From NCBI GenBank assembly GCA_910574995.1, contig CAJTCS010000004.1, positions 248,001 to 312,000 on the forward strand: a DNA stretch of 64,000 nucleotides, given 5' to 3'. The position numbers and the translations under genes were made by a program. The stretch is from Oscillospiraceae bacterium (GTDB taxonomy: Bacteria > Bacillota > Clostridia > Oscillospirales > Acutalibacteraceae). The notes under the pieces were generated by a model. That model was not told the origin of the DNA. It ran no database searches and saw only the letters and a list, made by a program, of their open reading frames with translations. Of the stretch, positions 1-64,000 are shown piece after piece. Positions within the stretch are counted from its first letter, which is position 1. Each line of letters opens with the position of its first letter.

Positions 1-1104
1 TATGTGGTACAAGAAGCGATAGCCAAAGTCGCACCACATAGGGGCTTTTTCGTTGGACTTATCCACTTTCTGCGGCAAGCTCTCTTGATAGGCCGGGGCT
101 ACCATAGGGTCGCCTGTGTAATTGCTTTGCACAAACTCACCATTTTCAGTTCCAGACAGAAATACTGTCAGTCGAATAAACGCAAGTTCTTCTTCGCTGA
201 AACTCACTTGAAAATCATTACATAGCATATCAGCGTCAATCCGTTCCATTCGGCTAAAATCCTCGTTAGCCCATGCCAGCAACTTTGCGTTGAAATCTGC
301 AACGCTCATGCTGGCATAGTCTGGCGTTTTCAAAGCCAGCAGGGATTGGTAGTCCTCTTTTGTACCATATTCGGATTGTCGGGTTTCCGTATTGGGGGCT
401 GGTGTGTCGTTGCCGTTCGGGGTCCCATCCGGCGGATTTTCGCAGCGAAAAACATACTCAATCGTAATTTCCAGTTTTTCGCTCCCCCACGATTTCGTAA
501 GCGTTGCAATCTCATTCCCGATTGCCGTTTGCATTGCGGCCTCGTCTTGCAGCTCGGCGGCAGCTTTGCCGCTCAAAAAGGCTTGGAGCCCATCGGTAAT
601 TCCCTTTTGCGCGGCGTTATACTCGCGGATCGTGAGAGTATTTTCATCTGCAATCGTGAGCGTATAACCGTATTCCAAAATTGCGCTGGTATCGGCTTCC
701 GTTATGGCAGCACCATTAAAAGCCTTTGTCTGCCAGTTTTCATCGGTAAGCGGCATCAATGTGTAGAAAAGGAACGCGGCGGCTTCATCGGTATCTTTCA
801 TGTCTTGGAGCGCGACGCTTTGGGAAAGCCGTTCAAAGAGAGAGGTATATTCCTTTGTGTCTGTTGTAGCGCCAACCCTGTCCCGAAACTCGGCTACGGT
901 CATTTCCTCGTAACCGTCAAATCGGAGTGCCAGCAACTTTTCGTATTCCTCGCTGGTAAAGGAACCGTCAGCCGGGAGCGTTGCCTGTGCGCGAATGGGT
1001 GCGCTGGAATTGTCAGGGGCCTGGGTGTTTCCCTGTTCTCCACAGCCTGCCAGCACACCCACGATCAGCAGAGCAGCGAGAACGAGTGATAGGTATTTTT
1101 TCAT
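1..1104 (-). CDS. Lipoprotein with two internal repeats, 3' end outside window
   Basis: An open frame of 368 codons starts with ATG at 1104 and stays open to the window edge, so the C-terminus is missing. The N-terminus is a lipoprotein signal (MKKYLSLVLAALLIVG..LAGCG, Cys about residue 21), so the product should be anchored outside the membrane. Two related segments are visible: EEYEKLLALRFDGYEEM near residue 52 and EDYQSLLALKTPDYASM near residue 253, which indicates an internal duplication. A Pro/Asn/Thr-rich linker separates them. It is preceded by a GGAG-type ribosome site. It lies downstream of the histidine kinase on the same strand after about 150 bp, so it may be a target or sensor partner of that system. 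I do not recognise a named family. Confidence 0.75.
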   Translation of the reverse strand, partial: MKKYLSLVLAALLIVGVLAGCGEQGNTQAPDNSSAPIRAQATLPADGSFTSEEYEKLLALRFDGYEEMTVAEFRDRVGATTDTKEYTSLFERLSQSVALQDMKDTDEAAAFLFYTLMPLTDENWQTKAFNGAAITEADTSAILEYGYTLTIADENTLTIREYNAAQKGITDGLQAFLSGKAAAELQDEAAMQTAIGNEIATLTKSWGSEKLEITIEYVFRCENPPDGTPNGNDTPAPNTETRQSEYGTKEDYQSLLALKTPDYASMSVADFNAKLLAWANEDFSRMERIDADMLCNDFQVSFSEEELAFIRLTVFLSGTENGEFVQSNYTGDPMVAPAYQESLPQKVDKSNEKAPMWCDFGYRFLYHI

Positions 1105-1253
1105 TGATAAATGCTCCTTTCTGTTACCCTTTCCGGGTACAGCTTTATCATACCGACCCAGCTTGAATTGAGTTTGTATTGAATATGTTTTTTATGTGGA
1201 GATGGAAAAGGGCGGCAAGCCTTTCGCTCACCGCCCGTTGAGGTCTGATATTT

Positions 1254-2657
1254 CTAAAATTGTACTGATACCTTTACGCCCTGTGCTGTGTTTTCGATTT
1301 TGATTGCCGCTCCATGAAGATCAAGGATTGTCTTGACAATATATAGGCCCAAACCCGTGCCGCCTGTCTGTCGGTTTCTTGACTGATCTACACGATAAAA
1401 CGCCTCAAACAATTTTGGAATATCCTCGTCAGGGATATGTACCCCTGTATTCTCAATCGTCAAATGCGCTTTTTCATCGGCCTGCCATACATTAACCATT
1501 ATTCGTTCCCCCGCTGGGGAATATGCGGCGGCGTTCCCCAAAAGGTTGTCCACCACTTTTTGAAGAAGCTGCAAATCGCCTGAAATGCAGACCTCCGGGG
1601 ATATATCTTTTTCAACCGTTAATTCCCGCTGCATAAACAAATCTTCATTTGCTATCAGACGGTCTTGGATTAGTTTGTCAAAATGAATGGGCGAGGGATT
1701 GAACGCATACCCCGGTGTGTCCAGACGGGATATTGTCAAAAGCTCCTGTACCATTTTCTCCAAGTTATCCGTTACTTCCAGAGATTGTGCAAGATAGGTT
1801 TCCCTGTCCTTATAGCGTCCCACCTGATAAAGCATACCTTGTAGCTGGCCTTTGATAATAGTAATAGGTGTTTTTAGTTCGTGGGAAGCCGCCGAAAAAA
1901 ACTCTACCCGCTGGCGTTCAAGCTGCCGCTCCATATCAATATCCGCTTGCAGTTTTTGGTTGGCTTCCTGCAAATCCGAGAGCGCAGTGCCGAGCTTTTG
2001 GGAAAGTGTATTCAGACTGATCGACAGAACGCCTATTTCATCAGTACGGGTCGTGCTGCATAGGCCGCTAAAATCCATATCGGCCATTTGCTTTGATAGC
2101 CTACTTACTTTCTTGATTGGCGCTGTCATATACCATGAATAGAAAAAGGCAGCGATTACCGATACCACCAAGACAACAATTCCCAGTATGGGAAGTGACT
2201 TTTGGAGTGCTTCTACTACTTGACTTTCTTTGCCTGCGTTTTTAGCAATCAACAGGCTATATTCCTCTCCTCCATCGAGTAAAGAAACAGCGTATGGCTT
2301 GGATAGATCACCGCTCTTAAAATCTTCAACCTTTCTGCCTGTAATGGTATCAAGATGTGGTAAAGTCACTTCTTCGCCAGAGCTGTTGAAAATCCGAATG
2401 ATAAATTCGCCGTCAAATCGGTCTGCAAGCATATCATCGTAGTTTGGAAGAAAAAACGGTACTTCATCTTGCGGAATATTGGACAGCTCCGTAGCAAATA
2501 ATTCCGCTAATTCCTCTGCTTCGGCTAATTCGTGAGAGTACACATAGGGAGCAAAACGGGCGATACATAAGTAAGTTACGCTACAACAAGCAGCCACAAG
2601 TAGCAGAGTGATAAAAAACACCTTGACCGACAGCTTGCTTCTAATTTTCCTTATCAA
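1254..2657 (-). CDS. Sensor histidine kinase (VanS/HPK1-like)
   Basis: A 467-residue membrane sensor kinase. It has an N-terminal transmembrane helix (residues about 10-32), an extracytoplasmic region of about 130 residues, a second helix (about 155-175), a HAMP linker, the H-box SAASHELKTPITII with the phospho-acceptor His, an N-box (DNLLGNAAAYSP) and the G-box GGTGLGLYIV. It should autophosphorylate and pass phosphate to the adjacent regulator. Its start overlaps the regulator's 3' end by 17 bp, so the two are translationally coupled. The signal is unknown. The neighbouring lipoprotein and ICE context suggest envelope stress or antibiotic sensing, but this is inference. Confidence 0.9.
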   Translation of the reverse strand: MIRKIRSKLSVKVFFITLLLVAACCSVTYLCIARFAPYVYSHELAEAEELAELFATELSNIPQDEVPFFLPNYDDMLADRFDGEFIIRIFNSSGEEVTLPHLDTITGRKVEDFKSGDLSKPYAVSLLDGGEEYSLLIAKNAGKESQVVEALQKSLPILGIVVLVVSVIAAFFYSWYMTAPIKKVSRLSKQMADMDFSGLCSTTRTDEIGVLSISLNTLSQKLGTALSDLQEANQKLQADIDMERQLERQRVEFFSAASHELKTPITIIKGQLQGMLYQVGRYKDRETYLAQSLEVTDNLEKMVQELLTISRLDTPGYAFNPSPIHFDKLIQDRLIANEDLFMQRELTVEKDISPEVCISGDLQLLQKVVDNLLGNAAAYSPAGERIMVNVWQADEKAHLTIENTGVHIPDEDIPKLFEAFYRVDQSRNRQTGGTGLGLYIVKTILDLHGAAIKIENTAQGVKVSVQF

Positions 2658-3312
2658 TTCTATATCCCACCCCTCTAATCGTTTCTATGTAGTCTGCGGC
2701 ACCGAGTTTTTTTCGTAAGTTTTTGATATGCGTGTCAATAATCCGTTCTTCTCCGAAAAACTCATACTTCCAAAGTGTTTGCAAAAGGTTTTGCCGCGTC
2801 AAAATCCTGCCTTGGTGCATTATCAGCTCCCGCAGGATTTCAAACTCGCGGGGTGTGAGGTCGATGCTTTCCTGCTGGGTATTTACCCGATACCCCTCTA
2901 AATCCAAGGTGAGGTCTTTGTAAGTGATCGTCTGCGGTTCGCCAGACTGTTTTGCGGAGCGACGCAGGACAGCGGCGATTTTCCGCAGCAATATAGGCAT
3001 TGAAAAAGGCTTTGTAATATAGTCGTCCGCCTGCATATCCAAACCTTTAATTTGGTTTTCTTCTCCGTCCAATGCCGTAAGCATGATAATAGGCACATCT
3101 GACTTTTGCCGGATAACCTCACAAACACCGTAACCGTCAATTTTGGGCAGCATAATGTCAAGCAGTATCAGGTCAAAGGATTGTTCAGAATACTTTGCAA
3201 GTGCTTCCACCCCATCAGACGCTAATGCGACGCTGTGGCCTGCTTCCTCTATGAAGTCGTGTAGTAATGCCTGTATGGATAAATCGTCCTCCACAATTAA
3301 GATTTTGCTCAT
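2641..3312 (-). CDS. OmpR/PhoB-family response regulator
   Basis: A 223-residue two-component regulator. The receiver domain (1-120) has the acidic pair ED at 8-9, the phospho-Asp in LILLDIMLPKIDG, the Thr of MLTA and the Lys of ITKPF. A winged-helix DNA-binding domain follows (about 130-223; LTPREFEILRELI, RIIDTHIKNLRKKL, IRGVGYRI). It is the first gene of an RR-HK pair, with a good AAGGAGGTGCGCT ribosome site. It probably controls itself and the lipoprotein cargo. No operator was identified. Confidence 0.92.
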   Translation of the reverse strand: MSKILIVEDDLSIQALLHDFIEEAGHSVALASDGVEALAKYSEQSFDLILLDIMLPKIDGYGVCEVIRQKSDVPIIMLTALDGEENQIKGLDMQADDYITKPFSMPILLRKIAAVLRRSAKQSGEPQTITYKDLTLDLEGYRVNTQQESIDLTPREFEILRELIMHQGRILTRQNLLQTLWKYEFFGEERIIDTHIKNLRKKLGAADYIETIRGVGYRIDKEN

Positions 3313-3353
3313 AGCGCACCTCCTTATGGTGATTGTAGCAGCCTAATTTGAAT

Positions 3354-3611
3354 CTATTGTGTAGATTTGCTTTTTTTTCGCTTATCTGCTGGCTTTTCTG
3401 CGTCCTTTGGTATCAACCACACAAAGCTAAACTTTGCCACGCCCGGTATGCGATTTTCCTCGCACAGCTTTTGTACCCGCCTTTCTGAAATGCCCCATTT
3501 GCCCGCAGCTTCAGCACAAGACATATGCCCGGTAACGGGCTTATGGTGGCGGTGGTGCTGGGCGACAAAGGCGTTGGCTTCCGCAAGGGAAACGGGGGTC
3601 AGGGTAAGCAT
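3354..3611 (-). CDS. Chimeric small protein: XF1762-type N-terminus joined to excisionase-like HTH
   Basis: 85 codons. Residues 1-29 (MLTLTPVSLAEANAFVAQHH...) match from memory the start of the XF1762-family protein that follows CHAP genes in this ICE type. From residue 30 the protein is a different family: a small HTH (AAGKWGISERRVQKLCEENR) followed by the IPGV..W.IPKDAEKPADKR tail of stand-alone excisionase-like HTH proteins, which normally begin at the internal Met (MSCAEAAGKW). The frame is intact. I read this as a recombination joint where the two-component cargo entered the ICE. The HTH part may be functional from the internal Met. Confidence 0.65.
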   Translation of the reverse strand: MLTLTPVSLAEANAFVAQHHRHHKPVTGHMSCAEAAGKWGISERRVQKLCEENRIPGVAKFSFVWLIPKDAEKPADKRKKSKSTQ

Positions 3612-3626
3612 TGGCTGTCCCTCCCG

Positions 3627-5678
3627 TCAATCCCAATTCATCAGACCGTAGCCGCGAATGACGCTGCTTCCCAGCGGATAGCTCTTGATTTTACAGGCGT
3701 CGCCGGAATTGCCCTCGACGGTGTAGACGCGCTCCCCGTCGGTGCCGATCACAATGCCTACATGGTCGGCGTCGCCGGAGTTGTCCCAGTCAAAGAAAAT
3801 CGCGTCGCCGGGGGCAATGTTGGTATAGTTCCTGTCGCCCCATTGTCCATGAGAGGTAAACCACGCCATACCGCCGGACGTGCAGCCAGCAAAGCGCGGT
3901 TCGGATAAGCCCATCTGATTGTAGCACCACGAAACGAAACAGGCGCACCACTCGACACGCCCATTAAAGCCGTACCAGCTCCAATAGGGATAGCCGCCCA
4001 CGTTCCCCACCTGTGACTTTGCAATGTCCACCACAGCCGTATTGCCGGGGCGCGTCCCATTGATGAAATGAACGCCGCTCAAATCCTCGGACGGGGTACT
4101 GTTCGCAGAACCGCCGCCAAAGATAAGGGGCTTGTTGCCGCTTGTTTCCAGATACACCCGGAACATATCAAGCTGCTCCGGCGTTAAAAGGCTGGGGGCC
4201 AGCGACGATATGGGCGTGTTCGTCAGGGACACATTGAGGATATAGTAGTTATAGGGTACTTGGACGGTATAGCTGTTGCCCTCGCTGTCCGTCCGGGTTT
4301 CTGTGCGGTAGCGCACTTCGACGGTGGGCGTCACAGTCAGGGTGTATTGCTTATCAAAGACGCGCTGCAATTCTGCCTGTGCGCTTGCGGGGGTATAGCT
4401 CTGCAAAAGGGCGGTCAGGTAGGAAGCCAGCTCGTGGGGATTGTGGAAAATGTCGTCAAGGTCATAGCGGTATTCGTCATAGCCCGGATAGGTGCTTTCG
4501 ATGTTGTCTATCTGGCTTTGCAGCGCAGCTTCCTTTCCGGCATAACTGTTTTCCACCGCCACAAGGTCGCTGTCCTCCGACGTATAGGACGTACCCAGCA
4601 CCCCGTTTATGGTGCCGGAGAAAATAGAGGAACAGGACGACAGGCCGGAGAAAATCATCACAGACAGCAGAAGCGCGGCGACGGCGATTATCACGCCTAC
4701 CGGGTGCCGCGCCACAAAGGAAACGGTTTTTTTCGTTTCCTCTGCGGTCTTTTTCGCTGCCTTGCGGGTGTTCTCCGCTGCCTTTGCCGCCGCAGCCGCG
4801 CCGCCCTTTTTCATGGCCTTTGCATACTGCCGCTTGATACGCTGCTTCTGCATAAAGCGGGAAGCGGGGTTGGACGCGGCGATCTGCGGGTTATCCTGCA
4901 ATGCCTTTTGGTACAGGTAGTTGACGTTGGCCTTTTCTGCCGCCCGTTCCGCTTTCGCCGCCGCCCGGTAGGGTTTGAGCTTGTGGCTGCGGTAGCCCTC
5001 CCTGACTTTCCGCGCCCCGTATTTCAAGCCCTTTTCCGCTGCTTCCTCGGATTTGTGCGCACCCTCCACGCCGGAATTGTCCTTTTCAACGGAATGTACC
5101 TTGTTGTGGACGAAAATACCCGCCTCCTGTGCGGGGCGGGAAAGAGGGCTGTGCTTGTCCTTAAAGCCGGGGGGCCTGTCGTGTTCCTCAAAGCGCAGGC
5201 GGGTCTTGCCCTTGCCTGTGGCTTCGTCAAAGGTACGCTCCCGCACCAGCTTCTTTTCTTTGGGGATAGCCGCCCTTGCAGCGTCCAGACGGTCGGCGGC
5301 TCTGTCGGATTTCTCAATATACTTGCCAAGCTCCGGCGTCGCCCGTTCTTCCTCGGTGAATTGCAGACGTGACGATCTCGCCCCCGCCGCGCCCTCCCGC
5401 TGGGCTTTCCGCACCGCCTTTTTAGACGCTTTCCGGGTCTGTGCGCCGCCGATATGCTCCATGACGCGCTCGGCGGTGGCGGCGTCCTCCTTTGCGGGGG
5501 TAACAGGCAGACGGGGCAGCGGGGCAGCGTCGGTGGCTGTGGGGTCAAGTTGCGCCGCCGCGTCCTGTGCGGCCTGCTGCTCCGGCGTTTTCTGAAAATC
5601 CGCGTCCTGCTCCCGCTGGCTGATACGCTGGGCTGTCTGCTGAGTTTCGTTGACTTCGATAGCCCCGTCGCGGGTCAT
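3627..5678 (-). CDS. ICE CHAP-domain peptidoglycan hydrolase (conjugation)
   Basis: 683 residues from the first ATG. The N-terminal ~310 residues are charged and Ala/Lys-rich. One membrane helix follows (HPVGVIIAVAALLLSVMIF, about 325-345), then an extracellular region. The C-terminal ~130 residues form a CHAP amidase/endopeptidase domain with catalytic Cys in WCACFVSWC and His in DADHVGIV. It should open the cell wall for the mating channel, in the manner of VirB1/Tn916 Orf14. The expected start is 13 codons upstream at 5717, where the codon is ATA with a well-spaced GGAGGTG. The annotated ATG at 5678 lacks a ribosome site. Confidence 0.85.
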   Translation of the reverse strand: MTRDGAIEVNETQQTAQRISQREQDADFQKTPEQQAAQDAAAQLDPTATDAAPLPRLPVTPAKEDAATAERVMEHIGGAQTRKASKKAVRKAQREGAAGARSSRLQFTEEERATPELGKYIEKSDRAADRLDAARAAIPKEKKLVRERTFDEATGKGKTRLRFEEHDRPPGFKDKHSPLSRPAQEAGIFVHNKVHSVEKDNSGVEGAHKSEEAAEKGLKYGARKVREGYRSHKLKPYRAAAKAERAAEKANVNYLYQKALQDNPQIAASNPASRFMQKQRIKRQYAKAMKKGGAAAAAKAAENTRKAAKKTAEETKKTVSFVARHPVGVIIAVAALLLSVMIFSGLSSCSSIFSGTINGVLGTSYTSEDSDLVAVENSYAGKEAALQSQIDNIESTYPGYDEYRYDLDDIFHNPHELASYLTALLQSYTPASAQAELQRVFDKQYTLTVTPTVEVRYRTETRTDSEGNSYTVQVPYNYYILNVSLTNTPISSLAPSLLTPEQLDMFRVYLETSGNKPLIFGGGSANSTPSEDLSGVHFINGTRPGNTAVVDIAKSQVGNVGGYPYWSWYGFNGRVEWCACFVSWCYNQMGLSEPRFAGCTSGGMAWFTSHGQWGDRNYTNIAPGDAIFFDWDNSGDADHVGIVIGTDGERVYTVEGNSGDACKIKSYPLGSSVIRGYGLMNWD

Positions 5679-5713
5679 TTTCTGCGTGATCTTATCGCGG
5701 GGTTTATACTGTT

Positions 5714-6664
5714 TTATGGTGCTTCACCTCCAATTCGCGCCCTTGCAAGGGCGCAGTATTCGCTGTTCAGCTCAATGCCGATATAATGGCGGTCAAGGGT
5801 CTTTGCCGCAAGCCCCGTCGTGCCGCTGCCGAAAAAGGGGTCAAGGACAACGCCGCCTTTGGGACAGCCTGCCAAGATACAGGTTTCCGCCAGCTTCGGC
5901 GGGAACGCGGCGAAATGCCCGCCCCTATACGGGACGGTGTTTATCAGCCACACGTCCCGCCTGTTGCGCATGGTGGGGATAAGGGCGGGGTCGTAGTAGC
6001 CGCCGCTCCTTGCCTTGTTCAAGCCCTGCACCTTGCCCTGTCCCGGTACCTCTGCGGCATATTTGCTGCTTGCGCTGCGGCTGGATTTGTACCTTGCCGC
6101 CGTTTTGGGGGCGGTCGGCTCCGCAACTGCGGCGGCGTCATAGTAATACTGCTTTGACTTCGTAAGCAGAAAGACGTGTTCATAGCAGCGGGTGGGGCGG
6201 TCTTTCACGCTCTCCGGCATGGGGTTGTCTTTCTGCCAGATAATATCGCTGCGCAGATACCAGCCGTCGGCGCGTAGGGAGAACGCCAGCAGCCAAGGAA
6301 TCCCGATCATGTCCTTGTGCTTGCAGCCCGCCGCTGTACGGGCAAGGGAAAAGCTCTGTCCGTTGCGGCCTTTGGGGTATTTGGGGTCGGTGTAGCCGCC
6401 TTTGCTGCCTGTGCCGCAGTAGGTGTCCGAGATATTCAGCCAAAAGGTGCCGTCAGGACGCAGGACGCGCTTTAGCTCATGGAAAACCGCCGTCAGCCGT
6501 TCTATGTACTGCTCCGGCGTGTCCTCCCGCCCGATCTGCGCGTCAAGCCCATAGTCCCGCAAAGCGTAGTAGGGCGGCGACGTTACCGCGCAATGGACGC
6601 TTTCAGCAGGAAGCTCCCGCAAGGCGCACAGCGCGTCCCGGTTGATGATGGTGTCCGCTGTCAT
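5714..6664 (-). CDS. Orphan site-specific DNA methyltransferase
   Basis: 316 residues. The catalytic motif TSPPYYALRDYG (motif IV) near residue 30 precedes the AdoMet-binding motif DPFFGSGTTGLAA near residue 275, the beta-class order of N6-adenine or N4-cytosine methylases. No restriction partner lies nearby. It sits between VirB4 and the CHAP gene, overlapping VirB4's stop by 4 bp (ATGA). Such orphan methylases are usual in this ICE family and probably protect incoming element DNA from host restriction. Specificity cannot be read from sequence. Confidence 0.88.
   Translation of the reverse strand: MTADTIINRDALCALRELPAESVHCAVTSPPYYALRDYGLDAQIGREDTPEQYIERLTAVFHELKRVLRPDGTFWLNISDTYCGTGSKGGYTDPKYPKGRNGQSFSLARTAAGCKHKDMIGIPWLLAFSLRADGWYLRSDIIWQKDNPMPESVKDRPTRCYEHVFLLTKSKQYYYDAAAVAEPTAPKTAARYKSSRSASSKYAAEVPGQGKVQGLNKARSGGYYDPALIPTMRNRRDVWLINTVPYRGGHFAAFPPKLAETCILAGCPKGGVVLDPFFGSGTTGLAAKTLDRHYIGIELNSEYCALARARIGGEAP
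5715..5730 (-). promoter_or_regulatory. SD plus ATA codon at the expected CHAP-gene start
   Basis: On the minus strand GGAGGTG is followed after 7 nt by ATAAAACAG. The methylase stop TAA overlaps this as ATAA. An ATG-to-ATA change (with TGA to TAA) of a usual ATGA stop/start overlap would produce exactly this. Translation then starts at AUA, or weakly at the internal ATG 13 codons later. Confidence 0.6.
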
Positions 6665-9069
6665 GCGCCGCTCACTTCCTCCGGCTTCGTCGTCATAACG
6701 CGGTACAGCTCCGTATCTTTCGGGAAGCGGTCTACAAAGGGCAGAATAACATTGCCGTAGAATAAAAGCCCCTCGCCCGCTTCGGTGTGGGTAACGTACT
6801 TCATCTGCTTGGGGGAGATATTGAGCTGCTTTGCAAGGATAGCCCGGTCGCCTGCCGCCTGATTGAGCATGAGGACAAAATCGCTGTTCTCAAAGATATT
6901 TTCCACTTCCCGGCTGCTCAAAAGGTCTTTCACGTTCTGCGTAATGGCGGTGGGAATCCCGCCCCATTTACGAAAACGCTTCCAGATTTCAACGCTGTAA
7001 GCGGCAGTCTGTTCCTCTTTCAGCAGCAAATGAAACTCGTCCATGTAGTAGCGGGTGGACTTCTGTTCGGCGCGGTTGACGGTGACGCGGTTCCATACCT
7101 GGTCTTGGACAATGAGCATACCCAGCTTTTTAAGCTGCTTGCCGAGCTGCTTAATGTCAAAGCAGACAAGGCGGTTATTTAGCTCCACGTTGGTACGGTG
7201 GTTAAAGACGTTAAGGCTCCCGGAAACATACAGCTCCAACGCCGCCGCGATACGCGCCGCTTCCGGCTCCGGCTGCTTCAAAAGCTCGTCGTACAGGTCG
7301 CCCAGAATCGGCATTTTCTCCGGGTCGGGGTCGGCAAGGAACGGGCGGTAGACGTTACGCACAGCCCGGTCAATGACAGTCTTTTCCACGGGCTGCAAGC
7401 CCTCCTTGCCGCCTACCACCAGCTCACACAGCGAAAGAATGAAGTCGGATTTCAGCGCAAGGGGGTTGTCGTCCTCGCTGTAATTGAGGTTTATATCCAT
7501 CGGATTCACATACTGGCTGCTGGTGGGCGAAATGCGCACCACCTGTCCGTGAAGCCGCTGCACAAGGGGGTAATATTCCGCTTCCGGGTCGCAGATAATA
7601 ATATCGTCGTCGGTAATGAGGAAAGCGTTTGCCATTTCCCGCTTTGCCGCAAAGCTCTTGCCGCTGCCGGGGGTGCCGAGGATTAGACCGTTTGGGTTTT
7701 TCAAACGCTTGCGGTCACACAGAATCATGTTGTTACTAAGGGCGTTTAAGCCGTAGTACAAGGCCGCGCCCGTCTGAAAAAGCTCCTGCGTGATAAAGGG
7801 GATAAAGATAGCGGTGCTGCTGGTGGTAAGCCCCCGCTGAATGGGGATAAGGTTCTCCCCGATGGGGACGCTTGCCATAAGGCCCGCTTCCTGCATATAG
7901 TCAAGGCGGGTCAGGGCGCAGTTGTATTTCTGCGCGATACCCGCCGCCGCGAACACGTCATTGTCCAGCTTCCGCTTCGTGTCTGCCATGTTCACCACAA
8001 GGAACGTCAGCAAAAACATTCTTTCATTCCTGCTCTGTAAATCCTGCAAAAGATTCTTCGCTTCGCTGCCGAATGTGGCGAGGTCGGACGGAATAATGTC
8101 CATGTCGTAGCCGCTGCGGACGGCCTTTTTCTGTTCCTCGATCTTCATCTTGTCAAGGTCGGTGATCTTGCGCTTGATGGTCTTGATGGCTTCGGTCTGG
8201 TCGATACTGCGGATATGCAGATTGACGATCACGCCCGTTTCAAGGTCGAGAATGTCCGCAAGCATACGGTCGTTCAGCTCCGGCGCAAGGATTTCAAGGA
8301 AGCTCACCGCCCCCAGCTTGCGCCCCATGCGGAAATAGCGTCCCTCGCCAAAGCGGAACGAGGACGGGGCGATAAAATCCTTTGTGGACAGCCCGGACGG
8401 GGCCAGCCAATCCCACGAAAAACGGAACGGTTCGCCCTCCGGGTGGAAAACGCCGTGTAGGGTCTGCAAGCGTTCATACCCCGTCTGCGGGCGGGCGGTC
8501 ACGCCCAGCACCTTAAAATTGTTCAGCACATCGGTTTCAATGCGGGAAAGCCGCGCCTTTGCCGCCGCAAGGTTGTCCGCTTCGATGGAGAACGTGATAT
8601 ACTTCTGCTTCACAAGGCCGTTGTTGCCCTTTTCAAGCTGGTTTTTCAGCATATCCGCGTACTCGCTGCGGATAGAGTTGAAAGCGTCGTCCTGCGGGGG
8701 AATGTCGATAGCCCGCTGCGCCTTTTCCCGCTGCGCCCCCTGATTGATGAAAGAAAGCTGCACCGAAACGGAAGCGTCAAAGTAGTTGAGGAAGTCGCAC
8801 CAGTTTTCAAAAATGGCGGTCTTGTCGTCGGCCTGTGCAAGCTGGTAGTTTATGTCCTCAAACGCGATACTCTTTGAATACCGCTTGTCCGAAACATGGC
8901 AGATACCGTCCGGGTACATTTGCAGATAGGGGATAGTCTGCTGGGCGGTGTGGGGCTTGCCGTCGCCCTTTGCCTTTTGGATAAGGGCGGCAATTTCTTT
9001 CTTCTCTGCGCGGGTCAGCTTCCTTTTAGCCCCTGCGGGGGCGGTTGCTGTGTTTTGTGCCTTTGGCAA
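6661..9069 (-). CDS. VirB4/TraE-type conjugation ATPase
   Basis: About 802 residues, starting at TTG 9069, where AAGGAGG sits 9 nt upstream. A longer frame to 9174 merely overlaps PrgI and has no ribosome site. Walker A is GTPGSGKSFAAKREM, with IICDPEAEYYPLV and YYMDEFHLLL (Walker B) downstream. This is the energy-supplying ATPase of the type IV secretion channel at the cytoplasmic membrane. The ribosome site lies inside prgI and the end overlaps the methylase, so the whole block is one coupled operon. Confidence 0.93.
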   Translation of the reverse strand: MPKAQNTATAPAGAKRKLTRAEKKEIAALIQKAKGDGKPHTAQQTIPYLQMYPDGICHVSDKRYSKSIAFEDINYQLAQADDKTAIFENWCDFLNYFDASVSVQLSFINQGAQREKAQRAIDIPPQDDAFNSIRSEYADMLKNQLEKGNNGLVKQKYITFSIEADNLAAAKARLSRIETDVLNNFKVLGVTARPQTGYERLQTLHGVFHPEGEPFRFSWDWLAPSGLSTKDFIAPSSFRFGEGRYFRMGRKLGAVSFLEILAPELNDRMLADILDLETGVIVNLHIRSIDQTEAIKTIKRKITDLDKMKIEEQKKAVRSGYDMDIIPSDLATFGSEAKNLLQDLQSRNERMFLLTFLVVNMADTKRKLDNDVFAAAGIAQKYNCALTRLDYMQEAGLMASVPIGENLIPIQRGLTTSSTAIFIPFITQELFQTGAALYYGLNALSNNMILCDRKRLKNPNGLILGTPGSGKSFAAKREMANAFLITDDDIIICDPEAEYYPLVQRLHGQVVRISPTSSQYVNPMDINLNYSEDDNPLALKSDFILSLCELVVGGKEGLQPVEKTVIDRAVRNVYRPFLADPDPEKMPILGDLYDELLKQPEPEAARIAAALELYVSGSLNVFNHRTNVELNNRLVCFDIKQLGKQLKKLGMLIVQDQVWNRVTVNRAEQKSTRYYMDEFHLLLKEEQTAAYSVEIWKRFRKWGGIPTAITQNVKDLLSSREVENIFENSDFVLMLNQAAGDRAILAKQLNISPKQMKYVTHTEAGEGLLFYGNVILPFVDRFPKDTELYRVMTTKPEEVSGA

Positions 9070-9421
9070 TCGCTGATACCTCCTTTTCAAGTTTCCGCTG
9101 CTTTTCCAAGACAGCGTACAGGTTTTCGATCTGATAGGGCCGCTCCTTTGGACGGATAAACTTTGTCTGCACAATGTTGCGGATTACCGTTTCAAGGGGC
9201 TGCCCGTGTTTTTCGTACATGGCAAAGAGGAAGCAGGGGAGCATGACGGCGCACATCAACGCCGCCGCAAGGCTCGTCCCGGCACTTCCTTTGAGCAAAA
9301 AGAAAAGCGGCAAGCCCATAGCGAGGGCCGCCGCAAAGCAAACGATCTGCCGCTTTGTCAAATTGAGGGCGACTTTCGTTTTTACTTTCGTCAGGTCTTT
9401 GGGTACGGGTACATACGCCAA
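9026..9421 (-). CDS. PrgI-family type IV secretion membrane protein
   Basis: 131 residues, TTG start at 9421 behind AAAGGAGGTTATCGC. It begins AYVPVPKDLTKVKTKV and has two close hydrophobic helices (about 25-45 and 50-67), the PrgI/VirB3-like pattern. It is a small inner-membrane component of the mating channel, encoded directly upstream of VirB4 as in other Firmicutes ICEs. Confidence 0.88.
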   Translation of the reverse strand: MAYVPVPKDLTKVKTKVALNLTKRQIVCFAAALAMGLPLFFLLKGSAGTSLAAALMCAVMLPCFLFAMYEKHGQPLETVIRNIVQTKFIRPKERPYQIENLYAVLEKQRKLEKEVSAIAKGTKHSNRPRRG

Positions 9422-9443
9422 GCGATAACCTCCTTTCCCGCCC

Positions 9444-10313
9444 TTAATGGGCGCTAAAGATGGATTTTGCCAACGCGCCGGATTTGAACAGGGAGAAGCA
9501 AAGGATAACGGTATAGGCCGCGAGGGAGAAGATCGCGCTGTGCAGATTGTCCGCTATTATCATGCTGTTTACCAAAACCGCGTAAATGCCGACGCATATC
9601 ATAATCAGGAAGCCCTGAAATCCGAGGGCGATAAGGGATTTGAGGTAGTTGTTTCCAATCTGCCCCCACTCCCGGTTTGTCATTGTTGCGAATGGAATAG
9701 GCGCAACCGAGCAATACAGGTATATTTCTATCATTCTGCCGTACAGGATAACCGTTATCAGCACCGACATGATTTTCATGCACAGGCTGACAAGGCTTGT
9801 TTCCATGACAAGCAATAAGAGTTCGGGGATTTCCATAGCGTCAAGCCCGGCCTGCATGGACGATAGGGCGGCGTCCACGTCTATATTTGTGTTGCCGCCA
9901 ATCACGCCCGCCGCGCCGGAAACGACGTGCTGCGCCATATCGAACACAGCCATAGTAATATCAAAGGTGTGGGTGACGAGATACACCGCCACCCACGCCT
10001 TGAAAATCCACTTGAAGAACATGAACGTATCAATGTCGTGCATATTGTTCTTTTCCGTTACCATGCTGATTAGCTCGTAGCACAGGACATAGGTAATGAC
10101 AAGCCCCGCAATGGGGACTATGACACTCTCCGATAGCGTCCGTATCATGGAGAATATGCCAGCGTTCCACCCTTGCGGGGTCTGCCCTACCTCTGCGGCG
10201 ATTGTGCCGACTTTTTCGTTTACGTCCCCGAACATAGTTGACAGATTACCGTTGATGGCTCCTATCAGGATTTCCTTTATCCATTCGTTAATCGCGTCAA
10301 GTATGCTCTGCAT
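9444..10313 (-). CDS. VirB6/TrbL-like channel protein (CD1112 family)
   Basis: 289 residues with five or six hydrophobic helices (for example SVIVPIAGLVITYVLCYELI and FLIMICVGIYAVLVNSMII), starting MQSILDAINEWIKEILIGAI. It matches the polytopic VirB6/TrbL-like proteins of clostridial ICEs, which form the inner-membrane part of the DNA channel. It lies between Maff2 and PrgI. Confidence 0.85.
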   Translation of the reverse strand: MQSILDAINEWIKEILIGAINGNLSTMFGDVNEKVGTIAAEVGQTPQGWNAGIFSMIRTLSESVIVPIAGLVITYVLCYELISMVTEKNNMHDIDTFMFFKWIFKAWVAVYLVTHTFDITMAVFDMAQHVVSGAAGVIGGNTNIDVDAALSSMQAGLDAMEIPELLLLVMETSLVSLCMKIMSVLITVILYGRMIEIYLYCSVAPIPFATMTNREWGQIGNNYLKSLIALGFQGFLIMICVGIYAVLVNSMIIADNLHSAIFSLAAYTVILCFSLFKSGALAKSIFSAH

Positions 10314-10331
10314 AGGTTCTTACCCTGCCGC

Positions 10332-10424
10332 TTAACCGAACAGGCCGGACAGCAGGGGTACGAGGGTGCCGCCGATCAGGGCGACACCGCCGCCCGCCAT
10401 GAGCTGCTTCATGCCCTGGCTTTT
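10332..10424 (-). pseudogene. maff2: maff2, 3' half (interrupted by IME)
   Basis: Thirty codons (KSQGMKQLMAGGGVALIGGT...SGLFG) ending TAA at 10332 are the C-terminal half of the small hydrophobic Maff2 conjugation protein. They lack a start. The N-terminal half lies 8.9 kb away at 19343-19467. Joining the halves at the AA core gives the expected NDNPGA-KSQGMKQL sequence, so excision would restore an intact gene. Confidence 0.88.
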
Positions 10425-10433
10425 TGCTCATGT
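10421..10433. other. IME attachment junction, left
   Basis: Plus strand TTTTTGCTCATGT: maff2 sequence to 10422, core TT at 10423-10424, then IME end TGCTCATGT. It mirrors the right junction. Confidence 0.8.
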
Positions 10434-10506
10434 GAGATAAAGAAGTAAAAGAAGTGTAAAAAATTTTGCCGTTCCCTGTCCGGCTGACTGCCGGACGGGT
10501 CGGGCT

Positions 10507-12129
10507 TTAGTCGGGCAACTCTACCTTGCCGACAAAAGAGTAATAGATTTCGATTTCCTGTCTGCGGAGCTTCCCCCGGCGTTTCCCGTCAAGGGCTTCC
10601 GATTCGTGGATTACGATTTTCTCCACAAACTCCCGTAACAGGGTAGGGGTAAGTTCCTCAAAGCTGGTGTACTTGCGTACCACTTTCATAAACTTTTCAG
10701 CGTTTGCCGTGGCTTCCAGCGTTTTAGAAAGCTCGCTCTGCAAAGCGGCGGCTTTCTCTTTCAGTTCCTTTTGCTCGGCTTCGTAGTCTGCCGAAAGTTC
10801 CGTGAAACGCTCGTCCGATATGCGCCCGGTCACACTGTCCTCATACAGCCGCTTGAAGATGGCGGAGAGTTCCGCAATCCGTTTTTCTGCCGCTTCCAGC
10901 TCTTTCTTCTTTGCGGCGTTCCGGCGTTTGCTCCCGTCCTCGGTCTGCTCGGTCAACAGCTTCATAAACCGGGCTTCGTGCTTGGCGGCGTAGCTGGTGA
11001 CTTTCCGTAGGTTCTCGGTCACTCCGGCGGTCAAAAGGTCGGTGCGGATAAAGTGCGCCGTACAGTCTGCCGTGCGCTTCTTGTAGCTGCCGCATATGTA
11101 GCAGTCCTGTTTCCGTTTATCCGTCTGATACCTCTGCTGGTACATGACGCTGCCGCAATCCGCACAAAAGAGTATGCCGGAGAACAAGCCCACTTCATCA
11201 TAGCGGTTAGGGCGTTTGCGCTGTTTGCGTAGCTCCTGCACACGCTCCCATGTGTCCTTGTCGATTATCTGCTCGTGGTGGTTCTCAAAGATTGCCTGTT
11301 TGTCCTCGCTGTTGTAGATAATCTTGCTGCACTTGTAGGATTGGGTGGTGGTCTTGAAGTTCACAAGGCAGCCCGTGTATTCCCGGTTTTCAAGGATATG
11401 TACCACGGTGTTCGCCGCCCACTTGCACTCATAGCCGGGGTGGTAGCGGCGGGTGCTTCCCGTCCTGCGGTATTCCAGCGTTCCCGGCGTGGGGATTTCC
11501 TGCTCCGTGAGCATACGGGCTATCTTGGTCGGACCGTTCCCGGCAAGGCATAGGCTGTAAATCTGCTTTACCACGGGGGCGGCTTCTTCGTCAATGATGA
11601 AATTTTCGTCCTCGTCCATGAGGTAGCCGTACACGGGCTTGCTTGTGACGGGCTTCCCACTCATGCCTTTTGAGCGTTTTACCGCCCGGATTTTCTTGCT
11701 CGTATCCCTCACCAGCCATTCGTTAAAAATGTTACGCAAAGGCGCAAAATCGTTGTCTCCCTGTGCGCTGTCTACGCCGTCATTGATGGCAATGAAGCGG
11801 ACGCCGTTCTGTGGGAAAATCATTTCGGTGTACATTCCCACTTGAAGATAGTTTCGCCCTAACCGTGACATATCCTTTACAATGACTGTTCCCACAAGCC
11901 CCGCTTCAATGTCGGCAAGCATGGACTGGAAGCCGGGTCTTTGGAAATTTGCCCCGGAGAATCCGTCGTCCGTGTACCATTTGAGGTTGGAAAAGCCGTT
12001 CTGTTTTGCGTAGGCTTCAAGGATTCGCTTCTGGTTGCTTATGGAGTTGGATTCGCCTTGGAGCGTGTCCTCGTGCGACAATCTCGGATAAAGGGCGGTA
12101 ATGAGTTTCTGGGTGGTCTGTCTTGGCAT
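10507..12129 (-). CDS. Large serine recombinase (IME integrase, TnpX-like)
   Basis: 540 residues. The resolvase domain (1-150) has the catalytic Ser in ALYPRLSHED and the arginine-rich DMSRLGRNYLQVG. The recombinase domain is about 165-290. A zinc ribbon (CADCGSVMY...CYICGSYKK) and a coiled-coil region rich in Ala/Lys/Glu (about 400-480) follow. It should integrate and excise the IME using a 2-bp core at maff2. It lies just inside the left end, as expected for the element's own integrase. Confidence 0.93.
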   Translation of the reverse strand: MPRQTTQKLITALYPRLSHEDTLQGESNSISNQKRILEAYAKQNGFSNLKWYTDDGFSGANFQRPGFQSMLADIEAGLVGTVIVKDMSRLGRNYLQVGMYTEMIFPQNGVRFIAINDGVDSAQGDNDFAPLRNIFNEWLVRDTSKKIRAVKRSKGMSGKPVTSKPVYGYLMDEDENFIIDEEAAPVVKQIYSLCLAGNGPTKIARMLTEQEIPTPGTLEYRRTGSTRRYHPGYECKWAANTVVHILENREYTGCLVNFKTTTQSYKCSKIIYNSEDKQAIFENHHEQIIDKDTWERVQELRKQRKRPNRYDEVGLFSGILFCADCGSVMYQQRYQTDKRKQDCYICGSYKKRTADCTAHFIRTDLLTAGVTENLRKVTSYAAKHEARFMKLLTEQTEDGSKRRNAAKKKELEAAEKRIAELSAIFKRLYEDSVTGRISDERFTELSADYEAEQKELKEKAAALQSELSKTLEATANAEKFMKVVRKYTSFEELTPTLLREFVEKIVIHESEALDGKRRGKLRRQEIEIYYSFVGKVELPD

Positions 12130-12146
12130 AATGTCCTCCGTTTCCG

Positions 12147-12201
12147 ACAGCCAGCCCCACTATTCCGTAGGTCTATTATACCATAGGGCGGGGCTGGCTG
12201 T
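12147..12201 (-). promoter_or_regulatory. Recombinase promoter region flanked by inverted repeat
   Basis: A perfect 12-bp inverted repeat (ACAGCCAGCCCC at 12147-12158, GGGGCTGGCTGT at 12190-12201) surrounds a minus-strand TATAAT (about 12174-12179) upstream of the recombinase. It can act as an operator or as a transcript hairpin ending the tnpW message. Confidence 0.55.
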
Positions 12202-12261
12202 ACAGTCCTTTTGCTACTTTATGTCGAAAAATATCACATTTTTTTATTAAGGTTTATCGCA

Positions 12262-12459
12262 TTATATAGCGTGGGCGGTTCTTTCCCCGGTTGCGCTTTC
12301 CGCTTCCAGCACTTTCATCATCTTGTCGGCGGCAGTGGCGGTAGTGCCTTGTTTGAAATAGCCGGAAACCACAAGGACGGTGTTCCCTCTGCGTACCTCG
12401 GTCACGCAATCCGGGCGGCGGGCGGTGGTGGCGGTGCTTTTCTTGGGCGTGTCGGTCAT
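12262..12459 (-). CDS. tnpW: TnpW-family transposon protein
   Basis: 65 residues from ATG 12459. AAAGGAGA is 7 nt upstream and the start overlaps the DnaC-like stop as ATGA. The core PDCVTEVRRGNTVLVVSGYFKQG..TAADKMMKVLE is the TnpW family signature. TnpW is a small conserved protein encoded next to TnpX-type recombinases; its function is not established. Confidence 0.85.
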   Translation of the reverse strand: MTDTPKKSTATTARRPDCVTEVRRGNTVLVVSGYFKQGTTATAADKMMKVLEAESATGERTAHAI

Positions 12460-13310
12460 AGGCAAATCTCCTTTCCGTTCAGCAGCGTTTTAAGCTGTTC
12501 CATTTTCTCCCGTGCTTTGGCTTTTCTGAAATTCTCCCCGGTAATGCGGACGGGGGTACACATTTCTGTAAGGCGGTCATAAATGCGGGCGTGGGCGGTG
12601 TCCTCCGGGTTCTGCAATTCTTCCAGCGTCAAATTTGTGGTGACAATCAGCGGCTTTTGGCTGCGGTATCGGCTGTCAATCACGTTGTAAACCTGTTCAA
12701 GCCCGTATTCTGTGCCACGCTCCATGCCGAAATCGTCAAGGATAAGCAGAGGGAAGCTGCAAAGGCGGGCTATGTACTCGTTACGGTCTTTGAAGCTGGC
12801 GGCAAGGTCATTGAGTATCAAGGCAAAGTTTGTCATGCACACGGAAATCTCTTTCTCCATGAGGGCGTTGGCGATACACCCGGCAAAATAGCTCTTGCCT
12901 GTGCCTACCATGCCCCATAACAGATAGCCGATATTCCCGGCTTTCATTTCCTCCCAACACTCCACATAGGTATAGGCTTTGTGCATTTGGGGGCATTTCC
13001 CGTTGTCGTTCTCAAACGTCCATTCCCGCATAGCCGGGTCGGTGAAGCCTGTCCGTTTCAGCCGTTCCACTTCCTCCCGGTGCTTGTATTCCCTATGGCT
13101 GGCTTCCAGCGTTTCCCGGCGTTTCCGCTGACAGTCACATTCTTTCGGGTGGCGGTCACGCCCGAAAAAGGTTTTGCCCTCCGGGAAGTAGGCTTCTTTG
13201 GGCTGGCGGCAGCTCCCGCAATATAAAAGCCCGTCCTCGCCCGTGTAGTCCTCCGGCTCTGCTTCCTGTGCCGTGGCAAGCCGGAAAATGGCGTTATCAT
13301 AATCGCTCAT
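12456..13310 (-). CDS. DnaC/IstB-like ATP-binding protein
   Basis: 284 residues from ATG 13310, where AAGGAGGACGATTTT precedes; the ATG at 13331 lacks a site. An N-terminal zinc cluster (CGSC...CDCQ) precedes Walker A GMVGTGKSYFAG and Walker B LLILDDFG. It resembles helicase loaders and probably works with the adjacent RepA_N protein to start replication of the IME. Confidence 0.88.
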   Translation of the reverse strand: MSDYDNAIFRLATAQEAEPEDYTGEDGLLYCGSCRQPKEAYFPEGKTFFGRDRHPKECDCQRKRRETLEASHREYKHREEVERLKRTGFTDPAMREWTFENDNGKCPQMHKAYTYVECWEEMKAGNIGYLLWGMVGTGKSYFAGCIANALMEKEISVCMTNFALILNDLAASFKDRNEYIARLCSFPLLILDDFGMERGTEYGLEQVYNVIDSRYRSQKPLIVTTNLTLEELQNPEDTAHARIYDRLTEMCTPVRITGENFRKAKAREKMEQLKTLLNGKEICL

Positions 13311-13372
13311 AAAATCGTCCTCCTTGTTCATGGTCTTTTACGCCCTGTTTACGGGGCGTTGTATTTATGTGG

Positions 13373-14137
13373 TCAAAGGCTCTCGCCCTCTTTGTAGGAA
13401 TAATCGGGGATTCCTTTCTTTCCTGTGCCTTTCCTGTCACGTCTTGCCCACATACGGACAGCGGCGGCATGGTTGGCGTACACTTTCCCATAGGCGGCTA
13501 TGAACTCGCTCAATTCCTCAATGAACCGTTCCAGCCTGTCCGGGTATTCCCCTTTCAGCTCCGCATACTCGGATTCGGAGAGGAAAAGGTTTTTATATCT
13601 GCCAAAGGGTGCGGGCTGCTCCCCACTCACTCCTTTTCGTTGGTTCTCTTTTAGTTGGTTTATAGTAAGTTGGTTAGGGGCCGGTTTTCCGTCCAACGCA
13701 AAGGTCGGTTTTCCGACCTTATGAGGGTCGCTTTTCCGGCTATCAGAGGGTCGGTTTTCCGGCTGTATGGCAGTCATATGGTCGGAAAACTGTACCACTG
13801 GCATTTGCGGTATTTTCACATAAAGACGGTTCGGTGCGGAGAAGCCCCGGCGTTCCCTCACCAGAAGCCCGGCAGCGTCCAGCTCGTTCAGTGCGCTTTT
13901 TATGGCGGTGCTGCCTTTATCCAGCATTTCCGTTATCTCCGAAACGGGATAGACAATATACGTCCTGCCCTCGCTGTCCTGCCAGCCGTTCTTCTGTGAG
14001 AGGGTGGAACGGTCAAGAAGCAGCCCATAGAGCAGCCTTGCAGTATGCGACAAGTCCATTTTCAGCAGAAAATAGGGATAGGGCAGAAAACGGGGCAATA
14101 TGGTGTCGGCTTTGATGTATTCGGTTATGGTTCTCAC
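13373..14137 (-). CDS. repA: RepA_N-type replication initiator
   Basis: 254 residues. The N-terminal RepA_N/winged-helix domain (about 5-115) contains FLPYPYFLLKMDLSHTARLLYGLLLDR and STAIKSALNELDAAGL. A low-complexity linker and a C-terminal DnaD-like tail follow. The GTG start at 14137 overlaps its own Shine-Dalgarno. Three codons later, where related proteins start (TEYIKAD), the codon is ATA with AGGAGG at proper spacing. It suggests the element replicates autonomously after excision. Confidence 0.85.
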   Translation of the reverse strand: MRTITEYIKADTILPRFLPYPYFLLKMDLSHTARLLYGLLLDRSTLSQKNGWQDSEGRTYIVYPVSEITEMLDKGSTAIKSALNELDAAGLLVRERRGFSAPNRLYVKIPQMPVVQFSDHMTAIQPENRPSDSRKSDPHKVGKPTFALDGKPAPNQLTINQLKENQRKGVSGEQPAPFGRYKNLFLSESEYAELKGEYPDRLERFIEELSEFIAAYGKVYANHAAAVRMWARRDRKGTGKKGIPDYSYKEGESL

Positions 14138-14155
14138 CTCCTGTCTGTGGCTTCT

Positions 14156-14196
14156 GTTACGCAGTTAAAACGGCATTTTCGGGGGTAAAGGATAAA
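14156..14196 (-). promoter_or_regulatory. Conserved leader/origin motif upstream of repA
   Basis: A 41-bp sequence starting GTTACGCAGT and containing ATTTT..GGGGTAA..ATAAA (plus strand) lies 19 bp before the initiator start. It matches 32 of 41 positions of 23569-23609, which precedes the ICE's own initiator-like gene in the same orientation. It may be a binding site, origin element or transcript leader. Confidence 0.6.
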
Positions 14197-14237
14197 TGTA
14201 TCGGCTACCCGTTGAGGGCGGTCAAAAAAGCCTTGAT

Positions 14238-14624
14238 TTATGGGGGTCTGGAATATCCTAAAGCGTGACATTTATCCCTCTGTTTCCGCTTGCGCTGTGC
14301 GGCTTTGATTCTTTTCATGCGTCCGGCGCAGTTCGGGCAGTATTTCCCCCGGTTTGACTTGGGGAGAAAATACCCGCCGCACTCGGTACAGCGTTTCCTG
14401 TCTGCCCGGTGGAGTAGGGCGGCTTCCAGTTTCCCGTCCAATGGCAGCACGGCGGCAATGAACCAGCGGCATAAAAGGGAATAGCTGATACTCTGGACGC
14501 ATACGCAAGGCTCGCCGTTATCCAGCAAGATACAGTTGCCGTTATCGTAGTTGCAGCACTCATGCACAAGGCGGCGGGCGGCTCTGTACTGTGGGTAGTC
14601 CATGTAGGGGCGTTTACCGTTCAT
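14238..14624 (-). CDS. Cysteine-rich VLP-domain protein
   Basis: 128 residues from ATG 14624, overlapping the relaxase 3' end. Cysteine pairs occur in HECCNYDNGNCILL, EPCVCVQSISYSLLCRWF, CTECGGYF and YCPNCAGRMKR. The last two form a zinc ribbon followed by a basic tail. The family is common next to relaxases of clostridial mobile elements; its role is unknown. Confidence 0.8.
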   Translation of the reverse strand: MNGKRPYMDYPQYRAARRLVHECCNYDNGNCILLDNGEPCVCVQSISYSLLCRWFIAAVLPLDGKLEAALLHRADRKRCTECGGYFLPKSNRGKYCPNCAGRMKRIKAAQRKRKQRDKCHALGYSRPP

Positions 14625-16254
14625 TTTCCCGCCCCTTTCCCCGTTCCGGCTCACGGCGTAATATCTTGTCAAGATTGCTTTTCACGGTCTGCAATTCCCG
14701 GACGTTCGCTTTCTTCTCCCGGTACTCGTTGTAAAGGGCGTTTTTCTCTTTGGTAAGCTGCTCAATCTCCGCTTGTAGGGCTTTGGACGCTGGCAGTTTG
14801 GAGATTCCCTGTGCCTTGAAATACCGGGCGGCAGATTCGGAAATGATAAACTCGCTTTCGTGCTGCTCCCGGTAGGCTCTCCGGGCTTTCTCCGTTTTCT
14901 GCGCCCGCAATCCGTCACGGGCTGGTTTGGTCTTGATGTACGCCAATAGCTGTTTCTGCAAGTCCTTTTTCTCCCGTAAAGTGCTTTCCACGGCTTTCAG
15001 CTTCCCGGTCGCTTCATGCAGTCCGGCACTGGCGGCGGCAAGGGCGGCTTCCAGTTCCTCCGGGGAAGAAAAGCCGGATTCCTCGTAAACGCTCATGGTC
15101 GCCGCCATTTGCTTCAGATTGTGCAAAGTCGCCCACTTCTCATAGCCTTTCCCCTTGCCCTCGGCTCTCTTGGCAGCTATGTCTACCATGCGCTGTACTC
15201 CGTCATTCTTCGGGGAGTTTATGGCGGCTTTATTGCGCTGTAAGCGGTCTTTTATGCTGCGGGGGTATTTCTCTTTGGGTAGGGGCTTTTCGACGGCTCT
15301 GGCGGCGTTCTGTGCGTTTATGGTGAGTGCTTCCAGTACGGCGGCACGGTCAAAATCATCACCCAACTTCCGGGCGGTGATGGGCTTCGTCCTGTCCGGC
15401 GTGAGATAACTCAACCTCCCCCGGCTCTCCTTGACGGTCACGCCTTGCTGTAACAGTTTCCCGGAAAAGTCCTCAAAGGAAACGGCAGAGGACAGGGCTG
15501 CTCGGATTGTGCGCCTTAATTTCTCCTTGTCGGTTTCAAACTTGGTTTGTTTTGGCGGTTCGCCTGTGGCGGCAAGGGAAGCGTTCTCTTTATCCAGTGC
15601 GGCTTGTCCTTTCCGTTTCGCCCAATACTCACGCTCGGTAATGCGGTTCTTGCTCCCGTGGAGTAAATCAATCTGATAGAGGTTTTCCCTGTGGCACATC
15701 TCCATGACTTCCGCTTTGAAATATTCCATAGCTGCGTCCGTACAGCGGTGCTTGCAGCCCTCCCTTGTGTCGGCTGGTCTTTCCATGTAGGGCAATAGCG
15801 GCACTTCGGCAATCCGCAAAGAATTGATTACGATATGCACATGAATATTGCCGCTGTGGTTATGCCCGTCCGGGTGAGTACAAACAAGGGCTTGGTGTCC
15901 GGGAAAATGCTCTTTACAGAACTGCTCGCCCAACACTTGCGCCCGGTCTACGGTCAAGCCGTTGTCTGGTGCGTCACGGGGGTCAAAACTGATAATGTAA
16001 TGGTGGCTCTTTACGTCCTCCCGTTTCTGGTTCTTGCCGTATCGGAGATTGGAACGCATACAGGCGATTGCAAAATCTTCATCACCGCAATTCAGAGAGG
16101 AAATACGGTAATCATCACGGAGAACAAGCCGCCCGTTTCCGTCCAGTGTGGGCTTCATGGTAAACTCGTCATGCTCAAAGGTTAGGTATTGCTCGGCAGC
16201 TCCATAGTCGGCATTTTTAGAGCTGATATGTTTGAATGTTGCCAACGGCTTCAC
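14614..16254 (-). CDS. Relaxase (MobP-type) of the IME
   Basis: 546 residues. The N-terminal relaxase domain shows HHYIISFDPRD and the metal-binding triad in GNIHVHIVINSL, with a candidate catalytic Tyr near residue 17 (NADYGAAEQYL). The C-terminal half is coiled-coil. It should nick oriT and pilot the strand. The 5' end overlaps MobC by 38 bp. Confidence 0.92.
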   Translation of the reverse strand: MKPLATFKHISSKNADYGAAEQYLTFEHDEFTMKPTLDGNGRLVLRDDYRISSLNCGDEDFAIACMRSNLRYGKNQKREDVKSHHYIISFDPRDAPDNGLTVDRAQVLGEQFCKEHFPGHQALVCTHPDGHNHSGNIHVHIVINSLRIAEVPLLPYMERPADTREGCKHRCTDAAMEYFKAEVMEMCHRENLYQIDLLHGSKNRITEREYWAKRKGQAALDKENASLAATGEPPKQTKFETDKEKLRRTIRAALSSAVSFEDFSGKLLQQGVTVKESRGRLSYLTPDRTKPITARKLGDDFDRAAVLEALTINAQNAARAVEKPLPKEKYPRSIKDRLQRNKAAINSPKNDGVQRMVDIAAKRAEGKGKGYEKWATLHNLKQMAATMSVYEESGFSSPEELEAALAAASAGLHEATGKLKAVESTLREKKDLQKQLLAYIKTKPARDGLRAQKTEKARRAYREQHESEFIISESAARYFKAQGISKLPASKALQAEIEQLTKEKNALYNEYREKKANVRELQTVKSNLDKILRREPERGKGRENER

Positions 16255-16612
16255 CTACTTTCTGCAAGACTTCAAACTTCAAGGCGGCAAGCTCCGCTGT
16301 GGCGGCTCGTACCTCTTGGGAGAGGGCGTTATAGGGTGCGCCGTACTCGTTCAGACAGCGGGCAATCTGGTTCAAGTTGCTGCCGATTTTTCCGTACTCG
16401 GCTGTTAGCTTTCCAACGGCAGACAGCAGTTCATCATTAACCGGGGAAACAGTAATGACCGGGCGTATGCTTGACTTGATAAGGGCTTGCCGGATAAACT
16501 CGGCTTGGCTCATTTTGCAGAGGGTGACACGCTCGGAAAACTCGGCGTATTCTTCCTCGGTCAAGCGTGTCTTGATTACCCGGTGGCGGTGGGGCGTGTT
16601 GTATCTTTTCAT
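16217..16612 (-). CDS. mobC: MobC-like relaxosome accessory protein
   Basis: 131 residues from ATG 16612 (AAGGAGCTGAAAGCC upstream; an upstream ATG at 16675 lacks a site). A basic N-terminus and ribbon-helix-helix core (KTRLTEEEYAEFSERV..CKMSQAEFIRQAL) precede the MobC motif GSNLNQIARCLNEYG. It probably binds oriT just upstream and helps the relaxase. Confidence 0.9.
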   Translation of the reverse strand: MKRYNTPHRHRVIKTRLTEEEYAEFSERVTLCKMSQAEFIRQALIKSSIRPVITVSPVNDELLSAVGKLTAEYGKIGSNLNQIARCLNEYGAPYNALSQEVRAATAELAALKFEVLQKVGEAVGNIQTYQL

Positions 16613-16639
16613 GGCTTTCAGCTCCTTTCTTTTTATGGT

Positions 16640-17051
16640 TTGCCCTCTCACCAATAGGAGAAAAACAGGGGGCAAAGCGGAAGTGTTTTTTGAAAAATCC
16701 GAAAATATTTTTTCGGGGATTTTTCAAGCGGCGCAAGCCGCAAAAAGGCGGGCTTGGGGTGGCAACCCCAACAAGATTCCCATAGGACAAAATGAGCGAT
16801 TAGCGAAATTTGGTACTGTGGTAGAATCTTGCTCTAAGAAAGTGGCGGCTTCCTCTGTGCTGGCTTCTCTCAATACATTTAGTGCCGCAAGCGGGGATTT
16901 TGCCAAAGTTGTGGCGATATTTCTCCCCTACTACCTACAACACCACGCAAGCCGGAATAGGCGGAAAAAGGGAACAAAAAACATATAAAAAAGCAGCAAA
17001 TCTTTTTCAGACTTACTGCTTTTGATGACCAACATTAAGGGTATATTTAGT
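16640..17051. other. Non-coding mob upstream region, candidate oriT
   Basis: About 400 bp without a convincing gene upstream of mobC. It contains a GC hairpin (GCGGCgcaaGCCGC, about 16728-16741) and a perfect 7-bp inverted repeat TTGGGGTGGCAACCCCAA at 16754-16771. G-rich dyads of this kind next to mobC are typical of MOBP nic regions. The nick site itself cannot be assigned. Confidence 0.5.
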
Positions 17052-17534
17052 TTATTTTTGTAAGATAATGATTTCGCCCTCTCCACACGGCTCTTGGAAG
17101 CCTTCATAATGGTGTTCTAATATTTCATTAGTTACTATAAATGGAGAATTGGCATTTAAAAACAGGTTTCTTTTGTCTAACCTTTTTCGTAAAATTTCCT
17201 TGCTGGCTTTCATATAAACAAGTTCTACCGTACCGCCAGCTTTTTCTATCATAGCTTTGTAAAAATCACGATTTTCTTTACTCCAAAAGCTAAAATCAAT
17301 CACTATGTTTTGTCCTTCTTTAATTAGCTTTAATAATCTTTCACGAAGTGTCAACTCGACTTTTTCTGATAGTTCCTCGTATTGGCTATCTGGGTAATCA
17401 ATTCCTTTTTTTCCATAGATTTTCCACATTTCTTCATCTATCGAAAGTCGAATATATCCTTCTTTTTCTTTCTGCTTTGAGTAAGTGGTTTTCCCTGAAC
17501 CGCATACTCCGCACATCATTATAACTTTACTCAT
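17052..17534 (-). CDS. P-loop kinase (AAA_33/zeta-like fold)
   Basis: 160 residues from ATG 17534 (MSKVIMMCGVCGSGKTTYSK). Walker A is GVCGSGKTT, NIVIDFSFWSKENRDFY is a Walker-B-like strand, and a lid follows (KEILRKRLDKRN). It probably phosphorylates a small molecule or acts like a zeta/chloramphenicol-phosphotransferase-type kinase; the substrate is unknown. This gene and its regulators are AT-richer than the mob/rep genes, suggesting a separate cargo origin. Confidence 0.75.
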   Translation of the reverse strand: MSKVIMMCGVCGSGKTTYSKQKEKEGYIRLSIDEEMWKIYGKKGIDYPDSQYEELSEKVELTLRERLLKLIKEGQNIVIDFSFWSKENRDFYKAMIEKAGGTVELVYMKASKEILRKRLDKRNLFLNANSPFIVTNEILEHHYEGFQEPCGEGEIIILQK

Positions 17535-17566
17535 ATATAAACCTCTAAAGAAATCTCTTTGTATAG

Positions 17567-17770
17567 TCAACAGTCAAAGCGAAATTTGAATAGAGCAGCT
17601 ACAAGTCGCTGTCTTATACTATCCTCGGTATCTATATTGATATGTCCGTTTTCAAGGGAAGCATATCTAATTCGTTTGTTGTAATGACGTAAAACCTCGT
17701 CCACGGCTTCCGGCTCTCCTTTAGTTGCTTTTATAATCGTTTCGTAAGGCACAAGATTAGGTTTATCCAT
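17567..17770 (-). CDS. Small HTH regulator (Tn916 Orf8-like)
   Basis: 67 residues from ATG 17770, with GGAGGTG inside the preceding sigma-like gene. The sequence PNLVPYETIIKATKGEPEAVDEVLRHYNKRIRYAS..RQRLVAALFKFRF matches the HTH_16 family that pairs with Orf7-type sigma proteins in conjugative elements. It overlaps the upstream gene by 8 bp. Confidence 0.85.
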   Translation of the reverse strand: MDKPNLVPYETIIKATKGEPEAVDEVLRHYNKRIRYASLENGHINIDTEDSIRQRLVAALFKFRFDC

Positions 17771-18167
17771 TTGAAAACACCTCCATTTCTTTTTGTAAAA
17801 TCTGCAAAGCACTGTGTATGTGATACCATATTGTACTTCGGCAACGTCCATATAATTCACTGATTTCTTGTTGCGTATAATGTCCGAAAAAATAAAGGAA
17901 GATAATTTCTCTCTTTTTCTCCGGTAAAGATTGCAGGGCAGTAGCAAGTTCTCCATTAGTGAAGATTACTGTATGATTGCATATAGTAACTGGGTATTCT
18001 TCATAAGGTGCTGTAAAATATCTATCTAACGTATTTAAGGGATAGAATTTTTCTTCTGTGAGGTATTCAAGGGATATTTCCTTTTTCTGCCTCCTGTTTC
18101 TTTCACGCCACGCATTGATAGCTGCATAGCGTATAACTACTTTACAAAAAGCATTAAAAGTATACAT
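17763..18167 (-). CDS. Sigma-70 region 4-like regulator (Orf7-type)
   Basis: 134 residues from ATG 18167 (AAGGAG 7 nt upstream); a start at 18200 is also possible. The C-terminus is a sigma region 4 helix-turn-helix (LQSLPEKKREIIFLYFFGHYTQQEISELYGRCRSTIWYHIHSAL). Such proteins act as positive regulators in Tn916-type elements. It is coupled to the small HTH gene. Confidence 0.82.
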   Translation of the reverse strand: MYTFNAFCKVVIRYAAINAWRERNRRQKKEISLEYLTEEKFYPLNTLDRYFTAPYEEYPVTICNHTVIFTNGELATALQSLPEKKREIIFLYFFGHYTQQEISELYGRCRSTIWYHIHSALQILQKEMEVFSNG

Positions 18168-18285
18168 GATATGCTCCTTGTATGTTTCTGTACAAACCAT
18201 AAAATATTCCCTCTTTTCCCACAAAGAGTGCTACATGATTTATAGTTACTTTTTGTAGACGGTACTACAATCTATTGTTTCCGTT

Positions 18286-18750
18286 TTACAGCTCTTGTAT
18301 ATCTATTTCTTCAATAGCTTTATCCAAAAATATCTCCCCGTCTAAATGCTCTAATTCGTGACAAAAACATTGTGCAAGTCCGTCCTCAGCAGTAATCATT
18401 ATTTCTTCGCCGTATTCATTTTGCGCTTGGATTGTTACCTTTTGAGGACGAATTATTTTTACGCAACGATTAGGAAAACTAAGGCAGGCTTCGTTACATT
18501 CTTGGATACCACTATAACCTATGATTAACGGGTTTACCAGCTTTAGACAACACTCGTCATAATCAATCACAACAAGACGTTTTAATATTCCTACTTGATT
18601 TGCCGCTATAGCCGCACCATTTTCGGTCTGTTGAAGTGTATCCAACATATCATCAAGGATTTGTCGGATTTTATCGTTGATAACTTTTACTTCTTTGCAC
18701 CTTTTTCGCAAAATTGGGTCATCATAATACCGAATGTTTCTTATTGCCAT
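18286..18750 (-). CDS. def: Peptide deformylase
   Basis: 154 residues from ATG 18750 (GGAGGGATAATA upstream). The three deformylase motifs are present with small deviations: GAAIAANQVG (motif 1), EACLSFP (motif 2, EGCLS in most enzymes) and QCFCHELEHLDG (motif 3, HExxH zinc site). It removes the N-terminal formyl group from nascent proteins. A second deformylase on an IME is unusual cargo and could lower sensitivity to deformylase inhibitors. It is co-transcribed with the XRE gene, which it overlaps by 29 bp. Confidence 0.88.
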   Translation of the reverse strand: MAIRNIRYYDDPILRKRCKEVKVINDKIRQILDDMLDTLQQTENGAAIAANQVGILKRLVVIDYDECCLKLVNPLIIGYSGIQECNEACLSFPNRCVKIIRPQKVTIQAQNEYGEEIMITAEDGLAQCFCHELEHLDGEIFLDKAIEEIDIQEL

Positions 18751-18985
18751 TATTATCCCTCCTGCTACTATCAGCCCTTGATTTTCTTGGACTTTCTTCA
18801 AACAAAAAAACATCTTCAATAGGGCAGCCGAATACCTTTGAAATGTCGTAAGCAAGCCAAATAGATGGTTCAAACTTTTCTGTTTCGATTGCGTTAATTG
18901 CCTGTCTTGATGTTCCCACCATTTCGCCTAATTGTTCTTGGGTCATTCCTTTTTCTTCTCTTAATTCTCTGATTCGATTTTTCAT
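18722..18985 (-). CDS. XRE-family repressor
   Basis: 87 residues from ATG 18985 behind AAAGGAG. The HTH is NRIRELREEKGMTQEQLGEMVGTSRQAINAIE (residues 3-35), followed by a basic tail. It heads the operon with the deformylase. Two copies of a GTAAGGTTGACCTTAC-type palindrome flank its promoter, so it very probably represses itself and the deformylase. Confidence 0.9.
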   Translation of the reverse strand: MKNRIRELREEKGMTQEQLGEMVGTSRQAINAIETEKFEPSIWLAYDISKVFGCPIEDVFLFEESPRKSRADSSRRDNNGNKKHSVL

Positions 18986-19001
18986 TAACAAACTCCTTTC
19001 T

Positions 19002-19056
19002 GTAAGGTTGACCTTACTACATAGTATATCACTTTTTTGTGTAATGTCAACCTTAC
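19002..19056 (-). promoter_or_regulatory. Promoter and two operators of xre-def operon
   Basis: Minus strand: -35 TTGACA (19045-19050), 16-bp spacer, -10 TATACT (19023-19028). Palindrome GTAAGGTTGACCTTAC at 19002-19017 lies just downstream of the -10. A near-identical copy at 19041-19056 covers the -35. This is a classic autorepression layout. Confidence 0.85.
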
Positions 19057-19104
19057 AAAATATTTTTTAAGAATGTATGAATGTGTGAGATTTCGTAGTC
19101 ATCG

Positions 19105-19254
19105 GCATTGTGGGAATGTGTATAACTGGCTATCTTATGGAATTGTGGGTAACTCTGTTTGCAGGACGTGGGAAAGCTGCACTTTAGCTTTTCCATGTGC
19201 TGTGAATAGAGTTATCCATGATTCCATAGCCTGTTATACACATTTCCATAATGC
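19105..19254. repeat. 150-bp imperfect palindrome near IME right end
   Basis: Arms of about 50 bp (19105-19159 and 19205-19254), sharing ATGTGTATAAC and GGCTAT, surround an inner dyad GGAAAGCT...AGCTTTTCC. It lies in the 310-bp gene-free stretch between the XRE promoter and the IME end. It could be a recombinase arm site, a double-strand origin or an oriT-like cruciform. Confidence 0.6.
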
Positions 19255-19326
19255 TTTTCTTTTGGTCTTTGGTTCGGAATAGTGTGGTGCTGGCGGTCTA
19301 TCTCTTGTTTTCGGTTGCTTGCTTCT

Positions 19327-19467
19327 TTACCGTACATGAGCATTGGCACCGGGATTGTCGTTGCCGTAGCCCTCAAGCAGATTGATAACGCCCCAAATGC
19401 CGAGGCCCGCGCCCAGCGCGATAACAAGGGTCTGAAGAACACCAACCGCAGAATTGAAAAATGCCAT
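19327..19467 (-). pseudogene. maff2: maff2, 5' half (interrupted by IME)
   Basis: Starts ATG 19467 behind AAAGGAG; MAFFNSAVGVLQTLVIALG..LEGYGNDNPGA is the Maff2 N-terminus with one hydrophobic helix. After 19343 the frame runs into IME DNA (NAHVR) and stops at 19327, giving a 46-residue truncated product. Maff2 is a small membrane protein always found between VirD4 and VirB6 genes in these ICEs. Its loss may affect transfer until the IME excises. Confidence 0.9.
19334..19346. other. IME attachment junction, right
   Basis: Plus strand ACATGAGCA (19334-19342), core TT (19343-19344), then maff2 5' sequence GGCACC. ACATGAGCA is the exact reverse complement of the left end TGCTCATGT. Confidence 0.8.
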
Positions 19468-19534
19468 AGAAAACTCCTTTCCTGCCGCGATTCGCGGCTG
19501 CCCCACAAAGGGGGCAAAGGGCGGTCTTGCCGCC

Positions 19535-19562
19535 AAAAAAGCCGCCATTGCTTCCGGCGGCT
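19535..19562 (-). terminator. Rho-independent terminator upstream of maff2
   Basis: Minus strand AGCCGCC - GGAAGCAAT - GGCGGCT followed by TTTTT. It would end messages from the TraG block before maff2, so the downstream channel genes may need their own promoter or antitermination. Confidence 0.6.
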
Positions 19563-19680
19563 GCGTGGGTATGGAAAACCGCGCCCGGTGGGGGCACGTA
19601 TCATGTAGCCGATGTTTACGTTTCTGATTGTGTTACCACCTCCTCAAAATCTGCCGGATATGGGAAAGGCGCAGACGGAT

Positions 19681-19956
19681 TTAACCGCGCTGCGCCTGCT
19701 GTTGTTCATAGAGCCTTTCGCAAGCGGCGATAAACCGCCGCATATCAGCCTGCCGCTGGGCTTCCGTCAGGGGGAGAATCAGCGGCATACCAAGCGGATT
19801 GTCCTTGTCCAGCTCAACACGCACTCCGTACTTTGCGGAAAGCTCCTTGCAGCGTTTTTCACGCTCCGAAACCATTTCCTGATAGCAGAGGACAAGCCCG
19901 TTGACCGTCCTTGCCATTTCCCGGTTTTGCTGCTTCTTCCTGATACGCTTATTCAT
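19681..19956 (-). CDS. Small conserved ICE protein
   Basis: 91 residues from ATG 19956, overlapping the TraG stop (ATGAATAAG). Basic and coiled-coil-like (NKRIRKKQQNREMARTVNGL, LTEAQRQADMRRFIAACERL). I recognise it only as a recurrent gene between traG and maff2 in this ICE type; no function is known to me. Confidence 0.7.
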   Translation of the reverse strand: MNKRIRKKQQNREMARTVNGLVLCYQEMVSEREKRCKELSAKYGVRVELDKDNPLGMPLILPLTEAQRQADMRRFIAACERLYEQQQAQRG

Positions 19957-21796
19957 GGCCTGTGTCCTCCTGTAATTCGTCGGCGTCGATCTCGTAGTAG
20001 TCAAACACTTCATCGGGCTTGACGATGGCGGGGCGTCGTCTTAGGTGCTTCTCCATGTCAAAGGCGTTTTTCGGGTCAGCGTCGGACAGGTGCCTATACT
20101 GCGGGTGCTTCGTTATATCAAACTTATCCGAGAAGAACGGGCGCACCCCGCGCACCTGTAAAATGCACTTGCCGCCGTCCATGACAGCGATTTCGTCCTG
20201 TGTCATAAGCTCTTTCCCCAGCTTTTGATAGTTCAGCCCGTGGGACAGCTCCCGTCCCCGCGTTTCGGACGTGTTGAAGCTGTCAATCGTTTCCTTGCCG
20301 AGTATTTCCGAGATTTCCTTTAGCGTGGATTTCTCCTTGCCACCCAAGAAAAGGGTGGTGTCGCAGTTGCCGACTATGGTATCGGCGTTGTCCTTGTAAA
20401 TGGCCTTTAGCTGCGACTGGCTTTGCAGGATAATCGACGCGGAGATTTCCCGGCTTCGGATAGTGGCAATGAGCTTTTCAAACTTCGGAATCTGCCCGAT
20501 GTTCGCAAACTCGTCAAGCAAGCAGCGCACATGAACGGGAAGCCGTCCGCCGTACACATCATCGGCCTTGTCGCACAGGAGATTGAAAAGCTGTGTGTAG
20601 AGGATAGATACGACAAAGTTAAAAGTGTCGTCCGTGTCGCTGATAATGACGAAAAGGGCGGTTTTCCTATCCCCCAGCGTGTCCAGCTCCATTTCGTCGC
20701 TCTCCATCAGCTCGCGTAGCTCTCGAATGTCAAAGGGGGCCAGCCGCGCACCGCAGGAAATGAGGATAGAGCTTCGGGTCTTGCCAGCGGAAAGCAGAAA
20801 CTTCTTGTACTGCCGGACGGCAAAATGCTCCGGGTCTTTTTCTTCCAGCCGTTCAAACATCAGGTCAACGGGGCTTTGAAACTCCGGGTCGTCCTCGCGG
20901 GCTTCGCTGGCGTTAATCATTTCAAGCAGCGTGGTAAAGTTCTTTTCGTCCTCCGGGGCTTCGTAGTGGATATAGCCAATCAGGGCGCAGTAAAAAAGCC
21001 GCTCTGACTTCACCCAAAAATCCTCGGTAGATTTCTCGCCGTCGCCTTTGGTGTTGGCGATTATGGTATTTACCAGCTTCAAAATATCTTTTTCACTCCG
21101 CAGATACGCAAAGGGATTGTACTTCATAGATTTTTTGAAGTTAATCGTATTCAGTACCTTGATACGGTACGGCTCATAAACGGGCTTCCCGTTCCGCATA
21201 ATGGGTTTTCCGTCTTTTCCCAGCTTCGGCGCACCACGGGCAAGCAGCTTTCCACATTCGATTAAGACTGTGCCTTTCGGGTCTGTGACAACATAGCTGC
21301 TGTGCATTTGCATAAGCGACGGCTTGACGAAAAAGCGGGTCTTGCCGCTGCCGCTCCCGCCGATCACAAGGATATTTTTATTCCTCGCGTACTTCGGCTG
21401 CTTCGGGCGGCTGTTCATGGTGAGCCGTTCTGTCTGGGTTAAGGGGATATTGTTCTCAAATACGGAATCGACATAAGGGGCTATGTCTTTTGGCCCGCCC
21501 CAACGCGCCGAACCGTACTCCATGCCTTTCCTGTACTTCTTCGCGTTCTTGCCTTTTACATAGACGGCAAGCCGGATAAGGAGCGCACCTGCAATCCCGA
21601 TTAAAAGGTCTGTCGGGTGGAAGCTGGGGGCTGCGCTGGAAAAGGCGGCGGTAAAGCCCTCGCCCATGTGCAGCAGCTTTTGGCTTGCGTCCGCACCGGG
21701 GGCAAGGCGCACCACTTCGCCCAGCTTGTCAAAAAGGTAGACAAAGAGCAGATAGGGGGCGTTTAGGATAAACAGCTTCTTGATCTCCGGCTTCAT
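19949..21796 (-). CDS. traG: VirD4/TraG coupling ATPase
   Basis: 615 residues. Two N-terminal membrane helices (about 10-25 and 62-80), Walker A VIGGSGSGKTRFFVKPS, SYVVTDPKGT, Walker B VRCLLDEFANIGQIP and the SQLKAIYKDNADTIVGNC motif define a type IV coupling protein. It docks relaxase-DNA complexes to the channel and is the likely route for the nested IME as well. Its 5' end overlaps PcfB by 4 bp. Confidence 0.93.
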   Translation of the reverse strand: MKPEIKKLFILNAPYLLFVYLFDKLGEVVRLAPGADASQKLLHMGEGFTAAFSSAAPSFHPTDLLIGIAGALLIRLAVYVKGKNAKKYRKGMEYGSARWGGPKDIAPYVDSVFENNIPLTQTERLTMNSRPKQPKYARNKNILVIGGSGSGKTRFFVKPSLMQMHSSYVVTDPKGTVLIECGKLLARGAPKLGKDGKPIMRNGKPVYEPYRIKVLNTINFKKSMKYNPFAYLRSEKDILKLVNTIIANTKGDGEKSTEDFWVKSERLFYCALIGYIHYEAPEDEKNFTTLLEMINASEAREDDPEFQSPVDLMFERLEEKDPEHFAVRQYKKFLLSAGKTRSSILISCGARLAPFDIRELRELMESDEMELDTLGDRKTALFVIISDTDDTFNFVVSILYTQLFNLLCDKADDVYGGRLPVHVRCLLDEFANIGQIPKFEKLIATIRSREISASIILQSQSQLKAIYKDNADTIVGNCDTTLFLGGKEKSTLKEISEILGKETIDSFNTSETRGRELSHGLNYQKLGKELMTQDEIAVMDGGKCILQVRGVRPFFSDKFDITKHPQYRHLSDADPKNAFDMEKHLRRRPAIVKPDEVFDYYEIDADELQEDTGHE

Positions 21797-22275
21797 AGGG
21801 ATTCCTCCTGCACCTTGTTCTTTGTCCTCTGATGGCTGGCGTTTAGCTGCTTCGCCTTGTCCCGGAACGCCGCCAACACCTTACGGATAGACGGCCTTTG
21901 CTCCTGCGTCAGCTTTCTTGCGGAAAATTCCTTGAAAGCGGCGGTCAGCACGTCGGCGTCCCGCCCCTTGAAAAACACAAGGTAGCGGGGCGGGGTTTCC
22001 GTGGCGTCCTTTTTCAGCGCGTAGTCAATGCCGTATTTCTTTGCCGTACTCTCAAAGGCTTTGATATTGCCGTCGGTGATCTCGATATTGGAAACGCCCG
22101 CGTTCTGCTTCATAAGCTGGCGCAAGGTCTGTTTTCCGTGGGGGATTGCCTGTTTATCAACCTCTTTTTTTACTTGTGAAAGTACCTCTTTCATGGCCTT
22201 TTGCAGCATTTCGGCGGTGAGCTTCGCCCCCTTGATGGACAGGGCCACTACTTTTTCGTTGACTTCATCTTGCAA
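21793..22275 (-). CDS. pcfB: PcfB-family conjugation protein
   Basis: 160 residues (EKVVALSIKGAKLTAEMLQKAMK, IEITDGNIKAFESTAKKYGIDYALKKD), matching the PcfB/DUF3801 family encoded directly before coupling proteins in Firmicutes ICEs. It is a cytoplasmic relaxosome-interacting protein in pCF10-like systems. ATGA overlap with traG. Confidence 0.85.
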   Translation of the reverse strand: MQDEVNEKVVALSIKGAKLTAEMLQKAMKEVLSQVKKEVDKQAIPHGKQTLRQLMKQNAGVSNIEITDGNIKAFESTAKKYGIDYALKKDATETPPRYLVFFKGRDADVLTAAFKEFSARKLTQEQRPSIRKVLAAFRDKAKQLNASHQRTKNKVQEESL

Positions 22276-22388
22276 ATAACCACCTCGCTTTTAGGTGGGA
22301 ATGGGGCAGGATTTATCTGCCACGTTCCCCGATGTCAGTCAAAATGTTCAGATTTTTTGATGTTCTGTGCCCTGTGGGGTACAGCTCG

Positions 22389-22601
22389 TCAAATCCGTAC
22401 CCGCAGACCGCTCAAATCCTCGGCGCGGATTCCGACAAGATACCAGTTTGCGCCGTACTCAATGCGGGTGGGCTTCCACTTGCGGCCTGTGAACACTTCC
22501 AGCGCGTCGCCGCAATGCAGCCCGCCATAGTAGTCCCCCAGCCCAAAGCGAATATCGTAGCGGTCGGTTCGCTCGTCGAAAATCAAGGCTCCCTGTTTCA
22601 T
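22389..22601 (-). CDS. DUF5348 protein
   Basis: 70 residues, beginning KQGALIFDERTDRYDIRFGL and containing LHCGDALEVFTG and WYLVG. This matches the DUF5348 small proteins in ICE replication/transfer modules. Function unknown. GAAAGGAG precedes the start. Confidence 0.75.
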   Translation of the reverse strand: MKQGALIFDERTDRYDIRFGLGDYYGGLHCGDALEVFTGRKWKPTRIEYGANWYLVGIRAEDLSGLRVRI

Positions 22602-22615
22602 GTTGTACGCTCCTT

Positions 22616-23539
22616 TCAGATTTGTCCCGTCGCCATATCATGGGCGACAAGGGCGGTGTAGTAGCTTCCCATTGTGCTGGGGGCATTGAACAGCACCGCC
22701 AGCAGATATTTTTTGATATTGCGGATTTTCGTAGTGTTCTCCCGCATACAGTCCATGACAAACTCAATGTGACTGCTATTGAGTTTCAGCAGCTTGGACT
22801 TTACCAGCTCGGCGGGGTAGTCGTCCCCGGCCACCCGGATAGTTTTGCGGGCCGTGCAGACGGTTTCCACCAGCAGTTCCACAATGCCGTCCAATTCCAC
22901 CGGGTCAATCTTGGAGTAGCGCAGGAGATGTTCGTACTCGATATTCTCCTTAATGATCTCCCGATAAAGCTCAACCGCGCTCTGTGTTACCGCTTCCTTT
23001 CGCTTCCGTTCCGGCGGCTCTGCCGCAGCGTCCCCGTAAGGTGAGGGGTCAGGGGAAAGGATAGGAATGGAATCGGTACTTGGTAAATCCGTAATTGATT
23101 GTTCTTTTTTTGGTAAGTCAGTTCTTGATATATCTTTATTTAATTGCGTTGGATTTTCCAACGTAGGTTTATCCAATGTAGGTTTTTCCTGCGTTGGATT
23201 ATCCAATGTTGGATTTTCCAACGTAGGTAAATCTGATGTAGGCGGCTGCGGCTGTTCGTAGATCACATACTCCGCGCCCCGCAAGCGGCCTTTCGCGTCA
23301 CGCTCCCTTGACCGCACGATATACCCGGCGCGTTCCAACTCCCGCACCGCTTCACGGATAGCGTCGATTTTCTCCCGGTTGATAAGGGACAGGCCAGCAA
23401 GGGTATAGTCCCAATCTTCGGGGAGTGAAAGCATTTGTGACAGCAGCCCCTTTGCCTTTAGGGACAGCTCTTTATTGCGCAGATGGTGGTTTGACATGAC
23501 GGTGTAGCCACGGTTGCGCTCCACGCGGAAAACTGCCAT
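22616..23539 (-). CDS. DUF6017 / initiator-like winged-helix protein
   Basis: 307 residues. The N-terminal winged helix (YTVMSNHHLRNKELSLKAKGLLSQML..REAVRELERAGY) resembles plasmid initiators and DnaD. A central linker contains five PTLEN-like pentapeptides. The C-terminal DUF6017 domain ends IRNIKKYLLAVLFNAP. It probably initiates ICE replication. The linker is encoded by 15-bp tandem DNA repeats with internal dyads. Confidence 0.82.
   Translation of the reverse strand: MAVFRVERNRGYTVMSNHHLRNKELSLKAKGLLSQMLSLPEDWDYTLAGLSLINREKIDAIREAVRELERAGYIVRSRERDAKGRLRGAEYVIYEQPQPPTSDLPTLENPTLDNPTQEKPTLDKPTLENPTQLNKDISRTDLPKKEQSITDLPSTDSIPILSPDPSPYGDAAAEPPERKRKEAVTQSAVELYREIIKENIEYEHLLRYSKIDPVELDGIVELLVETVCTARKTIRVAGDDYPAELVKSKLLKLNSSHIEFVMDCMRENTTKIRNIKKYLLAVLFNAPSTMGSYYTALVAHDMATGQI
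23144..23227. repeat. 15-bp tandem repeats inside initiator gene
   Basis: Five and a half in-frame copies of a unit like GTTGGAAAATCCAAC (minus-strand sense), each nearly palindromic (GTTGGA-3nt-TCCAAC). They encode the PTLEN/PTLDN/PTQEK repeat. They are candidate iterons, because several initiator families keep the origin inside the rep gene. Confidence 0.55.
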
Positions 23540-23566
23540 AGCTCCGATACTCCTTTGCGGTAGATT

Positions 23567-23682
23567 TTGTTACGCAGTAGAAGCGCGATTTTGAGGGGTA
23601 AGGTATAAACACCCTGCTCCGCCAAAACCGCGCCCGAAAAGCCGCATGGCGCAAGGCTCCTTATGCCCCTACTGCGTAACAA
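23567..23682 (-). promoter_or_regulatory. Initiator leader dyad with conserved 41-bp motif
   Basis: TTGTTACGCAGTAG at 23567-23580 and its exact reverse complement at 23669-23682 bracket about 90 bp. The stem can extend through AGGGGTAAGG and CCTTATGCCCCT. The left arm is part of the 41-bp motif shared with 14156-14196 before the IME repA. Confidence 0.6.
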
Positions 23683-23689
23683 AGGGCAT

Positions 23690-23738
23690 AAAAAAGCGGC
23701 GTCCCTTTTCTCCCCGCGTGGGGAGTGAAGAAACGCCG
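23690..23738 (-). terminator. Rho-independent terminator or attenuator before DUF6017 gene
   Basis: Minus strand CGGCGT..CTCCCC-acgc-GGGGAG..ACGCCG followed by a T run. It either ends the upstream transcript or attenuates entry into the initiator operon. Confidence 0.65.
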
Positions 23739-23739
23739 T

Positions 23740-24155
23740 CATGGTCGGTATATGAAATTGTCATTGTAGGGGGTTATCTGTGTGCTGCCCCGTCCGGGCG
23801 GCTGGCTCTCGCGGTGCTGCGCATATCAAGGCTCTTTCCCCAAAAGTAGTAAATCGGTAGTAAATTCGGTTGCCCATATCCGCGAAAGTGCCTGTTTTTC
23901 AAGGCTTTGCAGAGATAATCAAGGTTGTTGCGATAACATCCAGTGTTGACATCTCAATCTCCTCTCTTTCTTAGAAGCCGTATTCATAAGCGTTTGTGTA
24001 AAGTGTGGAAATGAAAAATTTTGCCATGGCTTTAGCGGAAGAAACGGAAATTTATAATCTTTGCAAAGCTGTCTGGAATGATTGAGCCAGGATATGAAGG
24101 GGCTAGATACGAAGGAAACTTCATTTTGCGGCTACCCGTATCCAGCTCCCGAAAT
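23740..24155. other. ICE right flank, no clear gene
   Basis: About 415 bp without a recognisable gene. It contains only an 18-codon minus-strand frame at 23899-23952 (MSTLDVIATTLIISAKP) with a good AGGAGATTGAG site, which looks like the start of a truncated gene, and a short direct repeat TTTACTACC/TTTACTACT near 23850. Confidence 0.45.
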
Positions 24156-24584
24156 TCACATTGAGATGTGTAGTTCTTCCAGTTTCTTTTCTGCTTCAGC
24201 GAAACCGCCATTTGCTGCTGCTTTATACCAGATAATTGCCTTGCTTTTGCTTTTCTCAGTACCGTGGCCGTGAAGGAAACAGTCCCCTAGACGGTATTGA
24301 GCTGCAGGGGCTCCATTCTCCGCAGCCTTTCTGAACCAGTTGAATGCTTCTGTATGATCTATAGTGATTCCATTGAAGCCCGCATAGTAACATTCACCCA
24401 AGTAATACTGCGCCCCAACATGTTTTTGACTCGCAGCATCACGGAGTAGCTTAATGGCTTCAAATGTGCTTTTACGGACACCATTAGTGTAACACCACAA
24501 TGTGGAGCGTGTATGGATTTTTTTGATTTTCACAAGGATTATAGCCGCAGGCGGGTAATAAATCAAGCGGCCAGATGTTAACAA
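24156..24584 (-). pseudogene. Sel1-repeat protein, truncated
   Basis: Residues about 35-140 contain three Sel1-like repeats (AQYYLGECYYAG..AFNWFRKAAENG, AQYRLGDCFLHG..AIIWYKAAANGG). The first ~30 codons do not fit a repeat protein and no good ribosome site is seen, so the gene appears cut at its 5' end. Sel1 proteins mediate protein-protein contacts. It may be left over from a gene disrupted at the ICE boundary. Confidence 0.6.
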
Positions 24585-24607
24585 AGAGATAAATGCTTAT
24601 TGATTTT

Positions 24608-25486
24608 TCAAAGCGACCGAAGCCCCTGTCGGTATTTCAGCATTTCATCTTCATCCGTACCGTCGAGTATATCCTGCAATTCACCAATCACCTTTTCTCT
24701 CTCATATGGTAGATACGCCACGAAGGGAAAATAGTTGGACACTGAGTTTGCAAAAAGATGGGTGCGGATGTGCAAACTCTCAATCAGTGTTTGTAGTTCC
24801 TCAATACGCTCTTTCTCATCTGCGGGTGTAAATTTTCCTTGCTTTGCCATCCGGTACAACTGCGTATCCGGAAAGAGCGTCAATGAATCTACCGAGATAA
24901 AATAGGGGTTAAGCTGACTGAACACCTTTGCAGAATTGACAGCATTGCGCCGCCCATTTCCTTTTCCAGCCAGCCCGGTCATACAGACAAAATAATACTC
25001 GATCCCAGCCTCGTCCAGCTTGCGGCACTGCTCCAAAATATCAGCAGAAGTATAGCCTTTGTTTGCCAGCGCAAGGGTGGCGTCATCCCCACTCTCCGTG
25101 CCGATACTCAGCCCATTGATACCCATGGCTCGCAGTTTCTTTAGCTGCCAAACTTTCTTGTTCTTGATGTCCCGAATGTTGGCAAACATGGCGATGGACT
25201 GACACTTTATGAGATATTCACGAATGGTCAGGGCGCGCAGCTTGAGGTTCTCATAGCTCATGGCAAAAGGGCTTGCACCAGTAAGAAACACCCGCCGGGC
25301 ATTGGGCTGAAAGCTCTTGATTTCCGCCAAATCCTCCTCAAATTCTTCCATGGGGGACATCCGAAACTTCTCGTCTTTGTAGAGGCTGCAAAAGGTACAT
25401 TTGTTGTGGGTGCAGCCAGAGGTTGCCTGCAAAATAACAGACTGGGATTCATACGGCGGCCGCCAAGTTCTACCTGTGAAATGCAC
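24608..25486 (-). CDS. Radical SAM protein (copy 1)
   Basis: 292 residues. The [4Fe-4S]/SAM motif is SGCTHNKCTFCSLY (CxxxCxxC variant with two extra residues). FRMSPMEEFEEDL, LTGASPFAM and GINGLSIGTESGDD follow. It resembles Elp3/HemN-like radical enzymes with an Elp3-type barrel. The reaction is unknown. It lies 12 bp downstream of a paralog, in one operon. Confidence 0.85.
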   Translation of the reverse strand: MHFTGRTWRPPYESQSVILQATSGCTHNKCTFCSLYKDEKFRMSPMEEFEEDLAEIKSFQPNARRVFLTGASPFAMSYENLKLRALTIREYLIKCQSIAMFANIRDIKNKKVWQLKKLRAMGINGLSIGTESGDDATLALANKGYTSADILEQCRKLDEAGIEYYFVCMTGLAGKGNGRRNAVNSAKVFSQLNPYFISVDSLTLFPDTQLYRMAKQGKFTPADEKERIEELQTLIESLHIRTHLFANSVSNYFPFVAYLPYEREKVIGELQDILDGTDEDEMLKYRQGLRSL

Positions 25487-25498
25487 GAGCCCCCCCCT

Positions 25499-26398
25499 TT
25501 ATAGGTGGCGAAGATTCTTGCGGTAATCCTGCAATTTTTCCTCGCCCACCGTGTCAATGATCTTGTCGATTGCCGTAATCAGCGCGGCCCTATCCTCCGG
25601 CAGAAAACCGTGAAGCTGGAACGCATTAGAGGCCCCCAGCGCGGCAAACTGCGTGGAAATATCAAGGTTTTCAATCAACGTGCGGATTTCACGGTACTTC
25701 TCCACTTCGCTTTCCTCCCGCCAGTTGCCCCGCTGAATCTCCTGATAAAGTTCGGAGTCTGGATAGATGGTCAGCATATTTGCGCCAATTAACTGGGGGT
25801 GCAGCTGATTGCAGACAGCGGCGGTAGCCTTCGCGCCAATCTTGCCCCGGCCCGCGCCGGAAATGCTCACCAGATAGAAGAAATTGTAACGTATACCCGC
25901 TCTGTCCAGCCGGGTACACTGCTCTACAATGTCAGCAGCGGCGTAGCCTTTGTTCATGAAGCGCAGGGCCTCGTCGTCGCCGGTTTCAATGCCGATAGTC
26001 AGGCTGTCATACCCGCCTTGGGCCAGCGCGGTCAGGTCACTGTCCGATTTTAGCGTTACGTCGGTAACCCGCGCAAAACAGCCTATGGTTTGCACCGTGG
26101 GTACATATTTACGGACAAGTTCAGCGATAGCCCGCAGGCGCTCGGTTTTAAGCACAAAGGGATTAGCCCCGGTGAGGAAGGCCCGGTCGAACTGAAAACC
26201 CTCCCACTGTTTCAGAGTGCTTGCAACTTCCTGCAAGTCGCACTCGATGTCCTCCATGGGTGACATTCTGAATTTGAACGGCAGGTCATTGTAGAGAGTG
26301 CAGAATTTGCACTTGTGGTGTGTGCAGCCCGCCGTGACTTCCAGCAGCAGCGAGGACGCTTCATAGGGCGGACGCCAGATAGTTCCGGTAAATTTCAT
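25499..26398 (-). CDS. Radical SAM protein (copy 2)
   Basis: 299 residues from ATG 26398 (AAGGAGGTCTTGACC). AGCTHHKCKFCTLYND is the Fe-S motif; FRMSPMEDIECDL, LTGANPFVL and YDSLTIGIETGDDE are shared with copy 1, and both C-termini end YR..LR.L. Clear tandem duplication. It is transcribed from a divergent promoter shared with the HxlR regulator, which probably controls it. Confidence 0.86.
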   Translation of the reverse strand: MKFTGTIWRPPYEASSLLLEVTAGCTHHKCKFCTLYNDLPFKFRMSPMEDIECDLQEVASTLKQWEGFQFDRAFLTGANPFVLKTERLRAIAELVRKYVPTVQTIGCFARVTDVTLKSDSDLTALAQGGYDSLTIGIETGDDEALRFMNKGYAAADIVEQCTRLDRAGIRYNFFYLVSISGAGRGKIGAKATAAVCNQLHPQLIGANMLTIYPDSELYQEIQRGNWREESEVEKYREIRTLIENLDISTQFAALGASNAFQLHGFLPEDRAALITAIDKIIDTVGEEKLQDYRKNLRHL

Positions 26399-26424
26399 GG
26401 TCAAGACCTCCTTCGTTTTCACCC

Positions 26425-26504
26425 ATTATAACCCGATACGAGATAAATTCAAGTACGGTACTTTTTTGCAGTACCTTGATTCTTATTGTGCCGGGAGTTA
26501 TAAT
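26425..26504. promoter_or_regulatory. Divergent promoters with central operator (radical SAM / HxlR)
   Basis: Minus promoter: -35 TTGAAT (26447-26452), 16 bp, -10 TATAAT (26425-26430). Plus promoter: -35 TTGATT (26476-26481), 17 bp, -10 TATAAT (26499-26504). An imperfect inverted repeat CAAGTACGGTAC...GCAGTACCTTG (26450-26478) covers both -35 boxes and is the likely HxlR operator. Confidence 0.82.
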
Positions 26505-26526
26505 GTTGACAAGGAGGTTTTGCCAT

Positions 26527-26874
26527 ATGCGAAAGACAGAACAAGCCGTAGAGCGCTGCAAAACTATGTCAACGCTGCAAAAGATACTGGGCGGCAAGTG
26601 GAAACTGGAGATCCTCTATTACATCGCTTTCCATGATATACGACGCTTCGGTGCGCTGCGGCGGCAGTTGGGCGAGATTACGGAATCCTCGCTGACCAAG
26701 CAGCTGCGGGAGTTAGAGGCGGACGGATTCCTTGTTCGCCATGACTTTCATGAGGTGCCGCCGCGGGTGGAATATACGCTGACGGAGTTGGGCGGGAGCT
26801 TTATGGATGTGATTGCTTACATGAAAACCTGGGGCGATACGAATTTACCGGAAAACAGGCATAGGAGCATATGA
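26527..26874 (+). CDS. HxlR-family transcriptional regulator
   Basis: 115 residues from ATG 26527 (AAGGAGGTTTTGCCAT). Winged helix with TLQKILGGKWKLEILYYI, FGALRRQLGEITESSLTKQLRELEADGFL and PPRVEYTLTELG. CysX at the N-terminus (AVERCKT) is the position of redox-sensing cysteines in this family. Divergent to the radical SAM pair. Confidence 0.9.
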   Translation: MRKTEQAVERCKTMSTLQKILGGKWKLEILYYIAFHDIRRFGALRRQLGEITESSLTKQLRELEADGFLVRHDFHEVPPRVEYTLTELGGSFMDVIAYMKTWGDTNLPENRHRSI

Positions 26875-27197
26875 TTGTGGAAGAGCGAAGATTCACAAAA
26901 CAGGACTGGAAACTTTTCACGGAAAAATTACCCGGTTGGCAGGAAGCCTACATGGACAGGCTCAATCAAAAGTATATGGAGATATTGAACGGAGAAGGCA
27001 ATCCGTCTGATAAGTTTTGGCATTTGGAAAAGCGCATAAAAGAGGACAAGCAGAGTCCGGGCGTCCAATTACGATTGACCCGGACTGATATGGTTTGGAA
27101 TATTATTGCGCTGATAAATAATGAGATTATTTCCTTGGATGATCTGGAGGAGTTTAGTGATGCGCTCAAGGAAACCGTTGACCGCATTTTAGGTTAA
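26871..27197 (+). CDS. Conserved hypothetical protein coupled to HxlR
   Basis: 108 residues, ATGA overlap with the HxlR gene. Soluble and helical (WQEAYMDRLNQKYMEILNG, DMVWNIIALINNEIISLDDLEEF). I know similar small proteins only as uncharacterised neighbours of regulators. Real gene by coupling and composition. Confidence 0.72.
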   Translation: MIVEERRFTKQDWKLFTEKLPGWQEAYMDRLNQKYMEILNGEGNPSDKFWHLEKRIKEDKQSPGVQLRLTRTDMVWNIIALINNEIISLDDLEEFSDALKETVDRILG

Positions 27198-27951
27198 TCG
27201 TATGTGAATTTTTCTTTTCTGTAGTATACCATCTTCTATTGGGTAGTTCACTAGACTTATCATTATGACAGGTAGCACCTTCCACCGAGAGGGCATAGCC
27301 CCCTCTTGGCGGAGGCGGTTTATATAGCAACCCCCGGGTATTTGCCGTTGCACATCCAATTGTGGGGCTTGCAACCCTGTTTGCCGGGAACCGCGGAATT
27401 AGCAACCCCATTTTATCTTGCGCTCTTGAAAGCCTTGAATCCCTTGAAACGGCCGGCGTTGCCGGGCGTTGTGGCCCGGAGGTGGGGTGTATAGCAACCC
27501 CATCTCCTTTCTCCTGCTTAACTTTCGACCCAGTCGAAAGTTTCTTTTCTGACCTTGCCTATACCACCCATATTCGCTGGAAATTGGCACCTTTTCAAAC
27601 CGGGCCAACAATGCCCCGACACGGCCCGCGCGGGAGTAGAGCCGAGTGTTTTCCCGACCCAGCCTTGCAAGCCCTGACACGGGGTCGCACAGGGGCTGTC
27701 AGGGGCCGACAGGCGGCGATGAATGGTAAAGAAAAAGTGCACCGCGATTTGCGATGCACTCAGGTCTGGCATTCATTTTTCCATCAAGCGTACCCGATAT
27801 AGATTTCGTAACAATTCCCGCCGGTAGACTCATACAGAGCAAATCTTTGATTTGCTCTTATCCACAACATCGGTGATGTCCGGGTCGTTCGCGTACCGGT
27901 TCAGCCTACTGCTGATGTCCCTCTCCAGGCAAGTGCTGTGCGGCCCGGCCC
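27198..27951. other. oriT-like non-coding block with AGCAACCCC repeats
   Basis: About 750 bp without a gene. The motif AGCAACCCC (or GCAACCC) occurs at about 27329, 27371, 27401 and 27494, together with G-rich dyads (CGGCGTTGCCGGGCG). 27398-27530 is about 70% identical to 46038-46172. Hairpins follow: GTGCACCGC...GCGATGCAC near 27737 and a perfect AGAGCAAATC/GATTTGCTCT at 27836-27858. This resembles mob upstream regions of MOBP elements whose genes have been lost. Confidence 0.5.
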
Positions 27952-28446
27952 CTAGGGGTTGTCCCAGCAATCTACCGCGCTGCTCTCCAGCCGCAGGCCA
28001 AGGCCCTGGGCATAGCTTTGCGCGTAGCCTATCCAGTAGCCGATGTCGAAGGAGGGCTCCTCTATGACCGGCTCCGGTATAGGCGTGGGGCCTACTACCT
28101 TTGACGGTTCGATGGGTTCTGCGCCTTGCATGTAGGGATTTTCTATACCGAAAATAGGCGCCTGTGAGCTTTCTTGTTTCGTATTGGTAGCATGGTTTTG
28201 CTTGTCGCTTTCATTTTTAGTAACGGTCTTTTTGAATATTGATACTACCGGTTTGAAATTTATTCCGGCGATGATCTGCTCAAGGGTGGCAGCTATATTG
28301 ATAGCAGCTTGGTTAGATGCGGGGGTTGATTCAGCCTTTACCATGAGGGTCTGCTGTGCAGGCTCTGAGCCTGGAGGTACTGTCTGGCACCCGTTAACGC
28401 TCGCTAGGAGGGCTGTGGTCAGGAGGCCAGTTAGGATTTTCTTCAT
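27952..28446 (-). CDS. Putative small lipoprotein
   Basis: 164 residues from ATG 28446 (AAAGGA 8 nt upstream). MKKILTGLLTTALLASVNGC is a lipoprotein-like signal; the -2 residue Asn is atypical. The rest is Thr/Ser/Gln/Pro-rich with GPTPIPEPVIEEPSFDIGYW near the end. No family recognised. Probably surface-anchored. Confidence 0.6.
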   Translation of the reverse strand: MKKILTGLLTTALLASVNGCQTVPPGSEPAQQTLMVKAESTPASNQAAINIAATLEQIIAGINFKPVVSIFKKTVTKNESDKQNHATNTKQESSQAPIFGIENPYMQGAEPIEPSKVVGPTPIPEPVIEEPSFDIGYWIGYAQSYAQGLGLRLESSAVDCWDNP

Positions 28447-28502
28447 GGCTTTCATCCTTTCTTGGATTTTTTCTTGACCACAAGGATACCACAAGATTTT
28501 GA

Positions 28503-28781
28503 GAAGTCCAGACCAAACCTAAAGAAATACCCACTAAAGATGCTTTTGAATCTCTTGCCCCAATTGGGCAGAGCGCGGGCAGGGAACAGGCCATGCTTTA
28601 CGGTTATCTTGATTATTATCAACATCTTACTCTTGAGAATGAAAAAGCCGGTCGCTTGTTTGTGAGGGCTAACCTCCAGCGTCCGGCTATGTATCTCTTG
28701 TCCTATTCTTTTGTTGTGAGGGTTCACTTCCTGCCGGAAAGCCAAAACGCCCATTTTACATCCACGTTTCGAGACTTTTGA
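28503..28781 (+). pseudogene. Gene remnant without start codon
   Basis: An open frame without a proper start reads PKEIPTKDAFESLAPIGQS, then YLDYYQHLTLENEKAGRLFV. It has protein-like composition but no ribosome site and begins after a stop at 28500. Probably the tail of a truncated gene. The flanking 28447-29176 stretch otherwise shows nothing I can assign. Confidence 0.35.
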
Positions 28782-29176
28782 ATTCTAGCCCTTTGAGATG
28801 CAAAAAACCGCGTTTTTACAGTGAAGAATTCACCATGTTTCACAGCTTTCCATAAGCGTTCCGTGGAAGTGTAAAAAAGCGGCGAAATTCCTAGAAATTT
28901 CCTAACTGCCCGAATCATCCCGTCCCTTATCTTTTCATAGTGCTCCATAGTGTTCATGGAGGCTGATAAGGGACAATTCAAGGGACAGCAGAATTAAGTC
29001 CATATTCTGAAATATGCAGGTGGACTGCTGCGGTGGCATCCTGCTGGCCCTTGGAATCGTTAAGCACATCCCCAAAAGAGGAATCTGCCCAGGCGGCAGG
29101 TTCCTTTTTGCATCTCCCGATGCCAAGGTCGGCGGGAAGAGACGCTGGCCTGGGGCCAGTGAAAGGAGATGAAGCC

Positions 29177-29698
29177 ATGTTCTATCAGAAAGTCAACCGC
29201 CGCAGCCGGGAGGCCATGACCGGCTTCCTGGCCCGCCACTACCGCTACAACACCATGAACTCCTGGAACCGGTCAACATCCTACGCCAACGACGTCAAGG
29301 TGCCGAACCTGGACATCCCGCAAGAGTTTCAAGACCTGGCCTATGACGTAGCCTGGGGCGAGGTGGAAGTCCCGGACTGGGACATTTTCTTTGCCCGTAC
29401 TGTTTCGGACTTTTACCAGCGCGCCGGCTACCATATCGGCTTCAACGGCCGCAGCAGCGGCTACCTGGTGCTGTACGAGGCGGAGGCAAACGAGGACGGT
29501 ACTTATTCATTTTATCCCGGCCGGCCCATCGACATGTACGAGGACTTTGCCGGCTGGGATATGCGGGACCTGCGCGGCCGGGTGGAGCTGGTCCAGGATT
29601 TTGACAAGACCTGCGACCGGCTGCGGGAGGGCTTTGTCTTCATGCTGGAACACTACGCCCCCGGCGAGTACACGGAAGTGAAGAAGATAAGGATTTAA
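29177..29698 (+). CDS. Hypothetical protein, high-GC cargo
   Basis: 173 residues from ATG 29177 with GAAAGGAGATGAAGCC. It is rich in aromatic and acidic residues (REAMTGFLARHYRYNTMNSW, EVPDWDIFFARTVSDFYQRAGYHIGFNGRSSGYL). Its GC content is clearly above that of the flanking LysR region. I recognise it only as a type of protein found in mobile elements. Its end abuts the broken LysR gene. Confidence 0.65.
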   Translation: MFYQKVNRRSREAMTGFLARHYRYNTMNSWNRSTSYANDVKVPNLDIPQEFQDLAYDVAWGEVEVPDWDIFFARTVSDFYQRAGYHIGFNGRSSGYLVLYEAEANEDGTYSFYPGRPIDMYEDFAGWDMRDLRGRVELVQDFDKTCDRLREGFVFMLEHYAPGEYTEVKKIRI

Positions 29699-29699
29699 C

Positions 29700-30404
29700 G
29701 CACACATGGTAAACGTATCTACACCATAGTAACTGGAATCCATTATGTGCACATTATGGCACGTATTGAGCAGGTTTTCTCGGAAAGCATCCATCTCTCT
29801 TGAAAGGCCTCGCCGTGGCATCACTACACATTCTTCAGCTAAATCCGCAAGGGATAGCTTATCTTTATCTACTAGATGATGATTTTTTGAAACAGCACAA
29901 CAAATAGATGTATCTGTCAGTTTATAGAAACCGCATTGATTATCCCATGCAGTACAATAGACACCCTCCATTAGATCAAACTTTTGCCCCAGCTGCGAAA
30001 AGCGGACATCACTATCCTGGCACTCTGCAATAGATGTGATTTCTAGCTTTAAATCTGGTTGTTCTTCGCTGATATGCGGCCAAACATCCAGCATCATACG
30101 GCACTTAGACAGAAGGGCTGTGCCAACTCGGACGGTATTTTCGCCAATACCCGTCAAGCGCTTTGCTCAAAGCGTCCTGTGAGAAGCGGATCAGCGTCTT
30201 TGCATCCTCATATAGTGACAGGCCCGCCGGGGTAAGTTCAACGCCGTGATTGGTTCGGACAAAAAGTTTAAACCCGCAATGTTCTTCCAGCAGATTCATC
30301 TGCTTAATGATGGCGGGAGAAGAAATGTACAGAATCTGAGCGGCTTTGCCAAAGCTTCCTTGTTCTGCCACTTTGATAAATGTATCCAGTTGATGGTTAT
30401 ACAT
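29700..30404 (-). pseudogene. LysR-family regulator, frameshifted and 3'-truncated
   Basis: The first part (MYNHQLDTFIKVAEQGSFGKAAQILYISSPAIIKQMNLLE) is a normal LysR HTH. Around 30145-30160 the frame shifts: ALSKAL continues properly as TGIGENTVRVGTALLSKC in the next frame. The effector domain then runs to about 29700, where it meets the unrelated plus-strand gene and is lost. It was divergent to the flavodoxin gene and probably regulated it. Confidence 0.78.
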
Positions 30405-30532
30405 AACCGCCTCCTGTAATAACCTAAAGGTTTATGGCACATTAACATATTTGAAATTCCATCACAGGAAAAATCCTGGTAAAATATGGTTAAAGCCGGG
30501 AATTATCCCAACAAGTGGAAATCACACAAAAG

Positions 30533-30600
30533 TTATGCCACATTTTCTTATAGAGTGTGGCGTAAGCCCCATTTATTGTAAAAATGGTGTGGAAAGGAAT
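30533..30600 (+). promoter_or_regulatory. Conserved dyad A upstream of flavodoxin lipoprotein
   Basis: TTATGCCACA (30533-30542), 13 nt, TGTGGCGTAA (30556-30565), then CCCCATT and AAATGGTGTG. Shared with dyads at 33015-33063 and 34932-34990. Confidence 0.7.
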
Positions 30601-30669
30601 CATAGCAAGTGCTATTGTTTTTCTGGTAAATCTTCTCACACCAATTAAGAAAAGTGGAGGGACCATTTA

Positions 30670-31422
30670 ATGAGAAAAAAGACCGTTTTCCTTTTGACAA
30701 TTGTGTTGCCGCTTATCCTGTCTGCCTGCGGTGAACCAACTATGAGAAATGCATCCAGTTTATCCTCTAGCGCATTAGGATCGAATGCAGAATCAGCCAG
30801 CAGCATAATTCCCACTCAAACGTCAGCACCTCTAAAATCACCGGAAGATACTCTGACACCGGCTGAAACACCTGCTACGGAGAATCATTCCGAAAGAAAC
30901 ACTAATATCCTGGTGGCTGTCTTTTCTTTAGCTGGGGAGCAATATGGCGTTGGTGTAATCGAAGAAGGGAATACCAAGATCGTTGCTGATATGATCGCAG
31001 AACAAACTGGTGCAGATCGATTTGATATTACACCTGTCATTTCCTATCCAGAAACCATTGACGAGTTGCTGGATATCTCCCAGCAGGAAAAGAGCGGAAA
31101 TGTCCGCCCCGAGATTGCGGAAAATGTAGACAACATGGAGAACTATGATGTTGTGTTTATCGGCTACCCCAACTGGTGGGGTGATATGCCTATGATTGTC
31201 TACAGTTTTTTAGAATACTACGACTTTTCTGGCAAGACCATAGTGCCTTTTTGTACTCACGGAGGTAGCGGTTTCTCATCTACAGAGAATACAATTGCAG
31301 AAATAACTGGAGCGAATATGTTAGCAGGATTAGCCGTTCGTGGGGAAACGGCCCAAAACCAGCGGGATGAAACGCAGGCGGATGTGATAGAGTGGCTGAG
31401 AGAAGGGGGATTTGTCGATTAA
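30670..31422 (+). CDS. Flavodoxin-like lipoprotein
   Basis: 250 residues from ATG 30670. Lipoprotein signal with lipobox LILSAC (Cys about 20), a Ser/Thr/Pro linker (about 25-75), then a flavodoxin_4-type domain: NILVAVFSLAGEQYGVG, DVVFIGYPNWWGDMPMIVYSFLE and TIVPFCTHGGSGFSSTE. It should bind FMN outside the membrane and serve in electron transfer. Divergent to the broken LysR gene. Confidence 0.85.
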   Translation: MRKKTVFLLTIVLPLILSACGEPTMRNASSLSSSALGSNAESASSIIPTQTSAPLKSPEDTLTPAETPATENHSERNTNILVAVFSLAGEQYGVGVIEEGNTKIVADMIAEQTGADRFDITPVISYPETIDELLDISQQEKSGNVRPEIAENVDNMENYDVVFIGYPNWWGDMPMIVYSFLEYYDFSGKTIVPFCTHGGSGFSSTENTIAEITGANMLAGLAVRGETAQNQRDETQADVIEWLREGGFVD

Positions 31423-31458
31423 GCGTATTGCGCTATAAATATAAAGTGAAATGAGGCG

Positions 31459-31644
31459 ATGGATGTAATAGTTAGGAAATCCAAATGGGTTATGTGTCCA
31501 AAATGTGGAAAGAACACCCATATAAAGATCAGAGAAGATACCGTGTTAGATTTTTTCCCTTTGTACTGTCCTAAGTGTAAGTGCGAAACTCTGATCAGCG
31601 CTAAAAGATTCAAGGTACATACGATAAGTGAACAGAGGGGATAA
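31459..31644 (+). CDS. Cysteine-rich KTR-domain protein
   Basis: 61 residues with two CPKC knuckles (VMCPKCGKNTHIKIREDT and FPLYCPKCKCETLI), the signature of the small KTR family found beside conjugative elements. Probably a zinc-binding nucleic-acid or protein-binding factor. Weak ribosome site. Confidence 0.75.
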   Translation: MDVIVRKSKWVMCPKCGKNTHIKIREDTVLDFFPLYCPKCKCETLISAKRFKVHTISEQRG

Positions 31645-31680
31645 GAGCCAGTCGAAAAAAGAAACCATTCTTTTATGCGC

Positions 31681-31729
31681 AGAGCCAGTGACTTGATTTG
31701 TACATCAAGCACACTGGCTCTGTTTTTTT
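31681..31729 (+). terminator. Rho-independent terminator
   Basis: AGAGCCAGTG ... CACTGGCTCT followed by TTTTTTT; an inner ACTTGAT/ATCAAG stem extends the hairpin. Confidence 0.85.
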
Positions 31730-31739
31730 GTAAATAAAG

Positions 31740-32075
31740 CTATCTCTGTTTTCCACTTCGGAATGCTTCAATTTGTTGGCACAACGAAATATACGTTTCT
31801 ATTTCTTCCTCGCTTTTACCAGCAAAGAAATCCACAACAGTTTTGGACAGCGAAATATCAGCAGAGGCAGGGTATAGCACCGCATCTATGCTTACGTTTA
31901 ATCTCTTCGCCAACAACGCGACCGTTTCAAATTTAGGGTTGCTCGTCCCATTTTCCGCATTGATAACGGTGCGGTTGCTCATATGCAATTCATTTGCCAG
32001 TCCTTGCTGGGTAAGCTTTTGCTTTTTTCTAGCATATCGCAGGGCAATTCCAAGGGATTCTACTGGATTCGGCAC
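31740..32075 (-). CDS. XRE-family regulator
   Basis: 111 residues. HTH in LRYARKKQKLTQQGLANELHMSNRTVINAENG (residues 13-45), followed by SIDAVLYP and a C-terminal acidic helix. Divergent to the structured leader and sigma-like gene, a plausible target. Confidence 0.85.
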   Translation of the reverse strand: MPNPVESLGIALRYARKKQKLTQQGLANELHMSNRTVINAENGTSNPKFETVALLAKRLNVSIDAVLYPASADISLSKTVVDFFAGKSEEEIETYISLCQQIEAFRSGKQR

Positions 32076-32281
32076 TTTGTCTCACCTCATGACTATTGTA
32101 ATATGTACTGCCAATCAAATAAATAGCCATGAGATTTAGGTTGTATGAATCACAACTCACTTTTTAGGGAAGGAGCGTGTTTATGCAAAAAGTGCAGCAT
32201 GAAAGGAGGCTTTATCTACCTACTTTACCATTACCGACAGCCGAGCCTAGCTCGTTGTGTCGTGTAGATATGTAACATCTA

Positions 32282-32505
32282 TGAGCCGCGCCCACCAGAG
32301 TGAGCTGCGGCTCACATTATATGTTCTCAAGCTCAGCAATAGACAAGTTCATCTTGATTTCAGTTCTGCAGTCTATACTGCAGAGGGTATCTACCAAAAG
32401 AGTCCGGTAAATACCCTGTGCAGTGTGGGCCTGTTTTTTCCAATAGGCTGCCGGGGTCCTCCCCAATCAATCGTTTTGCAAAACCAAAACAGATTGATTG
32501 GAGGA
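32282..32505 (+). promoter_or_regulatory. Structured leader with SD-sequestering hairpin
   Basis: Four stems can be drawn before the sigma-like gene: TGAGCCGC/GCGGCTCA (32282-32314); TCTGCAG-6nt-CTGCAGA (about 32368-32387); an overlapping 18-bp stem CTGCAGAGGGTATCTACC with GGTAAATACCCTGTGCAG (two mismatches, to about 32422) followed by a T run; and TCCTCCCCAATCAATC (32457-32472) pairing with GATTGATTGGAGGA (32492-32505), which hides the ribosome site. Stems two and three exclude each other. Confidence 0.65.
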
Positions 32506-32508
32506 ATC

Positions 32509-33018
32509 ATGGTGAAATACACACCAAAGAGAGTGTTCGTCTTAGAAGGGAAAATTTACCTGGAACTCAGTTATGACCAGTTCAAACAGCAAGTAGATAC
32601 ATACCAAGGCAGGAGGTTCCTACCCCTGCACGGTATGCTGATGGAAGTATCCGAAGATGCGTACAAGGCATTTTACAAAGACAATCGCCGTCAAAAATAT
32701 TTGAACGAGCGTTCAAGCGACAACGGCGACTTTTCCTATGATATGCTCACCACAGACGAGTTCAATGGCGAGGATATTCTGGTGGACGCCGTATCAGATA
32801 CGGCTGGACAAGCAGAAAGGAATCTTCTGCTTGAGAAGCTCCGGCAGGCAGTTGCTTCGCTGGCAGAAGATGATCAGCAGCTTATCCGAGTGCTATATGT
32901 GGAGGGCATGACCGAACGCCAGTATGCTGAAAAAACAGGAGTGTATCACAATGCCATCCACTATCAAAAGAAAAGACTGCTGGCCAAACTTAAGATGCAA
33001 TTGACACGCAAAGATTAA
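32509..33018 (+). CDS. Sigma-70 region 4-like regulator
   Basis: 169 residues from ATG 32509 (TTGGAGGAATC). The C-terminus (LRQAVASLAEDDQQLIRVLYVEGMTERQYAEKTGVYHNAIHYQKKRLLAKL) is a sigma region 4-type HTH; the N-terminus is unassigned. Such proteins regulate conjugative-element genes. Translation may be limited by the upstream hairpin covering its ribosome site. Confidence 0.75.
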   Translation: MVKYTPKRVFVLEGKIYLELSYDQFKQQVDTYQGRRFLPLHGMLMEVSEDAYKAFYKDNRRQKYLNERSSDNGDFSYDMLTTDEFNGEDILVDAVSDTAGQAERNLLLEKLRQAVASLAEDDQQLIRVLYVEGMTERQYAEKTGVYHNAIHYQKKRLLAKLKMQLTRKD

Positions 33019-33092
33019 GCCACATCTGCGGCATAAACCTCTTTCTTTGTTGAAATGTGGTGTACTTTCCCGTTGCTGTCTGCTATAATTTT
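33015..33092 (+). promoter_or_regulatory. Conserved dyad B and AKR promoter
   Basis: TTAAGCCACA (33015-33024) and TGCGGCATAA (33027-33036) resemble dyads A and C. The following CTTTGTTGAAATGTGGTGTACTT aligns with copy C. A TATAAT lies near 33085, about 45 bp before the AKR start. Confidence 0.65.
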
Positions 33093-33132
33093 CCCATAGA
33101 ATTTCCGGAAAACCAAATCAGGAGGGACTTAT

Positions 33133-34251
33133 ATGCAAAAATTTGGTTTCGGCCTTATGCGCCTGCCCACTGTGGATGGCCAGTACACGCAGGTAGACAT
33201 CCCCGCGTTCCAAGAGATGGCCGACGCTTTCATTGCGGCGGGCGGTACATACTTTGACACCGCCTGGCCCTACCACGGCGGAAACTCCGAGCGGGCATTT
33301 AAGGAGGTTGTGGTTAAACGATATCCACGTGACAGCTTTACGATCACCGACAAGATGCCCATGTACGCGGTCAATACCGCGGACGATCTGCCCAAAATCT
33401 TTAATGAACAGTTGGAACGCTGCGGCGTGGAGTATTTCGACTACTACTGGCTCCATGCCCTGGGCAGCGGCAATTATGAGAAGGTACAAAAGACCAACGC
33501 TTTCGACTTTATCGCCCGGATGAAAGCGGAGGGTAAAATCAAGCACATTGGCTTCTCCTATCACGATGACGCCGCGCTGTTGGAACAGATTCTCACCGAC
33601 CACCCCGAGGTAGAGTATGTGCAAATTCAGCTGAACTACCTGGACTGGGAGGATCCCACTGTCCAGTCTGGCAAGTGCTATGAGATTTGCAAAAACCACG
33701 GCAAGCCAGTGATGGTCATGGAACCAATCAAGGGCGGCAGTCTGGCTGACATTCCGGAGGAAGTGGACAAACTGCTGAAAGGACAGCGCCCGGAACTCTC
33801 TACCGCAAGCTGGGCCATCCGGTTTGCCGCCAGCCAGGAAAACGTGCAGGTAGTTCTCTCTGGCATGAGCAGCATGGCGCAGATGGATGATAATCTCAGC
33901 TACATGAAAGACTTCCAGCCGCTGGACGCCGCCGAAGCCGCAGCGCTTACAAAAGCTGCGGAAATCATCCGGGCCAGCATTGCCATACCTTGCACCGCCT
34001 GCCGGTATTGCGTCAGCGAGGCCAAGTGTCCCAAGAATATTGCCATCCCCGACGTGTTCGCCATCTACAATAACCTCAAGCGGTTCAGCGGCCCGCAGGG
34101 AATGGTGGCGGCTACCTATTACGCCAACCTTACCGAGAGCCACGGCAAGGCCGGTGACTGCATCGGATGCGGCCAGTGCGAGAAACACTGCCCCCAGCAC
34201 CTGCCTATCCGTGACTATCTCAAGCAGGTATCGGCGGATTTAGATAGATAA
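33133..34251 (+). CDS. Aldo/keto reductase with C-terminal dicluster ferredoxin domain
   Basis: 372 residues. The AKR barrel (1-285) has the catalytic Asp/Tyr region TYFDTAWPYHGG, Lys in TITDKMPM and His in YYWLHALG. The C-terminal ~85 residues carry two 4Fe-4S sites, CTACRYCVSEAKCP and CIGCGQCEKHCPQ. Such AKRs of anaerobes reduce carbonyl compounds using NAD(P)H or ferredoxin electrons. Strong AGGAGG site. It is under the conserved dyad, suggesting co-regulation with the flavodoxin lipoprotein and the small Fe-S gene. Confidence 0.9.
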   Translation: MQKFGFGLMRLPTVDGQYTQVDIPAFQEMADAFIAAGGTYFDTAWPYHGGNSERAFKEVVVKRYPRDSFTITDKMPMYAVNTADDLPKIFNEQLERCGVEYFDYYWLHALGSGNYEKVQKTNAFDFIARMKAEGKIKHIGFSYHDDAALLEQILTDHPEVEYVQIQLNYLDWEDPTVQSGKCYEICKNHGKPVMVMEPIKGGSLADIPEEVDKLLKGQRPELSTASWAIRFAASQENVQVVLSGMSSMAQMDDNLSYMKDFQPLDAAEAAALTKAAEIIRASIAIPCTACRYCVSEAKCPKNIAIPDVFAIYNNLKRFSGPQGMVAATYYANLTESHGKAGDCIGCGQCEKHCPQHLPIRDYLKQVSADLDR

Positions 34252-34262
34252 ACAGCACAGAA

Positions 34263-34296
34263 GAAAGCGCGAGGCCGAAAGGCCCCGCGCTTTTCG
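34263..34296. terminator. Convergent terminator between AKR and TetR
   Basis: AAGCGCGAGGCC-GAAA-GGCCCCGCGCTTTT: strong GC stem with T run. Both flanking genes converge on it. Confidence 0.8.
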
Positions 34297-34301
34297 CGCT
34301 A

Positions 34302-34853
34302 TCATTTTATCCCTTCCACCCCGTGGCACACCAGCTGGATAGCCAGTTCTATGATCTCTTCCAGCGGGATCTTCTTGCCGTCAGCCACCCACTGCTTATA
34401 AATCGCCAGGGTGCTTTGGGAGATAAAGGTCATAATGATGTCCTGCCGGAAGGGGTCGCCAGGGCTCTCTGTCCAGGTCTGTTTCATAATGTCGCTGGTG
34501 ATGCGGCGGCTGACATAGTGGTAGCTGCCCGCACAAGTAATGCGCTCCCCTAGCTTGCCCAGACGTTCCTGAGAGAGAAAAAACTCCCGAGTGATCTTGT
34601 CCATGTCCCGGGGACGCACCATGCCCTCGGTGCGCTTGATAAAGTCCTGGGCCAGTTCGTTCTGAATCTCCCGCAGAAGGTCATCCAAAGAATCGTAGTG
34701 CAGATAAAAGGTCTTACGGTTAATCCTTGCCCGCTCCGTTAGTTCCTTGATGGACATATCCTCATAGTCCATCTCACAGATCATTTCCTCGAACACCCTG
34801 CGGATATTCTCCTTAGTGCGCTGAATGCGCAGGTCCACTTTTTTCTCTGCCAT
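34302..34853 (-). CDS. TetR/AcrR-family regulator
   Basis: 183 residues from ATG 34853 (AAAGGAGGGCTGACC). N-terminal HTH: RTKENIRRVFEEMICEMDYEDMSIKELTERARINRKTFYLHYDSLDDLLRE; the C-terminal ligand-binding domain is typical. Divergent to the Fe-S/AKR operon; dyad C lies between them, making this protein a candidate to bind the regulon dyad. Confidence 0.9.
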   Translation of the reverse strand: MAEKKVDLRIQRTKENIRRVFEEMICEMDYEDMSIKELTERARINRKTFYLHYDSLDDLLREIQNELAQDFIKRTEGMVRPRDMDKITREFFLSQERLGKLGERITCAGSYHYVSRRITSDIMKQTWTESPGDPFRQDIIMTFISQSTLAIYKQWVADGKKIPLEEIIELAIQLVCHGVEGIK

Positions 34854-34931
34854 GGTCAGCCCTCCTTTCATATTATTTTACTATACACACGACCGATATG
34901 CAACATATGGCCCATATCTTTCCCCAAAAAG

Positions 34932-35022
34932 TTACGCCACATTTCAACAAAGAGTGTGGCGTAAACCCCATTCCCTGCTGAAATGGTGTGTACTTCCCCC
35001 ACCGAAACCGATATACTGGACT
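34932..35022 (+). promoter_or_regulatory. Conserved dyad C and promoter of Fe-S/AKR operon
   Basis: Perfect inverted repeat TTACGCCACA (34932-34941), 13 nt, TGTGGCGTAA (34955-34964), then CCCCATT...AAATGGTGTGTACTT and a TATACT near 35013. Confidence 0.75.
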
Positions 35023-35045
35023 CAAGAACGACAGGGGGGATTAAC

Positions 35046-35336
35046 ATGAGGACAAAAGCTATCGCTCCCATCCTTGCGGATAACTTGGCAGGCTGTGAGC
35101 GCTGCCAGAAATGCGCCGCTCAATGCCCTGGGCATATCAATATTCCGGCTATGCTGGCGATTTTCTGTCAGTGCCAAAATGGAGATAGGTCTGCGCTGCT
35201 GCCGATAAAAGATTTCAATAAACATGGCCTCCCCATCGATTGTATCGAGTGTGGGGCCTGCACCGCTCACTGCCCCAAGCATTTTGACATACGGGCAGCC
35301 ATAAAAGAATTGGCCATGCAATCCATGCAAGAATAG
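35046..35336 (+). CDS. Stand-alone dicluster 4Fe-4S protein
   Basis: 96 residues from ATG 35046 (AGGGGGGATTAAC). Two clusters: CERCQKCAAQCPGHI and CIECGACTAHCPKHF. The spacing matches the C-terminal Fe-S domain of AKRs such as the one at 33133, but here without the barrel. The next gene is an AKR lacking this domain, so the pair may be a split version of the fused enzyme. Confidence 0.82.
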   Translation: MRTKAIAPILADNLAGCERCQKCAAQCPGHINIPAMLAIFCQCQNGDRSALLPIKDFNKHGLPIDCIECGACTAHCPKHFDIRAAIKELAMQSMQE

Positions 35337-35368
35337 AACGGAATCGAAAAAAACGGGAGTGAATGACA

Positions 35369-36352
35369 ATGAAAACCAGAAACTGCGGCAATTTGAAAGT
35401 AAGTGAAATCGGCATGGGCTGCATGGGCTTCTCCCACGGCTATGGGCAGATACCCAGCGAGGAATACAGCATCGAGGCCATCCGCAAAGCTTTGGACTAC
35501 GGCTGCGACTTCCTCGACACCTCCGAGGCCTACGGCCCCTATATGTCTGAAACCGGGCATAACGAGAAAATAGTAGGCAAAGCCATCCAGGGCCGCCGGG
35601 AAGATGTGGTGCTGGCAACCAAGCTGTTCATCGGCACCGGCGAGGCAAAGCGCTCTGCCTACGACGCTATACGCAGGCACCTGGAAGCGTCCCTCAAGCG
35701 CCTGCGGACTGATTACGTTGACCTGTACTACCTTCACCGAATCAACCCCGCCGTCCCGGTAGAGCGGGTAGCCGAGGGTATGGGCAGGCTCATTGACGAG
35801 GGGCTTATTCGCGGCTGGGGGCTGTCCATGGTGACGGTCGACTTTATCGAACGCGCCCATAAAGTCACGCCGGTAAGCGCGGTTCAGAATATCTACTCCA
35901 TGATGGAACGGGACTATGAGAAAAAGGTCATCCCCTACTGCCAGGAGAATCATATTGGCTTCGTGGCCTTCTCGCCCATCGCCAGCGGGTATCTTTCCGG
36001 CAAAGTGACGGCAGATACCAGGTTTGTGGGGGACGACGTGCGTAGATGGGTACCTCAGCTCAGCCAGCAGAACCTGGAGGCGAACCAGCCGTTTATTGAC
36101 TTGGTAGCGGGTATGGCAAAACGGAAGAATGCCACAAACGCGCAAATTTCCCTGGCGTGGATGCTCAAGAAATATCCCCATGTGGTGCCTATCCCCGGTT
36201 CGAAAAACCAGGAACGCATCCTGGAGAATCTGCGGGCGTCGGAAGTAGAACTGACCGACAGCGAGTTTCAGGAACTGGAAACTGCGCTGGCAGCTATACA
36301 GGTCTACGGCAGGCGTAAGGATGTCAACATGGGATCGGAATATATGGACTAA
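35369..36352 (+). CDS. Aldo/keto reductase (AKR13/YhdN-like)
   Basis: 327 residues from ATG 35369 (GGGAG 9 nt upstream). MGCMGFSHGYG, FLDTSEAYG (catalytic Asp and Tyr), VVLATK, YYLHRINP (His) and VPIPGSKNQERILENL (NADP site) are present. Cytoplasmic NADPH-dependent carbonyl reductase; substrate unknown. In an operon with the dicluster Fe-S protein. Confidence 0.9.
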   Translation: MKTRNCGNLKVSEIGMGCMGFSHGYGQIPSEEYSIEAIRKALDYGCDFLDTSEAYGPYMSETGHNEKIVGKAIQGRREDVVLATKLFIGTGEAKRSAYDAIRRHLEASLKRLRTDYVDLYYLHRINPAVPVERVAEGMGRLIDEGLIRGWGLSMVTVDFIERAHKVTPVSAVQNIYSMMERDYEKKVIPYCQENHIGFVAFSPIASGYLSGKVTADTRFVGDDVRRWVPQLSQQNLEANQPFIDLVAGMAKRKNATNAQISLAWMLKKYPHVVPIPGSKNQERILENLRASEVELTDSEFQELETALAAIQVYGRRKDVNMGSEYMD

Positions 36353-36525
36353 TTTTTGACCGGCGCGAAGCGGGTAAAAGTTTCGTCGTCTCACCTGCCG
36401 GTTCGGTCGGCTCGGGACGATTGCCACCGGCAATCCTCGCCCTTTTCAAAGGTGGTGGGGGTGGAGGGGGCAAAGTCCCTTCCCCGCCGGAGGCCATTCA
36501 TACTACAAAAATCAGGAGGATTATC

Positions 36526-37437
36526 ATGGAAACCAGAATTTTAGGCAAGGATCTGAAAGTCAGCGCCATCGGCCTGGGCTGCATGGGCCTGTCCCACGCA
36601 AACGGCGCCCCCACCGAGGAGAACGAGGCCGTTCGGCCGCTGCGGGAGGCTGTGGAGGATGGCTACACCTTCTTCGACACCGCCGAGACCTACGGCTACA
36701 AGGAGGACCCCCACAACAACGAAAAGCTTCTGGGCAAAGCCTTTGCGGGGATGCGCGACAAGCTGGTGATCGCCACCAAGTTCGGCGTGTGGTTCGATTT
36801 CAGCCAAGACCCGGACCATCCCCAGCTGCATACCGATTCCCGCCCGGAAACCATCCGTAAGTCTGTAGAGGAAAGCCTGCGGCGGCTGAACACCGGCTAT
36901 ATCGACCTGTACTACCAGCACCGGGTAGACCCCAATGTGGAGCCGGAAACCGTGGCCGAGGTCATGGCGGAGCTGATCAAAGAGGGGAAAATCCGGCACT
37001 GGGGCGTGTCCATGGCCAGCGAGGAATACATCCGCCGCGCCCACGCTGTCTGCCCCTTGACGGCATCCCAGAATGTGTACTCGCTGATTGCCCCGGATGA
37101 ATCTTTATTCAACACCTTCGAGGAGCTAAACATCGGCCTGGTGTCCTGCTGCCCCATTGCAAAGGGGCTGCTCACCGGAGCGTATAGCAAAGGCGAGCAG
37201 TTTGAGAATGGGGATATGCGCAAGGGCTCCGCATGGTTCAGTGATGAAACCATGGACAAGACCAAGCCCCTGATGGACTACCTGACCCAGCTGGGCGCGG
37301 AGAAGAACGCCACCCTGGGGCAGCTTTCCCTGGCGCCGCTTGAAAGAAAATGCCGGAGCGGGGGATATCCGGCTGACGGCGGAGGAAGTAGCGGGGATCG
37401 ACGCCGCTATTGCCGCTATGAACGCATAAATATATAG
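36526..37437 (+). pseudogene. Aldo/keto reductase with out-of-frame internal deletion
   Basis: The gene starts at ATG 36526 behind AGGAGG and is a normal AKR up to TLGQLSLA near 37338 (FFDTAETYG, VIATKFG, YYQHRVDP). The expected W-ML..P.IVPIPG segment is missing. In the next frame the usual tail resumes (RLKENAGAGDIRLTAEEVAG..AMNA) and ends at 37429. A deletion of roughly 17 codons with a frameshift therefore removes the NADP phosphate-binding loop. Confidence 0.82.
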
Positions 37438-37488
37438 AACAACGGCCCTGCCTTGTGGCGGGGCTTTTGTGTAAATAACGGTGATTAT

Positions 37489-37740
37489 ATGGAAAAACAC
37501 ATCGCCCATATCCAGGAGAATTTTGAGATTTTTGACTTTAAGCTCACAGACGAAGAAATGGCGCAGATGATAGCGGTGGATAGGAATGAGCGGCTGGCCG
37601 ATTACCGAGCCTGCAAGACCATTTTCATAGCGGGGACTTCCCACACTTCCTCTCGTGGCGTAGCTGCAAAGAATCATGGAGCAACAATCGCTTGCGGACG
37701 GTCTTGTAAAAATGGCACAGCCACGGCTCATGCTTTTTAA
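37489..37740 (+). pseudogene. Aldo/keto reductase C-terminal remnant
   Basis: EKHIAHIQENFEIFDFKLTD..MIAVDRNERL is the C-terminus of an AKR5-type reductase. There is no N-terminal barrel, and the frame continues into unrelated sequence after about 37608. Confidence 0.6.
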
Positions 37741-37826
37741 GCATAGGCTGCCAACAAAATAAGCATTAGACACATCACGAGAACTGCTGTATACTGGTAG
37801 CAAGAACCACGAAAGGGCGCGATAAT

Positions 37827-39152
37827 GTGTTCACAAACAAAGACCTGAAAAACCTGATCGTCCCGCTGTTTTTAGAGCAGCTCCTGGTAATGCTGGTAGG
37901 AATCGCCGACACCTTCATCGTCAGCTACGCCGGGGAGGCGGCGGTGTCCGGGGTGTCGCTGGTGAACTCCTTCAGCACCATTTTTATTTACCTGTTCACA
38001 GCCCTGGCCTCTGGCGGCGCGGTGGTGATAAGCCAGTACATCGGCCGGGGCGTGAAAGACGACGCGGGCGAGGCCGCCAGCCAGCTGCTTACAGCCTCCA
38101 CTCTGTTCTCCCTAGTGATCTCCATCGTGATTTTGGCCCTGCACCGCCCTATGCTCAGCCTACTGTTCGGACAGGTGGAACCCGCCGTCATGGACGCCTG
38201 CGTGGTGTACCTGCAAATCTCGGTGTTCTCCTACCCGGCTCTCGCTGTCTACAACACGGGCGCGGCACTGTACCGCAGCCTGGGCAGGACCAGTGTCACC
38301 ATGTACATCTCCATTGCGGCCAACGCGATTAACGTGGTGGGCAACCTGATTGGCGTGTTCGTGCTCCGCGCCGGGGTAGCGGGCGTAGCCTGGCCCACGC
38401 TCATCGCCCGGGTGTTCTCGGCGGCGGTGATTACCCTGCTGTGCTTCGGCAAGAGGGTAGACGTGCGCTACACCTGGCGGCAAATCTGCAAATGGAACGG
38501 GGAGCTGATGAAGCGCATCCTGCGTATAGCCGTACCCAACGGGGTAGAAAACGGCATCTTCCAACTGGTGAAGGTGGCGCTTAGCAGCGTGGTGGCCCTG
38601 TTCGGCACCTACCAGATCGCCGCCAACGGCATCGCCCAGAGCATCTGGAGCCTGGCGGCTCTGGCCGGGACGACCATGGGGCCGGTGTTCATCACAGTGA
38701 TCGGCCAGTGCATGGGCGCGGAGGACACAGCCCAGGCAGAGCACTACTTCAAGAAGCTCTTGAAAATTACCTTGGCAATCTCATTGGTCTGGAACGGCTT
38801 AGTCTTCGCCATTACCCCGGTGATGATGAATTTCTATCAAATCTCCAACGAGGCTAAACATCTGGTAGTTATTCTGGTGCTGATACACAACATCTTTAAT
38901 ACCGTGGCCTTCCCCATGTCTGGGCCGCTGTCAAATGGCTTGCGAGCGGCGGGGGACATCAGGTTCACCATGATAGTCTCCATAGCCTCCACCATAGGCG
39001 GGCGGCTGCTGTTCTCCCTGTTGTTCGCCATCGTGTTCAACTGGGGCGTGGTCGGCATCGCGGCGGCTATGTGCCTGGACTGGGTGATACGGGCGGTAAT
39101 CTTCGCCCTGCGGCTGAGATCCGGCAAGTGGAAAGCATGCAAAGTGATTTAA
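37827..39152 (+). CDS. MATE-family efflux transporter
   Basis: 441 residues with about twelve hydrophobic helices, GTG start behind GAAAGGGCG. MATE hallmarks include LFLEQLLVMLVGIADTFIVS and the duplicated half beginning RILRIAVPNGVENGIFQ. A cation-driven exporter of drugs or organic compounds, probably protecting against substrates handled by the neighbouring reductases. Confidence 0.92.
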   Translation: MFTNKDLKNLIVPLFLEQLLVMLVGIADTFIVSYAGEAAVSGVSLVNSFSTIFIYLFTALASGGAVVISQYIGRGVKDDAGEAASQLLTASTLFSLVISIVILALHRPMLSLLFGQVEPAVMDACVVYLQISVFSYPALAVYNTGAALYRSLGRTSVTMYISIAANAINVVGNLIGVFVLRAGVAGVAWPTLIARVFSAAVITLLCFGKRVDVRYTWRQICKWNGELMKRILRIAVPNGVENGIFQLVKVALSSVVALFGTYQIAANGIAQSIWSLAALAGTTMGPVFITVIGQCMGAEDTAQAEHYFKKLLKITLAISLVWNGLVFAITPVMMNFYQISNEAKHLVVILVLIHNIFNTVAFPMSGPLSNGLRAAGDIRFTMIVSIASTIGGRLLFSLLFAIVFNWGVVGIAAAMCLDWVIRAVIFALRLRSGKWKACKVI

Positions 39153-39164
39153 GAGGAGAAACCT

Positions 39165-40028
39165 ATGGAACTTCGCGTACTGCGCTATTTTCTCATGGTG
39201 GCCAGGGAGGAAAACATCACCCGCACCGCGGAAAAACTCCACATTACTCAGCCCACCCTGTCCCGGCAGCTGATGCAGCTGGAGGAGGATTTGGGCGCCA
39301 CCCTCTTCCGCCGGAGAAACCACCGCATTTTGCTCACCGAGGACGGAATGCTCCTGAAACGCCGGGCCCAGGAACTGCTGGAACTGGCGGAAAAGACCCG
39401 GCGGGAATTCCAGGGCCGTGAGGAGCTGACCGGCGAGATTGCCATCGGCTGCGGGGAAACCTGCAATATGGCCTACCTTTCCGACTGGATGATGTCCTTT
39501 CGCCGGGAACACCCGCTTGTCCAGTTCCGCATCCGGACGGCTACCGCTGACGACGTGAAGGAGCGCATCGAAAACGGGCTTTTGGACATGGGCCTGCTGG
39601 TGGAGCCGGCAGAAGCCACGGATTACGAGAGCGTGCGCATGCCCGGCAAGGAGCGCTGGGGGGCCCTGGTGCGGGCGGATTCCTCTTTGGCGGCGGAGGC
39701 CGTCGGTCCGAAGGACCTGCTGAGCCAGCCCCTGCTGCTGCCCACGCGGGAATCGGTGCATAGCCAGCTGATGGGGTGGTTTGGGGAGGACTATACAAAA
39801 ATCCAGGTGGCGGCCCGGTTCGATTTCACCTTCAACGCCGCCATCATGGTCAAGCACCACATGGGGGTAGCCCTCTGCCATGACAAGGGCACCGCTTTTT
39901 TCCCCAGCCTGCGCATGGTGCCCTTGTCCCCCACGCTGGAGAGTGGCGCGGTGTTGGCTTGGAAGAAAGAGCAAGCCCGCTCCCGGGCGGTGGAACAATT
40001 TATAACGCACATCAGTGAATTATCCTGA
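39165..40028 (+). CDS. LysR-family regulator
   Basis: 287 residues (MELRVLRYFLMVAREENITRTAEKLHITQPTLSRQLMQLEE): complete HTH and effector domain (ETCNMAYLSDWMMSF, MGVALC). Starts 13 bp after the MATE gene and precedes MerR/AKR/CMD genes in the same direction, so it probably controls this operon. Confidence 0.92.
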   Translation: MELRVLRYFLMVAREENITRTAEKLHITQPTLSRQLMQLEEDLGATLFRRRNHRILLTEDGMLLKRRAQELLELAEKTRREFQGREELTGEIAIGCGETCNMAYLSDWMMSFRREHPLVQFRIRTATADDVKERIENGLLDMGLLVEPAEATDYESVRMPGKERWGALVRADSSLAAEAVGPKDLLSQPLLLPTRESVHSQLMGWFGEDYTKIQVAARFDFTFNAAIMVKHHMGVALCHDKGTAFFPSLRMVPLSPTLESGAVLAWKKEQARSRAVEQFITHISELS

Positions 40029-40058
40029 TGATATAGCAGTAGAAAGGAGACTGTGCAC

Positions 40059-40415
40059 ATGACAAAGCAAGAGGCGAGCCAGCGTTACGGCATCCCGGAA
40101 AAAATCTTGGACGAATACGAAAGCTGGGGGCTGTGTACGACGGTAAAGAAGGTGACGGGCGCCTGGCAGTATGATGAAACGGATATTGAGCGGCTGAGCC
40201 TGATCCTCACCTTGCACGATATCGGCTTTCAGCCCCCAGAGGTGGAAAACTATATGCGCCTGGTGCTGGAAGGAAACAGCACCGATGCCCAACGGCTGCT
40301 CGTGCTGGGCGAAAAGCGGCGGGGTATGCTGGACGAGATACACTTCCGTGAAAAGCAGCTGGACAGGCTGGACTACCTGCGGTATGAGATTCAGAAAAAG
40401 CAGGAAAGAAAATAA
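40059..40415 (+). CDS. MerR-family regulator
   Basis: 118 residues from ATG 40059 (AGAAAGGAG 9 nt upstream). N-terminal HTH (SQRYGIPEKILDEYESWGLCTTVKK..QYDETDIERLSLI) and a C-terminal coiled coil (LLVLGEKRRGMLDEIHFREKQLDRLDYLR). Lacks metal-binding cysteines. Immediately precedes the AKR. Confidence 0.85.
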   Translation: MTKQEASQRYGIPEKILDEYESWGLCTTVKKVTGAWQYDETDIERLSLILTLHDIGFQPPEVENYMRLVLEGNSTDAQRLLVLGEKRRGMLDEIHFREKQLDRLDYLRYEIQKKQERK

Positions 40416-40435
40416 TATTCTATGGAGGAATCAAC

Positions 40436-41467
40436 ATGAAATACACAAAATTAGGCAATTCGGATCTGAACGTCTCCCGCATCTGCATGGGCTGCATGGG
40501 CTTTGGAAACGCCCAGACCGGCCAGCACAGCTGGACCATTGACGAGGACCATTCCCGCGAGATCATCAAGCGCGGCCTTGAGTTGGGCGTCAACTTCTAC
40601 GACACCGCCATTGGCTACCAGAACGGCACCAGCGAGCAGTATGTGGGCCGCGCCCTGCGGGACTTTGCCAAACGGGAGGACGTGGTGGTGGCCACGAAAT
40701 TCGTACCCCGCAGCGCGGAGGAAATTGCGGCGGGCGTGACCGGCCAGCAGCACATCGCAAAGCTACTGGACACCAGCCTTCAGCACTTAGGCATGGATTA
40801 CGTTGACCTGTACATCTACCATATGTGGGACTACAACACCCCTATCTACGACATTATGGAGGGGCTGAACAATGCTGTTAAGGCGGGCAAGGTGCGGTAC
40901 ATCGGCATTTCCAACTGCTACGCCTACCAGCTGGCAAAGGCCAACGCCATCGCCGAGCAGAACGGCTTTGCCAAGTTTGTGTCCATCCAGGGGCACTACA
41001 ACCTGATTTTCCAGGAGGAAGAAAGGGAAATGGCAAGGCTCTGCGCCGAGGACAACATCGCTATGACCCCCTACAGCGCCCTGGCAGGCGGCAGGCTCTC
41101 CAAACGGCCCGGGGAGACCTCCAAGCGCTTGCAAGAGGACAGCTACGCTAAGGGCAAGTATGATGCTACGGCGGAACAGGACGGCAAAATCATTGCGCGG
41201 GTAGCAGAGCTGGCCGACAAGCACGGGGTGAGTATGACGGAAATCTCCCTCGCGTGGCTGCTGACAAAGGTTACATCCCCGGTGGTGGGCGCCACGAAGC
41301 TGCACCACATTGAGGGCGCGGCCAAGGCGGTTGACTTAGAACTGACGGCAGAGGAACTTGCCTATTTGGAAGAACCCTACGTCCCCCACAGGCTGGTGGG
41401 CGTGATGGCACAGAACACGGCGGCCACGGCAGGGCAGAAGCAGGTCTGGTCGCTGAATCAGAAATAA
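40436..41467 (+). CDS. Aldo/keto reductase
   Basis: 343 residues, GGAGGAATCAAC upstream. MGCMGFGNAQTG, NFYDTAIGYQNG (Asp/Tyr), VVVATKF, LYIYHMWDY (His) and SPVVGATKLHHIEGAA. YdjG/AKR11-like NADP-dependent reductase. Intact and co-directional with MerR and CMD. Confidence 0.9.
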   Translation: MKYTKLGNSDLNVSRICMGCMGFGNAQTGQHSWTIDEDHSREIIKRGLELGVNFYDTAIGYQNGTSEQYVGRALRDFAKREDVVVATKFVPRSAEEIAAGVTGQQHIAKLLDTSLQHLGMDYVDLYIYHMWDYNTPIYDIMEGLNNAVKAGKVRYIGISNCYAYQLAKANAIAEQNGFAKFVSIQGHYNLIFQEEEREMARLCAEDNIAMTPYSALAGGRLSKRPGETSKRLQEDSYAKGKYDATAEQDGKIIARVAELADKHGVSMTEISLAWLLTKVTSPVVGATKLHHIEGAAKAVDLELTAEELAYLEEPYVPHRLVGVMAQNTAATAGQKQVWSLNQK

Positions 41468-41492
41468 AGTTAGATTTTGGAGGTTGTACGGT

Positions 41493-42194
41493 ATGGAAAA
41501 TTTGCGTAAGACAGACCCGGAGTTTATGGAGCGTTTCGAGCATTTCGCCTTTGAGGAAGTCCCCCAAGAGGAGGGCCAGCAGCTGGACGAGGAAACCCGC
41601 TATATGGCGATTCTGGCCACCCTGCTGGGCTGCCAGGGCATGGATGCGTACCAGGTCATGCTGCCCAAGGCCCTGGACGCGGGGCTTTCCCCGGTGCAGG
41701 TGAAAGAGATCGTCTACCAGGCCTTCGACTATCTGGGCATGGGCCGGGTGTGGCCGTTCCTGGAGATCACCAACTGCATCCTTGAACAACGGGGCGTGGC
41801 GCTGCCCCTGCCCTCTCAAGCCACGACCACCATGGAAGACCGCCTGGAAAAAGGAGCGCAGGCCCAGGCGGAAATCTTTGGGGAACATATGAAAGAGGCG
41901 TGGAAGGCCGGGCACATCAACCGGTGGCTGGCGGCAAACTGCTTTGGCGACTACTACACCCGCAGCGGCTTGACTTTGGCCCAGCGGGAGATGATCACCT
42001 TCTGCTTTCTGGCGGCCCAGGGCGGGTGCGAGCCCCAGCTCACCGCCCACGCCAATGGCAACCTAAACATGGGCAATGATAAAGAATTCCTCCTTCGGGT
42101 GGTTTCCCAGTGCCTGCCCTATATCGGCTATCCGCGAAGTTTGAACGCCATCGCCTGTATCAATAAGGCGGCGGACGGTTGGGGCAGAGCCTGA
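41493..42194 (+). CDS. Carboxymuconolactone decarboxylase-like (AhpD fold) protein
   Basis: 233 residues from ATG 41493 (GGAGGTTGTACGGT). Two CMD-type halves: YMAILATLLGCQGMDAYQVMLPKAL..VKEIVYQAFDYLGMGRV and REMITFCFLAAQGGCEPQLTAHANGNLNMG. The AhpD CxxC pair is absent. Often encoded beside AKRs in anaerobes; possibly a redox or lyase accessory. Last gene of the operon. Confidence 0.85.
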   Translation: MENLRKTDPEFMERFEHFAFEEVPQEEGQQLDEETRYMAILATLLGCQGMDAYQVMLPKALDAGLSPVQVKEIVYQAFDYLGMGRVWPFLEITNCILEQRGVALPLPSQATTTMEDRLEKGAQAQAEIFGEHMKEAWKAGHINRWLAANCFGDYYTRSGLTLAQREMITFCFLAAQGGCEPQLTAHANGNLNMGNDKEFLLRVVSQCLPYIGYPRSLNAIACINKAADGWGRA

Positions 42195-42378
42195 CAGCTA
42201 TCACCAAACTTGCGCCGGACACCGCTTGGCATCTCTTGTTTTATTGAAATGGTCGGCGCTTGACGGCCCCCGCGCTTTAACCTGCTTGTCTTTTGACCGT
42301 TTTATCCTCCACAACCTTATGTATATTCTTTCGTTTTGATGTATACATCTCACACGGTTGAATTGTTTCAGATTTCTA

Positions 42379-42526
42379 TTGACTTCTCCGACAAGCTATG
42401 CTACAATGACTATGCAAATTAATAGATATACTCTGCCACCGGGTAGAGAGCGAAAGCATTCGGTACACTTCGTTAGGTCTTTGAAGATGTGTACACGAGT
42501 GCTTATTTTCTTTGGAGGTGTTCTGT
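42379..42526 (+). promoter_or_regulatory. pnuC promoter and hairpin leader
   Basis: -35 TTGACT (42379-42384), 17 bp, -10 TACAAT (42402-42407), then about 115 nt of leader. AAGCATTCGGTACACTTC (42454-42471) pairs with the segment 42483-42504 (GAAG..GTGTAC..GTGCTT), ending shortly before GGAGGTG. A small upstream CTCT...AGAG stem precedes it. Candidate cis-regulatory RNA for a vitamin B3-type transporter. The rest of 42195-42378 shows nothing I can assign. Confidence 0.6.
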
Positions 42527-43237
42527 ATGTTCCCCAAAATTTCAAAAGCCGGGAGTCGCTATTTCACTAGAAACGAGGTTATTCTGTGGTGCTTGTCTGC
42601 TGGTTTCATCGTTCTGTCCTTTTTCCTCTTTGATCGTGAAAATTATCTGACGCTTGCCGCCTCGCTTATCGGTGTGACCTCGCTGATTTTCAACGCGAAG
42701 GGGAATCCTTTTGGGCAGGCTCTGATGATAGTGTTTAGTGTCCTGTATGGCGTTATCTCCTATACCTTTACCTATTATGGTGAAATGGCCACCTACTTGG
42801 GCATGACTGCGCCCATGGCCGCAGTTGCCTTGGTTTCCTGGCTCAAGAACCTATACGAAAAGGGCAAGACGGAGGTCAAAGTGAACCGTCTGCCAAGAAA
42901 GGAAATATATCTCATGACATTTCTAACTATCGCGGTTACATTTGGGTTTTATCACCTTTTGGCTGCACTTAACACCGCGAATTTGACCCCCAGCACAGTG
43001 TCAGTTGCCACGAGTTTTTTGGCCGCATATCTCACGTTCCGGCGCAGTCCTTTTTTTGCCATAGCTTACGCCGCAAACGATGTGGTTCTTATTGTCCTGT
43101 GGGTATTGGCAGCGCTGTCTGATATATCCTACTTGTCGGTTATTATTTGCTTTGTTGTGTTTCTGGCTAATGATATTTATGGGTTCATCAATTGGTCTAA
43201 AATGTACAGGCGTCAGGAGATGCTTGGCAGCAGGTAA
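42527..43237 (+). CDS. pnuC: PnuC-family nicotinamide riboside transporter
   Basis: 236 residues from ATG 42527 (GGAGGTGTTCTGT). Seven or so hydrophobic helices with the PnuC pattern (SLIGVTSLIFNAKGNPFGQ, FVVFLANDIYGFINWSKM). It imports an NAD precursor, consistent with the NAD(P)-dependent reductases around it. Confidence 0.88.
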   Translation: MFPKISKAGSRYFTRNEVILWCLSAGFIVLSFFLFDRENYLTLAASLIGVTSLIFNAKGNPFGQALMIVFSVLYGVISYTFTYYGEMATYLGMTAPMAAVALVSWLKNLYEKGKTEVKVNRLPRKEIYLMTFLTIAVTFGFYHLLAALNTANLTPSTVSVATSFLAAYLTFRRSPFFAIAYAANDVVLIVLWVLAALSDISYLSVIICFVVFLANDIYGFINWSKMYRRQEMLGSR

Positions 43238-43264
43238 AAATCATTATGAAAGAGAGGAAAAATC

Positions 43265-43756
43265 ATGTTCAGAGAAATGAGAAGGAAAAAACAACAGTTG
43301 AGCGAATCCGAATGCTCCGATATTTTTGCGCGGGGAACCTCCGGCGTACTGGCACTTCTGGGGGATGATGGTTATCCTTATGCCGTGCCACTTAGCTATG
43401 TCTATGATAATCATAAAATCTATTTCCATAGTGCAAAGACTGGGCACAAAATAGATGCCATCCGGTCCTGCAGCAAAGCTTCGTTCTGCGTAATCGATCA
43501 AGACCAGGTTGTGGCCGAGGAGTATACGACATATTTTAAGAGTGTGATCGCTTTCGGTAAAATTCAGTTGTTCGAGGATCCATCCGAAAAGAGAGGCGCC
43601 ATAGAAAAGCTGGCAATAAAATACTATCCTGCCAACAACGAAACCAATCGCAATCACTCCATTGACAAGGAATGGAAACCTCTGTGCGTTTTTGTGTTAT
43701 CTGTCGAGTGCATGACGGGAAAGGCAGCCATAGAGCTTGTGCGGAGAGGCATGTGA
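43265..43756 (+). CDS. PPOX-class FMN-binding protein (NimA-like)
   Basis: 163 residues, AGAGAGGAAAAATC upstream. LSESECSDIFARGTSGVLALLGDDGYPYAVPLSYVYD and KIYFHSAKTGHKIDAIR are typical of pyridoxamine-phosphate-oxidase-like flavoproteins including 5-nitroimidazole reductases. It probably reduces small molecules using FMN. Confidence 0.87.
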   Translation: MFREMRRKKQQLSESECSDIFARGTSGVLALLGDDGYPYAVPLSYVYDNHKIYFHSAKTGHKIDAIRSCSKASFCVIDQDQVVAEEYTTYFKSVIAFGKIQLFEDPSEKRGAIEKLAIKYYPANNETNRNHSIDKEWKPLCVFVLSVECMTGKAAIELVRRGM

Positions 43757-43904
43757 GGTTTTCTTTGTTTTGCGGCTCAAACTTTGAGCGATGCTAATGC
43801 CTTTGACACATCACTGTTTCTATGTTACTATCACGATCAATGATATATCTTGCCGCCCATATTGCTCTGCTGAATGGTCGTAAACCGCTCTGTTTTTCTC
43901 CTGA

Positions 43905-44096
43905 GAATTTTGAATATCATCAATAAAGCATCAAAAGCTGGCGGGGCGTGTGATTCGAGAAAACTTGGGCCTTAACGGCGCGGAAAACTGGCTGCTATAT
44001 GCCCGTCCATGCCTTTTCCACATCCACTCCAAAACCAGCATGCAAGACGTTGACCTAGCGGTCAAGTCTCCGGGTTCGAATCCTTCTGCCCCTGCC
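43905..44096 (+). repeat. Inverted att-like repeat with tRNA-Trp 3' fragment, left copy
   Basis: 44027-44096 carries CTCCAAAACC (anticodon-loop part) and GGGTTCGAATCC...TCTGCCCCTGCC, the 3' half of a tRNA-Trp with a small insertion and mismatches. The preceding 120 bp (AATATCATCAATAAA, GGGGCGTGTG, GCGGAAAACTGGC, TTTTCCACATCCACTCC) is repeated in inverse orientation at 56010-56150. Confidence 0.65.
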
Positions 44097-44105
44097 TCGC
44101 CAGAA

Positions 44106-44407
44106 ACTACGACACGGCTATCGCAACAGGTGTCGGAGAGAGAGTAGACACACTCTATGAAATTCACGTCAGCAGCGGAGCCTCCGGCCTCTCAATTCGC
44201 CTTTGCCGAGACTGCCTCTGCAAGCTGGTCGGTGAGGCTCACTTTGCCTGCAACCTCGCAGACAGAGCAAGGGAGGTGGAGATGACATGACACCAGATCG
44301 GCAGGCGGAACTTATCGCCGCAGCTTGTAGGCAGGTAGGGCTTGATAGCCATATCCGCCGGATTGAACGCCGGAAAGAGGCGCAGACTTGGGCGGAGAAG
44401 ATTTCCG
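44106..44407 (+). pseudogene. Remnants of two coupled phage-like genes
   Basis: A frame without start (NYDTAIATGVGERVDTLYEI, LCRDCLCKLVGEAHFACNLA) ends TGA at 44288-44290 and overlaps ATG 44287 of a second frame (MTPDRQAELIAAACRQVGLD). The second loses similarity to a normal protein near 44407, where the SpaA-like remnant begins. Families not recognised. Confidence 0.4.
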
Positions 44408-44417
44408 TCCAGTTCAT

Positions 44418-44946
44418 GCAGGCCGGGCAGCAGTTCCCCGTGAAGAACAGCTATATTCACAACAGCAAACTCTGCATCCAATCGACCATTGCCCTGGGGT
44501 TCGCCCCCTCGGCCATCTTCGTGCTTTTCCGTATCGACCTTATGGAGTCTAATACCGGCCTTTTTGGGTTCATTCTCAGCGCCGGCACCGTTCTCGAAAA
44601 TAGGATACAAAGCTCCATCCCTATAAGTCTTATCATCGCCTAACAGAGATGCCTTAATCTCAAAATGCTTATCTGGGAATGTCTTCTTATAGCTTTCATG
44701 TGTAGCCGTTTCGCGAATGAAATAATGACCGGCAACAAGACCTTTACCGCCATCATTAAAGCCGCCTCTAAGTTCGTCTGGAAGCTCATAAATATTACTA
44801 TTGCCTTTTCGCTTCAATTCACACATACGGCCGCCCTTGTTGACTTTCTTATTATGAAATATTGTCACCCTGAGTACATGGCCAAAAGTTTCCCACACCA
44901 GTTTGCCGGTAAATTTTCCAATCATCCCATTCAACACGACGGTCCT
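44418..44946 (-). pseudogene. SpaA-like surface protein fragment
   Basis: Minus-strand frame with FNDGGKGLVAGHYFIRETAT, LYPIFENGAGAENEPKKAGI and RLHKVDTEKHED..GNGRLDAEFAVVN. This resembles SpaA/Cna-B isopeptide domains of ICE-borne adhesins. No signal peptide, sorting signal or start is present. Both ends run into unrelated sequence. Confidence 0.5.
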
Positions 44947-45034
44947 GATATTGGTCAATAATGAAACTTTGCCAGGGGCCATGCGTAAACTTAAATGCAT
45001 CATCTGACTTTGATGTAAAGCTAAACGCAAAACT

Positions 45035-45721
45035 CTGTCTTTGGAAGGGCAAACGCTTGTGCTTGCTCCGCATGAAGGCATCATTCCGTCTGATATTTGG
45101 CTGGCAGCCCGCAAGAAATGCCTCAACAACAAGAATGTCGGCATACCCTCAAAGGCGAAGAACTCCTGGCTGATTGGTAAAGCTAAGTGCGGCAAATGCG
45201 GCCATGCGTTAAGTATCCGATATTCCAAAAAGAACAGTGTGCGCTACTTCATGTGCGGCTATCGTCTGAACGCCCGAGGATGCGACGGGTTCGGTACTCT
45301 GCGTGCGCCAGAGCTTGAAAGTTTCGTTTTGAACGCGATGCGGGAAAGGCTGAAGGCCTTTGAAACTCTTTCTTCTTCTACAGAGGCAAGGGCGAACCCC
45401 AAATTGAATGAACTCCGGATTAAAGAACACCAATTGAGCGAAGAGATGGATACGCTTTTGGAGAAGGTCATGCAGGCTGATGGTGCGCTTATGGCGCTCA
45501 TAAATCAAAGGGCATCTATTCTGGATGCGCAGCTTAAAGAAGTCCGGAAAGAAATCCGTGAAATTACGGCGGCTACGCCATCCACGGATATTAAGACTCT
45601 CACGGGCTACTTCTCGAAGTGGGAGGAACTTTCGGTTGATGACAAAAGAAGCGTGGTTGACCTGCTGATTGCTCAAGTCAAGGCTACGAAGGAAAGCGTT
45701 GAGATTGTGTGGAAGATTTGA
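45035..45721 (+). pseudogene. Serine recombinase C-terminal fragment
   Basis: Begins inside the recombinase domain (EGQTLVLAPHEGIIPSDIWL), with the zinc ribbon CGKCGHALSIRY...YFMCGYRLNARGC and coiled coil to the stop at 45721. The resolvase catalytic domain is missing, so it cannot recombine DNA. Confidence 0.8.
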
Positions 45722-46381
45722 CTACTTCATAGTGATTGTATTGCTTTTCCGTTAGTCAAAAACTTTTTCTGAGCCATCTGTCAGCCCTCCTTTCGTCAAC
45801 AACACAACATACCACACCTTGTTGCGAAAGTCCACTGACATTTTTCTTACTTTTTCTACTCTGCTGAAAAGCTCTTTCTTTGTTTATGCGGCGCAATTTT
45901 TGGGCTAACAACTCTCTTGCTTTCTTGAAAACGAAAAGCAGTCGCAAACCCTCCGCAACACCTTTTTTGACCCCTAAAAACTCCCTGAAACACCGCCATT
46001 TTTGAGCCAAGAAACCCTACTTTTTCCGCAAATTTTGATTAGCAACCCTTATCGTGATTTTGCACTAGAAAGCCCAAAATCCCTTGAAACGACCGGCATT
46101 GCCGGGCGTTGTGAATCGGCGGAGAGGTGCATCGCAACCCACCCGCCTTTCTCCTGCTTGAAAATCGACACTCTGGATTCTATAGGCGAGTTGTGCAATA
46201 CGGCAGTACCTTTACGGTGTATAATCCCTTAAAGCCAGTCTCAAAATCCAGGTCAGATACGCCGCAACATTCCCCTGAATATTCCCGCCCTCATAAATCG
46301 TCACAAATGCCCCACAAAGGCGTTTATCTCGCTCTGTCCTGGTGTATCTTTACTCCTGTCACAAAACCGCTAACACCGCCC
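45722..46381. other. Gene-free block with second oriT-like repeat
   Basis: 46038-46172 is about 70% identical to 27398-27530, including TTAGCAACCC, CCCTTGAAACG.CCGGC.TTGCC and GCAACCC..CTTTCTCCTGCTT. It suggests two relics of related mobilizable elements. No convincing coding sequence lies in the rest of the block. Confidence 0.5.
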
Positions 46382-46474
46382 TCACATATCCTTGCGGATC
46401 AGGTCTACGGTCTGCGTTTCCGGGTCCCACTCAAACAAGAGAGGGCCTTTGCCATCTTTTGCGCGAACTTCCAT
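46382..46474 (-). CDS. 30-residue small ORF with strong ribosome site
   Basis: AAGGAGGGGCGGAACAT precedes ATG 46474. The peptide starts MEVRAKDGKGPLLFEWDPET and ends LIRKDM at 46382. It resembles the N-terminus of small ICE proteins with a DGKGPLLFEWD motif, so it may be a truncated copy rather than a complete gene. Confidence 0.5.
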   Translation of the reverse strand: MEVRAKDGKGPLLFEWDPETQTVDLIRKDM

Positions 46475-46605
46475 ATGTTCCGCCCCTCCTTTCTTCCATT
46501 CTCATAGGCATCACCTCCTTGGGTTGTATTGCAATTTAGCGGTTTCGCTGAATTGCGTACTCGTAGAGCAAAAAAATACAAAATAAGGATAGCGGGAACG
46601 GGAGA

Positions 46606-46890
46606 TTACAAAATCCCCAGTTCCTGCATCCGTATACCTGCTGACTGCTTCGATACTTGAAAGAATTCAGCAAGTTTGTTTTTGAGCGTGTAACTCAAAA
46701 CATAGGGGCTGTCGATTTCAGACAATTCCTCACGAAAATCCTCTGCCGCCTGGATGAACATCTCTTTCGGCAAATGGCGTTTGCCCCGGCGAAAGGAAAA
46801 CCAGCACACCGCTGATTACCGCGCCCCGGCCCGCAGATACCAGGAAGGACACGGTGGGCTTCATCCGTGATACGCGCCACCTTCCTGTAC
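46606..46890 (-). pseudogene. ImmA/IrrE-type metallopeptidase, C-terminal remnant
   Basis: LPKEMFIQAAEDFREELSEI..LSYTLKNKLAEFFQVSKQSAGIRMQELGIL is the usual C-terminus of ImmA peptidases. The HExxH zinc site should lie upstream but is absent, and the upstream sequence is in another frame. Non-functional remnant of a mobile-element regulator. Confidence 0.6.
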
Positions 46891-46989
46891 CGTTTTACTT
46901 AAAAGATAGGCTCGCTTCAATAATTGTTTTTAGATAAAGCACAATTTTTTCTTTATCTTTGGTGTGCTTTTCTTTGGCCTAATCAACTA

Positions 46990-47400
46990 AGGTTTGGGCA
47001 AGTGGAAAAAGATGATATCCCCATGCAAAGGCAGTATTGCCCAGACTTTATTGACAGTCACCCCGATTGGATGCTGGCAAATGAGTTTTACGAAAAGGGC
47101 ATTTCCGGCTTTAAGGTTTCCGCAAAAGAGCGTGACGCTATCCAGGAAATGCAGCGGGACGCGGTACAAGGAAAGTTTGACATACTGCTTGTCTATATGT
47201 TTGACCGCTTGGGCCGAAAGGACGATGAAACGCCCAATGCACCTTTGAAGCCCGGAAAATGATTGTCTCACAGTTTGTGAAGTCCGTGTACGTTTACAAA
47301 GACTACACGCTGGAAGTTGAATTTAACGTGGCTTTTGAAGATTCCCAGAACCTTGTAGCCAAGTGTAGCAGACTTCGGCAGACAGAACCGGACATCTATG
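46990..47400 (+). pseudogene. Serine recombinase with large internal deletion
   Basis: 46990-47240 encodes part of a resolvase domain (QYCPDFIDSHPDWMLANEFYEKGISG, ILLVYMFDRLGRKDDETP). A joint then leads to a typical C-terminal end (MIVSQFVKSVYVYKDYTLEVEFNVAFED) in a different frame from 47259. The start, the catalytic Ser region and the middle are missing. Confidence 0.72.
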
Positions 47401-47464
47401 GAGCGGAATCAATGTCCGCATATTTCAGGGAAACACATTCCATCATCCTTTTTCTGAGGACATT

Positions 47465-48096
47465 CTTATCATAATCGAGGTGTCCAACATCCGGGCAATC
47501 TCGTTTTCAGTTTTGCGAACCTGCACACTTGGATCATGGGCTGGCTCTACAGGAATCTGTACTATTTCAGGATTGACAATCACCCGGTTTAGCAGTACAG
47601 TTATATCATCCAGCAGTGCGCTGTCGGCCTTTTGAATCGCTGTGCGGCACTCGACGTTGGAACATATCCACCTTTGCGGGCAGTTCTTGAACCGGCTGTC
47701 GTGCCGACGGCTCATTTCAGAACCGCATACTGGGCAAATTATCGGTACATCTATATGGAAAATTTCGTAGTTGCGGTTAGTGGCGCTTTGCGTGTTCTTA
47801 TTGGCTTTCATTTCAACCATGGCCCGTTGATCTTCTTCGTCAATAACAGATGGAAAACCGTCCTTGCCGGTGTAGCGTTCATCTTCTATCAGGCGCATGA
47901 TGCGGGACTTGTTCCAGCCGGTAACGCCAGGCTGATACTCGATATTTTCATCATTCAGCCAGTCGGAAATATCCAACAGTGACATACCGTTTTGATACTC
48001 GTTGAAAATGCGATTCAGCACCATAACCTCTTGCGGATGGGTGATTATCACACCATTCTGATACTGGTATCCGAATGGGATATTTCTCTTTTTCAT
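47465..48096 (-). pseudogene. Recombinase-accessory protein, 3'-truncated
   Basis: Starts at ATG 48096 behind GAGGTG. KKRNIPFGYQYQNGVIITHPQEVMVLNRIF..SRIMRLIEDERYTGKDGFP and a zinc ribbon (CPVCGSEMSRR...CPQRWICSNVEC) match the catalytic-domain-less recombinase partners of some elements. The end (ENEIARMLDT) breaks off at about 47470 against the recombinase remnant. Confidence 0.7.
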
Positions 48097-48283
48097 ACCG
48101 TGCGGCACCTCACATTCTCAGGAATTTGCTCCGTGAAGGCCAGCCCGCCGACGAGATGGAAAGTCAGCCGCGTATTGTCTACAACTGTGATGCTTTAGAT
48201 AATTTCATTAAATAACTCTTGACTAAATTTCGCACCCGGCAAATATCCCGCCAGGGTGTCATCCAGCGATTTCAGCGTGTATA

Positions 48284-48418
48284 TCAGCTCATCCTTTCTG
48301 TCAGCCGGTCTACTGCTTCACCCATAGTAAGCCCTGTTTCCTTTGCGATCTCGCGCAAATCCCTTGCCGTCTTTTTCATGACGGTTATTTGAATATCTTC
48401 CAAGTTTGATTTACCCAT
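48284..48418 (-). CDS. 44-residue putative DNA-binding/antitoxin-like peptide
   Basis: ATG 48418 overlaps the XRE stop (CCCATGGGTAAATC), so it is coupled. MGKSNLEDIQITVMKKTARD, then LREIAKETGLTMGEAVDRLTERMS. The amphipathic pattern (strand, then helix-turn-helix) resembles short ribbon-helix-helix proteins. Likely real because of coupling. Confidence 0.55.
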   Translation of the reverse strand: MGKSNLEDIQITVMKKTARDLREIAKETGLTMGEAVDRLTERMS

Positions 48419-48785
48419 GGGCTGTGCTCTCTTTCATTATCCGGTATGCCTTAACCACGCTTTTTTCTTCCGGGGTAAGCTCCCCGAACCGCTGGGGGTC
48501 TGGCAAAGGGTGTCTCTGTACCTTGCTTTTGAGGCGGCACACGTCCATGCCAGCATATTTTTCCGGGAACATGAACACAACGGCGGAGATGCCGTAAAAT
48601 TCTGCCAATATGCGGAGGGCCTGCACGTCTGGGGTGGTCTTGCCATTTTCATAGTAGGTATAGGTGGCGCGGTTTACCTGTAAAACCCTGGCCACCTCAT
48701 CTTGGCTGAAGCCACAGGCCAGCCTAACGTTGCGGAGCGTTTTCTTTAAGTTGTCCTTAAAACCCTTTGCATACAGGTTATCCAT
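48411..48785 (-). CDS. XRE-family regulator
   Basis: 124 residues from ATG 48785. HTH: LKKTLRNVRLACGFSQDEVARVLQVNRATYTYYENGKTTPD; C-terminal helices end YRIMKESTAHG. Divergent to another XRE gene with palindromes between them. Confidence 0.87.
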   Translation of the reverse strand: MDNLYAKGFKDNLKKTLRNVRLACGFSQDEVARVLQVNRATYTYYENGKTTPDVQALRILAEFYGISAVVFMFPEKYAGMDVCRLKSKVQRHPLPDPQRFGELTPEEKSVVKAYRIMKESTAHG

Positions 48786-48889
48786 TTTCTTTCCCCGTCT
48801 TTCCTTAATAGTTTTTTCACGCATGAGGGTATCTACATCTCCAACGCCTGACAAGCTCAATTCTGTCTTGGCTAAAAATTTAAAAAAAA

Positions 48890-48973
48890 TTAACTATGTA
48901 TAGTTAATCAGAGGCTTTTTTACTGCTATCATGGATACACTATAAGAAAGAATAAGGTTAACCATGATAGCAG
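48890..48973. promoter_or_regulatory. Operators between divergent XRE genes
   Basis: Perfect palindrome TTAACTATGTATAGTTAA (48890-48907) and a 12-bp inverted repeat CTGCTATCATGG (48923-48934) / CCATGATAGCAG (48962-48973), placed immediately before the plus-strand XRE start. Confidence 0.75.
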
Positions 48974-48983
48974 AAGGGCACTT

Positions 48984-49241
48984 ATGAACTCTGATTATTC
49001 GAAAATTATTTTGAATAGGATACTCTTTTTGTGTGAAAAACGAGGCATTACGATTAACAAACTTGCAGACATGAGTGGAGTCCGTCAATCTACCATCCAC
49101 AATTTAGTGTGTGGTGCATCCGTAAACCCCAAAATCCGCACGCTACACAAAATTGCTATTGCCTTTAATATGACATTAGCTGAATTTCTTGATTATGAAG
49201 AATTAAATGATTATTCCTTTGATAATGAAGTCGAGGAATAA
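48984..49241 (+). CDS. XRE-family regulator
   Basis: 85 residues. ILFLCEKRGITINKLADMSGVRQSTIHNLVCG is the HTH, followed by IRTLHKIAIAFNMTLAEFLD. Compact Cro-like repressor. It probably binds the palindromes just upstream. Confidence 0.88.
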   Translation: MNSDYSKIILNRILFLCEKRGITINKLADMSGVRQSTIHNLVCGASVNPKIRTLHKIAIAFNMTLAEFLDYEELNDYSFDNEVEE

Positions 49242-49457
49242 ATTAGTGTATAGATAATTACAGATAGTAAGACTATGGTGCCCCTCTTGCGCTTTTGGTG
49301 CGGGAGGGGGTTTAGCTTTCGGGTAGTTTCTCATGTATACAATAAAATATACATCAAAAAATAGTTTTAGTCAAGTTTTTTGATATAAGCTATTTTGAAA
49401 AAAGGAAAAAGACTTGTATAGTTAGGTTGCCAACCTTGTGTAGGGGAGGGTAAACAC

Positions 49458-49805
49458 TTGGATTATACATTATTGGGTGCGGCTATCCGGAAAAAACGTA
49501 ATGAACGCGGGTGGAAAATTGCAGTTTTAGCGGATAAAGTAGGCGTATCGGATGACTTTATTGGTAAAATTGAAAGAGCAACCGATATACCAAGTTTGCA
49601 AACAGTTGTGGCGATTGCAAACGCTTTGGAGGTTAGTGTTGATTCTTTACTGAGTGATAATTTGTTTGTTGTTGATGCGGCTCTTTGCGATGAAGTAAAC
49701 TGTATGATAGAAAATATGAATCCAAGACAAAAGAAATTGTTTTTGCAGTTTTTGAGAAATAATGTGGATTTTTTCAATAAGATAGATTGTGAAGCTGATG
49801 ACTGA
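49458..49805 (+). CDS. XRE-family regulator
   Basis: 115 residues from TTG 49458 (GGGGAGGG upstream). HTH: LGAAIRKKRNERGWKIAVLADKVGVSDDFIGKIERATDIPSL; the C-terminus ends RQKKLFLQFLRNNVDFF. AT-rich like its neighbours, and a typical accessory-element regulator. Confidence 0.87.
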   Translation: MDYTLLGAAIRKKRNERGWKIAVLADKVGVSDDFIGKIERATDIPSLQTVVAIANALEVSVDSLLSDNLFVVDAALCDEVNCMIENMNPRQKKLFLQFLRNNVDFFNKIDCEADD

Positions 49806-49889
49806 AAAGCAGCAATTTGTGGTGAACCTATTGGAATCTATGATACAGGCAGTGCGGGAGTGAAACATTTCCCTTTTTGAATTAACTTG

Positions 49890-49926
49890 AGGATGGCCGG
49901 GCAATTTTCCCGGCCATCCTCTTTTT
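49890..49926 (+). terminator. Rho-independent terminator
   Basis: AGGATGGCCGGG-7 nt-CCCGGCCATCCT followed by CTTTTTC. Confidence 0.88.
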
Positions 49927-50040
49927 CTGTCCGCCGAAGTGGGAAGAACAAAAACAAAAAATGATATGTTTTTCTTGCATTTTTCTGTTTTTGTGATAGA
50001 ATTGAGAAAAATCATTTCCAAAAGATGGGAAGTGCTTTAT

Positions 50041-50760
50041 TTGAAAACGGACTCAGGTCAAAAAAGCTACCTTGTCTGCGAACAGAAAATGGTCTATACC
50101 CTTTTAATGGCCAGCGCCGGGATGATGGGGGCTTACACCTACATCCTGCGGGGCGGGGTATTCTGCAACGCCCAGACGGCTAATGTCCTGGTCATGGCCA
50201 TGTCCTTTGGCAAAGGCGATTGGGCAGGCGGGCTGTACTACCTCATCCCCTTCTCCGCCTATCTCTTAGGCGCGTTTGTATCGGAGATCCTGCCGTCCCC
50301 TGTCAAAAGGCTGGGCTTCCTGCGATGGGATACATACCTGATCCTTTTTGAAACGGCGGTTCTGTTCCTCCTGGGTTTCGTCCCGCTGAGTGTGCCGCAC
50401 CAAATTGTGCAGGTGGCGGTCAACTTTTTAGCATCCATGCAGTACAACACCTTCCGCCAGGCAGAGGGCATCCCCATGGCCACTACCTTCTGCACCAACC
50501 ATATCCGGCAGGTGGGGGTGGGGTTTGCCAAGGCTGTCCGGAAACGGGACAGCGCCGCCCTGCGCCGGGGCCTTATCCACCTGGGGATGGTAGCCAGCTT
50601 CTTTGTGGGCGCGGCCCTCTTGACAGCCCTTTGCGGCCCCTTGGCAGAGAGGTCTATTTGGCTCACACTGGTCCCCATGGGGATCGTGCTGGTAAGGCTT
50701 ATCCGTGCCGACTTGGGTTCCGAGCATGAAGCCCTGGGCCGCAAGCCTTCTGGCCACTGA
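50041..50760 (+). CDS. DUF1275/YoaK-family membrane protein
   Basis: 239 residues from TTG 50041; the true start is uncertain. Six hydrophobic helices with the DUF1275 features GAYTYILRGGVFCNAQTANVLVMAMS and MQYNTFRQAEGIPMATTFCTNHIRQVG. Function unknown; possibly a transporter. Confidence 0.82.
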   Translation: MKTDSGQKSYLVCEQKMVYTLLMASAGMMGAYTYILRGGVFCNAQTANVLVMAMSFGKGDWAGGLYYLIPFSAYLLGAFVSEILPSPVKRLGFLRWDTYLILFETAVLFLLGFVPLSVPHQIVQVAVNFLASMQYNTFRQAEGIPMATTFCTNHIRQVGVGFAKAVRKRDSAALRRGLIHLGMVASFFVGAALLTALCGPLAERSIWLTLVPMGIVLVRLIRADLGSEHEALGRKPSGH

Positions 50761-50764
50761 GTCT

Positions 50765-51714
50765 TTACATAGCCAGCCCAGCCATCTCAATCCCGCCCCC
50801 TGTCTGCACCATCTCCCTGCTGGCCTGCAATTCCTCATTCCAGTCCTTATAATCCGGGAAGTGGGCCGTGACTTCTACCTCCCACTCATCCAGCAGCTGC
50901 TTGGCGATGCGCCGCGCCGCGTCATGCCCGGCCTGGTCGTTGTCCAGGCACAGGGTGACTTCCTCCAGCTGCGGCACTTCCTCCAGAAAGCGTTCGATGG
51001 GGGAAATGCCTACCCCGCACAAAGCCACATAGGAGTTCCCCTGCCAGCCCTCCGGGTGGAGCGTGATATAGGACAGAAGGTCAATGGGCGCTTCAAACAC
51101 AAAAAGCTGCCGCCCTTGCCCTACATAATTGAAACTGTGCGCTTTCTCGCTTCCGGCAAGCGTCTGCCGGAACCCGGAGCCAGTAAGCGTCCCCCGCATG
51201 TGGATGTGCCGGGGCTTGCCCTGCCCGTCCCGGCCCACAAAGACGGCGTTATGCTTGTCGGCGCTCTCGTATAGAAGATGGGCGTGGGCGAAGGCCGACG
51301 CCACCTCCGGGGCGATGCCCCTAGTCTGGCACAGGTATGCAAAAACCCGCCGCATATTGCTGTTTGCGGCGGGGCAACGCAAGCGTTGCATCTTTGTCGC
51401 GGAGCCGTTCGCTGCGCTCACTGGGTTGTGAAAACGGCCAGCTTTCTGCGCGCGTGGCTGGCCTGCATAATTGGCATCCAGATGCATCACCACCGCATCT
51501 TCCTCTGAATAGCCATAGAAATAATGCAAAAACTTCACAGCGTCGCCGCCCTCCTGGGTGTACTGGTCGAACCAGAGATGCCCCCGGACGGTGACACGTT
51601 CGTCGTGGTATTTCCGCTCCCACCGCTGCCGGATTTCTTCAGCGTCTCCCCACGGGAGCGTAGCCAGTATACCAGGTCGGTGCGGCCTGCTTGGTAGCGG
51701 TCTTTTGCGGTCAT
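50765..51714 (-). pseudogene. DUF3991/TOPRIM primase-like protein, frameshifted
   Basis: Starts at ATG 51714 (MTAKDRYQAGRTDLVYWLRS) and shifts frame near 51650: the protein continues as RQRWERKYHDERVTVRGHLW in the next frame. The zinc/DUF3991 part and the TOPRIM domain (FVFEAPIDLLSY, VTLCLDNDQAGHDAARR) follow. Primases of this kind serve phages and IMEs. The frameshift probably inactivates it unless translation shifts. Confidence 0.75.
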
Positions 51715-51731
51715 GCTGCAAACCACCTCAC

Positions 51732-51760
51732 AAAAAAGCCCCCGCATGGAAAACGGGGGC
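51732..51760 (-). terminator. Terminator upstream of primase remnant
   Basis: Minus strand GCCCCCG-9 nt-CGGGGGC followed by TTTTTT, just before the GAGGTGG site of the primase. It could be an attenuator. Confidence 0.7.
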
Positions 51761-51773
51761 AGGTAAAATAATC

Positions 51774-51802
51774 TTGTTTTCTGTCACTTTTTCTGCTATC
51801 AT
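51774..51802 (+). promoter_or_regulatory. Promoter of holin-like toxin
   Basis: -35 TTGTTT (51774-51779), 17 bp, -10 TATCAT (51797-51802), followed by a structured leader (GGCCCTCTCCAGAGGGCC near 51854) to the toxin start. Confidence 0.65.
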
Positions 51803-51926
51803 ATAGATGCGCAGTCATGCGCGGGAGCTTGCCAAAAACGGTAGGCGGTTGGCCCTCTCCAGAGGGCCTGGAACCTCTGATTACATAGAAACCCATCGGG
51901 GATTTCGTGGAAAGGAGGGCATACTT

Positions 51927-52019
51927 ATGAGTGCTTATGAGACGCTGTCCATTACGATGATGGTCCTTTCCATTGTCGTGATGCTGCTCATCGCTTATAT
52001 CAACAGCACAAAAAAGTAA
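51927..52019 (+). CDS. Putative holin-like (type I) toxin
   Basis: 30 residues, ATG 51927 behind AAAGGAGGGCATACTT. MSAYETLSITMMVLSIVVML, then LIAYINSTKK: one membrane helix with a Lys tail, as in TxpA/BsrG-type toxins. The long leader ending ACCTCTGATTACATAGAAAC is characteristic of this family. It should depolarise the membrane when antisense control fails. Confidence 0.8.
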   Translation: MSAYETLSITMMVLSIVVMLLIAYINSTKK

Positions 52020-52050
52020 CCGCCCCGGCCAAGGTTGCGGTTACTTTTTT
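52011..52050. terminator. Bidirectional terminator of toxin and antitoxin RNAs
   Basis: AAAAAGTAACCGC...GCGGTTACTTTTTT: a stem with T runs on both strands. Confidence 0.85.
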
Positions 52051-52099
52051 GTAAAGTAACATGATCTGGGCCAACCGTCTATCGGCAGGCTCTCTTTCT
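52014..52099 (-). ncRNA. Putative antisense antitoxin RNA (RatA-like)
   Basis: A minus-strand promoter points at the toxin 3' end; transcription from about 52099 would end in the shared terminator, pairing with the toxin mRNA's 3' region. Size about 90 nt. Predicted from promoter and terminator only. Confidence 0.6.
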
Positions 52100-52105
52100 G
52101 TTTTT

Positions 52106-52134
52106 ATTATACCCTCTTTTTCCCTGGCTGTCAA
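52106..52134 (-). promoter_or_regulatory. Consensus promoter of antisense RNA
   Basis: -35 TTGACA (52129-52134), exactly 17 bp, -10 TATAAT (52106-52111) on the minus strand. No open frame follows. Confidence 0.8.
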
Positions 52135-52153
52135 CTCCCATCAGCCGGCAAGC

Positions 52154-52696
52154 TTACCCCAATTTCTGCCCCTGCGCCAGCTTTTTCTCCGCGATCTTAC
52201 TCAGCAGCTTGCGGTCTGTATGAGCTATCTGCGGGGCGTAGTATTCTTTTAAATGGCGCACCATTTCCGGGCTGAATGTCAGCTTCCATCTGCCGCTCCT
52301 GTAAATCTCCATCGCTTCCGCCCATACTTGGTTCAGATAGGCTCTGGAAGCGGCTTCATCCTCTAAGATGTGTTTTTCCGCCTGTTCCGGGCATACTTGT
52401 ATGGGGATGAATCGGCGGTTTCCGGAGCGGTCAAGGGGCAGGAAGTCAAGGACGTTGGATGTCCCGCCGAACACGCACTGCCTTGGGCGGTCTGCCGGGT
52501 GGGTTTCGTAAGGTACCACAAACAAAGTTTTTCCATTTTGCAAGAGGATTTGAACATCTCCATATCCCGGAATGGATTCTAAAACAATTTCTGCTCTTTG
52601 TCCTTTTATGAAATACCTACCTTGCCAACGGTCAGAATTTCCATCTATTTTTGCGCAATTTTTTTCTCTCAAAAATCCTACAATGTCAAAATGCAA
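52154..52696 (-). pseudogene. Chimera: unknown N-terminus fused to VapE fragment
   Basis: The last ~110 codons (DRPRQCVFGGTSNVLDFLPLDRSGNRRF.., EDEAASRAYLNQVWAEAMEI) are a middle piece of a virulence-associated E (VapE) helicase-like protein, cut at both ends. The first ~70 codons (VGFLREKNCAKIDGNSDRWQ, GYGDVQILLQNGKTLF) belong to another gene whose frame stays open upstream to about 52800. Junction near VVPYETHP. Confidence 0.6.
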
Positions 52697-52763
52697 TACT
52701 TTTCCAGTTTTGATATGTGCGCCATCAATGGAAACTTTAACATTCTGTTCAGTGAGCTGGTTT

Positions 52764-53252
52764 TTAAGGTCTGCTGGACAGACTGGATATCGCCAGCCAC
52801 TGCTGAAGGATTTTCTCGTTCGCCCATCCCTGATATTTCCAATGCTCCGGGTTCTGGACGTTTTCCAGCTCTGTCAAAAGGGACGGCAAATCATTTCCTG
52901 TGACAATGAAGTTTTTGATATGGTACTCAACCGGATCGTAGTTCTCACCGATATAATCATAGACGACCAATTCACCGGTCTGATAATAGTCGTAGAGACA
53001 CTCTGCAACCAGAAGTGCCGCATTGATAAAGTCGTGCATAAGCGTTTCGCTGATATAGAAATCCGTGATCTTCGACGGCGGCTTCTGCTTGTATTGCTCG
53101 ATTTCCTCTTGAATGGTTTGGTTCAGAAGTGTAATGGCCTCCGACACATTGAAAACAGTAAAATTTACGTTTCTCAATTGTTCTGCCACAATAGTGTCCA
53201 GCAGGTCTAGGCCATCGTCACTTTGCCTTACGGTGATGCCCCAGGCTCCCAT
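52764..53252 (-). CDS. DUF4259-like protein, C-terminus altered
   Basis: 162 residues: MGAWGITVRQSDDGLDLLDT, AALLVAECLYDYYQTGEL and YIGENYDPVEYHIKNFIV fit DUF4259-type proteins. The last nine residues look frameshifted: the next frame reads DIQSVQQTLK, which fits the family better. Possibly an immunity protein; this is uncertain. Confidence 0.6.
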   Translation of the reverse strand: MGAWGITVRQSDDGLDLLDTIVAEQLRNVNFTVFNVSEAITLLNQTIQEEIEQYKQKPPSKITDFYISETLMHDFINAALLVAECLYDYYQTGELVVYDYIGENYDPVEYHIKNFIVTGNDLPSLLTELENVQNPEHWKYQGWANEKILQQWLAISSLSSRP

Positions 53253-53514
53253 TTCAACCTCCTTCGTGGTCTGAAAAATTTGTCCTTTAAGTGCGGCCTT
53301 GGTTTTTCACCCCCTCCCGCAGGCCCCATTTGAGGGCCGTTTTTAGTGGAAAAAGAATAAGGACAAACCGCCAACCCGTTGCAACGCAAGGGTTTTCCGA
53401 TTTGTCTATATTTTTCTTGTTTATTTCTTCAACACGACTAAGATCTACAAAAATAGCAATAACCGATCCGATGACAATGATAATTCCAATTCCAAAGCCC
53501 CAATTAAATAAATC

Positions 53515-53868
53515 TCAGCATATAAAGTTATAAATAAATTTACAGAAAACCGATATTACAATCCCAAACATAATCATATATATATTGTCACCTGTGCTTA
53601 TAGAATTAGCATGGTATGGTGTATGCTTTTGAACTGGATGACCCAACTTTGATATTTTATCATCGATATATCTTAAATCCGTCGCCATTTTCTGTATAGA
53701 AAACTCAAGTGTTTGCACTTGGCGTAAATAAATCACTAAAACATCGCGATTAAATATATTCATCTTTTCAGCGGTTACACTTTTAAAATCAGAACCTCTA
53801 CTATGAATATAGCTTATATTGAATTGCATGAGGGATACCGAATAGTGTTTCCAGAGAACAATTTTCAA
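53515..53868 (-). CDS. Hypothetical protein with C-terminal membrane helix
   Basis: 117 residues, AT-rich. A helical segment (LRQVQTLEFSIQKMATDLRYIDDKI) and a C-terminal hydrophobic helix (YMIMFGIVISVFCKFIYNF). It overlaps the decayed DUF4062-like gene upstream and may be its displaced C-terminal part. 53253-53514 has no clear gene. Confidence 0.35.
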   Translation of the reverse strand: MKIVLWKHYSVSLMQFNISYIHSRGSDFKSVTAEKMNIFNRDVLVIYLRQVQTLEFSIQKMATDLRYIDDKISKLGHPVQKHTPYHANSISTGDNIYMIMFGIVISVFCKFIYNFIC

Positions 53869-53869
53869 T

Positions 53870-54276
53870 TAAATGTTCTTGAGAAGATGTATCTAATGAA
53901 GGAAAATCACCTAATTCCAGCAAAACCCCTTTTTCAAAACTAAAAGAGATTTCTACCTGTTTTTTATCTTTCAACATGATTTCGATCTCTTCTTCCGTCC
54001 TTGAGCCATATTTGTCTGTAGGTGTCCCAAATCGTGTCCACAGTATCGCAACAGGAGCGTCACAATTTTTTATAAATTGTTCATTTAACAAGGTCTGTGG
54101 CTTTCCTCCTAATTGTGGATAAGAACTTTTATACCAGTATTTTGGATGGAAATTCCAAGTATGCTAGAATATCTTTCATTAAAGTCAGCCACAACTTTTT
54201 CAACCAATTCAACTTCGTTTTGAATGTCTCCAGGGCAAGAAATTAATAAATCATATTCCTTTATATTCCTTGACAT
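53870..54276 (-). pseudogene. DUF4062-like (SLOG/TIR-type) protein, frameshifted
   Basis: ATG 54276 behind GGGAGG: MSRNIKEYDLLISCPGDIQN. A frameshift near 54135 moves the protein to KYWYKSSYPQLGGKPQTLLN and CDAPVAILWTRFGTPTDKYG, followed by EEEIEIMLKDKKQV. After KKQV the frame breaks again. This fold occurs at the N-terminus of many abortive-infection-type genes; this copy is dead. Confidence 0.65.
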
Positions 54277-54454
54277 ATTCAACCTCCCTTACTATTCTCA
54301 ACTACTTCTCTTTATAGCATTTACAAAGTATACAAGTCTCCTTTTGCTCAATCTGCTCCCTGAAGGCTTTTTTCAAGAAAAACCTGTTTTTGTTGTGTTT
54401 CAGCAAAAAAGTACAGAGCTGAAATTTTCCCTTTTGCTCTATCTCGATTTATTT

Positions 54455-54719
54455 CTAAATCCCCGGAGATATTCCATCTGCATTGTCAATTAAAAAAATG
54501 CAGACGTCAGAATCTTCTAGCGCAAGAGCATAGTGATTTCCTGCACTTAATGTAGAAACCCCCTTCACTTTCAAACGTATGAACATCTGCCAGTCCAGTT
54601 TGTTCAATGATTCGTTTGAGTTCTGCCCGGATAGGATTTTATTTGGGAGGAACGCCCGCAACATCATACTTCGAGCTGATGAACACTTTGATTTTATATC
54701 TATTCAAATTTCTGCTCAT
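54455..54719 (-). pseudogene. Second DUF4062-like protein, stop and frameshift
   Basis: ATG 54719: MSRNLNRYKIKVFISSKYDV, an in-frame TAA after VPPK, NPIRAELKRIIEQTGLADV in the same frame, then a frameshift to STLSAGNHYALALEDSDVCI and FLIDNADGISPG, ending at 54455. VFISS and LIDNADGISPG are DUF4062 hallmarks. It shares its MSRN start with the gene just downstream. Confidence 0.65.
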
Positions 54720-54787
54720 TTTACTTTCTCCTTATTCCAGCAAGATTGTTTTGCTGATAAATTGTTAGAGAGTGGGATAATCTTCTG

Positions 54788-55369
54788 TTAATGAGAATGT
54801 GAAAGAAATTTTTCAATTATTCTATATCGAAATGCAACGTCATTCCACATCTCAAAATCACAAGCTATGAAGGGATGGGCCGTAGTGCCACCGTTTTTTC
54901 CCCGCCTGGAGATAATCCCAACAGCATTTACCCTTTCGATCCATCTGGCAGGAGTCAAGGTATAAGAAGGGGAACGAACATCACCAAGTAATTGCTGAAA
55001 TGCCTACTCGTCAAAGTTGGGATTGTTTTCTCTTTCCCACTGGCCCAGAAACGCGATCGTATTCCTGCTGCGCAGCCAGCTTTGGATCACATAGCTTGGG
55101 TTCTCTGGGTTAAAGCGCTTTGCGATATCTGTCAGTGAAATATAATCATCTGTGGGATACAAATACTTTTCTACAACTGCTTGAAGTTGTTGCTTCTCTT
55201 TCGAATCGTGAATTTTGGCCTCTCCACGGTTGATAAGTTCAAAGATACGGTCTCGTATAAACTCCAGGTCTTCCGCTTTGAGCAGGGATTTTTCACTTAG
55301 CCTCTTGGCATACTCATCCCTCGTTATCGCGTAGGCCCATAGTAGCTCAGATTGACTTGCTCGTTCCAT
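54788..55369 (-). pseudogene. KilA-N domain protein with internal TAG stop
   Basis: 194 codons in one frame. DYISLTDIAKRFNPENPSYVIQSWLRSRNTIAFLGQWERENNPNFDE is followed by TAG at 55004-55006. The same frame then continues AFQQLLGDVRSPSYTLTPAR and WIERVNAVGIISRRGKNGGT to the stop at 54788, a normal KilA-N domain end. A Tyr-to-amber mutation explains it. Confidence 0.75.
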
Positions 55370-55719
55370 TCTTCATCGTCCTCAATATTCCGATTGGGAT
55401 TTCTACATCGACTAGATTTCATTTCCTCCACAGCAAAGTATGTGGCGTGGTCAATAATGCCAAACGTGTACTTATAATTGTTTAGAAACTTCTTCAAGAC
55501 ATCACGGCTCCACACCGTTCTACCAGATGGAGAAGGAATACCTTACTTGCGCAAATGTTCTTGAATTTTCTACAAACTGTTTCCTGACAGGCATAAGCAA
55601 AATATCTCCCGCACGATTTCGGCCTCCTGCTCAACTGTTTCTACTCTCTTGTTCTTGTCGCGTCGAAAGCCATAGCATGCTTTGCCAAAGATTTTTGATT
55701 TCAACGGGGGCAACTTCAC
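55324..55719 (-). pseudogene. Serine recombinase remnant with two stops
   Basis: From about 55719: GFRRDKNKRVETVEQEAEIV and REIFCLCLSGNSL, stop, KIQEHLRK, stop, GIPSPSGRTVWSRDVLKKFL and NNYKYTFGIIDHATYFAVEE. This is a recombinase-domain piece; the catalytic domain and zinc ribbon are absent. 55720-55969 has no gene. Confidence 0.7.
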
Positions 55720-55969
55720 GCGAATCTTCCTTTCTTACATTATAGTGGGTTGCTTGAGCGTTTTCAAGTAGAACCTACAAATTAGTGGTATTTATTTCTC
55801 TTTTTCCCTCCACTAAACATGATTATTTGTGACTTATTAGGTGTTTCCTATAGACTAAAGAACAAAAAAGGCGTGGATTATGATGTTATCCCACGCTTTT
55901 TGCTTCATCAATAGAATTTTAAAGTATAAAAAAAGAGAAAAAAGCCTCTAAAATGCTTTTGTCTCCTTT

Positions 55970-56150
55970 TGGCAGGGGCAGAAGGATTCGAACCCTCGGC
56001 ACGCGGTTTTGGAGTGGATGTGGAAAAAGCATGAACGGACATATAACGGCCAGTTTTCCGCACAGTTGAGCCGTCTGTATTTCCACAACACACGCCCCCA
56101 AAATTTTTGATGATTTATTGATGATATTTGTAATTCTCAGCCCCAAAGCT
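55970..56150 (-). repeat. Inverted att-like repeat with tRNA-Trp 3' fragment, right copy
   Basis: Minus strand 56015-55970: CTCCAAAACCGCGTGCCGAG, then GGTTCGAATCC and TCTGCCCCTGCCA. This is the anticodon-loop-to-CCA half of tRNA-Trp with a good T-arm. No 5' half exists. The flanking 130 bp matches 43905-44030 inverted. It is followed by a T-rich hairpin. Confidence 0.7.
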
Positions 56151-56295
56151 CAAGAAATCAACGGTTTTTGGTACGTCGATGCTACAATAATCACAGTCCT
56201 GTGTTAAGCCTCTCACTCTCTCAAATTTTGAGCCGCTAAACAAAGAGTAGGCAGAAGAGCTGTTTGAACAGGATGCTTTCCATCCCATTCGTATC

Positions 56296-58290
56296 TTACA
56301 ACGTGCTTGCCACCTCGTAAGCGTCCCAGATGGCATACATGATATTGCTCACATTGTTGGCGTCGCCAATCAACCGCACCTCGGACAGCCTGTTCTTACA
56401 GGCATCGTACAGGCTCTTCTCGGCCCGATAGCCCACGCAGAGGATGACGGAATCCGCGTCCACCGCGCACTCGCCGTCCTCGCTGCTGAGAATGGCCTTG
56501 CCCTGCTCCACCGCCTTGACTGTGGTATTGCACCGAACCTCAATGCCGTTGAAGGGGATGAGGGCCTCCAACATTTCACTGTTTGCATGGCAGAGGGGGC
56601 CGTTCACCGCAAGCAGCTTGCCCAGAGCCTCCACGATGGTGACCTTCACGCCCTTCTTCGCCAACCAAAGAGCGGTCTCACAGCCCACCAGCCCGCCGCC
56701 GATAATGACTGTGGCCTTGCCCGGGTCCGCCTTGTCTAACAGCATATCCTCGGCGGGATAGATGTTACCGCCCTCCATGGGCAGGGTCTTGGGCCGGGAG
56801 CCGGTGGCGAAGATGACGGCGTCGGCGTTTTCATTATCGATAAGTTTCTCATCGGCGCGGGTGTTCAGCCGCACGTCCACCCCCAACTCATCCAGCTCGT
56901 GGGCATACCACCGGGCCAAAGCCAGGTCGTCCTCCTTGAACTCCGGCGCGCCGCCAGGCAGCAGGTTGCCTCCCAGCTGGGCGTTGGCCTCTATCAGCAC
57001 CGGCTTGTGGCCCCGCAGAGCCAGAACCCTTGCCGCCTCGCACCCGGCGGGACCTCCGCCAATGACCAGCACCTTCTTCGGCCGGAGGGCGGGAACCAGC
57101 CGTGCCGCACGTTCCCGGCAGCAGGCGGGATTCACGGCGCAGTTCAGCGCGGAATACTCCTGGATGCGGCCCATACAGCCCTCCTGGCAGCTGAGGCAGG
57201 GCCGGATGGAGTCCGCTTTACCGGCCCGCAGCTTGCTCACGTAGTCCGGGTCGGCCAGCAGGGGGCGGCCCAGAGAGACTATATCGCATGCGCCATCTTC
57301 CACAGCCTTTACGGCTAGGTTGGGGTCGTCCATGCGTCCGGCGCAAATTACCGGTACGGAGACGTTTTCCTTTACCAGCTTGGCGTAGGGGATGTACAGC
57401 CCCTTTTTCTGGTACATAGGCGGGTGGCTCCACCACCAAGCATCGTAGCTGCCTACGTCCACATCCAGGCAGTCGTAGCCATATTCTACCAGCAGCTTGG
57501 CGGCCTCCACACCCTCTTCCAGGTCACGGCCCTTCTCCTCAAACTCCTCACCGGGCAGTGCGCCCACGCGGTAGTCCTTGATAAAGCTCTTGGGGCTGTA
57601 CCGCAGGGCCACCACGAAGTCCCGGCCGCATTTCTCATGAATCTCCTCCACAATCTCCCGGGCGAAGCGCAGACGGTTCTCCAGGGGGCCGCCATATTCG
57701 TCGGTACGATGGTTGAAGAAGGAGATAGCAAACTGGTCGATAAGGTACCCCTCGTGGACGGCATGAATTTCCACTCCGTCAAATCCAGCCCGCTTGGCGT
57801 TATATGCGCCCTCGCCGAAACGCTTGACAATGGTATGTATCTCCTCCACCGTCAGCTCCCGGCAGACCTTATCAAGCCAGCGATGCATGATGGGCGACGG
57901 CGCCACCGGCGGGTACTCGCCCAGGTTGGTGGGGATGGTCACCCGGCCAAAGCCGCCGGACATTTGCAGCCAGATTTTGCTGCCGTAGGCGTGGATGCGC
58001 TCGGTCATCTCCCGGCTGGTGCGCACGAACTGCACGGGGTTGTAGGTGGGGCTGGGGACGTTGGGCATACCATGCTCCTCCACCTCGTTATCTACAAAGG
58101 TAACCCCGGTAATAATCAGCCCGGTGCCGCCCTTGGCCCGCTCGGTGTAGTAGTCGATGCCCCGCTGGTTCCAGCCGCCGTCCGCGTCCCCCAGGCCCAG
58201 GGGGCCCATGGGGGCCATGGCGAAACGGTTGGGCAGGGTCAGCCTGCCGATTTGGACTTCGTCAAACAGGGGTTGATGTTTTGCATTCAT
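56296..58290 (-). CDS. NADH:flavin oxidoreductase (Old Yellow Enzyme / FadH-BaiCD type)
   Basis: 664 residues. OYE barrel (1-350): NRFAMAPMGPLG, GVEIHAVHEGYLIDQF (active-site His pair region), and Fe-S cluster CLSCQEGCMGR with downstream cysteines. The second half has an FAD dinucleotide site VLVIGGGPAGCEAARVLALRG and an NAD(P) site VIIGGGLVGCETALWLAKKG. It reduces C=C bonds conjugated to carbonyls (dienoyl-CoA, bile-acid or xenobiotic enones). It sits with the hydrolase 22 bp upstream, in one operon. Confidence 0.93.
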   Translation of the reverse strand: MNAKHQPLFDEVQIGRLTLPNRFAMAPMGPLGLGDADGGWNQRGIDYYTERAKGGTGLIITGVTFVDNEVEEHGMPNVPSPTYNPVQFVRTSREMTERIHAYGSKIWLQMSGGFGRVTIPTNLGEYPPVAPSPIMHRWLDKVCRELTVEEIHTIVKRFGEGAYNAKRAGFDGVEIHAVHEGYLIDQFAISFFNHRTDEYGGPLENRLRFAREIVEEIHEKCGRDFVVALRYSPKSFIKDYRVGALPGEEFEEKGRDLEEGVEAAKLLVEYGYDCLDVDVGSYDAWWWSHPPMYQKKGLYIPYAKLVKENVSVPVICAGRMDDPNLAVKAVEDGACDIVSLGRPLLADPDYVSKLRAGKADSIRPCLSCQEGCMGRIQEYSALNCAVNPACCRERAARLVPALRPKKVLVIGGGPAGCEAARVLALRGHKPVLIEANAQLGGNLLPGGAPEFKEDDLALARWYAHELDELGVDVRLNTRADEKLIDNENADAVIFATGSRPKTLPMEGGNIYPAEDMLLDKADPGKATVIIGGGLVGCETALWLAKKGVKVTIVEALGKLLAVNGPLCHANSEMLEALIPFNGIEVRCNTTVKAVEQGKAILSSEDGECAVDADSVILCVGYRAEKSLYDACKNRLSEVRLIGDANNVSNIMYAIWDAYEVASTL

Positions 58291-58312
58291 GGTATACGCT
58301 CCTTTCCTTTTC

Positions 58313-59248
58313 CTATGCGAAACAGCGCTGCATAAACTGGTCCACGATATCCAGAATCTGCTCTGTCCAGAATTCCGTGCCGCCGTGGTCGGCCCCCTTC
58401 AGAAGATAGAGGGCCACATCCTTGCCCGCCGCTTTCATGGCGTTATACAGAAGCACGCTCTCTTTGGTGTTGACGATCCGATCCTTGGTGCCGTGAAAGA
58501 TAAGTGTAGGAGCGACTGGGGTGCTTTCGTCGATGTTCTCTTCCACGGAAAGCTGGCGGCACAGGTCAGGACGGTTCCGCAGGTCCACGCCCCCCATCTC
58601 CATGCCCTCGGGGCTGTCAGGCTGATGGTGGTTCAGGGTGGAGGGGTTCCCGTCCTCCAGCATAACGCTGACCGAGCCGTAATAATTGACAATGCCCTTC
58701 ACCTCGGCGGAAACGCCAGGGAACAGATTCTCTTCCGTATCATCGTTATGGCGCAGGCCGGCCCACATAGCCGTGTGCCCTCCGGAGGAATCTCCCGCAA
58801 CGATCATACGGTCAGGGTCTATACCGTACTTTTTAGCATTTACCCGCAGAAAACGGATGGCATTGCGTGTGTCTATCGCCTGGGCCGGAAAAGGGGCCTG
58901 GCCCGAGTGGCGGTACTGCACGATGGCGCATACATAGCCCCGGGCGGCCAGTCTGGCCATGTGGCACACGTTCATATAGACGTACTGCTCCATCCAGGCC
59001 GAGCCCTGCACAAACACAAAGCAGGGCCGTGCCATAGCCTGCTCCCCGCCAAATGCGTTGTAGGGATGGTTGCGGCTGGTGGGGGCCACGATCTGTAGAT
59101 GCAGCGGGACGCCGTCCATGTTGGCGTATTCCACGTCATGCAGGTAACAGGTCCCGGGCTCGTCGCCGGTGGTTTCCAGCACCTGCGCCCCTTCCACCTC
59201 CTCTGTAAATTCCGGGAATTCTTCATAGGTCCATGCTTTGATTTCCAT
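58313..59248 (-). CDS. Alpha/beta hydrolase (acetyl-esterase-like)
   Basis: 311 residues from ATG 59248 (TTAGGAGGAGCACAG). Nucleophile elbow AGDSSGGHTAMW (Ser), Asp in GTKDRIVN and His in KGADHGGTEFW; oxyanion region FVQGSAWMEQYVY. No signal peptide. It probably releases a hydroxy or acid compound that the adjacent reductase acts on. Confidence 0.9.
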   Translation of the reverse strand: MEIKAWTYEEFPEFTEEVEGAQVLETTGDEPGTCYLHDVEYANMDGVPLHLQIVAPTSRNHPYNAFGGEQAMARPCFVFVQGSAWMEQYVYMNVCHMARLAARGYVCAIVQYRHSGQAPFPAQAIDTRNAIRFLRVNAKKYGIDPDRMIVAGDSSGGHTAMWAGLRHNDDTEENLFPGVSAEVKGIVNYYGSVSVMLEDGNPSTLNHHQPDSPEGMEMGGVDLRNRPDLCRQLSVEENIDESTPVAPTLIFHGTKDRIVNTKESVLLYNAMKAAGKDVALYLLKGADHGGTEFWTEQILDIVDQFMQRCFA

Positions 59249-59309
59249 CTGTGCTCCTCCTAACAAAAATATTTTGAAAGCGATTTCCGCATGGTTGTGC
59301 GGTGACCGT

Positions 59310-59849
59310 TCATACTCTTTTTCCTACTTCGTAGGCCTGGGCCAGGGCCTGGTGGCCTTGAACGGCTCCTCTCTCTAAAACGCCCCCAGCGAATACCACC
59401 TGGGCTAGCTGTACCCCTTTAAAGCAGCGCGTCCAGCCTAATAGTCCATTTGCGGCACCCTGCACTGTGCTTTCCAGCAACTCTCCTGCGGTGGACAGCA
59501 GATAGACATTCTTGAAACGCACGTCGCTGCCGTAAAGCGGGAATGTCCTGTCCAAAAGGCTTTTCATGCTCCCGCACATCCCATAGAAATAGATGGGCGT
59601 TGCAAAAGCGACTGCATCGGCGTTTTTCATGATTGGCAAGATATCCTTGACATCATCTTGCAACACACATTTTCCAGACTTCTGGCAGGCGAGGCACCCT
59701 CGGCAGCCTTCCAGGCGCTTATTCGCCAGGCGGATTAGTATTGCCTCATGCCCAGCATCCTCAGCGCCCTTTGCAAAAGCCTGAGCCAGACAGTCGGAGT
59801 TCCCGCCTTGACGTAGCCCGGTAGACAGAATCAATACGCTTTTTTTCAC
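59310..59849 (-). CDS. NADPH-dependent FMN reductase / flavodoxin-fold protein
   Basis: 179 residues. STGLRQGGNSDCLAQAFAKGA (FMN phosphate loop), GCRGCLACQKSGKCVLQDD (Cys-rich segment of the iron-sulfur flavoprotein-like group) and ATPIYFYGMCGSMKSLLDR. It could supply reduced flavin or electrons to the upstream enzymes. Stop and hydrolase start are 61 bp apart. Confidence 0.9.
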   Translation of the reverse strand: MKKSVLILSTGLRQGGNSDCLAQAFAKGAEDAGHEAILIRLANKRLEGCRGCLACQKSGKCVLQDDVKDILPIMKNADAVAFATPIYFYGMCGSMKSLLDRTFPLYGSDVRFKNVYLLSTAGELLESTVQGAANGLLGWTRCFKGVQLAQVVFAGGVLERGAVQGHQALAQAYEVGKRV

Positions 59850-59963
59850 TATATGCTCTCCCCTAAAGTTATCCGTGCGCAGAGTCTCTACGAATATAAT
59901 AACACAAAAAATGCCGCTGTCTAATCAGCAGAACAGCGGCAGGTATCAACAAAGAGTTGATAC

Positions 59964-60881
59964 TTAAAACATTTCCTGTATCATCTGCAGAGTCCTTTCC
60001 TCCATGCGGTCCCGGCGGATCAGCAGGCTGACTTTCCAGGGGAGGGCGTCGGCCAAGGGGATGCGGCGGATTTCCGACAGGCTGACCTCGTCCTGGTGGA
60101 TATCCACATCAATGCCGATTCCCAGCCCCTGCCGGCAAAAGCGGTAGATGAGCTGAATCTCCATCGTCTTTATCACAATTTGCGGTGTAAAGCCAAAATC
60201 TCTGCAGCGTTGGATAAAACTGTTACAGCAGTCAAACTTTTCGGTCAGCGTAATAAAGCGTTCCTCCCGTAGCTGGCCGATGGAAAGGGAGTCCCGGCCA
60301 TAGAGCGGATGCCCTTGGCAGACGATGGCGTTTAGGGTTGCGCGGTAAAGTTCCTTTGACCACAGTTCCGGGTCGGCCGCCTGCCCGGTGATAAATCCCG
60401 CGTCACAGTCTCCGTTTAGCACCAACCGGATAATTTCCTCCCGGTCCCGCTCGTCCCAGCGGATCGGCACACCTAAATGCTCTTGGAGTAGGTCCAGCTT
60501 GTGTAAGGGGAACACATTGAGTACCCCGCAGGAGAACCCCAGGCGGAGCTGCCGGTCCTGTTCCTGTATGCGGCGTATGCCCGCCTCGATCTCATCGAAT
60601 TTTCGGAGAAACGCCGGGCAGTTTTTGTACAGGTATGTGCCGCACGCAGTAGGGGCCATGCCTTTTTGGGTGCGGTCGAACAGCGGCGCTCCCAGCTCTT
60701 CCTCCAGCCTTTGTATGACACGGCTCAAGCCCTGGGGGGAGATAAACAGCTGCTTTGCCGCGCGGTTAATGCTGCCTTCTTCATAAACCCGCCAGAAACA
60801 GCGGATATCTTTGGTATCTATTGGGAATCCCCCCCCTTCTGCTTTCCTCCGGCCAAATTCTCTTGCCACCTTTTTATCCAT
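59964..60881 (-). CDS. LysR-family regulator
   Basis: 305 residues from ATG 60881. HTH: DIRCFWRVYEEGSINRAAKQLFISPQGLSRVIQRLEEELG; effector domain complete to EMF at 59964. The first 20 residues are extra compared with the family, whose start falls at codon ATA 60821, which has a G-rich site. It is oriented like the reductase/hydrolase genes and probably controls them. Confidence 0.88.
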   Translation of the reverse strand: MDKKVAREFGRRKAEGGGFPIDTKDIRCFWRVYEEGSINRAAKQLFISPQGLSRVIQRLEEELGAPLFDRTQKGMAPTACGTYLYKNCPAFLRKFDEIEAGIRRIQEQDRQLRLGFSCGVLNVFPLHKLDLLQEHLGVPIRWDERDREEIIRLVLNGDCDAGFITGQAADPELWSKELYRATLNAIVCQGHPLYGRDSLSIGQLREERFITLTEKFDCCNSFIQRCRDFGFTPQIVIKTMEIQLIYRFCRQGLGIGIDVDIHQDEVSLSEIRRIPLADALPWKVSLLIRRDRMEERTLQMIQEMF

Positions 60882-60930
60882 TTTAGCATACTGCCGCAGG
60901 ATTGACAATGAGAAAAAATTCTCCCGCCCC

Positions 60931-60970
60931 TTGACAAAGTACGGAAACAGACTATAATGGTGTATAGTCT
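60931..60970 (+). promoter_or_regulatory. marR promoter with overlapping operator
   Basis: -35 TTGACA (60931-60936), 16 bp, -10 TATAAT (60953-60958). A perfect inverted repeat AGACTATA-6nt-TATAGTCT (60949-60970) covers the -10. Confidence 0.85.
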
Positions 60971-60996
60971 GTATACGGACCAAAGGAGCGTGCGCT

Positions 60997-61440
60997 ATGG
61001 AAACTGACGTACAAAAACAGATCATCCAGTTCAACCTCATGTTCAAGAGCTACGATGACATATACCGCAGTGCGGCAAGAAAGTTTGATATGCCTGAGCT
61101 TACCCTATGGGTGCTGTATGCCCTGCGGGAAAGGCCGGACTGCACCCAAAAGGACCTGGTAGACCTGCTGCTGCAGCCCAAGCAGTCCATCCACACGGCG
61201 TTGCAGGCCCTGATACGGGATGGGTATGTGGTGTTGGAACACACGGCGGGCGACCGCAGGAGCAAGCATATACGCCTTACAGAAAGCGGGATAAAGCTGG
61301 CGGAGAAGACAGCCGACAAAATTGTCAGCGCCGAGAAAAGGGCTTTCCTAACCCTTTCTGACAGGTCGCGGGACAATCTGCTGCAGCTGTTCGAGCGGCT
61401 GATTTATGCCACCCAAGCCGAGATGCAAAAGCTTGAATAA
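60997..61440 (+). CDS. MarR-family regulator
   Basis: 147 residues. Winged helix: LTLWVLYALRERPDCTQKDLVDLLLQPKQSIHTALQALIRDGYVVLEH, wing DRRSKHIRLTESG. Autoregulation is likely from the palindrome over its promoter. It precedes the MATE chimera by 20 bp, so it probably controlled that exporter. Confidence 0.9.
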   Translation: METDVQKQIIQFNLMFKSYDDIYRSAARKFDMPELTLWVLYALRERPDCTQKDLVDLLLQPKQSIHTALQALIRDGYVVLEHTAGDRRSKHIRLTESGIKLAEKTADKIVSAEKRAFLTLSDRSRDNLLQLFERLIYATQAEMQKLE

Positions 61441-61460
61441 TTTTTTGAGAGGAGATTTTC

Positions 61461-62462
61461 ATGGACTTATTGAAAACTGATGTGAAGGCGCTGTATAGGC
61501 AATATCTGGTGCCGTCGCTTTCGGCGGCTGTTGTGACCTCTGTGTATAGTTTTGTGGACATGATTGCCATAGGCCGGGGCGTGGGGCCAGCCGGGGCAGC
61601 GGCTTTGTCTATCGTCACGCCCATTTTCGGCGTTGTCTCCTTTCTGGGCCTGCTCTGCGGCGTGGGCGGCAGCGTATATGTAGGCATAGCGCGAGGCGAG
61701 GGAAACATGGAAAAATCCAGCGCCCATTTCACAGCGTCCCTCTCTATGTCCCTGTTTTTGACAGTGTTAGCGTGGTCCGCTTTTTTGATGTTTTCTGAGC
61801 CGATTTATCGACTGTTTGGAGCCAATGAGGCCCTAATGCCTTTTGTAAAGGAATATACGGACCTAATCGTATGGACCATGCCCTTCTTCATTCTGTCCCC
61901 CTACCTCACCTGCATGGTGCGCAGCGATGGGGCGCCAAACTTGGTCATGGGGGCAGTGGTGATTGGCGGAATGTTCAATGTGTTTGGAGACTGGTTCTTT
62001 GTTTTTCCCATGAAATGGGGGATGTTCGGCACGGCTCTGGCCACTGTCATGGGGACGGTGATGCAGTTCATTGTGTTGTGCAGCCATTTCTTCTCAAAAA
62101 GATGCCGTTTGAAATTTGTAAAGCCCCTCTGCTTTAGCCGGGCGCTGCGGAATGTTGCCGTGGCGGGATTCAGCGCGGGACTGATTGACATTACAAACTA
62201 TGCCAACCTGACAAAGAGCTTCGGCGCGGCAAAGGACTGCATTGCCTGCGGCCAATGTGAGGAGATGTGCCCCCAGCATTTCCCTGCTATCTGGAAAGTC
62301 ACGCAGAATTATCTTGATGAGCTGTTTCTGATTCCAAGTGGCGGGAGCAAACTTTTTGGTGTCATCTATTTTCTCGACACCATCGCGGGTAGCAATATAC
62401 TTTGCATAACCACCACGCCCATGACGAGCGCCCGGTTTCAAATACTTAAACTTCGTAACTAG
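61461..62462 (+). pseudogene. MATE transporter truncated and fused to AKR Fe-S tail
   Basis: Residues 1-240 are the first half of a MATE exporter (VYSFVDMIAIGRGVGPAGAA, DGAPNLVMGAVVIGGMFNVF). Then TNYANLTKSFGAAKDCIACG and QCEEMCPQHFP, the end of a Fe-S AKR, follow in frame. After about 62285 the frame reads antisense through a relaxase gene. At least two recombination joints are visible; function is unlikely. Confidence 0.8.
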
Positions 62463-62471
62463 CTTTGCCAC
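62285..62471 (-). pseudogene. MobP2-type relaxase, N-terminal fragment
   Basis: MAKLVTKFKYLKPGARHGRG, GYAKYIATRDGVEKID and KQLIKIILRDFPDSREML are the first ~62 residues of a MobP2-like relaxase. The gene is cut at about 62285 by the AKR fragment, before the catalytic histidines. Confidence 0.75.
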
Positions 62472-62863
62472 TCCACCGCATCCTCAAAGCTGAAATTACC
62501 GTTGAGCCGTTTGACTTCCTGGATGCACTCACCACGCAGATGAGCCAGGGATATTTCGTCGATCTCATTGCTTGCGGCAACCACATTCATGAGCATGGCC
62601 AGCTCCACTGCCAATTTGAAAATCATTTTGCTCTGGCGGTTATCGCTCTCAGCAACGATACTTTTCATGTTAGAGAGGAGCGCATTGGGCAAGTACGAAG
62701 TATCCTCATCCGCTGTGACGTGACCAACGTAATAGCAGATTGCCCGATCAATAAATTCCGACTGGCTTTTACTCTTGTCTTTGCGATAGTTGTTTTTAAC
62801 GAGCTCCAGCGTACTTGGATACGCCCATAGTAGGAACTTTTTCTTTCCCTTTGGCGCAGGCAT
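62459..62863 (-). CDS. Mobilization accessory protein
   Basis: 134 residues, GGAAGTGAAATC before ATG 62863. KKFLLWAYPSTLELVKNNYRKDKSKSQSEFIDRAICYYVGH is a ribbon-helix-helix-like DNA-binding start; a helical C-terminus follows. It overlaps the relaxase start by 13 bp, the usual relaxosome order, and was probably its oriT-binding partner. Confidence 0.75.
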   Translation of the reverse strand: MPAPKGKKKFLLWAYPSTLELVKNNYRKDKSKSQSEFIDRAICYYVGHVTADEDTSYLPNALLSNMKSIVAESDNRQSKMIFKLAVELAMLMNVVAASNEIDEISLAHLRGECIQEVKRLNGNFSFEDAVEWQS

Positions 62864-62879
62864 GATTTCACTTCCTTTC

Positions 62880-63399
62880 TATCCATAGACGTGGGGCGCT
62901 TTGCGTTCAGCTCGTCCAGGAACCGGATGTCGGCCTTGGCACAGTAATGCTCCCGGTTGACGTTTACCTTGAGGGTCTTGTAAAGTAAATCTTCTTTCGC
63001 CGCCATGATGTTAACAATATTGCGGAGCGTTTTCACGTCATGGGGTGAGGCGTCAATGTGAACATGAATTCCACAAGAGGCGTTGACCTTGGCCCCAGCG
63101 GAGCGCAGTTTGCGAATCAATTCTTGAATGGTTTCGATGTCCTCGTACTTGCAGATAGGAGACACAAACTCTACGGCGTAGGCGCTATTTCGGGATTCAC
63201 CGCGCCTGGATTCTCTGCGAATAGAAGCATCACTGACCACTTTCCATTGCCGGTTATCATTGTCGCGCACCGTATAGGTGTCGTAACTGCCGCCCACATG
63301 GATGGCGCTGGTGCCAAAATGACCGGCGATCACCTGGGCGGCTGCGGCCCTTGTGATGCCGGTCATCTCAATTTCAATACCGAATTTCTGCGTTCTCAA
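62880..63399 (-). pseudogene. Amidoligase-family protein, 3'-truncated
   Basis: QKFGIEIEMTGITRAAAAQV, DGS-like region SDASIRRESRRGE, YAVEFVSPICKYED and GIHVHIDASPHDVKTLRNIV fit the putative amidoligase (glutamate-ammonia-ligase-like) family seen in ICEs. After NAKRPTSMD (about 62885) the frame enters the mobilization gene's leader, so the C-terminal part is lost. Confidence 0.75.
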
Positions 63400-63667
63400 A
63401 AGCTATCACGGCTTTCCGTGACGGACTCAGGTGCAGGCTCTTGCGGCGCGGAGGGCCGGGCCGTTTGCGCCGCTCCATAGGCTTCATCTCCATGCCAGAA
63501 CGTAAATCCAGGAACTCACGCACATTGCCGGGGACAGCCTTGGCGTAGAGTGTGTCCACAGCAGAGACCATTTCCTGCTCAACAGACTGGCCCTTCTGCC
63601 CCAAATAGAGGCGGAGCGCCGCCAACTTTTCCTCATCGTAGGGGACAGTGATAGAATCTTTCTTCAT
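63374..63667 (-). CDS. DUF6103-family protein
   Basis: 97 residues, MKKDSITVPYDEEKLAALRL..ALDTLYAK-like core and VPGNVREFLDLRSGME. This is a small ICE protein found upstream of amidoligase genes; function unknown. Overlaps the amidoligase start by 26 bp. Confidence 0.7.
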   Translation of the reverse strand: MKKDSITVPYDEEKLAALRLYLGQKGQSVEQEMVSAVDTLYAKAVPGNVREFLDLRSGMEMKPMERRKRPGPPRRKSLHLSPSRKAVIAFENAEIRY

Positions 63668-63681
63668 GGTGAATCATCAGC

Positions 63682-63792
63682 TTGAGCACCGAGGACATGG
63701 CTGCTATCCAGAAGCTGGACGAGGGCGAGAGCCTGTTCTTCTCCCACTACGACCCGGCTACAGTTGAGATGATCACCGGGCTGCACCGCTAG
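63682..63792 (+). pseudogene. Aldo/keto reductase C-terminal remnant
   Basis: LSTEDMAAIQKLDEGESLFF and SHYDPATVEMITGLHR then stop: the end of an AKR5-type reductase on the plus strand, with no barrel upstream. The mobile-element fragment at 62.3-63.67 kb begins right beside it. Confidence 0.6.
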
Positions 63793-63839
63793 ACAAAAAG
63801 TGACGCTTATGAAAACAGCTTGCTTTGCCGAAGGATTTG

Positions 63840-63868
63840 TTGATTTTTCCATGCCGCCATGCTATAAT
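63840..63868 (+). promoter_or_regulatory. Promoter toward right window edge
   Basis: -35 TTGATT (63840-63845), 17 bp, -10 TATAAT (63863-63868). About 130 bp of leader follow without a start codon before the window ends. Confidence 0.7.
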
Positions 63869-64000
63869 ATAAAAAACAGATAAACATAAAGAATGCCCGC
63901 ACATATTCCTAAATCAAAATTGTTTAACAATCAAGTCCCAGCAACGAGGGGGAGTAAGTTGCAAGTAGTTTGCAATTGAGATAAAAAATATCTGGTGGCA

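Follow-up and report, generated by a model that had tools for sequence, protein, structure and literature searches.

Is the DNA that splits the maff2 gene of an ICE in this Oscillospiraceae bacterium a complete IME that can come and go, and could its movement switch the conjugation of its host element? In this study we focus on a stretch of 64,000 nucleotides (the window, whose coordinates are those of contig 4 minus 248,000). An initial annotation had proposed here a complete IME, inserted reversibly at a 2-bp core in maff2 and toggling the gene on and off. It had noted, correctly, that maff2-targeting serine-recombinase IMEs are a known kind (Coluzzi 2017).

Both halves of maff2 are indeed present 8.9 kb apart. 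Profile search places PF12750 positions 1-43 at window 19339-19467 and positions 41-70 at window 10338-10427, both above the family cut-off, on either side of an element of 8,918 bp (window 10425-19342, minus strand) delimited by direct reading and by script. The first half of the gene consists of 41 whole codons and the two core bases, and codon 42 is therefore the one cut by the element. The features of the junctions are the following:

10332..10424, minus strand: 3' part of maff2, open up to its own stop (PF12750 41-70)
10423..10424, unstranded: core dinucleotide TT (AA in the maff2 sense), IME 3' junction (direct reading and script)
10425..10445, plus strand: terminal inverted repeat, recombinase end, 21 bp, 18/21 against the other end (script; conserved over 81 junctions)
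19322..19342, minus strand: terminal inverted repeat, cargo end (script; conserved over 56 junctions)
19343..19344, unstranded: core dinucleotide TT (AA in the maff2 sense), IME 5' junction (direct reading and script)
19343..19467, minus strand: 5' part of maff2, 41 codons and core, then five IME-coded residues and a stop, 46 aa (PF12750 1-43)

The exact inverted 9-mers announced by the initial annotation are found at 10425-10433 and 19334-19342, within an imperfect inverted repeat of 21 bp with 18/21 matches (chance of about 9e-9 per random pair of 21-mers). The 9-mers were rejected as stand-alone evidence, their pattern occurring at 36 places of the genome, against 24 for a reversed control pattern; the case for the IME therefore rests on the 21-bp repeat, the core and the relatives. 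A tblastn search returned 492 recombinase relatives, of which the best 80 were kept for junction and flank counts. Among these 80, the core is AA at all 53 readable 5' junctions and all 78 readable 3' junctions, and the 21-bp ends are conserved, the 3' repeat usually beginning 77 bp past the matched recombinase.

Excision between the cores had been predicted to restore the codons GCC-AAA-AGC-CAG, and an uninterrupted maff2 elsewhere in this genome (contig 10, 81378-81587) shows them across the proposed core. Moreover, the continuity expected of related genes was seen at 17 of the 34 maff2 places read. The empty sites seen belong to other ICE lineages than that of the window; a search of 394 genomes from the order and 29 from the genus turned up no near-identical ICE with an empty maff2 site. 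Within the genome of the window, four N-terminal maff2 fragments end in the IME end. No relative of Maff2 was found among solved structures at E up to 1.

Between its ends, the element carries the following ORFs, all in one direction:

10507..12129, minus strand: large serine recombinase (Resolvase, Recombinase, Zn ribbon, DUF4368; domain matches over cut-off)
12456..13331, minus strand: DnaC/IstB-like ATPase (family matches)
13373..14137, minus strand: RepA_N replication initiator-like protein (family match)
14238..14672, minus strand: cysteine-rich VLP protein (family match)
14614..16254, minus strand: MobP-type relaxase (PF03432; family matches)
16217..16675, minus strand: MobC/NikA-like relaxosome accessory protein, start uncertain (family match)
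17052..17570, minus strand: cargo, AAA_33 / zeta-like P-loop kinase (AAA_33, 2.9e-22)
17567..17956, minus strand: ORF downstream of the sigma factor, start uncertain (no family match)
17763..18224, minus strand: sigma-70-like factor (family match)
18286..18873, minus strand: cargo, peptide deformylase (Pep_deformylase, 1.5e-39)
18722..18991, minus strand: cargo, HTH regulator (family match)

The element thus has a recombinase of its own with four recombinase-related domains over cut-off, a MobP relaxase with MobC, ends defined by the TT/AA core and the 21-bp inverted repeats, and a position at an internal site of an ICE maff2. None of the 11 ORFs scanned matched a T4SS family. The core genes match their families without interruption.

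The low-GC block of regulator, deformylase and kinase adjoining the 5' end is an exchangeable cargo (35.5% GC, against 53.0% for the IME backbone and 55.1% for the ICE). The annotation had read a deformylase and a kinase in it, which the domain matches bear out; the deformylase is one of two in the genome. Among 52 fetched relatives with a readable cargo stretch (from the best 80 of 492), a single one, L019, has the deformylase/kinase cargo in common, and the pairing was not found in print for such IMEs in a narrow literature search. In the same best 80, sigma-70-like relatives occur in 41 of 56 readable cargo stretches, window included, and a tetracycline ribosomal protection gene in 6 of 56, four of these being one and the same IME. 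A role of the cargo in defence was considered and rejected: in PADLOC the HTH regulator matches 11 models (best 1.7e-12), matches that look generic, while the deformylase (6e-4) and the DnaC-like ATPase (4e-5) match one model each.

The window element is a maff2-targeting serine-recombinase IME near IME_Rho_tet in plan, without its tetracycline gene. In the portion of the IME_Rho_tet report drawn on here (PMC12904643, 2026), that family is defined by a tetracycline ribosomal protection gene, an identity of 50% or more over 90% to R. hominis references is required of relaxase and recombinase, and 116 of 256 insertions lie in MAFF2 ORFs. As far as that portion goes, the two have in common the serine recombinase, the relaxase, MobC, genes all in one direction, insertion in maff2 and 21-bp terminal inverted repeats (compared by length, not by motif letters), and the 3' boundary lies 81-90 bp after the recombinase stop in IME_Rho_tet and 82 bp after it here. 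They differ in cargo, IME_Rho_tet bearing its tetracycline gene upstream of the relaxase and the window IME bearing the regulator, deformylase and kinase; no tetracycline ribosomal protection gene was matched among the window IME cargo ORFs (Pfam, NCBIfam). An IME with tetracycline-protection-type cargo (G135 contig 21) has a recombinase 87.8% and a relaxase 74.2% identical to those of the window.

In the parts of the streptococcal literature used here (PMC5357655, PMC5704250), IME_ScoC232_maff2_site1 and IMESp2907 likewise are serine-recombinase IMEs disrupting an ICE maff2, at two different positions, in ICEs of the Tn5252 superfamily. They differ from the window IME in host group, cargo and sequence. 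Elements of the Tn4451/TndX type have a target and module content unlike those of the window IME, and prophage switches restore a host gene, as with comK of Listeria. The former share with it a large serine recombinase, a 2-bp core and mobilizability (in part from the sections of PMC5704250 used, the rest being general background), and the latter a split gene that precise serine-recombinase excision would restore (as cited in PMC5357655, used in part). Unlike in prophage switches, the gene split in the window belongs to another mobile element, and regulated excision is here hypothetical.

The host ICE surrounds the element with the following genes:

3627..5678, minus strand: CD1108 family protein (family match)
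6661..9174, minus strand: VirB4 ATPase, CD1110 family (family match)
9026..9421, minus strand: PrgI family protein (family match)
9444..10313, minus strand: VirB6/TrbL-like protein (family match)
19949..21796, minus strand: VirD4 coupling protein, CD1115 family (family match)

Resistance genes in or beside the ICE were considered and rejected, no resistance-specific model reaching its curated cut-off among the 30 window proteins and ten ORFs left of the window that were scanned. VanR/VanS-type models match two-component proteins well below cut-off, and a protein encoded at 37827-39152, which is not in the conjugation region, exceeds the cut-off of TIGR00797, a general model for MATE efflux.

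We consider it highly probable that this IME is complete and belongs to the maff2-targeting serine-recombinase group, moving by recombinase-mediated integration and excision at maff2. The anatomy, ends, 2-bp core, target codon and relatives are established by direct observation. In the proposed mechanism, the recombinase would join attP, formed by the two inverted ends with AA between them, to attB in maff2, cutting codon 42 and leaving a 46-residue product predicted to end before the second hydrophobic segment. Run in reverse, the reaction would leave behind an exactly restored maff2 and yield a circle. This circle may persist for a while through RepA_N and DnaC, the relaxase and MobC of the IME could nick it, and it could then leave through the T4SS of this or another ICE in the cell and land in a free maff2. 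The IME might in this way act as a conjugation toggle, a hypothesis already published in 2017 in the form that excision restores conjugation (PMC5357655, used in part). The least certain step is that excision would be timed to conjugation and thereby gate the host ICE; the search of this ICE for relaxases of three families, which found only that of the IME, weighs against the toggle as well.

It is plausible, though less likely than not, that maff2 is dispensable for the T4SS and that the insertion occupies a neutral safe site with no toggle at all. Beside interrupted maff2 genes, the VirB6-like gene is without internal stop in 29/29 places (three span half or less) and VirB4 in 22/26, so that the insertion is evidently tolerated by ICEs. 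Furthermore, transconjugants that had received ICESp2905 still had the IME in its maff2, with re-insertion after transfer as the alternative given in the part of PMC5704250 used. On the other hand, all 28 loci that retain the 3' half of maff2 beside the IME have kept it open, which a recent insertion would explain equally, and the same partly used review (PMC5704250) describes conservation of maff2 throughout the related ICEs.

The preferred reading, a mobile IME, must also be weighed against a fixed passenger, inserted once in a decaying ICE remnant and inherited vertically or by transfer of the whole ICE. Apart from the relaxase of the IME, no PF03432, PF03389 or PF02486 relaxase was found in the window ICE, which may therefore be decayed, and a truncated 5.2-kb copy of the IME lies on contig 8 of the same genome. 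Yet the uninterrupted core genes of the IME and the open reading frames of VirB4, VirB6, VirD4 and CD1108 argue against this reading, and the window IME is 96.6% alike to that of its nearest relative, L019, over an 8.75 kb alignment, whereas the aligned ICE flanks are only 78-86% alike. IMEs of 10,376 bp with 0-2 mismatches stand in four loci (L063, L064, L065, L067) and identical IMEs of 9,887 bp in three (L092-L094); the 500-bp flanks of such near-identical IMEs agree, ungapped, at 21-44% upstream (maff2 part included) and 23-33% downstream. Conversely, eight loci have ICE flanks at least 95% alike over 238-1,325 bp, and the 20 pairs listed among them have at most 13% of the compared cargo stretch in common. 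In three smaller ICE-flank clusters, cargo is fully shared in one of seven pairs (L062/L066), as co-inheritance would give; this pair speaks for the fixed passenger. Comparison of these sequences supports movement of the IME independently of the ICE and receipt of different IMEs at the same base by one ICE lineage, and it suggests that integration is reversible. We regard a fixed passenger as unlikely.

Integration had also been called site-specific, and here strict specificity did not hold. Among the best 80 of 492 relatives, the 78 readable 3' flanks comprise 28 with continuous maff2, 32 of a second-element type and 18 that are not maff2; on the 5' side, the flank is something other than maff2 in 17 of 53 readable cases. 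In five loci (L016, L025, L035, L086, L091) the IME is followed by maff2 at its 3' end but bordered by other sequence at its 5' end, hence rearranged copies exist. Targeting of maff2 is preferential, not strictly site-specific. That the recombinase has low specificity, its preference being only apparent as ICEs abound in these genomes, is slightly less likely still than a fixed passenger: the 18 non-maff2 3' flanks have the same AA core and match AA(A/G)NNNCAGG exactly in only three cases, with five more at one mismatch, but 36 of 53 readable 5' flanks (same best 80) correspond to a single codon in a gene that is about 71 codons long, and 12/12 N-terminal fragments in a family sample of 150 genomes stop at PF12750 42-43, one of them (G135 contig 22) being a group II intron.

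In 32 of the 60 maff2-type 3' flanks (best 80 of 492), a second element starts about 20 bp downstream in the same gene. A shortened Maff2 variant was rejected as an explanation of this flank class: its first ~20 bp vary with the ICE, the later sequence is constant within a class, and at several places the remainder of maff2 follows the end of an element that encodes a serine recombinase itself. The two serine elements are often stacked ~20 bp apart in one maff2. Fourteen loci (13 genomes), mostly of the second-element class, were hand-picked from the 80, and their counts are not prevalences: the 95 PF12750 rows comprise 12 full, 36 N-terminal ending at 42/43, 11 at 51 and five other, and C-terminal ones starting at 41/42 (5), 44/45 (23) and 39/40 (3).

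Group II and group I introns strike the same dozen codons; for the group I intron, in-frame joining under the usual splice rules was not found by eye. Such stacking of a second element, with introns in the same stretch, has apparently not been reported before. We tentatively propose that codons 39-51, between the hydrophobic segments of maff2, could be a landing strip shared by four unrelated invaders, namely a group II intron at codon 39, the site-1 serine IME at codon 42, a group I intron between codons 45 and 46, and the second element, with a distant serine recombinase, at codons 48-51, and that Maff2 may be a checkpoint for ICE parasites. If so, each parasite would have to remove itself, by splicing or excision, for the secretion system to function.

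This locus belongs to a natural and highly replicated system, where numerous elements occupy the same base of a single gene and numerous other copies of that gene stand empty, at times several per genome, and in which one can ask whether hitchhikers switch the conjugation of their host element on and off. A backbone like that of a spreader of tetracycline resistance carries many other cargos. Finally, the convergence of several unrelated insertion mechanisms on so short a part of an ICE gene may give a clue to what sets maff2 apart.

A complete IME splits maff2 (PF12750) here, as the initial annotation had claimed; both ends, the core and both parts of the gene can be read. The span first assigned to the element takes in the core dinucleotides (TT at each junction, AA in the sense of maff2):

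10423-19344: IME with both core dinucleotides
10425-19342: IME proper, 8,918 bp, genes on the minus strand

One flanking part of maff2 matches PF12750 positions 1-43 and its counterpart positions 41-70; as 41 whole codons stand before the core, codon 42 is cut. The inverted 9-mers first described at the ends hold for the outer 9 bp, but the repeat is longer (21 bp with 18 matches). Contig 10 of this genome carries an intact maff2 that reads GCC-AAA-AGC-CAG, the predicted uninterrupted sequence, which therefore needs no assumption. The anatomy of the IME, its ends, core and target are thus shown.

From its 5' end (in maff2 sense), the IME encodes an HTH regulator, a peptide deformylase (one of two in the genome), a sigma-70-like factor, an unmatched ORF and an AAA_33 kinase, followed by MobC, a MobP-type relaxase (PF03432), a cysteine-rich VLP protein, RepA_N, a DnaC/IstB-like ATPase and a large serine recombinase. 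PADLOC matches among these genes look generic. The GC content is 35.5% in the cargo stretch, 53.0% in the IME backbone and 55.1% in the surrounding ICE. The element is of an already known kind; its deformylase and kinase, suggested as a possible novelty, are indeed unusual but are common to one relative (locus L019). A cargo survey covered the 56 loci in which both a 5' end and MobC are present: the window, 52 of the 80 relatives described below and three further copies that were fetched. The DNA ahead of MobC is 1.6-5.2 kb long and highly variable: it encodes a sigma factor in 41 loci, a WYL-type regulator in 16, a cation-efflux protein in eight, a BlaI-type repressor in six, an ABC ATPase in five and, as labelled by reading the sequence, a tetracycline-type ribosomal protection protein in six, four of which carry one and the same 10,376-bp IME. 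The published IME_Rho_tet screen (PMC12904643) demanded a tetracycline ribosomal protection gene, so elements like the present one would go unlisted there.

Searching the GTDB species genomes with the recombinase gave 492 relatives. Those fetched were the best 80 (93-99% identity), mainly from Lachnospiraceae and other Clostridia. With junctions placed by the end repeat and not by the core, the core is AA at all 53 readable 5' junctions and all 78 readable 3' junctions of these best 80. Their 5' flanks are maff2 in 36 cases, other sequence in 17 and unreadable in 27; on the 3' side, 28 run on into the remaining maff2, 32 enter another element after about 20 bp of maff2, 18 are other sequence and two are unreadable. 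Among the 18 non-maff2 3' flanks, three match AA(A/G)NNNCAGG and five more do so with one mismatch. The proposed site-specific integration thus needs qualification: the AA core is constant and maff2 is the preferred target, yet, given the 17 and 18 other flanks, not the sole one. Five IMEs (L016, L025, L035, L086, L091) have maff2 at the 3' but not the 5' side, which suggests recombination between IME copies, or arrays.

Identical or nearly identical IMEs occur in unlike surroundings. The 10,376-bp IMEs of L063, L064, L065 and L067, the last outside maff2, differ by 0-2 mismatches, and the 9,887-bp IMEs of L092-L094 are identical in all three; the 500-bp flanks in these two sets agree at only 21-44% of positions upstream, where the maff2 part is counted in, and at 23-33% downstream. 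The IME of L019 is 96.6% alike to that of the window over 8.75 kb, while the aligned ICE flanks are only 78-86% alike. Conversely, cargo is almost wholly different (at most 13% shared in the 20 pairs listed) among eight loci whose ICE flanks are at least 95% alike, and it differs in six of seven pairs from three smaller ICE-flank clusters, the L062/L066 pair sharing it. This comparison of sequences supports the view that the IME moves independently and that the occupants of the site turn over.

The window genome has three further insertions of the same kind: contig 8 contains one with both ends and a shortened 5.2-kb copy (L098, 3266-8476), which keeps both ends but has a deletion that starts inside the relaxase and ends inside the recombinase; the 20 kb fetched from contig 3 showed only the 5' end of the third. 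In the family sample, 15 of 150 genomes gave 35 Maff2 matches: 15 full-length, 12 ending at 42-43 (one being an intron), seven C-terminal and one weak and odd. Order and genus searches yielded 34 maff2 places, counting the window and places met twice; 17 are intact, 11 carry an IME at the window's insertion point (site 1) and three a second, different element. Of the remaining three, two start like a group II intron (L130, the place verified as L102, and L129, by eye), and the last appears to be an IME whose end is a variant. In some ICEs (L122, L146, L150) intact maff2 is present in tandem, the copies lying a few hundred bases from each other, possibly as a spare against insertions.

The ICE genes around the IME encode VirD4 (CD1115), a 110-aa protein with no match in Pfam, Maff2, a VirB6-like protein, PrgI, VirB4 (CD1110) and CD1108; some 2-3 kb to the left of the window, L096 has a tyrosine recombinase. 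Judging by these family names, the host would be Tn1549/CTn-like. Beside it, 24608-26422 holds neighbouring genes for two radical SAM-like proteins that are related in type. On contig 4, PF03432 gave only the relaxase of the IME and PF03389 a sole match about 80 kb left of the tyrosine recombinase; PF02486 gave none in the whole genome. Because no relaxase of these families was found in the ICE besides that of the IME, the ICE may not self-transfer.

The serine recombinase would join attP and attB, and the insertion would shorten Maff2 to 46 residues; excision would restore maff2 exactly, and the nicked IME circle could be transferred through an ICE-borne T4SS. That excision is tied to conjugation and so gates the host ICE has already been proposed (PMC5357655). 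As a simple toggle, this proposal is opposed by the missing ICE relaxase, by the insertions outside maff2 and by published transconjugants that retained the IME (PMC5704250).

In the example compared, the second element encodes a serine recombinase of its own, with 35.5% identity to that of the window; judged by eye, its insertion point lies within CAG-TCATGGC, about 16-26 bp beyond the first core. Alone or stacked, it occurs in L104+L105 (contig 21 of sampled genome G135), L113-L115 and L123-L126: it stands alone in L114 and L115, where the first site is uninterrupted, and complete stacks behind a site-1 IME are seen in G135 contig 21 and L060/L123/L124. Stacking accounts for the 32 of 80 relatives whose 3' flank enters another element. 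Recombinases related to that of the second element (76-100%) are present in eight fetched loci. Moreover, four loci (L102, L117, L118, L119) have a group II intron (RF02004, 163-174 bits, and RF00029) that splits codon 39 behind its first base. Two copies measure about 0.8-0.95 kb and the other two about 2.8 kb, the L102 copy lying at about 6330-7230; by eye, splicing there would preserve the maff2 frame. In L116, from Eubacterium plexicaudatum ASF492 (the genome of the L018 record), codons 45 and 46 of the maff2 of an ICE are separated by a group I intron about 396 nt long (about 991-1386, minus strand; RF00028, 63.9 bits against a gathering threshold of 50), for which the usual rules gave no in-frame splice. 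Neither stacking nor introns in maff2 were found in the accessible parts of the literature searched on maff2 IMEs; one co-expression study contains both terms, maff2 and group II intron. That unrelated insertions crowd together in so short a part of maff2 is the most interesting point of our work.
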